From contig OX327702.1 in assembly GCA_946807835.1 (NCBI GenBank), positions 2,542,001 to 2,606,000 of the forward strand: a stretch of DNA of 64,000 nucleotides, given 5' to 3'. The stretch comes from Ailanthus altissimus. Taxonomy: Eukaryota; Streptophyta; Magnoliopsida; Sapindales; Simaroubaceae. Position 1 is the stretch's first letter. The number at the start of each line of letters is the position of its first letter. This document shows, piece by piece, positions 1-64,000 of this stretch. The notes under the pieces were generated by a model. It saw only the letters and a program-made list of their open reading frames with translations, did no database searches and was not told the DNA's origin. Made by a program: the position numbers and the translations under genes.

Positions 1-408
1 CCATACTAATCTCTTACATAAAATTCTTAACTCCTTTAAAAATTTTAATCCCTTCAACATATACTCATACGTCATAATATCATTCACTACCTTGATATCA
101 TTCAAAAAAAATGTAGTATTTCTACGCAACTAAGTTGTCATTCAAATCAGAATATTGAAAGCATTATCTTAAACGATCAAAAATCAACTTCAATAAAAAG
201 ACCTTTAGTTCAACTGATTCTTAAACTATAGATCTTAACATTATATCTCTTACTTTAACTCTTAAAAAAATAGTCCACCTTATTGGACATCATTTTCTCA
301 TTGAGATTGACATGTCTGCTTTTTCTAATATGCTCGATTTCAAATAGAAAAGATTCTACTAGCACAATCACTGCGATGGCAAATATGATTCTTTTAACTA
401 TTCCTTTA
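1..408. other. Non-coding left edge, probably interior of retroelement copy A
   Basis: No convincing gene is visible here: the sequence is AT-rich with stops in all frames. By position it should be the interior of the LOG-carrying LTR element whose 5' LTR is at 3417-6121 on the minus strand. The matching part is deleted in copy B, so it cannot be confirmed by comparison. No LTR end or polypurine tract is recognised. Confidence 0.4.
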
Positions 409-474
409 ACGTCATCCACGTAAAAGGAAAGGACAAAACGATTATTGATTTTCTTTCATAAAACTCTATAAATA
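409..474 (+). promoter_or_regulatory. Putative core promoter of the 397-codon gene
   Basis: A TATAAATA box lies at 467-474, about 63 bases before the ATG at 537. Two ACGT cores (within ACGTCATCCACGT, 409-421), the bZIP/TGA-type target, lie about 50 bases upstream of it. The expected leader is short and has no upstream ATG before 537. This is inferred from motif and spacing. In copy B the region is deleted. Confidence 0.5.
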
Positions 475-536
475 GCCTAAACCTCATAATCACTTTTCTA
501 GCAATAAATAAAACCAACCTTCTTACCATCTTCATA

Positions 537-1730
537 ATGAATCCCATTATCATAACTCCTCCTGTTCCTTTTTCTCCACCACAATTTTCAGACCTAATCA
601 AAACCAGAACACTCCATTCCCGTGCCAAAGAATTCATCAGACACTACGCCATCTTAGCAGTCCAAGAACACGGCCTCACAGTTCTTGGTGGCCCTTTGTT
701 CAACTTAGAATACCCTTTCTTTCACCTGCACTCTTTTTTCCCATTTTCCCAATGGTCCAAACCTGTCATTTACTTGTTATGGTACCTGTTGGATCTGTAT
801 ACAATCGCCATGGAATTCCCATTACTTAGAACCCTCCAAAAATTAGAAAAATGTGATGAAGATCATCCAGCCCTGATTTTTCTCCAATGGTTTTACCCAA
901 AGACATGGTGGATAACTAAATTTCAATACATGATTGCAAACAACACAAATGCTGCAGTCCCCAGACAACATCTTTGGTCAGTCTTACTTCTCCAACGGAA
1001 GGGTATGATTATTTCAGATCACGAGATTCATTATTACCCCACTGTTAAGGATTACTTCACATTTACCCTTTCACTAAAGGGATCAATTAAGCTCTGGCCT
1101 GAAGAAGTAATTCAGCAAAAGAGAGAACTTGAAAGAATTCTTGCTCAGGAAAATCAAATAATTCCTCCGTCTGTTTGGATCTCCCCAGAAGATGCTGCAC
1201 CTTGGGAACAAGTTGAAGCTGACTTTACAGAAGACCTGAATTTTGCCAATATACTCAAATTCCAACAAAGACAAAAATATCATCTTTCACATCTCAGAAA
1301 TACAGATTACTCTACTCATCATCACCATATCCCAAACATGACTTATTATGCCAGATACAGACAAGCAATGGATAACCTTCACCAATGGCCTCAGCTAACT
1401 GTCCCGACAGAACCTACCCAATCTCAGCCAGTTGTCCCGACAGAACCTACTCAATCTCAGCCAGTTGTCCCGACAAAACTTGACCAACACCAACCCAATC
1501 TTGACTTATCCCTCTTTCAAGACTCCCAACCTTATCCAACCGACACCCAAATCCAAGAGGAAGCCAGCACATCCCTCATCCAGACCAGCTCACCTGGAGA
1601 AGATCAAGATATGGTAGACCCACATTCCACTCCGCCAGAGCCCTCATTCAATGTATGGGAACAACAACTCCATAAGTTCCTCTCTCACGGATACGACACA
1701 GATGAAAGCGACCAAGGAGACTCATTTTGA
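537..1730 (+). CDS. Intact 397-aa protein of unknown function carried by retroelement A
   Basis: One uninterrupted reading frame begins at the first ATG after a TATA box. I do not recognise the family. The N-terminal two thirds is rich in Trp, Tyr, Phe and Leu (aromatic stretches near residues 60-150) with no clear signal peptide. A His run (HHHH) lies near residue 261. Two and a third copies of an 11-residue Pro/Thr/Gln repeat (33-bp units at 1401, 1434, 1467) follow, then a Ser/Pro/Gln-rich tail ending in acidic residues (DTDESDQGDSF). It has no zinc knuckle, protease, RT or integrase motif. A decayed homologue lies at 50499-51584 in copy B, also just upstream of LOG. The open frame amid decayed DNA suggests youth or selection. 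It could be a captured host gene or a virus-derived gene; nothing seen decides between them. Confidence 0.7.
   Translation: MNPIIITPPVPFSPPQFSDLIKTRTLHSRAKEFIRHYAILAVQEHGLTVLGGPLFNLEYPFFHLHSFFPFSQWSKPVIYLLWYLLDLYTIAMEFPLLRTLQKLEKCDEDHPALIFLQWFYPKTWWITKFQYMIANNTNAAVPRQHLWSVLLLQRKGMIISDHEIHYYPTVKDYFTFTLSLKGSIKLWPEEVIQQKRELERILAQENQIIPPSVWISPEDAAPWEQVEADFTEDLNFANILKFQQRQKYHLSHLRNTDYSTHHHHIPNMTYYARYRQAMDNLHQWPQLTVPTEPTQSQPVVPTEPTQSQPVVPTKLDQHQPNLDLSLFQDSQPYPTDTQIQEEASTSLIQTSSPGEDQDMVDPHSTPPEPSFNVWEQQLHKFLSHGYDTDESDQGDSF
1401..1483 (+). repeat. 33-bp in-frame tandem repeat inside the 397-aa gene
   Basis: Two full units (1401-1433, 1434-1466) and a partial third encode VPTEPTQSQPV-type repeats. 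Copy B has one unit fewer, so the number varies between copies, as expected for slippage in a disordered segment. Confidence 0.85.
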
Positions 1731-1903
1731 CCTACATTGCTGTTTCTATTTTTCACAGAAACTAGATCTGTGCCGCTTTATTACATCAAAGAGAGACTGA
1801 CTACTGTTTTATCTTTATGTCAAGTGTCATTTATCTTTCTTCATGTCCATTTTTAATCTATCAGCCAAAGATCAATGTTAAGATCATAAAAATCCTTGAA
1901 ATT

Positions 1904-1909
1904 AATAAA
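1904..1909 (+). terminator. AATAAA poly(A) signal after the 397-aa gene
   Basis: An AATAAA lies about 175 bases past the stop codon and is kept in copy B near 52092. It is a plausible 3'-end signal; this is inference from sequence only. Confidence 0.45.
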
Positions 1910-2254
1910 GTTAATTTGGCCTCATGTCCAAAGTCCAATTGTTAGCTCAAAAAGTCTTCAAGTCATTGATGTATTGTCGACCATTAGTGCCAAAACGGCA
2001 AAGTCCCTAAATCCATAAAATAGGCATTTATTGACTTTTCTTAATCATCTTACCTAACTCATCACGCTTCCGACACAATTTTATTACACTTACATATCAA
2101 CAAATATTTATTCAAAATTTTGCGGCCTATTGTCCCTTATAGAATAATAAAGTAAAACTCATTCTTTTCTATTTACCTCACAAGAATTGAGAAAAACGTA
2201 TATACTTGAACATACTTACACATATGCTCCACAACTATTATCAATTTGTTTCTC

Positions 2255-2262
2255 TATAAATA
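2255..2262 (+). promoter_or_regulatory. TATA box of the LOG-like gene, copy A
   Basis: TATAAATA lies 68 bases before the ATG at 2323. It is conserved at 52437-52444 in copy B at nearly the same distance, so the gene travelled with its own core promoter. Confidence 0.6.
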
Positions 2263-2322
2263 CATTGTTTTTGCATCCTTATACAAACTCAAAAATATTC
2301 AGAGATTAGGGTGAGCGTAACA

Positions 2323-2976
2323 ATGGAGGAAACCTCAGCTCGTCGATTTACAAAAATTTGTGTCTTTTGTGGATCCAACCCTGGAAATACTGAAGAGTTT
2401 ACAAAAGTTGCAGAAAATCTTGGTAAGGTATTAGCTGAGCGAAATATACATTTAGTATATGGAGGAGGTAACCGAGGGTTAATGGGGTCTGTGGCAAAAG
2501 CTGCACACAATAAAGGTAGTCGAGTTTTGGGTATCATTCCAAAACCTCTAACTATTGAAAATGTTGTAGGAAAAACAATTGGGGATGAGTTACAAGTCTC
2601 ATCTATGCACGAGCGAATGGCTCAAATGCTTAGGCATGCGAATGCTTTCATAGCTCTACCAGGAGGTTTCGGGACCTTGGAGGAAATTTTTCAAATTGTC
2701 TCATGGGCACAATTACAAATCCACCAAAAAACCAATTGGTTTGTTAAATGTTAATGGTTTTTACGACGGGTTGATATCTTTTCTTGACTATGCAGCGGGA
2801 ACACAATTCATCCCACTTCTAGCACGACGGATTCTTATTTCAGCTCCAACTGTTGATCAACTGATTGATCAATTACAGTCTTTTATTCCTCTGTCTAATC
2901 CAACATTGCATCAGTTAGATTGGTCTACTCATGACAGTCAGAAGAAGCGCAAAATAGACTTAAATCTCACTCCGTA
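2323..2976 (+). pseudogene. LOG: LOG-type cytokinin riboside 5'-monophosphate phosphoribohydrolase, one frameshift
   Basis: LOG enzymes release active cytokinin free bases from cytokinin nucleotides in the cytosol and nucleus. The frame starts at ATG 2323 (an upstream in-frame GTG at 2311 is not a plausible plant start). It shows the N-terminal CVFCGSNPGN motif, the nucleotide-binding VYGGGNRGLMG, Arg98 in MHERMAQ, and the family signature PGGFGTLEE (residues 113-121). An A-run of six (2726-2731; five in copy B) shifts the frame near codon 134, ending it early at 2754. The rest continues in another frame to 2976 and would give the usual total of about 217 residues. The tail is KKRKIDLNLTP, a basic cluster plus a DLNxxP repression-type motif. 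Plant LOG genes normally have several introns; this one has none, suggesting a spliced-RNA origin. It could be functional if the sixth A is a sequencing error. Confidence 0.85.
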
Positions 2977-3023
2977 GCCTCTACTGTATTTTTGTTGCTG
3001 CTATTGTTGTTGTTTTCCTTTTC

Positions 3024-3029
3024 AATAAA
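3024..3029 (+). terminator. AATAAA poly(A) signal after LOG, copy A
   Basis: AATAAA lies 47 bases after the LOG stop codon within a T-rich stretch. It is kept in copy B at 53211-53216. Confidence 0.5.
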
Positions 3030-3396
3030 AGTTGTTTCAATTGATGTCTTCAATACTCTACTTCTCTATATTTTGTCATTGAGAAAATTATCTCAATTTA
3101 CTCTATGACATGCAAATTATCATTATAAGATATTCAACATCACTCTTACTAAGCATATGAGTCATAACTTTAAAAAAAAAATCTAAATAGTAACATTAAG
3201 ATCCACAAGGTACCATTATCCACAACAACAACAATCTTAGCAGCTCTTGGATAATGTGTCATCTTCACAAAATCATACAAAATTTAAGGAATATGTCAAA
3301 CTTTTACACAACAAAGCTACAAATACAATCCTAAGGATTTGGCATCTGCTCGGTTCCCTTGACTCGACACTTAAAAGTCTACAGAATCATATCTTA

Positions 3397-3408
3397 GCTC
3401 TGATACCA
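3397..3408 (-). other. Primer-binding site of retroelement A
   Basis: The plus strand reads GCTCTGATACCA, the complement of the initiator tRNA-Met primer site TGGTATCAGAGC. It sits 8 bases inside the LTR end at 3417, which fixes the element on the minus strand. Confidence 0.8.
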
Positions 3409-3416
3409 ATAAAAGC

Positions 3417-6121
3417 TGTCACGCCCCAGACCCAACAGATCTGTCACACGACATCACTTACATTCATTCAATAATACTTAAACATTCATTTTAATTTCTT
3501 TCAGAATTATAGCAATTGAATTATGACTGGGACAATTACTAAACCGGAGATACGCAGAGTTTTCTCAGAGATTAACACTCTACTACGTCACCAGTAGCAA
3601 CTTTGTTACCGGAAGCCCAGAATATATTCATTGCAAATTCTTACTTAAAATCAATCCATTACTACACTTGGTGAAACTTAAACTAAATCCAACCACACAC
3701 AATAAAATAATACATAAGTATTTATTCAACATGGACAAATCAAATATTTTATCCCACGTGTCCCCAAATGAAACACTTAGCAACCTAACAACTTAGGGAA
3801 CCCAAGGAACAGCAGAAGCCTTGCCAAATCCGCTAAGCACACATGTACCTTATTTACCTGAAATCACCATAAACTATAATGAGTATAAAACTCAGTAAGC
3901 ATACTAGTTTTTCATATGTCAAATACAAATACATATATGTACACAATGCATATGTATGATATGTTGTTATCAATCAAAATTATAATCTTATCAAATCACA
4001 TATCATGTAAGCGCTTACACATTCTTTCAAAACACATAATAGGAATACCATTACTCGACTACTACTTAGTAGGACTTACATATCACATATCACATAATGA
4101 GCCAAATGTCACTCGTAGGTGACATACCGTATGAGAGGAATAGTACAAGTGAGGTCTTGAATAACACATATATAATGCTCATGCCCGAAGGTAAAAGCCA
4201 AACCCTCACCCTGATCATCGGTGAGTCCTCTCACATGCACCAATACGCCACCACACGAATGTGATAACTCACTATTCCTTTAGGTACCAATAGGATCCTC
4301 CCTACATACGGAACACATAACATATACCTATCCCGAAGGAAAGGCCACACATAAAGGCTCCACAAATCACATAAGATGCCTACTAAGTCAACAGTGAGTT
4401 CAAGCATCCTCAAAACACAAAATCTTTCTCATTGACATATTGCACCTCAAAGCTTTCTTTGTCAAACACATTTCATTTTGAAAGCTCGCTTTCAAAAACA
4501 CATGTATGTCCATGTTCAATGTCAATGCTCACATTCATAAACACATGTCTTTCACATTTCATATCAAATACACTTTGGCATAACATAAACATATTTTTAA
4601 GCACATTTACAAAATCATACATAGACAATTACTATGCTTATAGTGATTTCAGTAAAAGTCTAGTATACTTACCTCTTAACACTTTCAGCTACAAGGCTTA
4701 AATCTCTTTAACCTATCAATGGAGATTAATCCTTTCATAAGCCTCACAATTCACACAAAATACTTTAAATATCTTACAAAATTATACACAATGCATTTAT
4801 CACATCAAATTGGTCTAAATATTTGGTTTCTCAAAACCTGTCATTCTGACCACTTACACTTAACAAAATTTCTAATACATCAAATGATGTCCAATTACTC
4901 CGAAATCAGAATATATCATTCTTGACTCATATATACTTCTTATATATGAATATTATATCAAAATTCCTACACAATCCATTCCATACACACCATCGAATCC
5001 AAACTACAAACCTGACAGGATCAAGATACTTACTGAATAGTATTCAATCCCCCAATTTTATAAAATCATATACTAACTCAAAAATTATAAAACTACCACA
5101 TAATTACTCTTAACACATATCTCAGTCCATGATAAATATTTCTCTTCCAAATCACTGCCAAAAATATTTTAAAACTATTTTATTCCATAGCTTTAAAAAC
5201 CTGTTAATCAAACACTGCAATGAGCTGATACACTTTAGAAATTCATAACACTTCAACCACATTGATCTAAATTCTCAATTCCGAGTATATCATATTAGAC
5301 ATATAAAATTATCATATTCCATAAATTCGTAATTTTTTAAGATCATTCAGTAGGACAAACATTGTTCGTCACTGTATTATACTGTTCACATAGGAAATTT
5401 CCATAATTTCAGGGTCATTTTGGTAAATTCACTATAAATTCAATTTCCAGAATTTTCAATCGATTCAAAGTCTCAGATGATCCTTAACATGTCTAATTTC
5501 ATATACTCAAAATTCAAAACCAGAATCGAATCACAACAATTTATAAAATTCCTAGATCAAGAGGCTATCCAGCAGAAATTCCATAATTCATCATGATTTA
5601 TCAAACTATCTTATAGATCATCATCAATTCTCACAACATCAAACGAAATACACATCAAATCCTTAATTATACATATTTCCAGAAATCAAAACTTAAAGAA
5701 ATTAACTTAATTAACACCAATAAATTGATAATTAGTTGTGATATACCTCTAAAGATCCAAAATTCTCATTTTCTTCTTCTTCTTCTCTTTCTCTCTCCTT
5801 TATTTCTCTCTTCTCTCTCTAAAAATGGGTAGCTCGACTAAAATGAGAGAATTAGGGTTTTAAAAGTGTATTTTTATACTAAGTGGCTAATTTTTGGTAT
5901 TTACAAATTTACCCCCAAAACTTTCAAAGTATTACAATTTGGTCCCTAAAATAAATTTAAAGTCTTGCAATTAAACCCAATGCTAATAGTATCACCTTAA
6001 CCTATACAGACACTACTAATAATAATATATAAATCAAGTATCACCAACATACAAATAAAATACGTATATTTATACATTTATAAATACTTATTCTTACCAG
6101 TCGTGGATACTGGTTACTACA
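3417..6121 (-). repeat. 5' LTR of LOG-carrying retroelement A (2705 bp)
   Basis: On the minus strand the LTR begins TGTAGTAACCAG at 6121 and ends GGGGCGTGACA at 3417, with the usual TG...CA ends. It aligns along its length with the LTR at 53606-56422 with many scattered differences. Short open frames inside it have no family resemblance and shift between copies, so I read it as non-coding. Confidence 0.8.
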
Positions 6122-6640
6122 CATCTCATACATTATTGAGTGCTTATCACAAGGACCGAGATTGACTATCATTAAATGCCCGAGGTATTGAAATAATGGT
6201 TACCACTTTTAACAAATGATTGAGATAAAAATCTAGTTACTCAATATAGTAGTGTTAGTTTGCAATGACAATGCAAGTGGCTAGTGCCAAGGATCAAAAT
6301 CCTATAGTGGGGGAATTATTATTTTATGAAGTCATAGATAAGATTTGAAACAGTGACAATTATATGTTCAAGGTTGCAATTTTCAAGTGTAATTGGGTTG
6401 AGAGCTGAGGCAATGTCAAAGATGATGATCTTAGGTTTACAATTATCGAATTGAAATATTTAGGTCATAAGTCAGACTCTTTTATATTGACTTCTTAAGC
6501 CAAGTAAGTATTCTATTTTGTTGACCAAGAAGATAAGGGGTTAGCAATAATTTGCTCCTTACTTGCAAGAGGAAGTATGGTAGAATCAATAATTGAAGAA
6601 GTTGAGTTGATAATGTAATGGGACATCCATTAATAATAAA
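6122..6640 (+). pseudogene. CACTA (En/Spm) transposase fragment, DUF4216-type region
   Basis: Between 6268 and 6560 one frame, broken by four stop codons, reads as the conserved DUF4216-type region next to TNP2-type CACTA transposases. Landmarks are MQVASAKDQNP, then FKVAIFKCNWVES, then a GHKSDSFILTS segment followed by VFYFVDQEDKG. The catalytic transposase domain and the element ends are not seen here and would lie left of retroelement A, which appears to have inserted into this transposon. It is inactive. Confidence 0.75.
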
Positions 6641-7539
6641 AAAACCACCATGTAGTGTACACCTAACCAAATTGTGATGTTATATGGTTGAACTAATAAT
6701 AAATCAATATGGCTATAAGTTGAAATATCATCCATTATTGTTTATTCTTAGCATAATGCTTCTTTATAAACTTAAATATTGAGTTTTTAAACCATATTAT
6801 TGAATTTTATTGTTAAAATATTATTGTTTGATATTGTATTTTATTTTTGCAATCTAGTTATCTCACTTGTTCAACTTGGACAATTAACTGATTTTTGGTG
6901 AGTGTGACATTAAGATCCTAACTTGCTCACAATTATGACTTGTTTGAAATTAATCTATGAAAGTTGACATTTCGAGCCTATACCTATGACCTTTTTACTC
7001 TTTTAAAACATTAAATTAGTTATTCGTGGACTCATAATTGCATCAACATCCATAATATATTGTTTGACTATCATTACATTTTCATTTTGATCTATTTTCC
7101 TAGGTTTTAATATGGCTCATGAATAGAAATCGATTAAAGTTGCACTTCAACTTGTGTGCAAAATAATAGATGTTGTCATAAAGTAATTAAATATTTTTTT
7201 AAATTCATTAAAAATGAGTGAATAATATTTGGTTTTCCTCTTTTGGTTAGAAATGAATTATAAGAGTTGTACATGCAAAGTGCAAGCAACAAAACTTTGT
7301 AACAATAATTAATTATTGTATGCAGAATAATTGTTGTCGTTCTCAAGTTGGAAGCTTTCATTTCTGCCAAGTTAAGGCCTTAAAAAGAAGTTACAAGTAA
7401 CAATATTGGTTGAAATTTGAACAATTTTTCTTTCTTTTGAACTTAGTTCATTGATTGATTGGGATAAACAATTTATATTTCTATGGAACACTGATGATAA
7501 GGTTGATAAATATTTATGTACTTTTTTTAAAGTATTAAT
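6641..7539. other. AT-rich sequence with no recognised gene
   Basis: I see no coding similarity, RNA gene or clear repeat. It may be the tail of the decayed CACTA element, but no CACTA terminus is recognised. Confidence 0.4.
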
Positions 7540-7860
7540 TGTTAAAGTTGGTGTTTATGTGCCATTTAAATTATTATATGAATATTTGTTTATTTAATAT
7601 TTATGTAATAAATATTTTAAATAAATCGTTAATTATTAATTATATGGTAATAAGCTTATAACTTTTCAGACATTATAGATCTAAAAGAGTTTAGGTTAAT
7701 GCTAAGAGTTAACATTCTAAGGAGTTAGAACTTTATCTGAAATAAGGATAAAGACCTGAGAATATATGTAATATCTAATCCCTATTAGTAGTATTGATGC
7801 TTAGATTTTGGTATAGAGTAATAAAGACACTGTAGGGTTACCCGATTCTAACCTTATTAG
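7540..7860 (+). repeat. Fragment of a copia LTR (5' part, plus orientation)
   Basis: It starts TGTTAAAGTTGGTG and follows the same order of landmarks (AAGAGTTTAG, CTAAGAGTTAAC, CCTGAGAATATA) as the LTR start at 32251 and the reverse complement of the LTR ends at 17882 and 24639. It breaks off after about 300 bases, near the gypsy LTR that begins around 7900. Confidence 0.6.
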
Positions 7861-8548
7861 AAATAATTTTTTTATTGTGTGCGAGAGAGATATTAGACCT
7901 AATTTGATAATTTCACACTCGGTCGGAGCGTCGGAAGACCCTAGAATATTTTTAGAATTTTTCTTTATTGGTTTGGAAAAGAAAATTTTAATTTACTACA
8001 TGAATTTCCATTTAGGGGTTATGTATGGAATAAGCCTTTGTTGAAAAACACAATCCATATATTAGAGAATAGACCAATTAGAGACAATTTCATAGATTGC
8101 CAGGTTGAAAGTCTAGTTAGTTCCTTTGACTATTCTAACTAAATAGTTAGAAATGAACTAATTAAATCCTTCCATTTTGAATTAATGCCAATTTAAAAAT
8201 TTTGAGTTAATTAAGAGGCAAATTGGTCTTTTGGGAGAGCACAATATAAGGAGGAAGTGTGTATAATTTTGGCTAAGTTAAAAACAAAGATATTTAGGGT
8301 GAAATGAGAGAAAGTTCGGCCAAGGTGAAGGGGGTGTTGCTATGGTGAAACGCAAGACTTTTTTTTTTTTTGGAGTTTTCATGCTTAATCAAGCCAAAAT
8401 AAAGCAAATCACAAGTTCCTAAGATCAATTGAAACCTCCATTAGTGGAAATCCAAGAAAAAGTGGTAAGAAAAGCATTGTTTTGTGAAGATGATATGTGA
8501 ACTTTCAAGATTGCTTCAATTGATGTTATTGTGTGTATTCTTGATTTA

Positions 8549-8912
8549 GATTGAGTTGAATTCTAGTGTGGAGCTTGAAAGAGTCATCAAATTGAAGAAA
8601 TTGGTAAGATAAGAATTAGAATTTTGGGTGACTTTGATGTAGAGACTTCAATTGGTTGTAATTAGTGCATTAAAATGAAATTGGCTTGATTTTGATGCTA
8701 TTGGAACAAGAAATTGAGAAAAGGGTTTAGATTGAGTTGAATTCTAGTGTGGAGCTTGAAGGAGTTATCAAATTGAAGAAATTGGCAAGGAAGAATTAGG
8801 GTTTTGAGTGACTTTGATGTAGAGACTTCAATTGGTTATAATTAGGACATTAGAATGAAATTAGCTTGATTTTAATGCTATTGGAGTAAGACATTGATGA
8901 AAAGAAATGTGT
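8549..8912 (+). repeat. 182-bp direct tandem duplication inside the gypsy LTR
   Basis: The block starting TTGAGTTGAATTCTAGTG at 8549 recurs at 8731, including GTAGAGACTTCAATTGGTT, with scattered substitutions and small length differences. It is an old local duplication within one LTR. Confidence 0.8.
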
Positions 8913-9917
8913 TGGGTGGTGGTTGTAAATTCAGCCACTTTAAGGAAGTTAGGGTTGAGTTGTGTTTTAGTTGAATTGTTGTGCATAAATGGTGTCTTAT
9001 GTAAATTGAATGTATATGGTTAATGAAAAATAAAAATTGAAGAAAATGAGACATAATTGTCTATTGTGGTAAGGTGAAGGGCAATTATGTCCAATCGAAG
9101 TTATAGGGTGTTAAGCAACTTTCTGGGTGTCGGATGGTGAATTAGATAAGATTGAATGGCTTCGTAAATAAAAATCTGAAAGTAGTATTCATTCGGACTT
9201 TGTATGCCAATTAGGGCATTTAGTAGTTAAATGAGATTCTAGTGTTTGAATTGGTTCTAAATGTCATTTATGACGTGTAGGTGAAGAAAATTGAGACCGG
9301 TAATGGGAGCAGAAATCCAGAGCGAAATTGAGCTCAAAGCGGCTGTGAGTGAAAATTTGTCATTTTATTTATCTTTCGTTTATTATATTTCCGCATAATG
9401 AAATTGTATGTTTTATGTACTTTTAATGCATAAACATGATTTATGATTTTGATATATATCCATAGATATACTGTTACATGTTCAGTTTAAGAAACAACTT
9501 TAAAACTATTGCATTAGTTTCAAAAGGCCATTAGTACCCTCAGATTATAGTGATGGTGATAGTTTAAGACTCGGTCGGTATCCCATACACATGGGCAGGT
9601 TTTAAGGAGTGTGTCACTAACTCCGAAAAGTCAGGTTGTCAAGTCATGTGAGTCGCTTTATGTGTACGGGGTATTGTCTTGCTATATGTATGCAATGTAG
9701 GATTCCACTGCATAGCCAGTAAGATGTCTTGAGATGTCACAGTGGGTGTTGGTAGCTGAGACTCCCCATGACCTACTCACGTGTGTGGTGCTAGTTGAGT
9801 CGCTGTGTGAGTATAGAGCTTTAGGGTTACCTGTGAGGATACGCACCCAGTTATCCTGATAAGCCTGGACATACCGGTCCCAGTGGGCCATCACTAGTCC
9901 AGGCCTCCCAAGTGGCC

Positions 9918-10104
9918 AGCTCAAGTGGTACAAGGACGGATTCGTTAGGCATCTTGAGGTGGTATAACCCACCCGGGTTCGATTCCTTGGGGGTATGCTT
10001 TGAGTGAATGGAGGTCACTTGGGAGGCCTGGACCAGTGATGGCCCACTGGGACCGGTATGTCCCGACTTATTAGGATAACTGGGTGGGTATCCTCACAAA
10101 AAAA
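9918..10104 (+). repeat. tRNA-derived SINE unit 1
   Basis: The head has A-box-like AGCTCAAGTGG and B box GGTTCGATTCC about 45 bases later, a 3' body ending GGATAACTGGG...CCTCAC, then A7. Unit 2 differs from it at only a few positions, so the two are close in age. Confidence 0.75.
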
Positions 10105-10288
10105 GGCAGCTCAAGTGGTACAAGGACGGATTCGTTAGGCATCTTGAGGTGGTATAACCCACCCGGGTTCGATTCCTTAGGGGTATGCTTTGAGTGAATG
10201 GAGGCCACTTGGGAGGCCTGGACCAGTGATGGCCCACTGGGACCGGTATGTCCCGGCTTATCAGGATAACTGGGTGCGTATCCTCACA
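10105..10288 (+). repeat. tRNA-derived SINE unit 2
   Basis: This is a direct copy of unit 1 starting right after its A7 tail, with A and B boxes intact. It lacks a poly(A) tail at its own 3' end and runs into TTACC instead. Confidence 0.75.
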
Positions 10289-12059
10289 TTACCATTGGTA
10301 TAGTTTCGAAAGAAAATGACCGAGCGAGGGCTTTAATAGTTTTTGATCTATCGATCGCATATTATGCATTTATATGTACATGCTAGTTATTATATTTTAT
10401 AGATTTTGGATATTATTTTTCAAAGATGTAAGTAAAACCCCCTAGACAAGATTTCATTGGCTCATGATGTTAGAAACTATTTTACGGCTTTATACAAGTT
10501 TTAGAAACATGATTTATGCATGTCCTTAGAATTTAATATCTATACAGAATGTTATTTTATTTGAAATCTTAAATGTACTCACTGAGCTCCTTTAGCTCAC
10601 TCGTTTTGTGTTTTATATTTTCTAAGCCCCCTTTCTAGGTGCAGGCCTCGGTACGCAAGCTGCTGATTCTTCTGTTACTGATTAGTGGGCCAAATTTGAA
10701 GATTATTTTGTAAATGTAAATATGCTAAGTAGCACGCTTTTTACTTTATGCATAGTAATTATCGACTTGTGTAGTTGTACATATGTTTGGACAAACAAGA
10801 AGAGGTTTTGATATTATAATGATCATTTTACTTTTTTTTTTAAAGTATGCTAGTTTTGTGATCAAAATGAAATTATTGAGTTTTGTTGGAATTGATTTTG
10901 AAAAGGATCGGAGGTCCTATTTGGTAGTATTGAAAAACAGTTGGAAATAAAAGTGCAATTTCTTTGCAAGTTTTATATTGGATTTTCAAAAAAACAGGGG
11001 AAATTCTGCCTATTGTTTTTTAAATTTAAGAAGTCAATTTCACGTATATTCTAAGATTTTCTCAGTAATAGCTAAAACTAAAAAGGGGTTCGTCTCGCGG
11101 AATTTCTTAACTTACACAGTTAAATTTTGAAAAACTTCCATCGGGGTGTTCGGCAGAGCCGCTGGGATCTACAGTAGAGGGTCTCGGGGTGGGTCCTGTC
11201 AGTATATTAGATATGTTTCATAACCATTTGATGGTCAGGCCTAGATTCGATCGATACCAGCTCATAACTCTTAGAGCCATCCAAATCCAGGTGTCATACA
11301 TAATATGGCATGCATCAAGCTACTTTTAGCTAATGTATATTATGAGTTGGACATTTCAACTCTTTCATTTTCTACTCGAGGACACTTCCTCTTAGAATGA
11401 TGAATGCCATGTCTGAAGGGTACATTAACTGTTTCACAGTTAATTAAGTTGTACATTTTCAAGACTTTGTCTATGTACGATGATTTGGAGAGCCCCATCA
11501 ATCTCTTAACTTTATCTCTATAAAGTCTAATAGAAGGTCTCTCCTAAATCTTTTATGAAAAAGTTCTTACTCAGATAACACTTATCTGATTGATTTGCAA
11601 TATATCAACGTCATTTTCAACATTAAGTATGTCTTTCACATAGAGAATCAAATAGATAATCCTGCTCCCACTGCCTTCTTGAACACACAAGCTTTCTCTT
11701 TATTACTGATGAAATCAGACTTTCTGATTTTGTCATTTAAATGAAGATATTAGCTTCCGAAAACTGTTTAAATCCAAAAAAAGAGCTTTTTTAGTTTACA
11801 CACTAGATTAGAAGTTAGGTTAGATGTAAAAACTTCAAGCAGCTCCATGCATATCTCGAGCTTGAGATATACATTCTAGAATGCCATCTTTACATCCATT
11901 GACTAGACCTCAAAATCTTAGTATGTGGCAATAGCCAATAGAATCTAAATTTACTTTAGCATGATTACTGATAATAAGGTTTTCTCATTACTGATCTCAG
12001 ATCTATGAGTATAACCTTTCTTTACCAGTTGGGCCTTGAAGGTTTCTAACTTTAAGTGC

Positions 12060-12275
12060 CTATGTTTCCACTGCATAAATTCTTTTACAACAACTAGGAA
12101 ATTTTTTTACATGAAGCACAACCAAGTCCCAGACTTGATTGTCATGCATAGAGTCAATTTTAGATTCTATGACTTCTTGCCATTTTTCTAAAACGATGTC
12201 AAACATCGCTTCTCTATAAGTCAAAGGATCATTTTCTTCATCTAAAAAAACACAAAGGGTGCCTTTAAGCATCAA
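12060..12275 (-). pseudogene. Ty1-copia reverse transcriptase fragment (N-terminal part)
   Basis: The minus-strand frame contains DPLTYREAMFD, then EKWQEVIESKIDSMHDNQVWDLV, the characteristic stretch just before the copia RT catalytic domain. The catalytic YVDD region downstream is not recoverable. It is a dead remnant. Confidence 0.8.
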
Positions 12276-13956
12276 TTATACCTAAATGGTGACTTTAATA
12301 TCCTATTCAACCTATAAAGAGAGTGCATTCAAGGTATATCACTCATTTGAACTTTAGGATTCCATCGTTGGTTTATATACTTTCTGATTGATTTTAACAA
12401 GTATAATCATTCTGAAATCACGATCCAAGAGAAAATATTTCTCGTGGGAGATGTTATTACAAGCAACGAACATGATTCGTTACTCTGGATCATAGAATTA
12501 ATATCCAATGAACCAATACTTGTACCTTTTATGTGCAAGTATATTCTGTTGTATAACTCTTATGCGAATAGAACAATCTATGACCTTAACAACTTAAGAA
12601 TCAACTCCCTTTAATCTATATCTTATACAAAGTAAAAGGAACTAGTTTTGGTGGAACTACGTTCAATAAGTGAGTAGCAGTTTCTTAAAGCATAATCCCA
12701 TAAATATTAGAGAAGATCAGTGAGACTTAACATCAATCAGGCTGTATCATATAAAGTCTGATTCTTCAATTCCTTAAACACTTTTGTGTTGAGGAATATC
12801 TAAGAGACCATGCTGAACGAGAACTATATTATCTTTTAAATATTTTATGAATATACTGTTTATGTATGAACAACCTCAATCTATTCGAAGGCATACATAA
12901 AGGTTTATTTCTTTAATTCCTAGTCAAAAGCCTTTGAACACTTCAAAAGTTTCTAACCTATGTTTCGCAGAAACATATGTCTATATAATGACAAATCACT
13001 ATCCAGAGTATAAAGTATTAAAATTCACTTATAGCAATATGATTTATTAGACTAAACACATTATATGTACCAATTCTAATAAATCAGTGGCTTAGTGTCC
13101 AACACCTACATTAGGATTTGGTCATCTTTCCATGAATTTAGAGTTCATAAACTGGCTAAGATTCTATAGTCATATCAAGTATCTAACCATGTTTAACCAG
13201 ACATGATAGTCATCTCACGACTACATGACCTAATCTTATATGTCACTATTCATCATTATTCAATGTTCTTGAACTATTACGTGTTCTGTTTATCGAGACA
13301 TTTCTTGTTATATGTACGATATATTGGTCATTATTCATCATACCCGACCCTTAATAAACAAAACATTATTTTTATCATATAAACATAAGAAACTATTCTA
13401 AATATTTTTATGATAACTCTCTCTGTTAACTGCAATGAGTGATATGATAGGCTTAATAATGTTTGGCACGTAATATCAATTATTCAATTAAGGTTTCTTG
13501 AACAGTAATATTTACTATTCAAACATTGTCACAGTGGAAACACTTTCTATTGTAACTATTCTTTAATTATGGATAAGATATATCAAATATATCTTAATAA
13601 TTTAGAATCTAAAACTATTCATAGATTCTAAAACAAGTATTTTATAACTCTCGGTACCCTTTATTTAATGTGTATTGATGAAGTGTACTAACGGATTGCT
13701 CATACTTATCTTATCTTATATAAGACAAGTATCTTATCTCTATAATATGATTTAGGAGATGTGTAGCAGAACATTTCTAATTGTTAATAATAACGTTTTA
13801 GATTATGGGTATATGATTTATATATATTTTAATCTAAAAGTGCCCTCCCACTACTTTACATAATCCTAATAATCTCTCGAATAAGACAATGACAATTTAA
13901 ACTCTTTAAACTATATAGTAGAAAGTAGATCCTATTGGCATTTACTCTAGCCACAC

Positions 13957-14241
13957 ACTGTAGCGATCTAGGCCTTTGTAAACTCAACAAGTAGACAAAT
14001 CTTGTCAATTGCATCTCATACAACTCTTGCTCCTGATCCTAAATATACCTTATCCGTACCCTGTAGCGATCTAGGGTAAGTGTATTCCAAATTAACTTGT
14101 CAATGATCAAATATATGTTACCGGTATTACCTACTCACTGTAGCGATCTAAGGCAATACTTTCGCATATATTTACATCATCTAATGTTTAATCGGCATAG
14201 TTTAAATCACACTTACTAATTCTCTCACACTGTAGCAATCT
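13957..14241 (-). repeat. Four spaced copies of a CTGTAGCGATCTA motif in copia leader
   Basis: Near-identical motifs occur at about 13958, 14061, 14137 and 14230, spaced roughly 75-105 bases. One weaker relative occurs at about 21376 in the other copia unit. They lie in the region between primer site and gag. The role is unknown; they could be part of a packaging or leader repeat. Confidence 0.6.
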
Positions 14242-14584
14242 TAGAAAAGACCGATATGATCCAGCTAACACCGTATTAACAAGACGGATCATCATAAAAT
14301 ACTATCTCATAAGATTATATTGTTCAATTCGATTAAGAGAGATTTTTACTCTTTTTTTTTATTATCACAAAGACTTAATCCCTATCTTATGAGAAGGTAA
14401 TTCTCATTTAAACATTAATTTCTATGTAGGCACAACTAACCCCACTAGTAGGGTTCCTATTGTATTTACCAACACAGAAAAAATAATTTCGGTTTATAAT
14501 ACAACCTAATAACTCTTATTATTGTATCTCATAAACCCCTATATGGTTAAAATAATATTTTAAATAATTTTAAACATAATTAGA

Positions 14585-14840
14585 GTGAGTGTTGTCGGCG
14601 CCGCGGTGCTGGGATCGCTGTATAGCAGCACTGGGGGGGCATAGCCCCCGGCGCAGTGGCGCCCAGCTTCTGGTGCTGCAACGTTCAATAGCCAACGCTG
14701 CAACCCTAGAGGTCACACCTGCAGCGCTACAATGCTTAGTGCCTGGCGCTGCTGCGTAAATTCCAGAATCGGTGCTTAAACGCTCATCACCTAGTGCTGG
14801 GGCGCCCAGCACCTGGCGCTGCAGCGTTAGGGCCTGGAAG
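14585..14840. repeat. GC-rich GCAGCGCTGG-type cluster in copia leader
   Basis: About 250 bases in otherwise AT-rich DNA are packed with GCGCTG, GGCGC and CAGCGC words. It lies directly downstream (element sense) of the primer site. The open frame read on the minus strand across it has no family resemblance and is a by-product of base composition. Similar clusters lie at 21545-21850, 36900-37170 and 41095-41295. Confidence 0.75.
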
Positions 14841-14975
14841 TTTGATGGCTATGACACTTCAGTGCTCCCTACCTACGGTATACCTATTTCAATAACTTGA
14901 AATGCATATTTTGAGCACCGAAACATCACCAACAACAATTTTACACTTAAATACACCGAATTAGCACCGCAAAAC

Positions 14976-14987
14976 GCTTTGATACCA
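14976..14987 (-). other. Primer-binding site, copia unit 2
   Basis: The minus strand reads TGGTATCAAAGC, a one-base variant of the tRNA-Met primer site, three bases inside the LTR end at 14991. Confidence 0.7.
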
Positions 14988-14990
14988 TTT

Positions 14991-17882
14991 TGTGAGGGTG
15001 CCGATTTATCCTGGTTCACAACCTAAACTTATTAGGTGTATGCACGTGGTATATGTGTCCATTTTAAAATTCATAGACATACGCATCTAATACATACATA
15101 TACAAATCATAAACTAACGGAAGCTTGAAATCAAATTTCTTAAAATGAACACAATAAATTTTATTCATTACATTAATAACAAAATATAAAACATATTAAT
15201 CAAATTAATACTAATTGTTGAGAATATCATCTGTCAAACCTTTGGAACAATTTTGTAGCTGGAATACCGCATGAAGTCTATCCGTTGGCAGTTTTAGGAC
15301 TCAACATGGTGGGCTTGAGTCGCCAGAACAATAGCCTATATATTTCCAGCACCGATTTCACACTTAAATTGTTGGATTAAATCTTAATCCCCATAGCAAA
15401 ACAACTTTTGCTATTATGTTTTTCTTGTTTTTAACACTTAAAAACTCCAAACAAAAATAATTTTCCTTACCTTCAAAATTGGTGGCTATCTTGTTTTTGC
15501 TTCAAAGAAGAAAATAAAAATAAAAATATTTTCATCTTTTTCTTTCTCCATGGCCGAGAACTAACTTAGCTCTCATTCTTCTTCTCCATACCTTTCTTAA
15601 AAGACTAATTATGAATACTAAATACCACTTAATATCAAAAGGTCGGCCATACAATTTGGCCTTTTATCATTTTGTTTTATTTTCTTTCAATGACCAAATA
15701 CAAAGCCAACCACCTACTTTTAACTATGGCCGGCCACTTTGTTTCGTGCCTTCATCATGGCATGCCGCCCATTGCATTTAATAATCATCAATTGAATATA
15801 TAAATTTATAATAATATGAAATATCTTATCTTCTGATTAGTGTATTATTATTTAATTTGGCTTATCAAATAAACCAATTTTGTGTCCAACGTAATAGGTA
15901 ACTATGAATGTTTTGTGACAAGAAAATTTTCATTCAGTCTTCAAGGTTTGATTTAATTTTCTTTTGACAATATTTGATTTAACTTAATTATTTGCTTATT
16001 AAAATTTTATTTTATTTAGCAATTAAGTTTTCAATAAAATATTTACTTTATCAATTTAACCATGAGCTAACAATTAACTCTAGTCAAATTAACTAATCAT
16101 TTAACTTTTAAGTGAGAACAAATATTTAGATTATTTAACACTTAAATAATCAATTAAGTGAAATAACCCTTAAGCCTTTAATTAATCCAACGTGGGTTCT
16201 ACCTTACTCAATACTTGAGTAAATTTAACCGAAGGCTTATGATGTATCACGTGTCACTATTTAATTAGTCAACAATAATTATTAACTAATTATTGTATTT
16301 AACACTTAAGTACTGACACGCGCGCATCCCAAGGGTTCCTAAAACAAATATTCGATCCTGCTAAAAATTACTAGATTGAACAATTCAATCTAGTATGCTG
16401 CCCAGTGCACAATGAGTACACTTCATATTGTGAGACTCTCTAGATCTATGCCTGATTTGTCAAATAGAACTATTCCATAAGTCTGTGATCGATGCCCCAC
16501 GCACACGTCACATATATTACAAATCAGCGTATCAGACCATACAAGCTGAGGTCATAGCGCATACGTATAATCCTTCATCATATATATCTTGAATATCTAG
16601 GGATATAAATCAACACCATCAAATTCCTGTATGCCTATCTATGAGGTTATCTCCAGATTTATATTTTTCAAGAACAATATACACAAACAGTTTTACTATA
16701 TTGTTCAACCCTTTGGGAAATACCTTTATTGAGTTAGTACTCATGGCCACGAGATTTACTTAAATACAATCTCGGAGTATCTGGATATACTACTCCCCTA
16801 TGAGAGCTGATGGATCCCATATTTGTACACACCAGACTCCATAAGTATCAGACCATACTCAGCAGTCAAACATGAAATGTCTATGACATGCGTGGAACAA
16901 AAGTATAGTGGATCACTTACAAGTCCACCATAGCACTCAGGTTAAAGGACCACGCATACTACTCAACTCGAGAGGACTCACTATTGACGGTTTTATAGAA
17001 AGTCTATTGGTGTTCTCGTGAGTCCATTCAGCATTTAGTCCTGACTGAATACCCGTATGCATATACGAGCTTCCGGTAAGCACATAGTCAGCTAAGAACA
17101 ACCATCTGTATCATATAAATATAACATACACTTATCTATATAAAATAGATCCACCGATAGACCGGCATCAGTGAAATAGATCAGGAACATAGTGTTTGAC
17201 AACATACTTGCATAATAACATCTCCAAACACCTATTGCAACTCTTTGCAACCATGTTATTACTAGTATACCCTCAGGTCTTTGTCTATTATAGATAAGGA
17301 TATAATCTTTTAAATCTAGCTGACTTTTATAACCTATCAACTTTTAGCAATGCTAACTATTAACATAAATATAATATTCAGCTCTACTAATTCTTAGCAC
17401 TAGTCTAAACTCCTTTAGGCTAGATCTGAATTCTTTCAAATCATACAATGTCTGTAACGTAACAAGTATTGTACCATGTATTTATATTGTATTAACAATT
17501 CTACGAAATATTTTTTTTTATAAATATTAAATAATTTAATATTCATAAGTATTGGAATGGCACGTAAGCGCTAATTCCAATAATTGCAACTCTTGTAACT
17601 ATGCAGTTACTAGTATATTCCCAGGTTTATGTCTCATTACAGACAAGACTATAAATCTTTGATCTTTACTGAGTATTATAACCAGCTACCACTTAGCTGT
17701 GCTAACATTTAGCATTTATATCTCTCAGTATGGCTAACTATGAGCCATTATCTAAACTCTATTAGATCGTACAATGTCTGTAATGTTACATTGCATAGTA
17801 TCATATTAATGGAAATGTACACTTGTATAAATACACAAGTATATGTACATTCAGGAATGGCATGTAAGCACAAACGCTAATA
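14991..17882 (-). repeat. Copia LTR shared by the two units of the array
   Basis: It is the 3' LTR of the copia unit to its right (a polypurine tract adjoins it at 17884-17897) and the 5' LTR of the unit to its left (a primer site adjoins it at 14976-14987). It aligns with the LTR at 21967-24639 but is clearly diverged. Confidence 0.75.
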
Positions 17883-17883
17883 A

Positions 17884-17897
17884 TCTCTCACTTGTTC
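17884..17897 (-). other. Polypurine tract of copia unit 1
   Basis: The minus strand reads GAACAAGTGAGAGATT immediately before the 3' LTR start, the usual copia form (AAGTGGGAGATT) with one change. Confidence 0.65.
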
Positions 17898-18317
17898 TAG
17901 TGTCATTTTTGATGGCATTTCATACACATCGACTCAATGTGTTTCATAAACACTTTTAGAGTCTTAGAAAGTGGGATCACTAAATTATTTATAAAATACT
18001 TCTACAAAAAATCACATCTCTCTAACCCAAAGATCCCTTTAGTCATGTGAGACTCCTCTCAACATAACTAGAGTACTGGTGTCTTCTTGGCACCTCGGCC
18101 TATACAACAATCTAGTTTTGTCGTATAACTATGAGATAAGATCCATGTATTTTAGAACTTTTCCAAGCCCAACGATAAATCTACGAATCCACACTGTCTT
18201 TTCTGCCGCGCCAATATAAATTAGCAGTGAATCCCAATTTGGTGCAATTCTAACTCACTTAGTACCATTGAGAATAAGCATATTCCCAGATGTCGAATCT
18301 CTATCATCTACATCAAA

Positions 18318-19480
18318 CTAGAAGTCTGATTCCGAGTATCTTCTCACTTGTAAGTCACTTTTTCCATATTTGAGAAACTTATTATTTGTATCCTCAAGGT
18401 ACCTCAGGATATGTTTGACTACCATAAAATGGTAGTCACCTGAATCAGACTGGTATCTACTCATAACTCTTACAGCCATACTGATATTAGGTCTCAAACC
18501 CATTATAGCATACATCCAGCTTTCAATAGCTAATGTATCTGGTGTGTCAGATATTTTAACTTTCTCATCTTCAATTTGAAGAGACACTCTTCTCGAAAGA
18601 TGAACACCAGGTCCAAAAGATATGTTAACTATCTCATAGTTAACAAAACTATACCTTTTTAAAACACTATTGGTGTGAAATGATTTAGGAGAGTTCTATC
18701 AGCTTTCTAACTCTATCTCTATAAAGTTTTATATCTAGTATAAAGAAAGTCTCTCCCAAATCATTCATGGAGAAATTCTTAAGAGTTACTCTTAACCGAC
18801 TATAACATACCGATATCACTTTCAATGACCAGTATGTTATCAACAAAAAGTATTAAAAAGACTATTATGCACCTATTGACCTTTTATGCACACAGGCTTC
18901 CTCTTTATTTTTGATGAAACCAGACTATCTGATTATCTCATAAAAAAAATAAGTCCAACTTTAAAAGGCTTATATAAGCCTATAAATGGACTTCTTCAGC
19001 CTGCACACTAGATCTGAAGTCTGGCTGGACGTAAAATCTTCAGGCTGTTCTATGAATATCTCTTACTCAAGATATCCATCCAAGAATACCATTCTTATAT
19101 CCATCTGTCAAAACCTCAAAATATGCTGCAAGAGCCAATAACATTCTAATCGACTTTAGCATCAATATTGGTCCAAAGGTTTCATCTTAGTTGATCCCAA
19201 ATCATTGAAGATTACCTTTTTAGAATTAACCCCTTTGGCCTAGAAGATCTTTACCTTCCTTCTGTCTTCTATTAACTCTTGTAAACCCTCTACAACTAAT
19301 GAAAACAATTTTCATGGGTAGCTTTACCAAGTCACAGACTTGATTTTGATGCATATAGTCAATTTTTGTTTTCATGGTTTCTTGCTGCTTCTTGAATCGA
19401 TGACTAACATCATCTCCCTATAGGTCAACGGATAATTTTTTTCTACCAAAAAAACTCTAAGTTCATCTTTAGGCATCAAA
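18318..19480 (-). pseudogene. Ty1-copia reverse transcriptase / RNase H remnant
   Basis: The best frame (18587-18318) holds ESWMYAIMGLRPNISMAV and SRYQSDSGDYHFMVVKHILRYL followed by YSESDF, the copia RT C-terminus and RNase H start. Fragments of the RT N-terminal block (SDP-LTYRE region and the VWDLV block) are recognisable up to about 19480 in other frames. Multiple frameshifts and stops make it inactive. Confidence 0.75.
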
Positions 19481-21544
19481 CATACCTAAAAGGTGACCTA
19501 TACATCCTTTCCGACCCACTGGAAGAGTGTGCTAAAAGGCCAATGCTTAATTGAGCCTGGGTTCCTACCCTTGATACATTGATTTTTAGATTGATTTCAC
19601 CAAGTTTAATCTTTCTATGATTCACACGACTCATGAGAAACTCTTTCTCTAGAATAGTGGTATATCGAGAAACGAACACACTTCGCTTCTCTAAATCATA
19701 GAACTAGTATCCTATTGGATTCATAGGATACACAATGACCTATACTTGTAACTCTTGGGTGTTTTTTTATTTTACTAAGTAACTTTTATAAAACAAGATA
19801 CCCTACTGCGTAACTCTTACGTAAGCAAGACAACCCCAAGTATTAACTTATTTAAGATACGACTTCCTTCCTTTTTGTATCACATACAGAATAAAAGGAA
19901 CAACTTTTAATAGAACTCTGCTTAATAAGTAACTATATTTGGAGCATATTCTCACATATATAGATCGGTAACACTCATTATTAATCGGACCATATCTAAT
20001 AAATTTTGATTCCTCATCTCCGAAACATCGTTAAGTTGTGGAGTACCCAGAGAACTATAGTAAGTGAGAATCTCGTTCTTCCTTAAAAAAATAGAAAACT
20101 TGCTGTTAATGTACTCATTTCCTCAATCTAATCAAATGGATGTGATGTACATTCTGGTATATTAGGTCATCTCTGTGAATACATTACTTATAGGCTGGTT
20201 AAATCTTTATGGTCAGATTAGGTATCCAACCATCCTTAACCAGACGGGTTAAGCGTCTTACGCCTATATGACCTAATTTTATTTACCACAGCTCCATATC
20301 ATTTAAGGATTCTGATCTACAGACATTTCTAATTATATATAATATCAATTTATTAACTGACATTCAGCTAATAAAACATCATTCACATCACATGAACATA
20401 AAAGAACTATTTCTAATATTCACATGATATCCTTCACTGTCCAGTACAGGAAGGGACACAATATGTCAAATAATATTTTGGATATTATACTAATTATGCA
20501 ATACAACTATTGTATTGCATGTAAGAAGTAAGTCAAGCTGTCCAATAAACTGAACTTACAGGAAATCACCATTTCCTGCTTTTAGCCTTACTTCTACTAG
20601 CTGTTGCATTCTAATATCTCTCAATCCCTGCAACATATTGCAGACATGAGAGGGACATACGGTATCTTATACCCAGCTTAAACTGGCATCATATGCTATA
20701 GAAATATCTATGTTTGTCAAACACAAACATGTAGGAGTTTTTTTGACAATTATAAGGCTGCTAGGGTAGTGGAATTTTCAATACCCAACCTTACTGCAGA
20801 GAAAATACTTTCCATCTACTTTGTTATCTTGTTGATCTTTAGATAAATGTTGCCTTTGCGGATTTAACCTGGATATCTGCCTTATATTATTCTCCTTACA
20901 CATCTAGTCTCACAAGATATACTTAGAGTAGAAGATGAAGCACCCTGAAGAAAGAGGGTTACACCCCATCTATTTTTATCCTCTTATGAGATGTTATCAA
21001 AAATACCTTACGGTAAAGTTTGATCAATACTAAATCTAATATTTTTTTGAATCTAGAACATTTTTTAGATTCATCTGCCGGTTGTAATAATTTCTAGTAC
21101 CCTTGAGTTGGACTGCATCAACTATGCACACAAACTGGTTCATAGTGGCCATTATACTTAACAGGCCAAGATAACGGGAGATATAAGCGGAATGATCATT
21201 AAATCACTAATGAAACATTTTAAATCATGGGTATACCAATTATATATTTTTAATTTAAAACGCCCCCTACTGCTTTACATAATCCTGATAATCTCTCGAA
21301 TAGGAAAATGATAGTTTAAACTCTTTTAAACTATACAGCAGAAAGTAGATCTCATTGAAATTTACTCAGGTCTTACGCTATAGCAATATTGGCCTTTATA
21401 AATCCAACAGGTAGACAACATTTTCAATTGCATCTCATGCAACTTTTACCACTTGATCCTGAAAAATTAATTTTAAAACACTGTTTAAAATTAATATAGT
21501 TGTGAACAGTAAAAAATACTGCTCATGTGCTACTGTTCAAGTGA

Positions 21545-21850
21545 CCAGTACACCGTTGCAGCATCGGATTACATCGCTGCAGCGCTGAGAGGTTAGACCC
21601 CCAGCGCCGCTGTGCCAAATTACCTTGCTACAGCGCTGGGAGGTTGAACCCCTAGCGCTATGGCACCCATCCTTCACTGTTGGGGCACAAATTCCAAAAC
21701 CTTCAGAGCCTCAATACGGGCTCGCCAGCACTGCAGTGCTTGGAGAAAGAACTCCCAGCACCACGACCCTAGATCTTCAATGCTGCAGCGCTGGGAGGTC
21801 GAACCCCTAGCGTTGTTGCTCCAGCCCTCTGGCGTTGCAGCGCCCAATGC
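21545..21850. repeat. GC-rich GCAGCGCTGG-type cluster in copia leader (unit 1)
   Basis: It contains several copies of GCTGCAGCGCTGGGAGGT and relatives, at the same leader position as 14585-14840. The two overlapping plus-strand open frames here are compositional and have no family resemblance. Confidence 0.75.
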
Positions 21851-21966
21851 ACCCCATTTGGTATACTCATTTTAACACTTAAAACGCGCCATTTACATTG
21901 GGCCTTTTGCATCAATTCACCCAAAAAACACTCCAATATGTCTTAAATGGCTATGATACCAATTTT

Positions 21967-24639
21967 TGTTAGGGATCTAATATACGTGAGTGTATGCATG
22001 TGCAATTGTATTTATTACATAAAATACCTATCACATACATATTTAACGCTGCAGAAGAATTAAATTATACAATAACAAAATAAATAATATATTAATCACA
22101 TCAATATAATAGAACGGTTGAGAAATAACCTGAACGTGTAAAGTTATACACGTATATCCTCAAAGTTCACATGGAGACCAACTCGTTGCCAGTTCTAGTC
22201 ACCAACTCGGTGGGTTTGGCGAGCTAGAACAACAGCCCTATATCCAGCGTTGGGCTTAACTCTTAAACCCTTAAAATAACCGATTATGTGTGTTTTTCAT
22301 TTTCTCTAAAAGGAAAAGAAATAGAAATTGAAGCAATTCACAATTGCTTCTATTGGTACTATAAATAAAAATAAAACAATTTCATTTTTCAATATCTTTT
22401 TCTTTCTTCTCGGCACCCATCAAGGAAATGAACATTTTCATTTCCTTTTCATTTCTCCAACTCCCTTCACACACGCACAACACTTCACTTTCACACACAT
22501 CTCATATATATATATATATATATCTAATATCAATAAATTAATAATATAATATATTATATAATATTAATAATAATATAAAGATAATAATGGGTGACAACTA
22601 TCACCCATTATATAATATAATAATATATTATAATAAGATATTTTGATGATTTAACAATTAAATAATTAATGTGTGAAATGATCATTTTGCCTCTCATAAA
22701 TAGTTACCAAGTCTACCTCTTAAAGGGTTCCACCAAATTTCACATTTGGGTAAACTCAACTGAGGGTCCACAATGCGCTACATGTTATTATATAATTAGT
22801 AAATAATAATTATTAACTAATTGTTGTATTTAACACTTAAATATAGATACACACGTATTTCTGTGGTAGTGCTGGATTAAACAATTTAATCCAGCATGCT
22901 GCCCCAGTGCACAACGAGTACACCTCATATCTTGAAACTCACTAGGTCCACACCCGATTTATCAAATGAAACTATTTTATGAGTCCGTGGGCAATGCCCT
23001 ACACATACATCACGGAAATACAAATCAGCGCGTTGAACTATACAAGTTAAGGTTATAACGCATACGTATAGTCCTTCTGTCATGATATCTTGGATGTGCG
23101 GGGATATAGATTATCACCGTCAAATCCCCATGTGCTCATCCATGTCCTATCTCCAGACTTGTATCTCACTGAATAATATGTGCAAACTCTTTTGCCATAT
23201 TGTTCCACCCTGATGGAAAATATTTTCCGGGATTAATGCTTGTGGCTACAAGACTTTCTGAGATACAGTCTCGAAGCATCTGGATATCTAACTCCCTATG
23301 CGAGCTGATGGATCCCATATCTGTATACACCGGACTCCATAAGCATTGGACCATACCCAGCGATCACACTATGAAAGGTTTGTGACATGCGTGGAATCAA
23401 AGTATAATGAATCACTTACAAGCCCACTGTGGCACTCAGGTCAAAAGACCACGTATACTACTCAACTAGAGAGGACCCTCCGTTGATGACTTACATAAGA
23501 TGTCTACACATGCAAGATAAATTTTGAAATACTGTTCAAAATTACTGTAGATGTGAACAGTAAAATACTATTCATATGCTACTGTTCGAAGCATCTGATT
23601 ATCTAACTCCTTATGCGAGTTGACGGATCTCATATCTGTACACACTGGACTCCATAAGCATTGGACCATACCTGGCGACACCCGGCGGTCACACCATAAA
23701 AGGTCAAAAGACCACGTATACTACTCAACTAAAGAGGACCCTCCGTTGATGACTTATATAGGATGTCTATACATGCAAGATAAAATTTGAAATACTGTTT
23801 AAAATTACTGTAGATGTGAATAGTAAAAATATTGTTCATGTGCTACTGTTCGAAGCATCTGGTTATCTAACTCCCTGTGCGAGCTGACGGATCCTATATT
23901 TGTACACACCGGACTCCATAAGTATCGAACCATACCTGACGACACCCAACGGTCACACCATAAAAGGTTTGTGACATGCGTGGAATCAAAGTATGGTCGA
24001 TCACTTACAAGCCCACCGTGGCACTCAGGTCAAAGGACCACGTATACTACTCAACTTGAGAGGATCCTCCATTGATGACTTACATAGGATGTCTATCAGA
24101 AGCCCTCGTGAGTCTGTCCCATTTCTAGTTCTAACTGGATACCCATATGTTAATACGAGCTCCAAGCTCACAGTCAACTAAGAACGACCATTTATACCCT
24201 ATAGGCACGACATATTCTGATCTATATTAAAAATATCCATCGACAGAACCGCATCGACAGAAATAGATCATGGACAATTATTTGAAAACATACTTGCGCA
24301 ACTAACATTTTCTGGCACCTGATTGCAACTCTTATAGCTATGTATTTACTAGTATATTTCCATGTCTATGTTCTATTACAGATAAGGCTCCAACTCTTGG
24401 ATCTTCGTTGAGTATTATAACCGGTTACCATTTAGCTGTGCTAACATTTAGCATTTATATCTCTCAGCGTGGCTAACTATGAACCCTTATTTAAACTCCT
24501 TTAGATCGTACAATGTCTATAATGTTACATTGTATAGTACCATATTAATATATATTAGCAATTTAATAGGAATGTACACTTGTATAAATATACAAGTATA
24601 TGTATATTCAAGGATGACACGTAAGCACTAACTCAAACA
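21967..24639 (-). repeat. 5' LTR of the copia element (2673 bp)
   Basis: On the minus strand it starts TGTTTGAGTTAGTG and ends CCCTAACA, followed by a tRNA-Met-like primer site (TGGTATCATAGC, 21961-21950). It contains an internal triplication (23272 onward) and a TA microsatellite near 22503-22522. Confidence 0.75.
23272..24110. repeat. Triplicated block inside the copia LTR
   Basis: The block beginning CGAAGCATCTG recurs at 23272, 23587 and 23851. Between copies lies an insert of about 80 bases (about 23505-23586 and 23770-23850) that resembles the leader sequence at 21476-21537 (GAACAGTAAAA...GCTACTGTTC). The LTR at 14991-17882 has only one block. Confidence 0.75.
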
Positions 24640-25440
24640 GTATACTGCCCCTTCTTGTTATAATGCCATAATAAGCAATCCTGTTCTTCAGCCTTTGGGA
24701 TAGGAATTCTTAAGATCAAGTCTTCGTCTTCTGGTAAGAAATGTTGGAAAAGTTTTTCCACATTCCAGTGCAAGTTTTTAGTGATCAGATCTACCACTAT
24801 TGCAGGGTCATGTATTGTTTGTAGGGAGATTGGTTTGAAGGTTGAGGGCCGAGGAAGCCAATTGTCCTTGCCTATCCTAACTTGAAGTCCTCTTTTTGAT
24901 CTCCATCTAGATTATTTTTGCACAACTTTTCTACCCCATAGAATGCTTCTCCGGACATAAGAAGGTATACTCCCTAAACTTGCTTCCATAAAAGTGGAAT
25001 TATGGTAGTATTTAGCTTTTAATACTTTGGCCATTAGAGAATCTAGGTTCTGAATCAACCTCCACCCTTACTTGGCAAGGAGAGCTAGGTTGAAAGCCCT
25101 TATGTCCTTCGGCTTAAGCCCCCCTTTTCTTTTTGGAACACAAAGATTTCTCCAAATTCTCCAATAAATGGCTCTATTACTATCTGAGCTACTCCACCAA
25201 TATGCAACAACATATTTCTATGTACTTTTGCTTATAGAAGATGGAATTTAGAATACACCCATTGCATACATTGGAATGCTCTGATTTAATTAGAACTTCT
25301 TTCTCGTCCTAAGATAATAGTTTTGCTTTTCATCTTCTGATTCTATTCTGCACTTTCTCTATGATAGAATCAAAAAATTCTTTTGCTTCTCCCCAACATT
25401 GAGGGTAACCCAAGTATCTCTCGTGAATAGACAACTTGGC
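24640..25440 (-). pseudogene. LINE (non-LTR retrotransposon) reverse-transcriptase C-terminal remnant
   Basis: Minus-strand frames read GGLKPKDIRAFNLALLAK, then GWRLIQNLDSLMAKVLKAKYY, LGSIPSYVRRSI and VRIGKDNWLPRPSTF, ending LLWHYNKKGQYTV at the LTR boundary. This is the typical region after the RT domain in plant LINEs. Upstream pieces (YLGYPQ-like, EKVQNRI) lie around 25320-25430. There are stops at Gln/Trp-type codons. It was interrupted by the copia element at 24639; the remainder is not found on the far side within the window. Confidence 0.8.
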
Positions 25441-26031
25441 AAAATTTTTTGCAAGGTGTTGGGACAAAAGGAAGCCTTCATTAACTAAGGTGACCTTTTG
25501 TGTATGTTGCCTTAAAATTCAGCCAATAGACTTTCTCCAAGCATTGTATAAGTACATGGTGAATCCGAATTGGGAATGTATTATTACACGCTCCTCTTCT
25601 GTCCAAAGAAACAATAGATTCCTGATTTTTAATTAATATTTTTTTTTATCTATTGTTTGACAGGTACGAGAGCTTCCCAAATATTCAACATTCTTCGATA
25701 ACTAATTTCAATTTACGATTTCAGGAAAAACTACTTTCCTATAATATGAATAAGTGACCAAGTAAAACAGCAAAATAATAACATGGAAATTAACAGTAGA
25801 ACGAGGGAGAAAAGAAAAAGAAAAATCTAATGTAGGGAGGCCAATTAATTGCACGGCCCCGTCTCAGCAGTGCATGGTTAATCGTGCTGTGCCATCAGTA
25901 GCATGGCATTCCAAGCTCTTACGGGCAACTCGATGAAGTCGAGACAAGGAGGACATCGATGGATCTGTGGGGGAACTGAGGAAGACCAAGCATGCGAAGC
26001 TTGATACAAAGCCGTGCACTGAATTACATTG
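25441..26031. other. No recognised gene
   Basis: AT-rich sequence. The 66-codon plus-strand frame at 25436-25636 has no recognisable similarity. The right part may be the 3' flank of the small gene at 26032-26376. Confidence 0.4.
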
Positions 26032-26376
26032 CTATGCCGATTGATGGGTCGTTGTAAATTCTTCATGCTGTTGCTGCAGCTGCAACTTTGATTCACTTTC
26101 ATTATGAGCTTTGAACTGGACCATTGGCAAATTACTTCGCGAAACTTGCTCAAACGAGCCTTGTTTTGAGAGATCATGACCACGAGAGTACCGCTTCTTC
26201 TTGAAAAGAAAGATTAATAAAAAGAAGAGGAAGCCGAGGAAAAGCAAGACAAGAATAAGCATCGTGATCTCACCATGAAGAGCAAATTTGGGATCATGAG
26301 ACTGGCGAAGCTCAGCTTTCTCTGTATTGTTATAACTAGGCGGTGACATGGAAGAAGAATATGGAGCACTAGCCAT
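26032..26376 (-). CDS. Small single-pass membrane protein (114 aa), possibly ATL-like N-terminus
   Basis: The first true ATG is at 26376 (MASAPYSSS); five codons further upstream in frame is only a TTG. The N-terminus is Ser/Pro-rich. A strongly hydrophobic segment at about residues 38-58 (LILVLLFLGFLFFLLIFLF) is followed by KKKR, consistent with one membrane span and a cytosolic basic stop-transfer. The stretch DPKFALHGEI just before the span resembles the segment before the membrane helix in plant ATL RING-H2 ubiquitin ligases. However, no RING finger follows; the tail is Gln/Ser-rich (KLQLQQQHEEF). It could be a truncated ATL relative or an unrelated small membrane protein. It is one of the few non-transposon candidates in the window. 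Confidence 0.5.
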   Translation of the reverse strand: MASAPYSSSMSPPSYNNTEKAELRQSHDPKFALHGEITMLILVLLFLGFLFFLLIFLFKKKRYSRGHDLSKQGSFEQVSRSNLPMVQFKAHNESESKLQLQQQHEEFTTTHQSA

Positions 26377-29300
26377 GTAGTTGCCTATCAATTATAGAAC
26401 TGCTGAGATTTTTGATAATTCTCTTCTATCAAGTCTTCTGTGAAACTCAACTCAGCCAACAATATCTGGTCAAATATTAATCGGACGCTTGAGCAATTAA
26501 GTAATGTGATTGCAAATGAAGGCAGGGGGAATGGGGAAGGTGACAAATACGCATGGGGTATGGAGAGTCCTTTAGTTTTACTCCATAGATTGTAGGGATA
26601 AGCATCTTACAGAACTGTGTTCAAATCTATTGATAAAATCAATATGAATGTCTTTTTCATGTGACGACACCAATTTCAATTGTATGAGCAATTTTATCTC
26701 CGCTCATTAAATTCTGTCGTTCTCTCCAAGTTCTTTGAAGCCGCCATGGAAAGCTCCTAATTTCGTTTTGTTTTGTATATTAATAAATTGATGGTAAACT
26801 TATTTTATTTTTTGGGGTCTAAGATGATGCTGAAAGGGGTTGCAACGTGGGATGGGTATCACAACATTTAATTTCAACCTAACATTCGGCTAATTGTGGC
26901 AAGTTTATAGATAAGGCCGAGAAGGTGGGGTTGTGATTCTCTCCTAATTGGAGTTTAACTAAATTTTTAAGAATTTTTTTATTATGTGCGATCAAATTTT
27001 ATTTTTTTATTAATCAATAATTACATGTTTATATTTACTAAGGTAAAAGATTACATTAAGAGAGAATCTTAGTCTAAAAATATGACCTAGATCAACTTTT
27101 ATTTATAAATAAAAAATTTTATTTTACTGTCTAACATTTTTTATTACATAACAATAAATTAAATCTTATTTTTATCCTAATCGTTAGTAGACTCAATCTC
27201 ATAATTTAGCTATTTGATCCCCTCAAGTGACATTACAAATTGAATCAACAAGTACTCTTCTCTTCATTTAATTTAAGCCAATAAGATTTTTTCTAATAAT
27301 TTAAATCGATACAATTAGATATCATCTTAATTTTAATTTGAGAAAAATCGTACATGCACAAAAAATACTCCTTCGTTGACATTTAATTTTTGTTAAAATT
27401 CGAATATTAAAATTTTATTATAAGATTTGAACATTTAAAACGAGAGGGCATATACAAAAAAAAAATAAAAATTGACTCAATGGATATTAAATTTGGAAGA
27501 AAGATCATTTTTTCTCTCTAAAGTTCTCTTATAAAAAAGAAGTTATCTTTCATTTAAAACAATTATAGAAAAACTTTACCAAAAAAAAAAATACTCTCTC
27601 AATTTTCAATCGATAATACAACTTTGTAATTAAAAAACCTTTGTTTTTCCTTCCAATAATCTTTTCATACACTTCAAAATATTGATTTGATTGTTGGAAT
27701 ATCTTTTGCAAGAAGGGCAACAAAGAACTTTCCAGTAATTAGAGTGGAAGCTTGAAGGATAACGCTGTGAATTCTGGATTGACTCTAGAAAAGTTCATTC
27801 GGGTAACTTCACTTTCAAATGCAAAAAAAAACAAAGATGTCATCGGTACAAACAGTCGTCGGATGTCAGCATTATAAATAATGCAAGAATCTGAACCAAA
27901 GAAAAAATAACTCAACATTAACATTGTTTTTAACTTGCATTTTCTTTTTTACAACAAATGAAAAGAATAAACGTAATGTAATCAAAAGGGAAAAGAACAA
28001 ACATCTTAGTATGAAATATCCCAACGATGTATAATTGGTCTGCTGCATGAATGGACTTGTCTATGAAATGTAGCCACCCACGTGTTCCCAGAATTTGTCT
28101 GTGACAGGAAGGAAGCTTAGTATTATCAAACAAGAAAACCCTTTGGCACGATCTATGTTGTGGCCCAAACGTTTGACAATTCAGTAATTCACTAAAACAA
28201 AAAAAGACAGTAATTTCAGGCCCTACTGTAAAGCTTCATCATGGAGGAGTCCCTGCGATTTCCTAGCCATTTTGTTATCAATTAGAAAGGGTTATTTGGT
28301 TAAGACATCACCTCTTGTTCAGATAGTTTTTGGATATCAAATGTACCTCCCCCAGAATAAATGACACACAGTGTTTCCTTTCGAGTGGGTCAATGAAGAT
28401 GCTAATAGTTGATAATTAGATTCTCCCAATGCACACACATCTATCATCCATTGCATTACAACTAGTACTGATTCTCTTCTTGCTCTTAGGGATTGTTGCG
28501 GCGGGGATAAGTGAAAATAATCATGAAATAATATTACTAGCTCACCCTTTAGTCATTTCTTTATCACTAGAGACATAACTAGAAAATTTTCGTTCACTAG
28601 GCTAAGTTTTTGTTTGTTTTTTTTCATATTATTTCATAAATCTTAAGGGAGAAAAAAAAACTATTTATTAAAAAAAAGGACAAATATATTTTATATGGAA
28701 AGATATATAATGAGGTTTATAATATAAGTGTAATATATAACCAAAAAAAAAAAGCAACAATAATAAAATAAAAAAGTAAAATTGTTGAGCCTATTTTTTG
28801 TAAGCCCAATTAGCCTACGCGCCAATAGTCCAAACTTCCTCATTTATTTGAAGCAGCCGGTATAAGTAAACTTGGTGGTTTAAGTTAAAGATCCTGATTC
28901 AGCTTTAGTCTTACAAGTAACAAGTATTTATTAATCCGCAAACTTCCACAAAAGTTGTGAATATTGCAGAAAGATGAAAATATATCAAATTAGGAATCTA
29001 AATTTAATTTTAATTAGTTAATTCTAATTTAACATAAAGAAGTATTTTTTTAAAAGAGTATACAATTCTCACTAAAACTCTTATACTAATTAATAAAGGG
29101 ATAAAACCCTTTAAAAACATAAATTATCTTTATCATAATTTAATAAGAATGCACTTATAGGTTATTGGACATTAGGAAGGATTGAAATTCTTATACCTAT
29201 AAAAATTATTCAATCCTCCGACGAGAACATTATCATAATGATTTATTCATTCACTTGAATTGCATACATAGTAATATATTAAGTTATTTTTGTTCGCGCA

Positions 29301-30780
29301 TATACTCTTCCACACACAATATCCATTTCTTCTTTAATATTAACTTAAGTCTCAGATTATTTTATTTTTTCTATTAAATTAACCGATCAATTTACTATCG
29401 AAGACTTTCTTTTGGATTCAACAAATTTAAAAAAAAAAAAATTTAACATATTTATTAATTAAAGGAGTAGTGTTTAGGTAAGAAGGTAATTGACCAGAAG
29501 TTTCGATTTAGAGAACTTTAAATAAGTTATTAAAATTGTTTTCAATGATGTCTCAAAGCATATAATTTATTTATTATTAATTTTAAATTATTAAAAATAA
29601 ATTGGATTAAGAATAAAAACTAATTTTAATTTAAAATATATAAATATGAAATACAAAAAAAAAACATTAAATAAGTTCGAATGTTTAACGAAATTTGTAC
29701 AAAAAAATAATTTCAAAGAGATTAATAAAAATTATTATGAAATATTTGTGGACTAATATGACTAATAAATCTCTTTACAGTACTAAAGTCCTGAAAATTT
29801 AAGAAAACTCGTGAAAATACATATACAAATTTTGTAAATATTAAGTTAAATTTTATCTTATTAAAGTAAAAAATATAAACTAATACTTATGTTGTGAAAA
29901 CAAATAAATTCTTCTAAGGCAAAATAATTTTAAAAATTGGACGAATTTTAGACAAAATACAAATTCTAGGATGCTTTAATAAATAAATATAAATAATACT
30001 TTATATTTTTATTTATATTAATATATTTTTTAGGTTCAGCTGACCTCTTGGACCCGTCTTTAGTTATTAGTCCCCTAGTCATTTAAGCATGGAAAATATT
30101 TTCTATACTCGAACTAAATTAATCGGATCGACTTTAATTGGTATGTTCTATTTAATTTTTAAAATATTTTAATTATTTTTTATTTTTAAAAATCATTTAA
30201 GTTGTTTATTTTTGATTTTCTACAAAATCAAACCAAACTAAAAAAATAACTTAAAATCAAACTAAAAAAGAACAAAACAAAGAACCAAGCCGATTAATTT
30301 AGTTCTCTAGTACAATTTAGTTCAAATTAATTTTATTCAATTGTCGAAAATAAAAACCCCTCCACTTTATCACCATCTAATTCTTAAAGTAATTGATGGT
30401 GCAAAATATGTGTGTGCCTCTTCGTCATATAAAAATTTGATAAGTCTTTTTTATATTTGAATGGATAGTTAATATTATTTAATAAATTAGTCTTTTGATA
30501 ATAAGTGTCGAGTAACAAGTTATATTAAAATAAATTTGAATTTTTATTTATATGTGAACTCTTATAATCGTTTCAATAAAAATTACTGCGTAATAATGAA
30601 GAACTCAAAAATAATATGAACGGGTAATACATGATAAGTGGACACTAAAAATTTCATGTCTTTAACCCTTAATAAAAATTATAACATAAGATGCAGGTCT
30701 TCAAAGAATAATAAGATAAACAATACAAATTAAATTACTTTCAAGTTTAGATATAATGTGATGAGAACTTTATATAATTG
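26377..30780. other. AT-rich intergenic sequence, no recognised gene
   Basis: Both strands were read. Only short frames without family resemblance occur (for example at 27739-28133). There are many A/T homopolymers. A CACGTG G-box lies near 28078, with no gene obviously attached. No tRNA-like or element termini were recognised. Confidence 0.5.
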
Positions 30781-30789
30781 AGTTATATC

Positions 30790-31084
30790 TCACATTAAAT
30801 ATAAATTAAATAAATTTTAAATATATATGTATAAATTAAGTTAATCTTAATACTAATTTTTTAAATTAATAGTAAACGTACAACCTATAACACTTGTGGT
30901 ATAAAAGTAAATATACAATTAAAGTTTCATACGGGGTTATGATAAATCTCTTACCACATATGTAAATATTAAAATAATTAAATAAATTTTAAACATATAT
31001 GTATAAATTAAATTAATCTTAATATTAATTTTTTAAATTAATAATAAACGTTCAACCTATAACACTTGTGGTGTGAAAGTAAAT
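30790..31084 (+). repeat. Direct repeats next to the palindrome
   Basis: Two partial direct copies of a unit (AAATTAAATAAATTTTAAA...ACAACCTATAACACTTGTGG...GTAAATA) start near 30800 and 30970. Part of the same unit forms the arms of the adjacent palindrome, so the motif CCTATAACACTTGTGG occurs three times directly and once inverted within about 450 bases. Confidence 0.7.
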
Positions 31085-31381
31085 ACTCACGACAATAAAC
31101 ATATGAAATGTGTTTATATATATATATATATCATAACCCCATATGAAACTTTAATTGTAAACCCAGCTCAATTGTCTCCGTATTTACTTTCACACCACAA
31201 GTGTTATAGGTTGAACGTTTATTATTAATTTTTTAAATTAATAATAAACGTTCAACCTATAACACTTGTGGTGTGAAAGTAAATACGGAGACAATTGAGC
31301 TGGGTTTACAATTAAAGTTTCATATGGGGTTATGATATATATATATATATAAACACATTTCATATGTTTATTGTCGTGAGT
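31085..31381. repeat. Perfect 297-bp palindrome (147-base arms, 3-base centre)
   Basis: Arms 31085-31231 and 31235-31381 are exact reverse complements as far as I can follow, centred on 31233 (TTT loop). Each arm includes a (TA)n run and the CCTATAACACTTGTGG unit. Symmetry stops just outside (ATACTCAC against AACTCAC). It could be a fold-back/MITE-like element or a de novo inverted duplication; no target duplication was found. Confidence 0.85.
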
Positions 31382-32250
31382 TGATAGCTGTTATAGGAAT
31401 CTAACGGGTCCAGTGGCTACATAGATTTTTTTTCTGAACTTGTTTTCAATGGGTCCTAACCCACGTTCGTTCAACTTCAACATCATGTGTTGGGGACTAT
31501 TATGGTACCATTATGCTCGAGGATTACGACAGTTGCATGTAATAATTGAAATTCGTATAAAAATCATATCATAATTGTGAAGTTAATATCTATTGATTGT
31601 ATATAATTAAATATTTGATTAATACTTTTTATGGATATTATTATAACATGGACCCATGATATTTCTCGTCATTTGTCCATGCAGGGAAGGCACTTCTCTT
31701 CTCGGGTCAAGTACCAAATCCGTTCGGATTCCCCCGAGGTTAATGGGTGTCCACACAATGTGGCCTTGTACAAGCTTCAAATTCAAGTAAGCCAAAGTGT
31801 GTCTTTAATGGGCTTATAACCGACTCACTGGATCCTGACCCACTTTGCAAAATGAATATGAAAAGTGGACCTTGGCAAATTTATATAGTTGAAAGGACCA
31901 TTACAATACGGCTTTTGCAGTTTTCTTTGGAATTATGAATGGAATATTATGTTGTTCGAATAAAAAAAATGCTCCTTCCATATTGTGAATGATGTATTCA
32001 ATCTTTTTATTGATTTCATTATTGTTTATATTAATGATGTGTTAGTCTTCTTTAATAATATTAGACAATATTGGAAGGATTTAAATTATTTTTTTAAGAG
32101 TGATCAAGCTGACGGATTAGTTGTCTGCTAAAAAATTAAAGCTATTCGAAACATTAGCTTTTTTTTGAAGGACACAATATTAGTCAAACGTCAATTATTC
32201 CTATCAATCGAGTTATAGAATTCTCAAGAAATTGTTTTTGATAAAATCGT
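31382..32250. other. No recognised gene
   Basis: Two overlapping open frames of about 60 codons (31631-31938) lack any recognisable feature. The sequence is otherwise AT-rich and ends at the start of a copia LTR. Confidence 0.4.
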
Positions 32251-33280
32251 TGTTGGAGATGGTGCTTATGTATTATTCAAATATTATATAGATATTAATT
32301 ATTTAATATTTATATAATAAATATTTCAAATAAAATCGTTAATATTAAATATATATGGTATCAAACTTGTCATGTTTCAGATATTGTATGATCTTAAAGA
32401 GTTTAGATCTGATCTAAAAATTTTAGATCAATACTAAGAGTTAACAATACTAGGAGTTATAAGTGTCAAGAGTTAGCAGTTATAAGAGTTAGCAAATTCT
32501 AAGAGTTAGAATTTTGTCTGAAATGGGACAACGGCCTGAGAATATATTAGTAATAACATAATTTTAAGAAGTTACAAATAGTGCTAGAAAATGTCATTAT
32601 GAAGTATGTTCTCAAATATTTTCTTCCTAATTTATCTTTATCGAAGCAGGTTGATCATTGAACCCTTTCAAGATCAGTGTTTGTCTATAACTGATTTGTC
32701 TAGGTGGTTAGTTTTAACAGACCACGAATTTAGTGAAAGCTCGTATAGGCATGGAAGTATTCAATAAGGATTAGGTACTAAATATACTCACGAGGACCTC
32801 CAATAGACATCCAATAAAGCCATCCACAGAAGGTCTTCTCGAGTTGAGTTGCATTCATAATCCTTTGATTTGAGCACCATGATGAGCTTATGAGTGATCC
32901 ACAATGCCTTTGTTCTATGCATAAAAAACCTTTTACAGTCTGACCACTAAAGTCATTGAGTATGGTTTGATGCTCATGGAGTTCGGTGTGTGTAGATATA
33001 GGATCCGTCGACTCATATGAGTGAGTTATATATTCTTATACTCTGAGATTGTATTTCAATAAGTTTTATGGCCATAAGCATAAACCCCAAAAAATAGTTT
33101 TTTTTTTCCTAAGGTTAAACAATATTGAAAAACTCTTTACGAATATTATTTATGAAAATATAAATCTGAAGATAAGTTCACAGTCGAGCTTATAGATATT
33201 TGACGGTGATGATTTATATCTCTGCCCTTCCAAGATATATGTAATGGAAGAATTATATGTATATGTGAGTGTAGACTATC
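32251..33280 (+). repeat. Copia LTR fragment, plus orientation (5' part)
   Basis: It starts TGTTGGAGATGGTG and carries the landmarks of the family seen at 14991-24639 in reverse. It stops around 33270-33290, where the same family resumes in the opposite orientation. Confidence 0.65.
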
Positions 33281-35735
33281 CTTTGGTGCATAGATGTGGG
33301 ATTGTGTTCATTATTACAAAACATGTATTATATACATATTTGTGCCCATATGAAAGTCTGAAATCTAATTTCCTAAACAATAAACACAATAAATATTTTA
33401 TGTTATCTCATAAATGAACTTATAAAGGTTTAATGAGAATTACATTAGTAAGCATTTAGAATTTGACTCATTGGAGTCCCTACCTCGAAATGTGCTTATT
33501 GTGAATTCTAGCTCTCAACTTGGTAGGCTTAGGAAGTCTAGAATGGCAACTTGATTCCAGCAATGATTTTAACTCTTAAACTAAAATGTTTAACTCTTAA
33601 GCTTGTGAAGTTACTTCAAAGCTATCAATGTTGTTTGCTTTGTTTTAACACTTGAAATATTAAAAACAATTATGGCTTTTGTAGCCAAATCACTTACAAA
33701 GGAAAAAGAAAAAAGATGTTCAACTCTTGAGTTTTTCAACACTTGAAAAATAAGAACTTCCCTCTCCCTATTTTCTTGGCCGAGATATGCACCCACAAAT
33801 AAGTAAAATTGCTTTTTATAATTTGCATCCATTTTTCCTCTAATAATTTAAGCATGAGGCCCTACAAGGCATGACAACCATTGCCTTGCCATTTCCCTTT
33901 GTTTTTATTTCAATTATTTACACTAAACAAATGAAATGAAACACATAGAGTTAAATGGATGAAGTGGCCAAATTTTGTGGTCCAAATTGTAAAACAATTT
34001 CAATTTTGGCCCCCACAATTTATAGTATCAAATGGCTTTGCTATTGTTACAATTATTTATAATAAAAAATTGATAAAAGTCAATAATGTAGGTGTGTTAG
34101 CTGAATTGCACAAAGAGAAGAGGAAACAATTTTTCTTTCTTGTATTACACACTTTGGCCACACCTCTCATCCTAATCTTTAATGTTTCTTTTGTTTATTC
34201 TAATCATATTAAAACAAATGAAACACGTGCATAATGTAATAAATAATATTTGTTTGACTTGATTAAAATAATAATATCAAATATTATTTGATTCAATAAA
34301 TAATTTAATGAATAAAATAGTGATCTTACTTATCTAACAAGTAAGGTCATTTTGATAATTTCTAAATCAAACAATAATTAGACTATAATGTGCTGCATGT
34401 CATTGTCTTATTGGTCAACAACTATTGTTAACTAATAGATGTATTTAACACTTAAGTCTCGACACGGGCACATCTCGAGAGATATTAAAGCAAATATTCG
34501 ATCTGCTGAAATTTACTGAATTAAACTATTTAATCCGAGATGTTGCCCCAGTGCACAACGAGTACATTTCATATTGAGGAACTCCCTAAGTACATGCTCG
34601 ATTTGTCAAACAAAACTATTTCGTGAGTCTGTGATCGATGCCTCATACACACGTCACGAATATTATAAATCAGCTCAGTAGACCACACAAGTTAAGGTCA
34701 TAGCGTATACGTCTAATCCTTTCATTATTTATATCATAGAGGAGTGAGGATATAGATCACATTGTCAAATTCTCATGCGCTCATCCCTAAACTTATCTCC
34801 AGACACATATCTCGATAAATAATATACGCAAACACCTTTACGATATTGTTGTTTGCGTATATTGTTTAACCATGTGAAAACTTTTTTTCTCAGGTTTGTT
34901 GCTTATAGCTATAAGTTTTTCTAAGATACAATATCAGAGCATCTGGATATACAACTCACCTATGTGAATTGACGGATCCCATATCTACATACACCGAACT
35001 CCATGAGTATCGTATCATACCCAGCAACATATAGTGGTCAGACTATGAAATATCTCTGACATATGTAGAACCAAAGCATGGTGGATCATTATAAGTCCAC
35101 CGTAGTATTCAGGTCAAAGAACGTACACAACTAAACTTGAGAGGACCTACCATTGACGACTTTATGGGATGTCTATTGGGGTCCTCATTGAGCCTGTTCA
35201 GTATTTAGTCCTCACTAAATACCCGTATATTATACGAGCTTTTGATAAGCCCATGGTTAGCTAAGAACAACCATTTAGACCATTAGATATGGTCATACAT
35301 TGATCTATAATAAAAGGTTTCACCAACACACCTATATCGGTGAATTAGATCAGAAACATCATGTTTGAGAATACATATGCATAATAATATTTCTTAGCAC
35401 CTATTGCAACTATGCTATTACTGATGTACTCTCGAGTCTATATCCCGTTACAGACAAGATCCTAACTTTTAGATTTTGCTAATTTTTATAACCTACTAAC
35501 TCTTAGTAGTGTTAGCTATTAGCAATTATAATTCTCAGTATTGTTAACTTTTAGCGCTGATCTAAACTCCTTTAGGCCAGATCTATACTCCTTCAAATTA
35601 TAAAATGTCTGTAGCGTAACAAGTACTGTACCATTTAATCAATGAAATTAGCGATTTAATAAAAAGTACTGCATAAATATTATAAAATAAAATATTCATA
35701 TAAAATGGGATGACATGTAAACACAAATCTCAACA
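33281..35735 (-). repeat. Copia LTR, minus orientation
   Basis: It is collinear with 21967-24639, ending CAAATCTCAACA at 35735 (LTR start on the minus strand). Its other end is truncated at the junction with the plus-orientation piece. Short open frames here (33611-33832, 33959-34234) are not conserved in sister LTRs. Confidence 0.65.
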
Positions 35736-36720
35736 ATATATACTATAACTTTAGCTTGTATGGTCTAAATGTTGCTTTGTAATATCTTTAACGTGTGTGT
35801 GGGGCATTATTCATAGACTTATAAAAGAGTTCCATATGAGAAACTGAGCATGGACCTAAGAAGTCTCACAATATAAAGTGTACTAATTGCGCATTGAGAT
35901 AGCGGACTGGATTGAACAGTTCGATCCAAGAAATTTTAGCAAATCAAAAATTCGTTTCAAAATCCCTTAAAATGTGCATTTGTCAAGATTTAAGTGTTAA
36001 GTACATCATTTAATTAATTAATAAAAGTTATTAATCAATGAGATGATGACAAGTGATACAATTATAATTATAAAGTATTTGTCTTATGTTGACTAATTTA
36101 ACTTTGCTTATGAGATAAGTAAGATCAATTTAATATAATATTTTTTTTATTAGTCAACAAATAAGAAAATAAAGCGGCATGGCATGAATGCTTATGGGCC
36201 TTATTGGTTGACATTCAAAATATAAAAAAATTATTTTTTCATTTTGTAGTAAATGGCCCGCCATTATAAGAGATCAAATTAAAATGTTTGATTGTTTAAT
36301 TAAGATAATGTAAAAATATTTACATTATTTAGGGAAACAATTAAGCATGGAAGGATAACTTTACAAATGGTTGTGGACTATCTTTGGTTGACAATAAAAT
36401 AAAAATATGTCTTCTTTGATTTGAATGGTTCAATTAAAATGAATTGTAATATACAAAAATATTTTGTATAATTGGACACATGGATCCATGGCTTGTAAGG
36501 TTAAGTGTTGACCATTAAAAAGGAATTTGAATAAAAATGAGAAAGGTTTTTCATTTGACAATTCAATTGGTTCAATTAAAGGGATTGAAGAGAGACAAAG
36601 AGAAAATAGTTTTATTTTAGTGCAAAGAGTTTTTTCAAAACTTCTTCTTCTTCTTCCACGAGGGTTGGCCAAGAACCAAGTAAGTAAAAGAGAGATTATT
36701 TTGTTTTGTGCAAAAGTTGC
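35736..36720 (+). repeat. Copia LTR fragment, plus orientation, interrupted by younger elements
   Basis: The same LTR family reads forward here (landmark GTGTGTGGGGCATTATTCATAGAC corresponds to the complement of about 34630-34660). It is split at the GTTGC target site by the Gag-protease array and resumes at 50205-50403, is split again by element B, and probably resumes after 56423. Its 5' end is missing. Confidence 0.65.
36716..36720 (+). repeat. Target-site duplication (left) of the Gag-protease array
   Basis: GTTGC lies directly before the first LTR; the same GTTGC follows the third LTR at 50205-50209. Confidence 0.85.
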
Positions 36721-38210
36721 TGATAAGGGCAAATTTGTCATATATTTTCTCATGTTTTTATTATTGATATTTTATTATTTTATGAGAATAAATGGCTATT
36801 AATGTGCATTATTATTATTTATAGGGACTTGAACGAAATTTAAAGAAAGAACGCAAAAGGAGCGAAAACAGGGACTAAAATGCAAAGCTTTCAAAGTATG
36901 AGTCCAGCGCCCCCGCGCCACAAGTATTTTAGCCCCAGCGTTGGAATAGTGATCGAAATTAGAAAAACGACCTGTTTAAGTCGCGTCTGGAGCTCCAGCG
37001 ATGAAGAGACACCGCGCCAGCGACGTTCCAGCGCCCCAGCGCTATAAACATACCGCGCCAGCGGTGAAGCCGTTTTCATGCAGCGCCCCAGCGCCAAGAT
37101 CCCACCGCGCCAGCGGTGCAAGCTTTTTCACGCAGCGCCCCAGCGACAGATGCATAGCGCGCCAGCGGTAGTGCGAGTCCTAGTCCGACGAGAATTGAGA
37201 TTTTCAAGCTCATATCAATCCCTATATAAAGCCACTCGTTCCCAGCCTTCAGGGGAGAATCCAAGACGACCCAAGAGCACCAAGAATACAGAGCAAGAGT
37301 CTTGGAGAGCAATAGGAGCTTAATTGAAGCAACTTTAGAGAGAGATACAAGACGTTCTTCGGCATCAAGAGTTTCTAGGCAGCGCAATTAAGAGCAATTC
37401 GACGTCTATATCGGTTTGCTAATAATTGTATCATGATTTATAATTATTTCTACTGCTGTTCTCTTGTAGCCATGAGCTAAACTTGTTTTCTAGGGTTAAT
37501 ATTTGAACTCAATATGTGCGCTTAAATTGCCATATCCTTTTAGTATTTAATAAACTTAGTCATTTATTATTTAAATTACTTGTGTTTAATGCTTCAATAT
37601 ATCTGGCCAATATATGGTGAATGAATTGGTAATATTATTGATAAACTCGGAAGAGGAATCATAATATTTAGACCTAGGTAATTTGATGCATGATTGTAGA
37701 GTAACATTCAATGTTGCATATGCAAGTTTCAACTTAGGATAGGAATATACCTAATTGGCATGTATGATCAATAAGACCTAATCTTAATGAATCTTAATTT
37801 ATTACAAGTACCATAGGAATATAGGTATTTGGTAAACTAAGATATACTTGCATGACCTTGGAAGAGGCTTGTGAATACATTAGTGTCTTGATCAATAATA
37901 AAGACTAAGTAAGTTAAATATTAGAGGATTAATCATTAGAAACATATTGAGGGATAATATTAATCCTAGGTTTTCTCTACGTTGCTATATCTTTAAATCT
38001 CATTGCATTGTGTTTTTACTTTTATATTTCTTACATTCATTCTTAGATTTTTATTTTTCTGAATAATTATTAGGAAGATATAATTTTAGTAATTGGTTAA
38101 AAAGAAAGAATTATCCCTGTGGGTTCGACATCCGACTAATTAGTCTCTTTATTACTTGCATACGATAGTGTATACTTGCACTTAATTTATGATATCGAAA
38201 TATCGCATCA
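36721..38210 (+). repeat. LTR 1 of the Gag-protease array
   Basis: TGATAAGGGC...ATCGCATCA, 1490 bp. It holds a GC-rich CAGCGCC-type cluster at about 36900-37170 and a TATATAAA box at 37223-37230 that probably starts the element's transcript. Confidence 0.9.
37223..37230 (+). promoter_or_regulatory. TATA box in LTR 1 (same in LTRs 2 and 3)
   Basis: TATATAAA lies about 500 bases into the LTR, just after the GC-rich cluster. The equivalent sites are at 43220-43227 and 49217-49224. Confidence 0.55.
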
Positions 38211-38216
38211 AGTTTT

Positions 38217-38234
38217 TGGCGCCGTTGCCGGGGA
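38217..38234 (+). other. Primer-binding site of Gag-protease unit 1
   Basis: TGGCGCCGTTGCCGGGGA, six bases after the LTR end, is the tRNA-Asp-type primer site typical of Athila/Tat elements. The second copy is at 44214-44231. Confidence 0.85.
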
Positions 38235-38356
38235 TAATTATCTACTTTTTTTTACCAATATTAATACCAATCTTTCTAGTTTTTACTTCAGAATTTTTTT
38301 ATTTTATTTTATTTTATTTTCATTAATTTAGTTTTACTTTCTTTCTTACGAGGTAC

Positions 38357-40936
38357 ATGCGAAGATCGAAAAGTGAAGACTTGATTGCTTTTGATCCAGA
38401 GATTGAAAGAACTTTAAGAAGAATTAGAAGAGAGCAAAATCAAGTCAACACCATGGAAGATCAAGTACCAATTGCACCCAATAATGAAAGAAGACCACTA
38501 AGGGAGTATGCTGTTCCCTTAGTCAATGGAATCCATTCAAGCATCCAAAGACCAACTGTTCAAGCTAACAACTTTGAGATCAAGCCAAGCACGATTCAAA
38601 TGCTCAAGGATTTGGTACAATTTAGTGGACTACCTAATGACGATCCAAACATGCACATTATCAACTTCTTGGAGATATGTGATACATTCAAGTACAATGG
38701 GGTGTCCGATGATGCAATCCGTCTAAGATTGTTTCCCTTTTCCTTGAGAGACAAAGCAAAAAGCTGGCTGCTATCACTTCCATCTGGATCTATAGCTACA
38801 TGGGATGATCTTGCACAAAAGTTCCTCGCCAAATTCTTTCCACCTGCTAAAACTGCCAAGATGAGGAACGACATCACATCATTCCTACAACTAGATGGAG
38901 AATCTCTTTACGAGGCATGGGAGAGATATAAGGATATGCAAAGAAAATGTCCTCATCATGGAGTTCCGAAGTGGTTGCTTGTACAAACATTTTACAATGG
39001 ATTAGCCGGTCAATTCAGAACGATAGTAGATGCTGCAGCTGGAGGAGCACTCATGAACAAATCAACTGATGAAGCATATGATCTACTAGATGAGATGGCG
39101 TCCAATGCCTATCAATGGCCCACCGAAAGGTCAACCACAAGAAAGATCGCTGGATTACATGAAGTAGACACTTTGACTACATTATCTGCCCAAGTCAACC
39201 TCTTGACCAAACAATTAAGCAACTTGGGAGTTAATGCTATCAAGAGTCAACCCATCACTTGCGATTTCTGTGGAAGCAATCATGCTAATGGACAATGCAT
39301 GGAGACTGCTCAATATGTAGGGGACTTTAACCGCAACAATCCTAATTCAAATTTTTACAATCCTGGATGGAGAAATCACCCCAACTTCTCATGGAGCAAC
39401 AATAATCAAGGACAGCATTCTAAAGCTCCTTTTGGCTTCCAACCACAAATTCAGCAAGAGAAGAAACCAGACATTGAAGACATGCTCCTGCAATACATAA
39501 AGAAAACAGATGCACTCTTTCAAAGTCAAGCAGCTTCACTTAGAGCCTTGGAAAATCAAGTAGGGCAGCTCGCAACAGCAATAAACAATCGACCTCAAGG
39601 AACTCTACCAAGCAACACCGAAGTCAATCTAAAAGGAAGTGTAGAACAGTGCCAAGCCATCTCCCTAAGAAGTGGTAAAGTCTTACATGATAACACTCCT
39701 CAACCACAGCTTTCAGAGATGATTGAGAAGGAAAAAGAACCAGTGGTCCAGCAAGATGACGTGCAACCATATAGACCACCTATACCATTTCCTCAGAGAT
39801 TACAACAGCTAAGAAACCAAGAGAAGAGTGCTGAGACGCAGAAAAGCATAGAAAATGGTATTCAAGTGCAAGAACAGAAAAGAGAAAATGCAGCAGAAGA
39901 TACCAATAGCAATCCACAGAAGCAACCTACGCAGTCATTCACTCCACCACCTCCATTTCCTCAGAGACTGCAAAAGAAGAAACTAGATAAGCAATTTTCT
40001 AAATTTCTTGATATTTTTAAGAAATTACATATTAATCTTCCTTTTGCAGATGCACTGGAGCAAATGCCGAGCTATGTGAAATTTATGAAGGAAATTCTAT
40101 CAAAGAAGAGAAGAATAGATGACTTCGAGACTGTGGCCCTGACAGAAGAGTGTAGCGCCATCCTTCTAAAGAAGCTACCTCCAAAGCTCAAGGATCCTGG
40201 GAGTTTCACCATACCATGCTCAATTGGAAATTATGATTTTGGGAAAGCACTTTGTGATCTGGGAGCTAGCATCAATCTTATGCCATTTTCTGTGTATAAA
40301 AAGTTGGGACTGAAAGAAGCCAAACCAACAAATATCACACTTCAGTTAGCAGATCGTTCTCTCACCTATCCTAAGGGATTAATTGAAGATGTGTTGGTTA
40401 AGGTCGATAAATTCATCTTCCCTGCCGATTTCATTGTTTTGGATATGGAAGAAGACAAGGAGATCCCAATCATCCTTGGAAGACCTTTCTTAGCCACTGG
40501 AAGAACAATCATTGATGTGCAAAAAGGAGAGTTGACCATGAGAGTACAAGAGGATACAGTCACTTTTAAGGTCTTCAAGGAGATCAAATTACCAGCTGAA
40601 AATGAAGACTGTTTCTGCATTAATGTGGTGCATCCAAGCATTAAGCAAATTAAAGATATGGAGACATTGGATCCTCACATCCGAAAAAGAGCATTGAAGC
40701 ATAGAAAGGCAAGAGAGAAGAAGAAAAAGCAGCATCACGACGAAGCAAGCAAAGAGAAAGAAAAGGAAGAACCATCTCCTCGGTCTAAGATTAAAGTCTT
40801 TCCGGAGAGACATAAGGAGAATGCAGCAAAAGATACTGCCCGAGGTTTAATTGCAAAAATATGGAAGCCGAAAAAGAAGAAAGCCAGCAAGATCACTTAC
40901 ACAAATGCTTCCATCTGCATCTTCGACCCACCATGA
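38357..40936 (+). CDS. Gag-protease polyprotein (859 aa), Athila/Tat-like, copy 1
   Basis: Gag forms the retrotransposon capsid; the aspartic protease processes it. The capsid (Retrotrans_gag) region spans about residues 100-215 (FPFSLRDKAKSWLLSLP, then ESLYEAWERYKDM). A short Cys/His knuckle starts at C302 (CDFCGSNHANGQC). Low-complexity Gln/Pro linkers follow, then the retropepsin-like domain with catalytic D634 in LCDLGAS and the IILGRPFLATG motif. The C-terminus is Lys/Glu-rich and basic. The frame is fully open and closes with TGA before any RT sequence. The ATG lies 123 bases after the primer site. Copy 2 encodes the same protein. A complete Gag could still make particles, with RT and integrase supplied by an autonomous relative. 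Confidence 0.9.
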   Translation: MRRSKSEDLIAFDPEIERTLRRIRREQNQVNTMEDQVPIAPNNERRPLREYAVPLVNGIHSSIQRPTVQANNFEIKPSTIQMLKDLVQFSGLPNDDPNMHIINFLEICDTFKYNGVSDDAIRLRLFPFSLRDKAKSWLLSLPSGSIATWDDLAQKFLAKFFPPAKTAKMRNDITSFLQLDGESLYEAWERYKDMQRKCPHHGVPKWLLVQTFYNGLAGQFRTIVDAAAGGALMNKSTDEAYDLLDEMASNAYQWPTERSTTRKIAGLHEVDTLTTLSAQVNLLTKQLSNLGVNAIKSQPITCDFCGSNHANGQCMETAQYVGDFNRNNPNSNFYNPGWRNHPNFSWSNNNQGQHSKAPFGFQPQIQQEKKPDIEDMLLQYIKKTDALFQSQAASLRALENQVGQLATAINNRPQGTLPSNTEVNLKGSVEQCQAISLRSGKVLHDNTPQPQLSEMIEKEKEPVVQQDDVQPYRPPIPFPQRLQQLRNQEKSAETQKSIENGIQVQEQKRENAAEDTNSNPQKQPTQSFTPPPPFPQRLQKKKLDKQFSKFLDIFKKLHINLPFADALEQMPSYVKFMKEILSKKRRIDDFETVALTEECSAILLKKLPPKLKDPGSFTIPCSIGNYDFGKALCDLGASINLMPFSVYKKLGLKEAKPTNITLQLADRSLTYPKGLIEDVLVKVDKFIFPADFIVLDMEEDKEIPIILGRPFLATGRTIIDVQKGELTMRVQEDTVTFKVFKEIKLPAENEDCFCINVVHPSIKQIKDMETLDPHIRKRALKHRKAREKKKKQHHDEASKEKEKEEPSPRSKIKVFPERHKENAAKDTARGLIAKIWKPKKKKASKITYTNASICIFDPP

Positions 40937-41010
40937 AAGAAAAGAAAGCCCCGTCAAGCCGATGACGTTAAATCAAGCGCTACTTGGGAGGCAACCCAAG
41001 GAAAGTATTA

Positions 41011-41048
41011 TTATTATTATTATTATTATCACTTTTTTTTTTTCAGCA

Positions 41049-41084
<36 letters not shown>
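41011..41084 (+). repeat. ATT microsatellite, T run and 31-base A run
   Basis: ATT repeats, a nine-T run and a 31-base A run follow the Gag-protease stop. The second unit (47008-47081) has the same lengths, which is notable because such runs change length quickly. Confidence 0.85.
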
Positions 41085-41086
<2 letters not shown>

Positions 41087-41094
41087 CAGAAATA

Positions 41095-41295
41095 CAGCGC
41101 TGTAGCGACAGGTTTCAGCGCAGCAGCGATGCACAATTCAAGTTTCCACCGCCCCCGCGGTACAAGCAACATCGCGCCAGCGCAAATTCCAGTAACTGTG
41201 CAGAACTCAGCCTTCAGCGCTGCAGCGATGGAATATTACCGCGGCAGCGCCAGAACATCGCCCCAGCGACGGAGACTCAGCGCAACAGCGAAAAT
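41095..41295 (+). repeat. GC-rich CAGCGC cluster downstream of Gag-protease (unit 1)
   Basis: About 200 bases are dense in CAGCGC, GCAGCG and CGCCAGCG words, inside AT-rich DNA; the same lies at 47092-47292. It matches the composition of the LTR cluster and of the copia leader clusters. Confidence 0.75.
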
Positions 41296-41299
41296 TGAC

Positions 41300-42717
41300 T
41301 AGGGAAGTCTCTTAATTTCACTTCTTTATTTTTTGACATTGGGGACAATGTCTAAATTAAGTTTGGGGGTGGGAAACACTTTCTTGTGTTCATTTTTCTG
41401 CATGATTTGGGGGGTCATTCTTGTGGGTTAAAACTTAATTTTTTTTTTAGTTACTTAGTTTTTTTTTTAGTTAATTCATTTTTATTAGGTTTTGATAAGA
41501 TGATCATTAGTCTATGATAAGAAAAAGAATACATGGTTGAATTTATTTTTACACATCCATAGGGAATGATAGATACTTGAGACAATTTTAATTATTTAAG
41601 TTTAGGAACAAATTCGACCTTATTCATAATCACCAATATTTTGAACACTTTATAAGCATGAATAGTTATAACTATTACTTAGAGATACTTATGTTTTAGA
41701 GAGTACACCACAGTCTCGAAGACCGATACTCTAGAACTTGTCTTTAGTTACTATTTGAGGCGAAATTCTAGGAAACACATGAATAGGGAAATGACATTAG
41801 GCCATCTTTGGACCGATTGAGCCTTTCTAGCCTACCTTTTATTGTATATTTATCCCTAGTACCCTATTTTGAGCCTAATTACCCATTCTTTGGTTTAACC
41901 ACATTACAAGCCCAAGACTTAAAGTTTACTTATCCAAAATTTACCCGTAACACCATAAACTTTGCATTTACTTAGAAATACTCTTGAAAAGGAAAAAGTT
42001 GTGGTGATATGAGAAAAATAAGTTTGGGTGGTATTTATCAATCTAAGTTTGGGGGTATATAAAATTGAAAAAAAAAGAAGAAAAGAAAGAAAAAGAAGAA
42101 ATTCTTTGAAAAAAAAAAAGATTGAAAAGAAGGATGGGAACACAATAAGTTTGGGGGAAGAGATAATACAAGGAAAAGAAGATCAAGAGGTTTCTAGGTA
42201 AAATCTAAGTGTTCATGGTGTGAATTGAACTTCATATATTTATCCTTTTATCCCACCTTGACCCTAGCCTTACGTTACAAGCTAAGTAAAGTCCTAAATA
42301 GATCCCTAGATATGTGATTTTCTACATTAGTGGAGAGTGGTAATAAAGACAAGCTTATGGAAGTGTCATTATACAAATTAAATGCCGAGACACCATCTTT
42401 TCTGTACAAACTAAAGTATAAAGTAAATCAAAGTATGGTTTTTGCTATTTGCTTGCTGCTTGCACACACACACATGGTGATTATTTATGAGGAAGAATGA
42501 GGGACTAAATGAAGATAATTAGAATTGTTAATAGCTATTTGTCTACCTTAAGGATTTGTATCATTTCGTTAGCCTTTGAGACAATGATTTTGATCATCTT
42601 ACTAGTATTAGTATATTTTGTTTTGTTTTGTTAAATAAGTCAAGTATAATCCTTTGTTTCTCTCTTAGTTTTATTTTATTGCTTGAGGACAAGCAAGTAT
42701 TTAAGTTTGGGGGAATT
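41300..42717 (+). other. Non-coding 3' interior with repeated AAGTTTGGGGG motif
   Basis: No RT, integrase or other gene is seen. The motif AAGTTTGGGGG occurs at 41359, 42045, 42147 and 42703, plus a variant near 42020. The last copy adjoins the next LTR and is the likely polypurine tract. The equivalent region of unit 2 is 47297-48714. Confidence 0.7.
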
Positions 42718-44207
42718 TGATAAGGGCAAATTTGTCATATATTTTCTCATGTTTTTATTATTGATATTTTATTATTTTATGAGAATAAATGGCTATTAAT
42801 GTGCATTATTATTATTTATAGGGACTTGAACGAAATTTAAAGAAAGAACGCAAAAGGAGCGAAAACAGGGACTAAAATGCAAAGCTTTCAAAGTATGAGT
42901 CCAGCGCCCCCGCGCCACAAGTATTTTAGCCCCAGCGTTGGAATAGTGATCGAAATTAGAAAAACGACCTGTTTAAGTCGCGTCTGGAGCTCCAGCGATG
43001 AAGAGACACCGCGCCAGCGACGTTCCAGCGCCCCAGCGCTATAAACATACCGCGCCAGCGGTGAAGCCGTTTTCATGCAGCGCCCCAGCGCCAAGATCCC
43101 ACCGCGCCAGCGGTGCAAGCTTTTTCACGCAGCGCCCCAGCGACAGATGCATAGCGCGCCAGCGGTAGTGCGAGTCCTAGTCCGACGAGAATTGAGATTT
43201 TCAAGCTCATATCAATCCCTATATAAAGCCACTCGTTCCCAGCCTTCAGGGGAGAATCCAAGACGACCCAAGAGCACCAAGAATACAGAGCAAGAGTCTT
43301 GGAGAGCAATAGGAGCTTAATTGAAGCAACTTTAGAGAGAGATACAAGACGTTCTTCGGCATCAAGAGTTTCTAGGCAGCGCAATTAAGAGCAATTCGAC
43401 GTCTATATCGGTTTGCTAATAATTGTATCATGATTTATAATTATTTCTACTGCTGTTCTCTTGTAGCCATGAGCTAAACTTGTTTTCTAGGGTTAATATT
43501 TGAACTCAATATGTGCGCTTAAATTGCCATATCCTTTTAGTATTTAATAAACTTAGTCATTTATTATTTAAATTACTTGTGTTTAATGCTTCAATATATC
43601 TGGCCAATATATGGTGAATGAATTGGTAATATTATTGATAAACTCGGAAGAGGAATCATAATATTTAGACCTAGGTAATTTGATGCATGATTGTAGAGTA
43701 ACATTCAATGTTGCATATGCAAGTTTCAACTTAGGATAGGAATATACCTAATTGGCATGTATGATCAATAAGACCTAATCTTAATGAATCTTAATTTATT
43801 ACAAGTACCATAGGAATATAGGTATTTGGTAAACTAAGATATACTTGCATGACCTTGGAAGAGGCTTGTGAATACATTAGTGTCTTGATCAATAATAAAG
43901 ACTAAGTAAGTTAAATATTAGAGGATTAATCATTAGAAACATATTGAGGGATAATATTAATCCTAGGTTTTCTCTACGTTGCTATATCTTTAAATCTCAT
44001 TGCATTGTGTTTTTACTTTTATATTTCTTACATTCATTCTTAGATTTTTATTTTTCTGAATAATTATTAGGAAGATATAATTTTAGTAATTGGTTAAAAA
44101 GAAAGAATTATCCCTGTGGGTTCGACATCCGACTAATTAGTCTCTTTATTACTTGCATACGATAGTGTATACTTGCACTTAATTTATGATATCGAAATAT
44201 CGCATCA
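42718..44207 (+). repeat. LTR 2 (shared, middle) of the Gag-protease array
   Basis: 1490 bp. It is preceded by a polypurine-like GTTTGGGGGAATT and followed by a primer site, so it serves as 3' LTR of unit 1 and 5' LTR of unit 2. I see no difference from LTR 1. Confidence 0.9.
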
Positions 44208-44213
44208 AGTTTT

Positions 44214-44231
44214 TGGCGCCGTTGCCGGGGA
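44214..44231 (+). other. Primer-binding site of Gag-protease unit 2
   Basis: Same tRNA-Asp-type sequence as at 38217-38234, six bases after LTR 2. Confidence 0.85.
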
Positions 44232-44353
44232 TAATTATCTACTTTTTTTTACCAATATTAATACCAATCTTTCTAGTTTTTACTTCAGAATTTTTTTATT
44301 TTATTTTATTTTATTTTCATTAATTTAGTTTTACTTTCTTTCTTACGAGGTAC

Positions 44354-46933
44354 ATGCGAAGATCGAAAAGTGAAGACTTGATTGCTTTTGATCCAGAGAT
44401 TGAAAGAACTTTAAGAAGAATTAGAAGAGAGCAAAATCAAGTCAACACCATGGAAGATCAAGTACCAATTGCACCCAATAATGAAAGAAGACCACTAAGG
44501 GAGTATGCTGTTCCCTTAGTCAATGGAATCCATTCAAGCATCCAAAGACCAACTGTTCAAGCTAACAACTTTGAGATCAAGCCAAGCACGATTCAAATGC
44601 TCAAGGATTTGGTACAATTTAGTGGACTACCTAATGACGATCCAAACATGCACATTATCAACTTCTTGGAGATATGTGATACATTCAAGTACAATGGGGT
44701 GTCCGATGATGCAATCCGTCTAAGATTGTTTCCCTTTTCCTTGAGAGACAAAGCAAAAAGCTGGCTGCTATCACTTCCATCTGGATCTATAGCTACATGG
44801 GATGATCTTGCACAAAAGTTCCTCGCCAAATTCTTTCCACCTGCTAAAACTGCCAAGATGAGGAACGACATCACATCATTCCTACAACTAGATGGAGAAT
44901 CTCTTTACGAGGCATGGGAGAGATATAAGGATATGCAAAGAAAATGTCCTCATCATGGAGTTCCGAAGTGGTTGCTTGTACAAACATTTTACAATGGATT
45001 AGCCGGTCAATTCAGAACGATAGTAGATGCTGCAGCTGGAGGAGCACTCATGAACAAATCAACTGATGAAGCATATGATCTACTAGATGAGATGGCGTCC
45101 AATGCCTATCAATGGCCCACCGAAAGGTCAACCACAAGAAAGATCGCTGGATTACATGAAGTAGACACTTTGACTACATTATCTGCCCAAGTCAACCTCT
45201 TGACCAAACAATTAAGCAACTTGGGAGTTAATGCTATCAAGAGTCAACCCATCACTTGCGATTTCTGTGGAAGCAATCATGCTAATGGACAATGCATGGA
45301 GACTGCTCAATATGTAGGGGACTTTAACCGCAACAATCCTAATTCAAATTTTTACAATCCTGGATGGAGAAATCACCCCAACTTCTCATGGAGCAACAAT
45401 AATCAAGGACAGCATTCTAAAGCTCCTTTTGGCTTCCAACCACAAATTCAGCAAGAGAAGAAACCAGACATTGAAGACATGCTCCTGCAATACATAAAGA
45501 AAACAGATGCACTCTTTCAAAGTCAAGCAGCTTCACTTAGAGCCTTGGAAAATCAAGTAGGGCAGCTCGCAACAGCAATAAACAATCGACCTCAAGGAAC
45601 TCTACCAAGCAACACCGAAGTCAATCTAAAAGGAAGTGTAGAACAGTGCCAAGCCATCTCCCTAAGAAGTGGTAAAGTCTTACATGATAACACTCCTCAA
45701 CCACAGCTTTCAGAGATGATTGAGAAGGAAAAAGAACCAGTGGTCCAGCAAGATGACGTGCAACCATATAGACCACCTATACCATTTCCTCAGAGATTAC
45801 AACAGCTAAGAAACCAAGAGAAGAGTGCTGAGACGCAGAAAAGCATAGAAAATGGTATTCAAGTGCAAGAACAGAAAAGAGAAAATGCAGCAGAAGATAC
45901 CAATAGCAATCCACAGAAGCAACCTACGCAGTCATTCACTCCACCACCTCCATTTCCTCAGAGACTGCAAAAGAAGAAACTAGATAAGCAATTTTCTAAA
46001 TTTCTTGATATTTTTAAGAAATTACATATTAATCTTCCTTTTGCAGATGCACTGGAGCAAATGCCGAGCTATGTGAAATTTATGAAGGAAATTCTATCAA
46101 AGAAGAGAAGAATAGATGACTTCGAGACTGTGGCCCTGACAGAAGAGTGTAGCGCCATCCTTCTAAAGAAGCTACCTCCAAAGCTCAAGGATCCTGGGAG
46201 TTTCACCATACCATGCTCAATTGGAAATTATGATTTTGGGAAAGCACTTTGTGATCTGGGAGCTAGCATCAATCTTATGCCATTTTCTGTGTATAAAAAG
46301 TTGGGACTGAAAGAAGCCAAACCAACAAATATCACACTTCAGTTAGCAGATCGTTCTCTCACCTATCCTAAGGGATTAATTGAAGATGTGTTGGTTAAGG
46401 TCGATAAATTCATCTTCCCTGCCGATTTCATTGTTTTGGATATGGAAGAAGACAAGGAGATCCCAATCATCCTTGGAAGACCTTTCTTAGCCACTGGAAG
46501 AACAATCATTGATGTGCAAAAAGGAGAGTTGACCATGAGAGTACAAGAGGATACAGTCACTTTTAAGGTCTTCAAGGAGATCAAATTACCAGCTGAAAAT
46601 GAAGACTGTTTCTGCATTAATGTGGTGCATCCAAGCATTAAGCAAATTAAAGATATGGAGACATTGGATCCTCACATCCGAAAAAGAGCATTGAAGCATA
46701 GAAAGGCAAGAGAGAAGAAGAAAAAGCAGCATCACGACGAAGCAAGCAAAGAGAAAGAAAAGGAAGAACCATCTCCTCGGTCTAAGATTAAAGTCTTTCC
46801 GGAGAGACATAAGGAGAATGCAGCAAAAGATACTGCCCGAGGTTTAATTGCAAAAATATGGAAGCCGAAAAAGAAGAAAGCCAGCAAGATCACTTACACA
46901 AATGCTTCCATCTGCATCTTCGACCCACCATGA
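44354..46933 (+). CDS. Gag-protease polyprotein (859 aa), copy 2
   Basis: This translates to the same 859 residues as the frame at 38357-40936, with the capsid region, Cys/His knuckle at residue 302 and catalytic Asp634 all present. Both copies are open and have an upstream LTR promoter, so either could be the source of Gag. The absence of even silent differences visible by eye implies a very recent duplication, gene conversion or an assembly duplicate. Confidence 0.9.
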   Translation: MRRSKSEDLIAFDPEIERTLRRIRREQNQVNTMEDQVPIAPNNERRPLREYAVPLVNGIHSSIQRPTVQANNFEIKPSTIQMLKDLVQFSGLPNDDPNMHIINFLEICDTFKYNGVSDDAIRLRLFPFSLRDKAKSWLLSLPSGSIATWDDLAQKFLAKFFPPAKTAKMRNDITSFLQLDGESLYEAWERYKDMQRKCPHHGVPKWLLVQTFYNGLAGQFRTIVDAAAGGALMNKSTDEAYDLLDEMASNAYQWPTERSTTRKIAGLHEVDTLTTLSAQVNLLTKQLSNLGVNAIKSQPITCDFCGSNHANGQCMETAQYVGDFNRNNPNSNFYNPGWRNHPNFSWSNNNQGQHSKAPFGFQPQIQQEKKPDIEDMLLQYIKKTDALFQSQAASLRALENQVGQLATAINNRPQGTLPSNTEVNLKGSVEQCQAISLRSGKVLHDNTPQPQLSEMIEKEKEPVVQQDDVQPYRPPIPFPQRLQQLRNQEKSAETQKSIENGIQVQEQKRENAAEDTNSNPQKQPTQSFTPPPPFPQRLQKKKLDKQFSKFLDIFKKLHINLPFADALEQMPSYVKFMKEILSKKRRIDDFETVALTEECSAILLKKLPPKLKDPGSFTIPCSIGNYDFGKALCDLGASINLMPFSVYKKLGLKEAKPTNITLQLADRSLTYPKGLIEDVLVKVDKFIFPADFIVLDMEEDKEIPIILGRPFLATGRTIIDVQKGELTMRVQEDTVTFKVFKEIKLPAENEDCFCINVVHPSIKQIKDMETLDPHIRKRALKHRKAREKKKKQHHDEASKEKEKEEPSPRSKIKVFPERHKENAAKDTARGLIAKIWKPKKKKASKITYTNASICIFDPP

Positions 46934-47045
46934 AAGAAAAGAAAGCCCCGTCAAGCCGATGACGTTAAATCAAGCGCTACTTGGGAGGCAACCCAAGGAA
47001 AGTATTATTATTATTATTATTATTATCACTTTTTTTTTTTCAGCA

Positions 47046-47083
<38 letters not shown>

Positions 47084-48714
47084 CAGAAATACAGCGCTGT
47101 AGCGACAGGTTTCAGCGCAGCAGCGATGCACAATTCAAGTTTCCACCGCCCCCGCGGTACAAGCAACATCGCGCCAGCGCAAATTCCAGTAACTGTGCAG
47201 AACTCAGCCTTCAGCGCTGCAGCGATGGAATATTACCGCGGCAGCGCCAGAACATCGCCCCAGCGACGGAGACTCAGCGCAACAGCGAAAATTGACTAGG
47301 GAAGTCTCTTAATTTCACTTCTTTATTTTTTGACATTGGGGACAATGTCTAAATTAAGTTTGGGGGTGGGAAACACTTTCTTGTGTTCATTTTTCTGCAT
47401 GATTTGGGGGGTCATTCTTGTGGGTTAAAACTTAATTTTTTTTTTAGTTACTTAGTTTTTTTTTTAGTTAATTCATTTTTATTAGGTTTTGATAAGATGA
47501 TCATTAGTCTATGATAAGAAAAAGAATACATGGTTGAATTTATTTTTACACATCCATAGGGAATGATAGATACTTGAGACAATTTTAATTATTTAAGTTT
47601 AGGAACAAATTCGACCTTATTCATAATCACCAATATTTTGAACACTTTATAAGCATGAATAGTTATAACTATTACTTAGAGATACTTATGTTTTAGAGAG
47701 TACACCACAGTCTCGAAGACCGATACTCTAGAACTTGTCTTTAGTTACTATTTGAGGCGAAATTCTAGGAAACACATGAATAGGGAAATGACATTAGGCC
47801 ATCTTTGGACCGATTGAGCCTTTCTAGCCTACCTTTTATTGTATATTTATCCCTAGTACCCTATTTTGAGCCTAATTACCCATTCTTTGGTTTAACCACA
47901 TTACAAGCCCAAGACTTAAAGTTTACTTATCCAAAATTTACCCGTAACACCATAAACTTTGCATTTACTTAGAAATACTCTTGAAAAGGAAAAAGTTGTG
48001 GTGATATGAGAAAAATAAGTTTGGGTGGTATTTATCAATCTAAGTTTGGGGGTATATAAAATTGAAAAAAAAAGAAGAAAAGAAAGAAAAAGAAGAAATT
48101 CTTTGAAAAAAAAAAAGATTGAAAAGAAGGATGGGAACACAATAAGTTTGGGGGAAGAGATAATACAAGGAAAAGAAGATCAAGAGGTTTCTAGGTAAAA
48201 TCTAAGTGTTCATGGTGTGAATTGAACTTCATATATTTATCCTTTTATCCCACCTTGACCCTAGCCTTACGTTACAAGCTAAGTAAAGTCCTAAATAGAT
48301 CCCTAGATATGTGATTTTCTACATTAGTGGAGAGTGGTAATAAAGACAAGCTTATGGAAGTGTCATTATACAAATTAAATGCCGAGACACCATCTTTTCT
48401 GTACAAACTAAAGTATAAAGTAAATCAAAGTATGGTTTTTGCTATTTGCTTGCTGCTTGCACACACACACATGGTGATTATTTATGAGGAAGAATGAGGG
48501 ACTAAATGAAGATAATTAGAATTGTTAATAGCTATTTGTCTACCTTAAGGATTTGTATCATTTCGTTAGCCTTTGAGACAATGATTTTGATCATCTTACT
48601 AGTATTAGTATATTTTGTTTTGTTTTGTTAAATAAGTCAAGTATAATCCTTTGTTTCTCTCTTAGTTTTATTTTATTGCTTGAGGACAAGCAAGTATTTA
48701 AGTTTGGGGGAATT

Positions 48715-50204
48715 TGATAAGGGCAAATTTGTCATATATTTTCTCATGTTTTTATTATTGATATTTTATTATTTTATGAGAATAAATGGCTATTAATGTG
48801 CATTATTATTATTTATAGGGACTTGAACGAAATTTAAAGAAAGAACGCAAAAGGAGCGAAAACAGGGACTAAAATGCAAAGCTTTCAAAGTATGAGTCCA
48901 GCGCCCCCGCGCCACAAGTATTTTAGCCCCAGCGTTGGAATAGTGATCGAAATTAGAAAAACGACCTGTTTAAGTCGCGTCTGGAGCTCCAGCGATGAAG
49001 AGACACCGCGCCAGCGACGTTCCAGCGCCCCAGCGCTATAAACATACCGCGCCAGCGGTGAAGCCGTTTTCATGCAGCGCCCCAGCGCCAAGATCCCACC
49101 GCGCCAGCGGTGCAAGCTTTTTCACGCAGCGCCCCAGCGACAGATGCATAGCGCGCCAGCGGTAGTGCGAGTCCTAGTCCGACGAGAATTGAGATTTTCA
49201 AGCTCATATCAATCCCTATATAAAGCCACTCGTTCCCAGCCTTCAGGGGAGAATCCAAGACGACCCAAGAGCACCAAGAATACAGAGCAAGAGTCTTGGA
49301 GAGCAATAGGAGCTTAATTGAAGCAACTTTAGAGAGAGATACAAGACGTTCTTCGGCATCAAGAGTTTCTAGGCAGCGCAATTAAGAGCAATTCGACGTC
49401 TATATCGGTTTGCTAATAATTGTATCATGATTTATAATTATTTCTACTGCTGTTCTCTTGTAGCCATGAGCTAAACTTGTTTTCTAGGGTTAATATTTGA
49501 ACTCAATATGTGCGCTTAAATTGCCATATCCTTTTAGTATTTAATAAACTTAGTCATTTATTATTTAAATTACTTGTGTTTAATGCTTCAATATATCTGG
49601 CCAATATATGGTGAATGAATTGGTAATATTATTGATAAACTCGGAAGAGGAATCATAATATTTAGACCTAGGTAATTTGATGCATGATTGTAGAGTAACA
49701 TTCAATGTTGCATATGCAAGTTTCAACTTAGGATAGGAATATACCTAATTGGCATGTATGATCAATAAGACCTAATCTTAATGAATCTTAATTTATTACA
49801 AGTACCATAGGAATATAGGTATTTGGTAAACTAAGATATACTTGCATGACCTTGGAAGAGGCTTGTGAATACATTAGTGTCTTGATCAATAATAAAGACT
49901 AAGTAAGTTAAATATTAGAGGATTAATCATTAGAAACATATTGAGGGATAATATTAATCCTAGGTTTTCTCTACGTTGCTATATCTTTAAATCTCATTGC
50001 ATTGTGTTTTTACTTTTATATTTCTTACATTCATTCTTAGATTTTTATTTTTCTGAATAATTATTAGGAAGATATAATTTTAGTAATTGGTTAAAAAGAA
50101 AGAATTATCCCTGTGGGTTCGACATCCGACTAATTAGTCTCTTTATTACTTGCATACGATAGTGTATACTTGCACTTAATTTATGATATAGAAATATCGC
50201 ATCA
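48715..50204 (+). repeat. LTR 3 of the Gag-protease array
   Basis: 1490 bp, ending ATCGCATCA. One base differs from LTRs 1 and 2: A at 50190 where they have C (38196, 44193). It is followed by target duplication GTTGC at 50205-50209. Confidence 0.9.
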
Positions 50205-50403
50205 GTTGCATAAACAAAATCATTTACACTTGTTTGAAAAACATTCAATGGTTAAAGAGTTTAACTAAAGAAAAGGTATTTCAAAGAGTTTAAACACTTG
50301 GTTATTGAATTTTAAAGATTAAAGCTACCATTCTAGCATTCTATGCACACTTGAGTTGGAATTTAGAATGGCCAATGGGAGCGCTTTAAGGTGAGACCTT
50401 CGG
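50205..50403 (+). repeat. Continuation of the interrupted copia LTR
   Basis: It begins with the GTTGC duplication and continues the plus-orientation LTR left at 36720. It matches the complement of the family near 33480-33600 (TTTAAACACTTGG...AGAATGGCCAATGGG). It ends at the TTCGG duplication (50399-50403) of element B. Confidence 0.6.
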
Positions 50404-50498
50404 TGTCATGCCACAGACCCAAAAGATCCGACACAGACATCACTTACATTCATTTAATAATGTGCACTCATAAATAATATTACATAAAATTTAAAACT
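50404..50498 (-). repeat. Truncated 3' LTR of element B
   Basis: It matches 53606-53700 (TGTCATGCC...CCGACACAGACATCACTTACATTC) and then switches abruptly to the unknown gene around 50493-50500, with a short shared AAACT at the joint. This is the scar of a deletion of about 3 kb or more. Confidence 0.8.
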
Positions 50499-51584
50499 CC
50501 ATTTTCGTGCCAAAAAATTTATCAGACATTACGCCATCTGAACAGTCTAAGAACATGGCCTTATAGTTCTTGGTGACACTTTGTTCAACTTGGAATACCC
50601 TTTCTTTCACCTGTACCTTTTTTTTTTTCCATTTTTTCAATGGTCAAAACCTGTCATTTACTTGTTATGGTACTTGTTGGATATGTATACAATTGCCATG
50701 GAATTCCCATTACTTAGAACTCTCCAAGAATTAGAAAAATATGATAAAGATCATCAAGCCCTGATTTTTCTCTAATGGTTTTAACCAAAGACATGGTGGA
50801 TAACTAAATTTCAATATATGATTGGAAAAAACATAAATGTTGCAGTCTCCAGACAATATTTTTTGTCTGTCTTACTTCTCTAACGAAATGGTATGATTAT
50901 TTCAGATCATGAAATCCATTATTACCCACTGTCAAGGATTAGTTCACATTTTCCCCTTCACTAAAAGGATTAATTAAGCTCTAGCCTAAAGAAGTAATCC
51001 AACAAAAGAGAGAACTTGAAAGAATTTTTGCTCAGGAAAATCAGATAATTTCTCCGTCTGTTTGGATCTCCCCAGAAGATGCTGCACCTTGGGAACATGT
51101 TAAAGATGACTTTGCAGAAGAACTGAATTTTTCCAATTTACACAAATCCTGACAAAGACAAAAACATCATCTTTCACATCACAGAAATACAGATTACTCC
51201 ACCCACCATCACCATACCCCAAACATGACTTATTATGCCAGATACAGACAAGAAATTGATAACCTTCACCAATGGCCTCAGCCAACTGTCCCGACATAAC
51301 CTACCCAATCTCAACCAGCTGTCCTGATAGAACCTGACCAACACCAACCCAATCTTGACTTATCCCTCTTTCAAGACTCCTAACCTTATCCAACCGACAC
51401 CCAAATCTAAGAGGAAGCCAACACATTCCTCATCCAGACTAGCTCACCTGCAGAAGATCAAGATATGGTAGACCCACCTTCCATTCAGCCAGAGCCGTCA
51501 TTCAATGTATGGGAACAACAACTCCATAAGTTCATCTCTCACGGATACGACACAGATGAAAGTGACCAAGAAGACTCATTTTGA
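50499..51584 (+). pseudogene. Decayed homologue of the 397-aa gene, copy B
   Basis: It is collinear with 612-1730. It lacks the start and has several stops and frameshifts (for example TAA within the CTAATGG near 50772, and losses near 50880 and 51150). The best preserved stretch is 50581-50775. It has one fewer 33-bp repeat than copy A, and the acidic tail region is kept near 51540-51584. It is not functional. Confidence 0.85.
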
Positions 51585-51972
51585 CCCACATTGCTCTTTA
51601 TATTTTTCACAGAAACCAGATTCGTGCCGCACTATCACATCAAAGAGAGACTGGCTACTCTAGACACCACCGCTACTTTCCAAATCTAAATGAATTTTCT
51701 CTAAACTTGGACAACTTTCCACAGCCTAGTGTGCCAGGTGACCACATGCAGATTGATGAAACATCTCACCAACCCAACTTGACTTTATTTTTATCCTAAG
51801 ATTCTCAACCTTATCCAACTGATAGCGAAGTCCAAAGAGAAGCAACTGCATTAATGAGAACCAGCTCAATGGATACCACATCACCAGACACGAGAAGTTT
51901 CTGGGCTCAATTCAATGACTTTACCCAAGGATTCGATAGTGATAATTCAAGCTACTCATCATTTAGCAGTTA
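51585..51972 (+). pseudogene. Second, divergent C-terminal piece of a 397-aa-type gene
   Basis: After the first gene's stop, another partly open stretch contains HQRETGYSRHHRYFPN, then DSQPYPTD and a tail with FWAQFNDFTQGFDSDNSS. This parallels the C-terminus of the 397-aa protein (same DSQPYPTD, W..Q...F, G.D.D). Copy A keeps only its first part (1750-1800) and has lost about 330 bases. It implies that the element once carried two tandem relatives of this gene. Confidence 0.65.
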
Positions 51973-52436
51973 ATCATGATAAGAGTGCTTCTGCTTTATC
52001 TTTATGTCAAGTGTGCTTTATTTTCTTCATGTCTGCTTTTAATCTATCGGCCAAAAAAATCTATGTTAAGACCACAAAAATCCTTGTAATTAATAAAGTT
52101 AATTTGGCCTCAAGTCCAGATGTTAGCCCAAAAGTCTTCAAGTCATAAATGCATTATCGGCCATTAGTGCTAAGACGGCAAGGTCCCTAAGTTTATCAAA
52201 GGGGTCTTTATTTGACTTTTCTTAATCATCTTACCTAACTCATCACGCTTCCGACACAAATTTATCACACTTACATATCAACAATTATTTATTCAAAATT
52301 TTACGACCTATTGTCCCTTATAAATGATAAAATAAAACCTATTATTTCTTTTTGCTTCATAAGAACCGAGAAAAATATATACTTGAACATGCTTACACAT
52401 ATGCTCCACAACTGTTATCAATTTTATTTTATTTCC

Positions 52437-52444
52437 TATAAATA
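52437..52444 (+). promoter_or_regulatory. TATA box of LOG, copy B
   Basis: TATAAATA is conserved in position relative to the ATG at 52504. Confidence 0.5.
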
Positions 52445-52503
52445 TATTATTTTTGCATCCTTATACAAACTTGAAACATTCAAATATTAGGGTGAGCGTA
52501 ACA

Positions 52504-53157
52504 ATGGAGGAAACCTCAGCTCGTCAATTCACAAAAATTTGTCTCTTTTGTGGATCCAACCCTAGAAATACTGTAGAGTTTGTAAAAGCTGCAGAAAATC
52601 TTGGTAAGGTATTAGCTGAGCGAAATATACATTTAGTATATGGAGGAAGTAACCGTGGGTTAATGGGGGTTTGTGGCAAAAGCTGCATACAATAAAGGTA
52701 GTCGAGTTTTAGGTATCATTCCAAAACCTCTGGCTATTGAAAATATTGTAGGAAAAATAGTTGGGGATGAGTTACAAGTCTCATCTATGCACGAGCAAAT
52801 GGCTCAAATGCTTAGGCATACAGATACCTTCATAGCTATACCAAGAAGTTTTGGGACTTTGGAGAAAATTTTTCAAATTGCCTCAAGACCACAATTATAA
52901 ATTCACCAAAAACCCATTCATTTGTTAAATGTTAATGGTTTTTATAACGAATTGTTATCTTTTCTTGACTATGAAGTGGGAAGACAATTCATCCCACTTC
53001 TAGCACGACGGATTCTTATTTCTACTCCAACTGTTGATCAACTGATTGATCAATTGCAATTTTTTATTCCTCTATCTAATCCAACATTGTATCAGTTAGA
53101 TTGGTCTATTCATAATAGTGAGAAGAAACGCAAAATAGACTTAAATCTTACTCCGTA
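52504..53157 (+). pseudogene. LOG: LOG-type cytokinin-activating enzyme, copy B, inactive
   Basis: It is collinear with 2323-2976. Its lesions differ from copy A: one extra G in the run at 52665-52669 shifts the frame after GLMG, and a TAA at 52898-52900 ends the middle block. Here the A-run has five bases (52908-52912), the in-frame length. Key residues are also lost: Arg98 of MHERMAQ is Gln, and the PGGxGT signature reads PRSFGT. The C-terminal KKRKIDLNLTP is unchanged. It is intronless. It is clearly non-functional, and its damage is independent of copy A. Confidence 0.9.
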
Positions 53158-53210
53158 GCCTCTACTGTATTTTTTTGTTGCTATTATTGTTGTTGTTGTT
53201 TTTCTTTTTC

Positions 53211-53216
53211 AATAAA
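53211..53216 (+). terminator. AATAAA after LOG, copy B
   Basis: Same sequence context as 3024-3029. Confidence 0.45.
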
Positions 53217-53585
53217 AGTTGTTTCAATTGATGTCTTCAATACTTTACTTTTCTATATTTTGACATTGAGAAAATTATCTCAATTTGCTCTATGACATAT
53301 AAATTATCATTATAAGATATTCCACATCATTCTTGCTAAGCATACTAGTCACAACTAAAAATAAAAATCATAGATGGTAACATTAAGAACTATAAAAATA
53401 CCATTATCTACAATATCAACAATCTTAGCAGCTCTTGAATAATGTGTCATCTTCACAAAATCATACAAAAATTTAAGCAAGATGTCAAACATTTACACAA
53501 CAAAGCTACAAATACAATCCTAAGGATTTGGCATCTGCTTGGTTCCCTTGACTTGACACTTAAAAGTCTACAAAATCATATCTTA

Positions 53586-53597
53586 GCTCTGATACCA
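53586..53597 (-). other. Primer-binding site of retroelement B
   Basis: The minus strand reads TGGTATCAGAGC, the tRNA-Met primer site, eight bases inside the LTR end at 53606. Confidence 0.8.
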
Positions 53598-53605
53598 TTA
53601 AAAGT

Positions 53606-56422
53606 TGTCACGCCTCAGACACAAAAGATCCGACACACGACATCACTTACATTCATTCAATAATGTGCACTCATAAATTATATTACATAAAATTTTAAAC
53701 TTTAATTCAACATAGGAATCCTTAGCAAGTTGCTAGTAAGTTCAACACTAAAATCAACCCATAACCTAACATATAAATATAAACTTCTATTGACAATATT
53801 TAAACCTTCATTTCAATTTATTTCAGAATTATAACAATTGAATTATGACTGGGACAATTAGTAAATCGGAGATACGCAGAGTTTTCTCAAAGATTAACAC
53901 TTAACTACGTCACCAATAACAACTTTGTTACCGGAAGCCCAGAATATATTCATTGCAAATTCTTAATTAAAATCAACCAATAACCACACTTAGTGAAACT
54001 TAAACTAAATCCAACCACACACAATAAAATAATATATAAGTATTTATTCAATAGGGACAAATTAAATATCTTATCCCACGTGTCCCCAAATGAAACACTC
54101 AGCAACCTAACAACTTAGGGAACCCAAAGAACAGCAAAAGCCTTGCCAAATCCGCTAAGCACACATGTACCTTATTTACCTAAAATCACCATAAACTATA
54201 ATGAGTATAAAACTCAGTAACTATACTAGTTTTTCATATATCAAATACAAATACATATATGTACACAATGCATATGTATGATATGCTGTGATAAATCAAA
54301 ATCATAATCTTATCAAATCACATGTCATGTAAGCGCTTACACATTCTTTCAAAATATATAATAGGAATACCATCATTCAACTACTACTTAGTAGGACTTA
54401 CATATCACATATCACATAATGAGCCAAATGTCACTCGTAAGTGACATACCGTATGAGAGGAATAGTACAAGTGAGGTTTTTAAATTACACATATATAATG
54501 CTCATGCCCGAAGGTAAAAGCCAAACCCTCACCCTGATCATCGGTGAGTCCTTTCACATGCACCAATACGCCACCACACAAATGTGATGACTCACTCTTC
54601 CTTTAGGTACCGATAGGATCCTTCTTACATACGGAACGCATAACATATACCAATCCCAAAGGAAATGCCACACATAAAGGCTCCACAAATCACATAAAAT
54701 GCCTACTAAGTTAACAGTGAGTTCAAACATCCTCAAAACACAAAATGTTTCTCATAGACATATTTACTTCAAAAGCTCTCTTTGTTAAACACATTTCATT
54801 TTGAAAACTCACTTTCAAAAACATATATATGTCATATATGGCCATGCTCACATTTATAAACACATGTCTTCATATTTCATATCAAAATATACTTTGACAT
54901 AACATAAACATATTCCTAACCACATTTACAAAAGCATACATAACAATTATTATGTTTATTGTGATTTCAGTAAAAAGTCTAGTATACTTACCTCTTAGCA
55001 CTTTTAGCTACAAGACTTAAATCTCCTTAACTTATCAATGGAGATTAATCCTTTGAGCCTCAACATTCATACAAAATACTTTAAATAGCTTACAAAAGTA
55101 CACATATTTCTTGATTAATTACTTGGTCTAATTACTTGGTTTCTCAAAATCTGTCATTCTGACCACTTACAATTAACAAAATTTTCTTATACATCAAATG
55201 ATGTCCAATGACTCCAAAATCAGAATATATCATTCTTGACTCATATTTCCTTCTTATATATGAATATTATATCATAATTCCTACACAATTCATTCCATAA
55301 ACATCATCGAATCCAAACTACTAACCTGACAGGATTAAAATATTTACTAAACAGTATTCAATCTCCCAATTTTATAAAATCATATACTAACTTAAAAATT
55401 ATAAAACTACCATAGAATTACTCTTAACACATATATCAATTCATGATAAATATGTCACTTCAAAATCACTGCCAAAAGTATTTTAAAACTATTTTATTCT
55501 ATAGCTTTAAAAATCTGTTAATCAAATACTGCAATGAGCTGACACTCTTTAGAAAATCATAACAATTTAACCACATTGATCTAAATTTTTAATTCTGAGT
55601 AGATCATATTAGACATATAAAATTATCATGTTCCATAAATTCGTAATTTTTAAAGATCATTCAGCAGATCAAAAATTATTTGTCTTTATATCATACTGTT
55701 AACACAGGAAATTTCTAAACTTTCAAGGTCATTTTGATAAATTCACTAAAAATTCAATTGCTGGAATTTTCAATCGATTCAAAGTCTCAAATGATTCTAA
55801 ACATTTCTAATTTCATATACTCAAAATTTAATACCAGAATCAAATCACAACAATTTATAAAATTCCTGGATCAAGAGACTATCAAGTAAAAATTCTACAA
55901 TTCATTATGATTTATCAAACTATCTACATAGATCATCATCAATTCTCACAATATCTTACAAAATACACATCAAATCCTCAATTGTACATATTTCCAAAAA
56001 TCACAACTTGAAGAAATTAACTAATTTAACACCAAGAAACTAAAAATAAGGTTATAATATACCTCTTAAAGCTTAAATTCTAACTTTCTTCTTCTTATTC
56101 TCTTTCTCTCCTCTTTCTTTCTCTATTTTCTCACTCTAAAAGAGGTAGCTCAACCAAAATGAGTGAATTAGGATTTCAAATATTTTTTTTATACTAAGAG
56201 GTTAATTTTTAGTATTTATGAATTAGCCTCCAAAACTTTCAAAGTATTATAAATTTAGTCTCAAAAATAAATCTAAAGTCTTGCAAATAAACCCAATACT
56301 AATAGTATGTCCTTAACCTATACAAACACTATTAATAACAATACATAAATCAAGTATCACCCACATACAAATAAAATATATATATATATATATATAAATA
56401 CATATTCTTACTGGTTATTACA
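53606..56422 (-). repeat. 5' LTR of LOG-carrying retroelement B (2817 bp)
   Basis: On the minus strand it begins TGTAATAACC at 56422 and ends GAGGCGTGACA at 53606. It aligns with 3417-6121, with an additional stretch of about 130 bases near 53690-53820 that is absent from copy A. A TA microsatellite lies at about 56380-56396. It is followed by target duplication TTCGG. Confidence 0.85.
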
Positions 56423-56639
56423 TTCGGAATTTGATTTCACACTGAATCGCTTCAAAGGTATGTTTTAATTTTAATGTACCAAGATTGAATTTTAAGTATG
56501 TATTTATTGAATAAAAAATCAAATTTTTATTCCGCTGCTCATTTTGTGTGTTTGGCATACAAATTTTAGAATTCAATTAATACTATTCACATGCAAGCAT
56601 CTAGTGAAATAGCATGCTTTCAATTAGGACAAAAAACAT
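56423..56639 (+). repeat. Probable 3' remainder of the twice-interrupted copia LTR
   Basis: After TTCGG the sequence runs on plausibly from 50398 (the GTGAGACCTTCGG context) toward an LTR end (TTCCGCTGC near 56530). Similarity to the sister LTRs is weak here, and the end of the LTR is not fixed. Confidence 0.35.
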
Positions 56640-57834
56640 TTGCAAACTTTTTTAAGAAGTTTAAATTATATTTTCGACTTCTAAAAATAACTTTCATTAG
56701 ATGTTAAATCCTTATATGAAATGCTCAAGAAAAATACTTCAGAATGAAAAAAGACCTGTAATGAGGAAATAAGAAAGATAAAAGCTAAGCCTAAAGAACC
56801 ATTTTGTCTAAACCTTCCTCATTCGACTACACCAAAAATCCTTGGAACTGAGGCTTTGAAGTTAGGATAGAGGTATTTTTGAAAAAAAAAAAGATAGAAA
56901 AGAAAGGTTAATTCGTTTAAGTTTAGCAGTACGGAACTCAACTTTGCAAAATTATGATACTATTAAGAAAGAAATTCTCTCTATACAATTATGTATAAAA
57001 AAAATTCAAAATTATCTTCTTAATCATAAATTTCTACTTAGAATAGATTGTATAAGTGCTAAAGAAATTCTTTAAAAAGACGTTAAAAATTTAGTGGTTA
57101 AACAAATATTTGCATGATGATAGGCTTTGCTTGTAGTTTTTGAATTTGATATTGAATTTAGTTACTCGATTTCCTAACTTGAGAATTTTTTGTATGGCTC
57201 TAAGAGATCACGAAAACAATCACTCAAAAAAAAATCAAAGACGGATCCTCTTCCTTGGCAAATAGACAAAGTTGTTTAAGAAATAAGTTACACAATACAG
57301 AAGAATTTACATTAATCATTAGTTTCTAAAGAGGTTACCATAATTAAAAGTTGTTACTTAAATAAGAGTATTCTAAAAATTGTTGATATTTATTTACGAG
57401 ATCACTTTTCTCCTTTTATGTTTCTAAAAAATAGATATTTCTTCCAAAATGTGTTAGAAGAAATTGAGTTCATCAAATTGATTCTCAATTATTCTGAGGT
57501 TTATATCACCTATTCAAAAAATTTCATCACCTAGGTAATTTTTGTTGTAGATTAGGGATATAATCTTAATAAGCTAATAGAGTTAAAAGATTGGCATGTT
57601 CGTCTTCAACTATTCAAAATGTAAAGTTATCTCACAGTTGGTTTATCCAATTTAGATTAGAAGATCTAAATTTTGACTTTTCAAATTGGTTTAAGAAATG
57701 GTTCTTCTAATAAGGAGCTTTTGAAGAAAGTTTTCCTCTTGAGGTTCCCTAATCATTTTAAAAAATTTAAAATATTAATAAACAAATCATAACCACTAGA
57801 GAAGATATGCCCTCTAAGCGGTATCTGTAAATGT
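56640..57834 (+). pseudogene. Endogenous pararetrovirus (Caulimoviridae-type) RT/RNase H remnant
   Basis: One broken frame between about 56900 and 57240 has the RNase H pattern of plant pararetrovirus polyproteins: KKEILSI near 56965, LRIDC..SAKEIL near 57036-57072, KQIFA near 57100, an FEFDIEF block near 57142 and a Phe-Leu-Thr block near 57175. It resembles the petuvirus/florendovirus side of the family more than LTR retrotransposons; this assignment is from pattern recognition only. At least five stops and frame breaks are present; no movement-protein or coat region is seen. The part after 57250 is AT-rich and partly open but unassigned. It is cut off at the copia target site (57835). It is a dead fossil. 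Confidence 0.6.
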
Positions 57835-57839
57835 GGTCC
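57835..57839 (+). repeat. Target-site duplication (left) of the Tork-like copia element
   Basis: GGTCC lies directly before the 5' LTR; it is repeated at 62984-62988 after the 3' LTR. Confidence 0.85.
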
Positions 57840-58313
57840 TGTTAAGGTTGGTGCTACATTAAGATTGAAGAAAGAAATGGTTGGTAGCACACCAACATTG
57901 AAGACACCATGTTTGAAGAAATAAATAGTTGGTGGTTTAAATCATTAAATTAAATGGGTGACATTTTTGAATGCTGAAGAAGATGTGTTCAATTAGTACA
58001 CTACCACTTCCTCCTATAAATAGAAGAGCTTTATTAGTTCAAAATCATCCCAAAACATTCAAAGCAATTACTTTAGTGTTCTTTTCTTTGTTTCTCTTAT
58101 TTATAAGAGAGAGTTGAATTGTTCTCTCCTTATAATTTGAGAGATATTTTAATCTCATTTTCATAGTGAAAATCCTCTATACTTGCCCTGTGGTTTTTTT
58201 CCCTCAATTTGTTTGAGAGTTTTCTACGTAAACTTCGTGTCATTCATTTTTATTCAATTTCTCATTTCTATTTTTAATTAAGATATTGCTTCAACCTACA
58301 ATTCTCCATAACA
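57840..58313 (+). repeat. 5' LTR of the Tork-like element (474 bp)
   Basis: TGTTAAGG...CCATAACA with a TATAAATA box at 58015-58022. It is followed two bases later by the primer site TGGTATCAGAGT. Confidence 0.9.
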
Positions 58314-58383
58314 AGTGGTATCAGAGTCTCATGGCTTTCAGGTGAAGGTATATTGTTCACGGATACTATTTATAGACATGTAA

Positions 58384-58447
58384 CTGTTCACGTATATAGT
58401 ACTATTCATATATACGGTACTGTTTACGTATATGATACTATTCATAG
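58384..58447 (+). repeat. 18-bp tandem repeats in the Tork-like leader
   Basis: Degenerate 18-base units of the form ACTGTTCACGTATATAGT / ACTATTCATATATACGGT are repeated three to four times between primer site and gag ATG. Confidence 0.65.
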
Positions 58448-58497
58448 TGAAATAGTGGGAGCCAGTTCGAGAGAGAAGTAGATCGTAGTTAATCAAT

Positions 58498-61400
58498 ATG
58501 ACGACAAAGTACAAGATAGAGAAGTTTAATGGGAATAATTTCTCGATGTGAAAGATGAGAATGTTGGCAATATTAAGAAAGAACCATTGTTTAGCAGCAA
58601 TTGGTGACAGACTAGCAAGTATGACTGATGAAAAATGGGAAGAGATAGATGGAGATGTTATTGCCAACTTGCATCTGGGATTAGCAGATGAAGTTCTATC
58701 AAGCATAGTAGAGAAAAAGACAACGAAGGAGATATAGGATACTCTAACAACATTGTACGAGGTAAAGTCTCTTCACAACAAGATCTTCTTGAAAAAAAAA
58801 CTCTATACCTTATGGATGTCAGAATCTATGACGGTAACTAATCATATCAACACTCTCAATACCTTATTTTCTCAACTTTCTACTTTGGGTTACAATATTA
58901 GACAAAATAAACGTGCTAAGATTCTACTCCAAAGTCTTCTAGATTCATATGATCATCTAATCATCAGCTTAACTAATAACCTCCTAACAGACTATCTAGT
59001 ATTCAAAGGTGTTACAGCCTCTGTTCTTGAAGAAGAAAGTAGGTTTAAAAACAAGGAAGATAGAGCAACTAATTCGCAGCAAGCGGAGGCGTTACCCATG
59101 ACTAGAGGCAGATCAATGGAGCATGGCTTCAGTGGGAGTCACAGACATGGAAGATCAAAGTCAATGAGTAAGAAGAATATCAAGTGCTACAATTGTGGTA
59201 AGAGAGGGCATTTCAAAAGTGAGTGTCGATATAAGAAAGGTGTAGAAAAGACAACTGAGCCATCAAAATCTCAGGGTTGTGTTGCAAGTACTTCTGATGA
59301 TGGTAGCGTCCTATACAGCGAAGCAACAACTATTTTCAAGGATAGAAAGAAGCTCACTGATGTTTGGATAATGGATTCGGGAGCAATATGACATATGACC
59401 TCTCGTCGAGATTGGTTTCACAATTATAAACTCATCTCTGGAGGATCTGTGTATATGGGTGATGATCATGCCTTGGAGATTATTGGTATTAGCACCATCA
59501 AGTTGAAGATGTATGATGGAACGATTCGTACAATCTAAGAGGTACGGCATGTGAAAGACTTGAAGAAAAATCTATTGTCTCTAGGACAACTAGATGAGCT
59601 TGGATGCAAAACCCATATACAAAATGAGATCATGAAGATTGTCAGAGGCACACTCGTGGTAATGAAGACAGAAAAGGTAGCTGCTAACCTGTTCATGCTC
59701 TTGGGGGAAAACATATTCAGAGGCAGAAGCATCTGTTGCATCAGCCAATTCTGCAGAAGAAATGACGATGTTATGGCACCAAAGACTTGGTCACACATAT
59801 CAGAACGAGGTTTGAAAATTCTCTGATCAGAAGTTACTTCCTGGACTTAAAAATATTTTTTTTTACCCTTTTATGAGCATTGTGTTATAAGTAAGCAGCA
59901 TAGATTAAAGTTTAGCACATTAATAGCTAAGAGTAATGACATCTTAGACTTAATTCATTCTGATGTTTGGCAAGCATCGGTCACATCCTTGGGAGGAGCA
60001 AAATATTTTGTATTATTCATTAATGATTTTTCCAAGAGATGTTGAGTTTATCCAATCAGAAGAAAGGCAGATGTGTTTCCTACATTCAAAGTCTTCAAAG
60101 CATGGGGTGGAACTTGAAACTGAGAAGAAGATCAAATGTTTAAGGACTGACAATGGAGGCGAATATACTGGCAAAGAATTTGATGCATTGTGCAAACAAG
60201 AAGGCATCAAAAGATAATTCACAACAGCATACACTCTCTAACAAAATGGAGTGGCAGAACGGATGAATAGAACTCTACTTGAAAGAACTAGAGCTATGTT
60301 AAAGACTGCGGATTTAGCCAAGTTATTCTGGGCAGAAGCAATTAATATTGCCTGTTATGTGATTAATCGGTCTCTATCAACAACGATTAATCTGAAGACA
60401 CCGATAGAGATATGGATTGGTAAGCCAGCTGATTATTCTAATTTACATACATTTGGAAGTCCTGTATATGTGATGTACAATACCCAAGAAGTCACAAAAC
60501 TTGATCCAAAATCTAGAAAATGTATATTCTTAGGGTATGCTGATGGAGTAAAGGGGTATCACCTGTGGGATCCTACTGCCCACAAGGTAGTTATCAGCAG
60601 AGATGTGATATTTGTGAAAGATAAGCTACAAAAGAAAGAAAATGATGGCACAACGAAGGACAAATCAGAAACTACCACAGTGTAAGTGGAGGAAGAGTCA
60701 AAAAATGAAAAAATTTCTGAAGTAGCACTAGAGCATGATGAACAAGAACCAGTTGAGTCAGAACAGCCACCTCTCAGACAATCAAATCGGGTGAGTTTAG
60801 TACCAGTTTGGCGTTCAGACTATCATATGGAGAGCAATATTACATACCATCTTTTAACAGAGGAATGAGAGCCATCAACTTTCCAAGAAGTAATGAACAG
60901 TTCGGATGCATCTCTATAGATGATAGCAATGTAAGAAGAAATTGAAGCTCTTTATAAGAATAGAACATGGGATCTTGTACCACTACCACATGGAAGAAAG
61001 GCCATTGGCAACAAATAGGTCTACAAGATCAATAGAAATAACGATGATCAAGTGGAGCAGTATCGTGCAAGATTGGTAGTAAAAAGATATGCTCAGAAAG
61101 AAGGTATTGATTTCAATAAGATCTTTTCATCAGTTATTAGACTCAATAACATTCGAATAGTCCTTGCTATGTATGAAACATTTGATTTACATCTAGAATA
61201 GTTAGATGTAAAAATAGTTTTTCTTCATAGTGACCTTGAAGAAGAAATTTATATGCTCCAACCAAAAGGTTTTACAAAAACAGGAAAGGAGAACTTGGTT
61301 TGCAGGTTGAACAAATCTTTATATGGTCTCAAACAAACGCCGAGATGTTGGTATAAGTAATTTGATTCTTTCATATTGAGTCTTGAATACAACAAACTTA

Positions 61401-62427
61401 GGACAGACCCTTGTGCATATTTCAAGAGGTTTAGTGATAATGAGTTCATTATCTTATTGTTGTATGTTGATGACATGTTGGTAGCAGGCTCCAACAAAGA
61501 TCAAGTAACAGAGTTAAAGGCTCAAATGACTAGGGAATTTGACATGAAGGACTTGGGACCAGCAAACAAGATTCTAAGGATGCAAATTCATCGAGACAGA
61601 AGTAATAGGAAGATTTGGCTTTCATAAAAGAACTATTTGAAAAAGATCTTGCAATGCTTCAATATGTAGGATTATAAGCCAATTTCTACCCACTTCCTAT
61701 TAATTTCAAGTTATCCTCAAGTATGTGTCCTAGCAATGAAGCAGAGAGGAAGGAGATGTCTCGAGTACCATATGCATCAGCAGTGAAAAGTTTAATATTT
61801 GCCATGATTTGTGTAAGACCGGACATTACACAAGCAGTGGGAGTGGTTAATAGATTCAAAAGCAATCCTGGTAAAGAGCATTGGAGTACTATTAAGAGGA
61901 TCTTGAGATATATTAAGGGTACCTCAAATGCTGCATTATGTTATGGAGGATCAGAAATCACTATCAGAGGATATGTTGATTCAGATTTTGCAGGTGATCT
62001 TGATAAAAGAAAATCTACCACAAGCTATGTGTTTACAATTGCAGGAGAAGCTATTAGCTGGGTTTCTAAACTTCAGACTGTTGTGGCTCTATCAACGATA
62101 AAGGCTGAGTATATGACAGCTACACAAGCTTGTAAAGAAGCAATTTGGATAAAAAGACTATTGGAGGAGCTCAGGCACAATCAAAAGAAGATTCTTTTGT
62201 ATTATGATAGTCAGAGTGCCTTGCATATTGCACGAAATTCGATTTTTCATTCAAGAACAAAGCACATTGGAGTTCAGTATCACTTTGTTCGTGAAGTGGT
62301 AGAAAGTGGTAGCGTAGACATGAAGAAGATTCACACTAAAGAGAACCTAGCAGATGCATTAACCAAATTGATCAACACTGATAAGTTCATATGGTATAGA
62401 TCCACATATAGCCTGGCAGAAACGTAA
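58498..62427 (+). pseudogene. Ty1-copia Gag-Pol polyprotein, broken by many stop codons
   Basis: Order along the frame: Gag from ATG 58498 (KFNGNNFSM, then LYTLWMSESMTV), zinc knuckle CYNCGKRGHFKSEC near 59187, protease around WIMDSGA (59367 on), integrase with the GVAERMNRTLLERTRAML block (60248 on), RT with YVDD motif at about 61465, RNase H with the LSTIKAEYMTATQACKEA block (62089 on) and end at 62427. Stops include TGA 58549, TAG 58735, TGA 59389, TAA 59536, TAA 60215, TAA near 60239 and several in RT. Nearly all are one transition away from the expected Trp, Gln or Arg codon. There are also a few frameshifts (about 59785 in the integrase zinc-binding region). Confidence 0.9.
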
Positions 62428-62491
62428 GTAGCATAGAGATGACAAGTATAGGTAGAAGAATATGAAGACGTGATTATTTTAATCGAGTCTT

Positions 62492-62504
62492 CAAGTGGGA
62501 GAAA
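62492..62504 (+). other. Polypurine tract of the Tork-like element
   Basis: CAAGTGGGAGAAA lies immediately before the 3' LTR. Confidence 0.75.
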
Positions 62505-62983
62505 TGTTAAGGTTGGAGGCACACCAAGATTGAGGAAAGAAATGGTTAGTGGCTCACCAAGATTGAAGATATTATGTTTAAAGAAATAAATGGTTGGTGG
62601 CCTAAATTGTTGAATTAAATGGGTGATATTTTTGAATGCTAAAGAAGATGTGTTCAATTGGAATACTACCACTTCCTCCTATAAATAGAGGAGCTTCATT
62701 AGTTCAAAATCATCCCAAAACATTCAAAGCAATTACTTTAGTGTTCTTTTCTTTGTTTCTCCTATTTATAAGAGAGAGTTGAATTATTTTCTCCTTATAA
62801 TTTGAGAGATATTGTAATCCCATTTTCATAGTGAAAATCCTCTATACTTGTCCCGTGATTTTTTTTTTCTCTCAATTTATTTGAGGGTTTTTCACGTAAA
62901 CTTCATGTCATTCATTTTTATTCAATATCTCATCTCTATTTTTAATTAAGATACTACTTCAACCTATAATTCTCCATAACAGG
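62505..62983 (+). repeat. 3' LTR of the Tork-like element (479 bp)
   Basis: It is collinear with 57840-58313, starting TGTTAAGG and ending CCATAACA, with scattered substitutions and small indels. It is followed by GGTCC. Confidence 0.9.
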
Positions 62984-62988
62984 TCCTT

Positions 62989-63660
62989 GTCTTTTATTTA
63001 TGTGGAAAAATGGGTATGTATGTAAAAAGTAATTGTCTTTAAGTAGTGTATAAAATATGCATGTATTGTCATTAATATGGTGTGTAGAATCTGTAAAGCT
63101 ATAAAGCGATTCAAGTAGTATGTAGTGTTTGTAAAAAGAAACCGATGTTATTTGTAATATTTTCTTTTATTATATAAATTATAAATTATATTTAGGATCC
63201 GCCATACTCTATACAAATCAACTTATATTTTGGTTTGAGGTATATGTAAAATATTGTAATAAAAGCTTATAGTCCCTTTAGTAAATTCTCTCTCTTGTGC
63301 AAAAATTATTGAATAAAATCAATATTGGTAATTAAGTCAAGTTGGGTCAGATTTAACCTAACCCATACCCACACCTGAATGAGGTGAGTTACATTTAACC
63401 TATTTGATTATTCAAATCTTATATATGGGTTTGGTATTGGTTATACTCAGCCGGATTTAGGTATAACCCATGAGCCTCATTCAACTTAAGTTGTTGGATT
63501 TAGTTTTTTAAAATTAAATTGAATTAATATTTGTTAGATTAAACTTTACTATTGAGCTTATTTTTTTCTACAATTACTTTTAAAAATAAATATTGAATCA
63601 TTAAATATTAATTATATTATAATTAAATCTAATATTATTAAATTATTTTTAAAATATGTA
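62989..63660. other. AT-rich sequence, no recognised gene
   Basis: No coding resemblance or repeat was recognised. If the Tork-like element inserted into pararetrovirus DNA, the continuation would start here, but I see no viral pattern. Confidence 0.4.
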
Positions 63661-63695
63661 AATCACTTAAACAAAATATAAAACAGGTAGTTTAA

Positions 63696-64000
63696 GGCAC
63701 ATTCCACCATCTTAGCCATATATGTAGCAACACCAGATTGGACCCCTTTATTATACTCCATCATTTCCTTAAACAAAGGCTTCACAAACAACTCCACAAC
63801 ACTCCCATTATTCTCCTTCTTTCTATTCAAGTACAGCTTAGATAACAATCCAATAGAACGGCGGTCTGCCTCCTTAACCCCCAAAATCATAGTCTTTCAA
63901 CTTCTTAATGAGGTGAGATATGATTTTACCAACATGGGTCGATGTCAACTTATAATGAAGCTGACACGCAAGTCGTAAAAGCCAAAGAGACTCTTTTATT
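63696..64000 (-). pseudogene. TORTIFOLIA1-like microtubule-associated protein fragment (HEAT/TOG-type repeats)
   Basis: On the minus strand from the right edge, one frame reads LTSTHVGKIISHLIKKLKD. It then shifts at a C5 run (63878-63882, five G on the minus strand) into GVKEADRRSIGLLSKLYL, SVVELFVKPLFKEMMEYNKG and VQSGVATYMAKMVECA. This is the helical-repeat N-terminal part of plant TORTIFOLIA1/SPIRAL2-like proteins, which bind cortical microtubules. Similarity stops near 63696, where a DPPV-type continuation would be expected and AT-rich DNA appears. With the frameshift and abrupt end it is likely a gene fragment or pseudogene. An exon end plus a sequencing error is the alternative. The upstream part lies beyond the window. 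Confidence 0.6.

Follow-up and report, generated by a model that had tools for sequence, protein, structure and literature searches.

Steinbauerova et al. reportedly described LOGL4-like ORFs in two Athila-like elements in 2011. According to a more general account that cites this study, Ty3/gypsy elements that encode a YgdH (LOG) domain occur in Citrus sinensis and C. clementina and, in unfiltered data, in P. trichocarpa (PMC9289625); the presence of LOG in Citrus gypsy elements is thus already published. In florendoviruses, ORF2 lies directly after RNase H1 and encodes a product of 45-58 kDa (PMC4241990). Our literature search found no match on a composite element or on an NABP-LOG pair.

In this study, we consider a retrotransposon family of Ailanthus altissimus, F1, which is probably a composite, non-autonomous LTR retrotransposon built from three sources: a shell, a florendovirus piece and a LOG cassette of Athila. 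The window is the whole stretch of 64,000 nucleotides that was analysed. It contains two F1 copies, A and B, both of which are LTR elements with target site duplications (TSDs). Their features are as follows.

1..6121, minus strand: in-window part of copy A of family F1 (element from C20:2538900 to window 6121, TSD CATCT)
286..517 (approximate), plus strand: remnant of a pararetroviral RNase H C-terminus in copy A, antisense to the element, mapped from copy C5
537..1730, plus strand: intact 397-aa ORF of copy A, assigned to florendovirus-type ORF2
2252..3100 (end approximate), plus strand: probable Athila-derived segment of copy A, with the LOG TATA (2252-2262), LOG and the decayed remains of an Athila 3' motif; the F1-F2 alignment spans 848 bp of F1
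2323..2977, plus strand: LOG of copy A, coding region interrupted by a one-base frameshift (ORF 2323-2754, 143 aa)
3397..3408, minus strand: primer binding site (PBS) TGGTATCAGAGC (tRNA-iMet) of copy A
3417..6121, minus strand: 5' LTR of copy A (element orientation)
6122..6126, no strand: TSD CATCT, right side of copy A
50399..50403, no strand: TSD TTCGG, left side of copy B
50404..50498, minus strand: 3' LTR of copy B, outer 95 bp only, remainder deleted
50493..51584, plus strand: 397-aa ORF of copy B, decayed and lacking its start
52504..53158, plus strand: LOG of copy B, decayed, with 90.4% identity to an intact LOG of F1
53586..53597, minus strand: PBS TGGTATCAGAGC (tRNA-iMet) of copy B
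53606..56422, minus strand: 5' LTR of copy B
56423..56427, no strand: TSD TTCGG, right side of copy B

The first-pass annotation had described copy B as enclosed by matching LTRs, a tRNA-Met primer site and a TTCGG duplication. The outer ends (TG...CA at 50404 and 56422), the PBS and the TSD stand, but the left LTR is not complete; the deletion that truncated it also took away the beginning of the 397-aa ORF. The LTR remnant aligns at 92.7% over 96 columns. Because the complement of the PBS adjoins the right LTR, copy B reads on the minus strand and both genes are antisense to the element, as had been proposed. Both cargo genes of copy B are broken, and intact copies were found elsewhere in the genome, with a LOG of 217 aa in other F1 copies. 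Copy A, for which the first-pass annotation had noted the same order and orientation, is a second such element by its PBS, LTRs and TSD. Its left LTR (L052:501-3190) lies just beyond the window edge and is 99.3% identical to 3417-6121, and CATCT flanks the copy on either side.

F1 possesses an LTR pair, a 5-bp TSD, a PBS and a polypurine tract (AAGGAGGGGAGAAT), the features by which a non-autonomous LTR retrotransposon (LARD) is recognized. Judged by reading frames only, no gag or pol ORF lies between the LTRs, either in the ORF list of the window or among frames of at least 45 codons in four other F1 copies, which agrees with the earlier description. The F1 shell is non-autonomous, and the two LTRs of a copy reach 100% identity. 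Three complete copies with 2.7-kb LTR pairs were compared, namely C3 (100%, TSD CTAAT), C21 (100%, TACTT) and C12 (99.8%, CCTAG), and C5 is a tandem in which the 9.3-kb repeated unit is 99.9% and the outer LTRs 99.7% identical. Copies are spread over many contigs. LOG is stop-free in all 150 rows over the cut-off of the genome search (the best 150 of 4943 candidates), and the 397-aa ORF occurs at 104 scored places including copy A, 98-100% identical and stop-free in 94 of them. This recent spread of many stop-free copies bears out the earlier claim that an LTR lineage mobilised LOG and a partner in at least two copies, and the copies are genome-wide rather than a local pair. The shell most likely derives from a Tekay/Del-type chromovirus, a lineage for which we take GGACGAAATTC to be the hallmark. 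Its PBS is of the tRNA-Met type and fits chromovirus and copia alike; such a PBS is assigned to most chromoviruses and to copia and not to non-chromovirus gypsy elements (PMC6317226).

The partner of LOG had been regarded as a gene of unknown role, a view that has to be replaced, since the gene is of viral and not of cellular type. In an endogenous pararetrovirus piece of this genome, L050, a relative of the 397-aa ORF (33% identity, E 1e-45), itself with interrupting stops, lies directly after RNase H; the relative is absent from two of the three pieces fetched (L049 and L051). In front of the F1 ORF, a remnant of the viral RNase H persists, with 66% identity between the C5 segment and L050 over 238 columns (E 2e-21) and a peptide identity of 59% over 29 aa in C21. 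Judged from these matches, which are to an endogenous piece of this genome and not to a named florendovirus record, the 397-aa ORF is a florendovirus-type ORF2 captured with a viral RNase H tail in front. Searches of Pfam, NCBIfam and the PDB with this ORF gave no match, a scan of viral contigs found no relative, and the single-sequence AlphaFold model has a mean pLDDT of 37.6. The ORF is broken in four of the five LOG-selected F1 loci fetched (C3, C21, C31 and C12), and since C3 and C21 have 100% identical LTRs, it is dispensable in cis. The first-pass annotation gave both genes a TATA box of their own. For LOG this is upheld by the box CTCTATAAATACA, which is common to F1, F2 and F3. The TATA before the 397-aa ORF sits in a stretch with homology to viral coding sequence, and an own promoter is therefore safe only for LOG.

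The LOG family is marked by the motif PGGxGTxxE. The aligned copies carry PGGFGTLEE, with the exception of L037 (LGGFGTLEE), and the protein matches 2a33 (E 5e-43) and PF03641 (91 bits). The 2a33 match and the 104 places of the 397-aa ORF show that the two genes are not chance reading frames. By family and motif, the cargo enzyme is a LOG cytokinin riboside monophosphate phosphoribohydrolase, with predicted activity. In families F2 and F3, which are about 70% alike, LOG lies in sense behind pol and adjoins a 182-aa NABP-like ORF. F2 carries gag, RT, RH and INT in this order and the PBS TGGCGCCGTTGCCGGGGA, which we take to be that of tRNA-Asp, typical of Athila; domain order and PBS class F2 as Athila. 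We call F2 autonomous because of its gene content, with gag-pol split into at least two ORFs in all four copies fetched. At each of the four F3 loci NABP, LOG or both are broken, and L047 retains just the LOG end. The 182-aa ORF scores 31.2 bits against PF05515, the carlavirus-type nucleic-acid-binding protein (Pfam cut-off 23), and 18.3 bits against PF01623, under the cut-off of 20.9. Genome-wide, Viral_NABP reaches 39.1 bits among the 150 of 1967 candidates scored; 14 control genomes gave no match, which says little because all are prokaryotes. With the NABP-like ORF, NCBIfam gave no match, the best PDB hit (E 0.67) is not meaningful, and the viral-contig scan found no relative.

Purifying selection acts on LOG, both inside F1 and from family to family (dN/dS 0.13-0.32 in the latter comparison). 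Among 16 F1 copies, five chosen by LOG score and 11 by the 397-aa ORF (L043 was dropped for a frameshift), 8 of 22 changes on internal branches are nonsynonymous against 16.1 expected (typed-change null, P 0.0004), and 25 of 44 on terminal branches, one of them a stop, against 32.8 (P 0.0086). LOG is also intact in 10 of 12 F1 copies picked via the 397-aa ORF, where LOG was not used for the choice. On the other side, LOG pS (0.031) is double the distance in the spacer (0.0145), and measured against the spacer the LOG pN/neutral ratio would be about 0.5 instead of 0.25. Between F1 and F2, the mean dN/dS of LOG over 105 pairs is 0.32, with L042 left out (stop) and L001 kept (one stop). Between F2 and F3 it is 0.13-0.14 at a dS of 1.7-1.8, near saturation, and a single pair of NABP-like ORFs gives 0.23. 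For the 397-aa ORF, the counts are 4 of 14 against 9.9 on internal branches (P 0.0016) and 21 of 48 against 34.7 on terminal branches in 12 copies, a biased sample in that 11 were picked by that ORF's own score and C5 through its LOG score. These values bear on the view that LOG and ORF2 are chance captures spread passively by the shell, with intact frames reflecting mere youth. Consistent with it, LTR identity in the full copies compared is 99.7-100%, ORF2 is frequently broken, and the LOG ratio within F2 is 0.75, which indicates that recent copies mostly drift. However, LOG is constrained on internal branches, its F2-F3 ratio is 0.13, and three families share it together with its TATA. We therefore regard passive hitchhiking as unlikely. 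The conserved product might instead be an RNA, if antisense transcripts of the LOG region or siRNAs matching host genes shielded the element or tuned host LOG. In other plant elements, antisense additional ORFs give rise to transcripts, and a function as RNA has been proposed for them (PMC7264820). In addition, the spacer diverges less among copies than LOG synonymous sites. Yet the constraint falls on amino acids, and LOG lies in sense in F2 and F3, which leaves an RNA product somewhat less likely still.

F1 and F2 are homologous at 75-77% identity over 848 bp of F1; this stretch starts at the TATA and ends 123 bp beyond the LOG stop. It includes the region of ATTGAGGACAATG, an Athila 3' motif also seen in F3; the Athila-like element within the window has it as TTGGGGACAATG, and F1 LOG has no match in that element. 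Because the shared segment holds this motif, Athila-type elements with gag-pol are the most likely source of LOG. LOG and ORF2 were thus not captured together as a pair, as had been supposed, and they are not a host gene pair. Alternatively, F1 and F2 may each have captured LOG from one host gene. The LOG phylogeny proposed in the first-pass annotation, built from F1, F2, F3 and two Arabidopsis LOGs, sets the three families apart from the latter (support 100/100). The fork of F1 and F2 without F3 receives 91/94, under the tool's mark of 95/80. This plant's host LOG genes are outside the tree, as none was recovered in a genome search dominated by F1 matches, and a host LOG may therefore fall within the retro-LOG clade. 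Against two captures, the shared segment reaches from the promoter to the Athila 3' motif, and LOG is intronless in both F1 and F2; we consider independent capture quite improbable. With regard to a transduction of the Bs1 type, in which a processed copy of an identified host gene is carried, LOG has no introns and the search recovered no host parent. Segmental duplication of a host LOG and its neighbour, which the first-pass annotation had named as its refuting case and which two copies approximately 50 kb apart might suggest, is rejected, because the TSDs differ (CATCT in A, TTCGG in B) and mark separate insertions, each copy has its own LTRs, and copies occur on many contigs.

According to the composite model, the shell with its tRNA-iMet PBS and PPT would supply LTRs and replication signals without gag-pol, and F1 would move in trans. 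An endogenous florendovirus piece (RNase H tail and ORF2) would have been captured antisense into it, and the LOG cassette (TATA, 217-aa enzyme, AATAAA and decayed Athila 3' motif) taken from an Athila of the F2/F3 lineage. LOG would be transcribed from its own TATA and would free active cytokinin from the nucleotide form, which may favour dividing or meristematic cells, where new insertions are inherited. The partner gene, NABP-like in Athila and ORF2 in F1, may act elsewhere, for example on host silencing or particle formation. We infer that the element manipulates cytokinin. In a broader and tentative reading, which we hold to be a serious possibility rather than the probable outcome, retrotransposons carry working virus-like accessory cassettes of LOG and a virus-derived protein (carlavirus-NABP-like and possibly silencing-suppressing in Athila, florendovirus ORF2 in F1). 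Such cassettes would be kept by element-level selection, with LOG passed between retroelement lineages and host cytokinin, possibly also RNA silencing, manipulated to favour the element's own inheritance.

For most additional ORFs of plant LTR elements, neither source nor function is known. In the present case, likely origins can be named for two (florendovirus ORF2 and a carlavirus-type NABP), and a third is a defined hormone enzyme on which selection can be measured in many young copies. The question of whether plant retrotransposons manipulate host physiology becomes directly testable, and florendovirus ORF2, whose function is unknown, gains a second context of retention.

The Citrus and Populus YgdH elements resemble F2 and F3 in that a gypsy element with gag-pol carries LOG as an extra ORF. 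A putative difference from the Citrus elements is the pairing of LOG with a Viral_NABP ORF in both F2 and F3; here LOG has also most likely moved on into F1, which is non-autonomous and belongs to a different lineage. As in florendoviruses, the 397-aa ORF follows an RNase H tail, and its estimated mass of roughly 46 kDa compares with 45-58 kDa, whereas F1 ORF2 rides an LTR retrotransposon without other viral parts. The 182-aa ORF shares with carlavirus-type NABPs (PF05515, PF01623) a run of basic residues with a Cys cluster after it, but its spacing is C-x2-C-x4-C-x3-C and it is encoded by a retrotransposon. Grande gene23 and the antisense ORFs of Retand and RIRE2 are likewise antisense genes in LTR elements, with an own promoter in Grande; these lie within elements that have gag-pol and are reported to be of unknown origin (PMC7264820), whereas F1 lacks gag-pol and both of its cargo genes are traced to sources. 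Finally, a Phalaenopsis gypsy with an ALKBH5-like demethylase (PMC9289625) likewise represents a host-type enzyme kept by a plant gypsy element, an RNA demethylase in that case and a hormone enzyme here.

F1, the non-autonomous LTR element family to which both copies in the window (A and B) belong, is a composite element that has moved recently, each of its parts has relatives elsewhere, and its LOG gene is constrained at the protein level. We are highly confident of its anatomy and of the origins of its parts. The elements concerned are as follows.

F1 copy B: 50404-56422, primer-binding site (PBS) on the minus strand; TG/CA ends, target-site duplication (TSD) TTCGG, tRNA-iMet PBS, full right LTR
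F2, Athila-type family with gag-pol: loci C9, C27, C22 and C4; LTRs of approximately 1.44 kb where complete (C9, C4)
F3, Athila-type family with gag-pol: loci L045-L048; approximately 70% alike to F2

The first-pass annotation described copy B as an LTR element, and its ends, TSD and PBS are indeed present, but its left LTR is shortened to 95 bp and its genes have decayed. Copy A (TSD CATCT) has two LTRs that are 99.3% identical, the left one lying beyond the window edge, and its LOG is frameshifted. Full copies outside the window have LTRs of 2.7 kb with pair identities of 100% (C3), 100% (C21) and 99.8% (C12); locus C5 consists of two F1 elements in tandem with outer LTRs 99.7% identical, and the fifth locus, C31, is rearranged through further repeats. 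The long ORFs of the 3.7-3.8 kb internal region are LOG and the 397-aa ORF, or pieces of them, both antisense.

Arrays of the form LTR-internal-LTR-internal-LTR were observed at C5 (C5:4492104/4498654), and seven pairs spaced 6.5-6.7 kb apart were counted by hand among the 104 matches of the 397-aa search. These arrays suggest LTR recombination or concatemer integration and resemble the Athila-like tandem of the window itself (36721-50207), which has three LTRs of approximately 1494 bp and two internal regions at a spacing of 5997, 99.87-100% identical, with an 859-aa gag-protease ORF present twice. The window also contains a copia-type element (57840-62981; LTRs of approximately 477 bp, 90% identical; gag and pol pieces on separate short ORFs) and a perfect inverted repeat of 147 bp whose arms lie 3 bp apart (31085-31381).

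The spread beyond the two window copies that the first-pass annotation proposed to check was found. In the 939-Mb genome, the best 150 of 4943 LOG candidates were scored, and all 150 exceeded the cut-off and were free of stops; by hand count, the alignment covers profile positions 1-131 in 63 and 1-130 in 87. This split agrees with F1 versus F2 membership at the 12 loci fetched but is rough, as the 1-131 match C10:6383478 has an NABP match 0.7 kb upstream and looks Athila-type. For the 397-aa ORF, 104 of 2636 candidates were scored; these include copy A, are 98-100% identical and are stop-free in 94 cases. Both counts are lower bounds from the best-scoring copies and carry no information on the fraction of broken copies.

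The 397-aa ORF, listed as a gene of unknown role in the first-pass annotation, matched nothing in Pfam, NCBIfam or PDB. Endogenous pararetroviruses are abundant in the genome, with at least 150 movement-protein matches (the best 150 of 397 candidates were scored), two of them 8.3 kb apart on C3. Three 3-kb pieces were fetched at the expected polymerase end near such matches, and one, L050 (C26:5343300-5346300), encodes RNase H (PF17919, 66 bits) and, after it, a relative of the 397-aa ORF (33% identical in 349 alignment columns, E 1e-45; the best of 20 shuffled controls reached 0.069), although the frame of this relative has stops. F1 itself retains, before the 397-aa ORF, a peptide like the C-terminal end of pararetroviral RNase H, and the F1 stretch ahead of the ORF aligns with the end of the L050 RNase H at 66% identity (238 columns). 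According to PMC4241990, florendovirus ORF2 is a 45-58 kDa product of unknown function that follows a polyprotein ending in RNase H. Because of these two arrangements and the described position of ORF2, we consider the 397-aa ORF to be a probable florendovirus-type ORF2, as judged by sequence comparison with the endogenous piece L050 and, for the named florendoviruses, by their description. The TATA-like box preceding this ORF (464-474) falls where F1 is homologous to viral coding DNA, at the junction of RNase H and ORF2. Antisense capture of such a piece, RNase H tail plus ORF2, by F1 is plausible because banana streak virus has been suggested to integrate through recombination between a caulimovirid and a gypsy element (PMC10377300).

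F2 encodes gag, RT, RH and INT, has TSDs CTAAG (C4) and TAGTG (C9, read by eye) and a PBS that we take to be of the Athila type. Because gag-pol is divided among at least two ORFs in all four fetched copies, we infer the autonomy of F2 from its set of genes. Downstream of pol, F2 carries a 182-aa ORF and LOG, both sense; the same order occurs in F3 at L045, L046 and L048, whereas L047 retains just the LOG end. In no case among the four F3 loci are both ORFs intact. The 182-aa ORF passed Viral_NABP (31.2 bits, cut-off 23; genome-wide maximum 39.1 among the best 150 of 1967 candidates scored) and fell below the cut-off of Carla_C4 (18.3 against 20.9). Across six F2 copies the ORF aligns gap-free over 548-549 of 549 bases; five of them retain it, and the sixth differs in the initial base of its start codon.

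A segment covering 848 bp in F1, from the LOG TATA box through LOG to 123 bp beyond its stop, is shared with F2 at 75-77% identity. The segment ends, on its 3′ side, in a ATTGAGGACAATG stretch. A G-rich tract follows this stretch in F2 and F3 and also in the Athila-like element of the window, where the stretch carries one change and against which F1 LOG itself gave no match. The LOG tree unites F1 and F2 (support 91/94) with F3 outside. Given this shared stretch and the tree, F1 LOG was most likely derived from an Athila element.

Selection has very probably acted on the LOG protein. Mean dN/dS between F1 and F2 is 0.32 (105 pairs); between F2 and F3 it is 0.13-0.14 for LOG, with dS near saturation, and 0.23 for the NABP-like ORF. 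When the observed changes were re-dealt across LOG by type, nonsynonymous changes in 16 F1 copies numbered 8 of 22 on internal branches (16.1 expected, P 0.0004) and 25 of 44 on terminal branches (32.8 expected, P 0.0086); a 12-copy subset gave 5 of 17 on internal branches (12.1 expected, P 0.0006). In 11 copies picked by the 397-aa ORF, pN/pS is 0.25, whereas 200 neutral simulations, star-like and too narrow in spread, averaged 0.83 and never fell below 0.34. Against selection, LOG pS in these copies (0.031; 11 of loci L033-L044) is twice the distance of the adjacent noncoding spacer (0.0145), and the ratio within F2 is 0.75 (7 copies).

F1 would be mobilised by gag-pol in trans, and LOG, transcribed from its own TATA box, would release active cytokinin. 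The element might gain from more dividing or germline-forming cells with new copies, a benefit that we propose tentatively and regard as somewhat doubtful. The partner proteins may act in a second step; carlavirus NABPs suppress silencing.

In the titles and abstract openings of the open literature, which excludes most subscription papers, we found no carlavirus-type NABP or florendovirus ORF2 in an LTR element and nothing on LOG transfer between element lineages. LOG (YgdH) has been published in gypsy elements of Citrus and Populus (PMC9289625); therefore, F2 is a further case of this association and joins the LOG-bearing gypsy elements already known.
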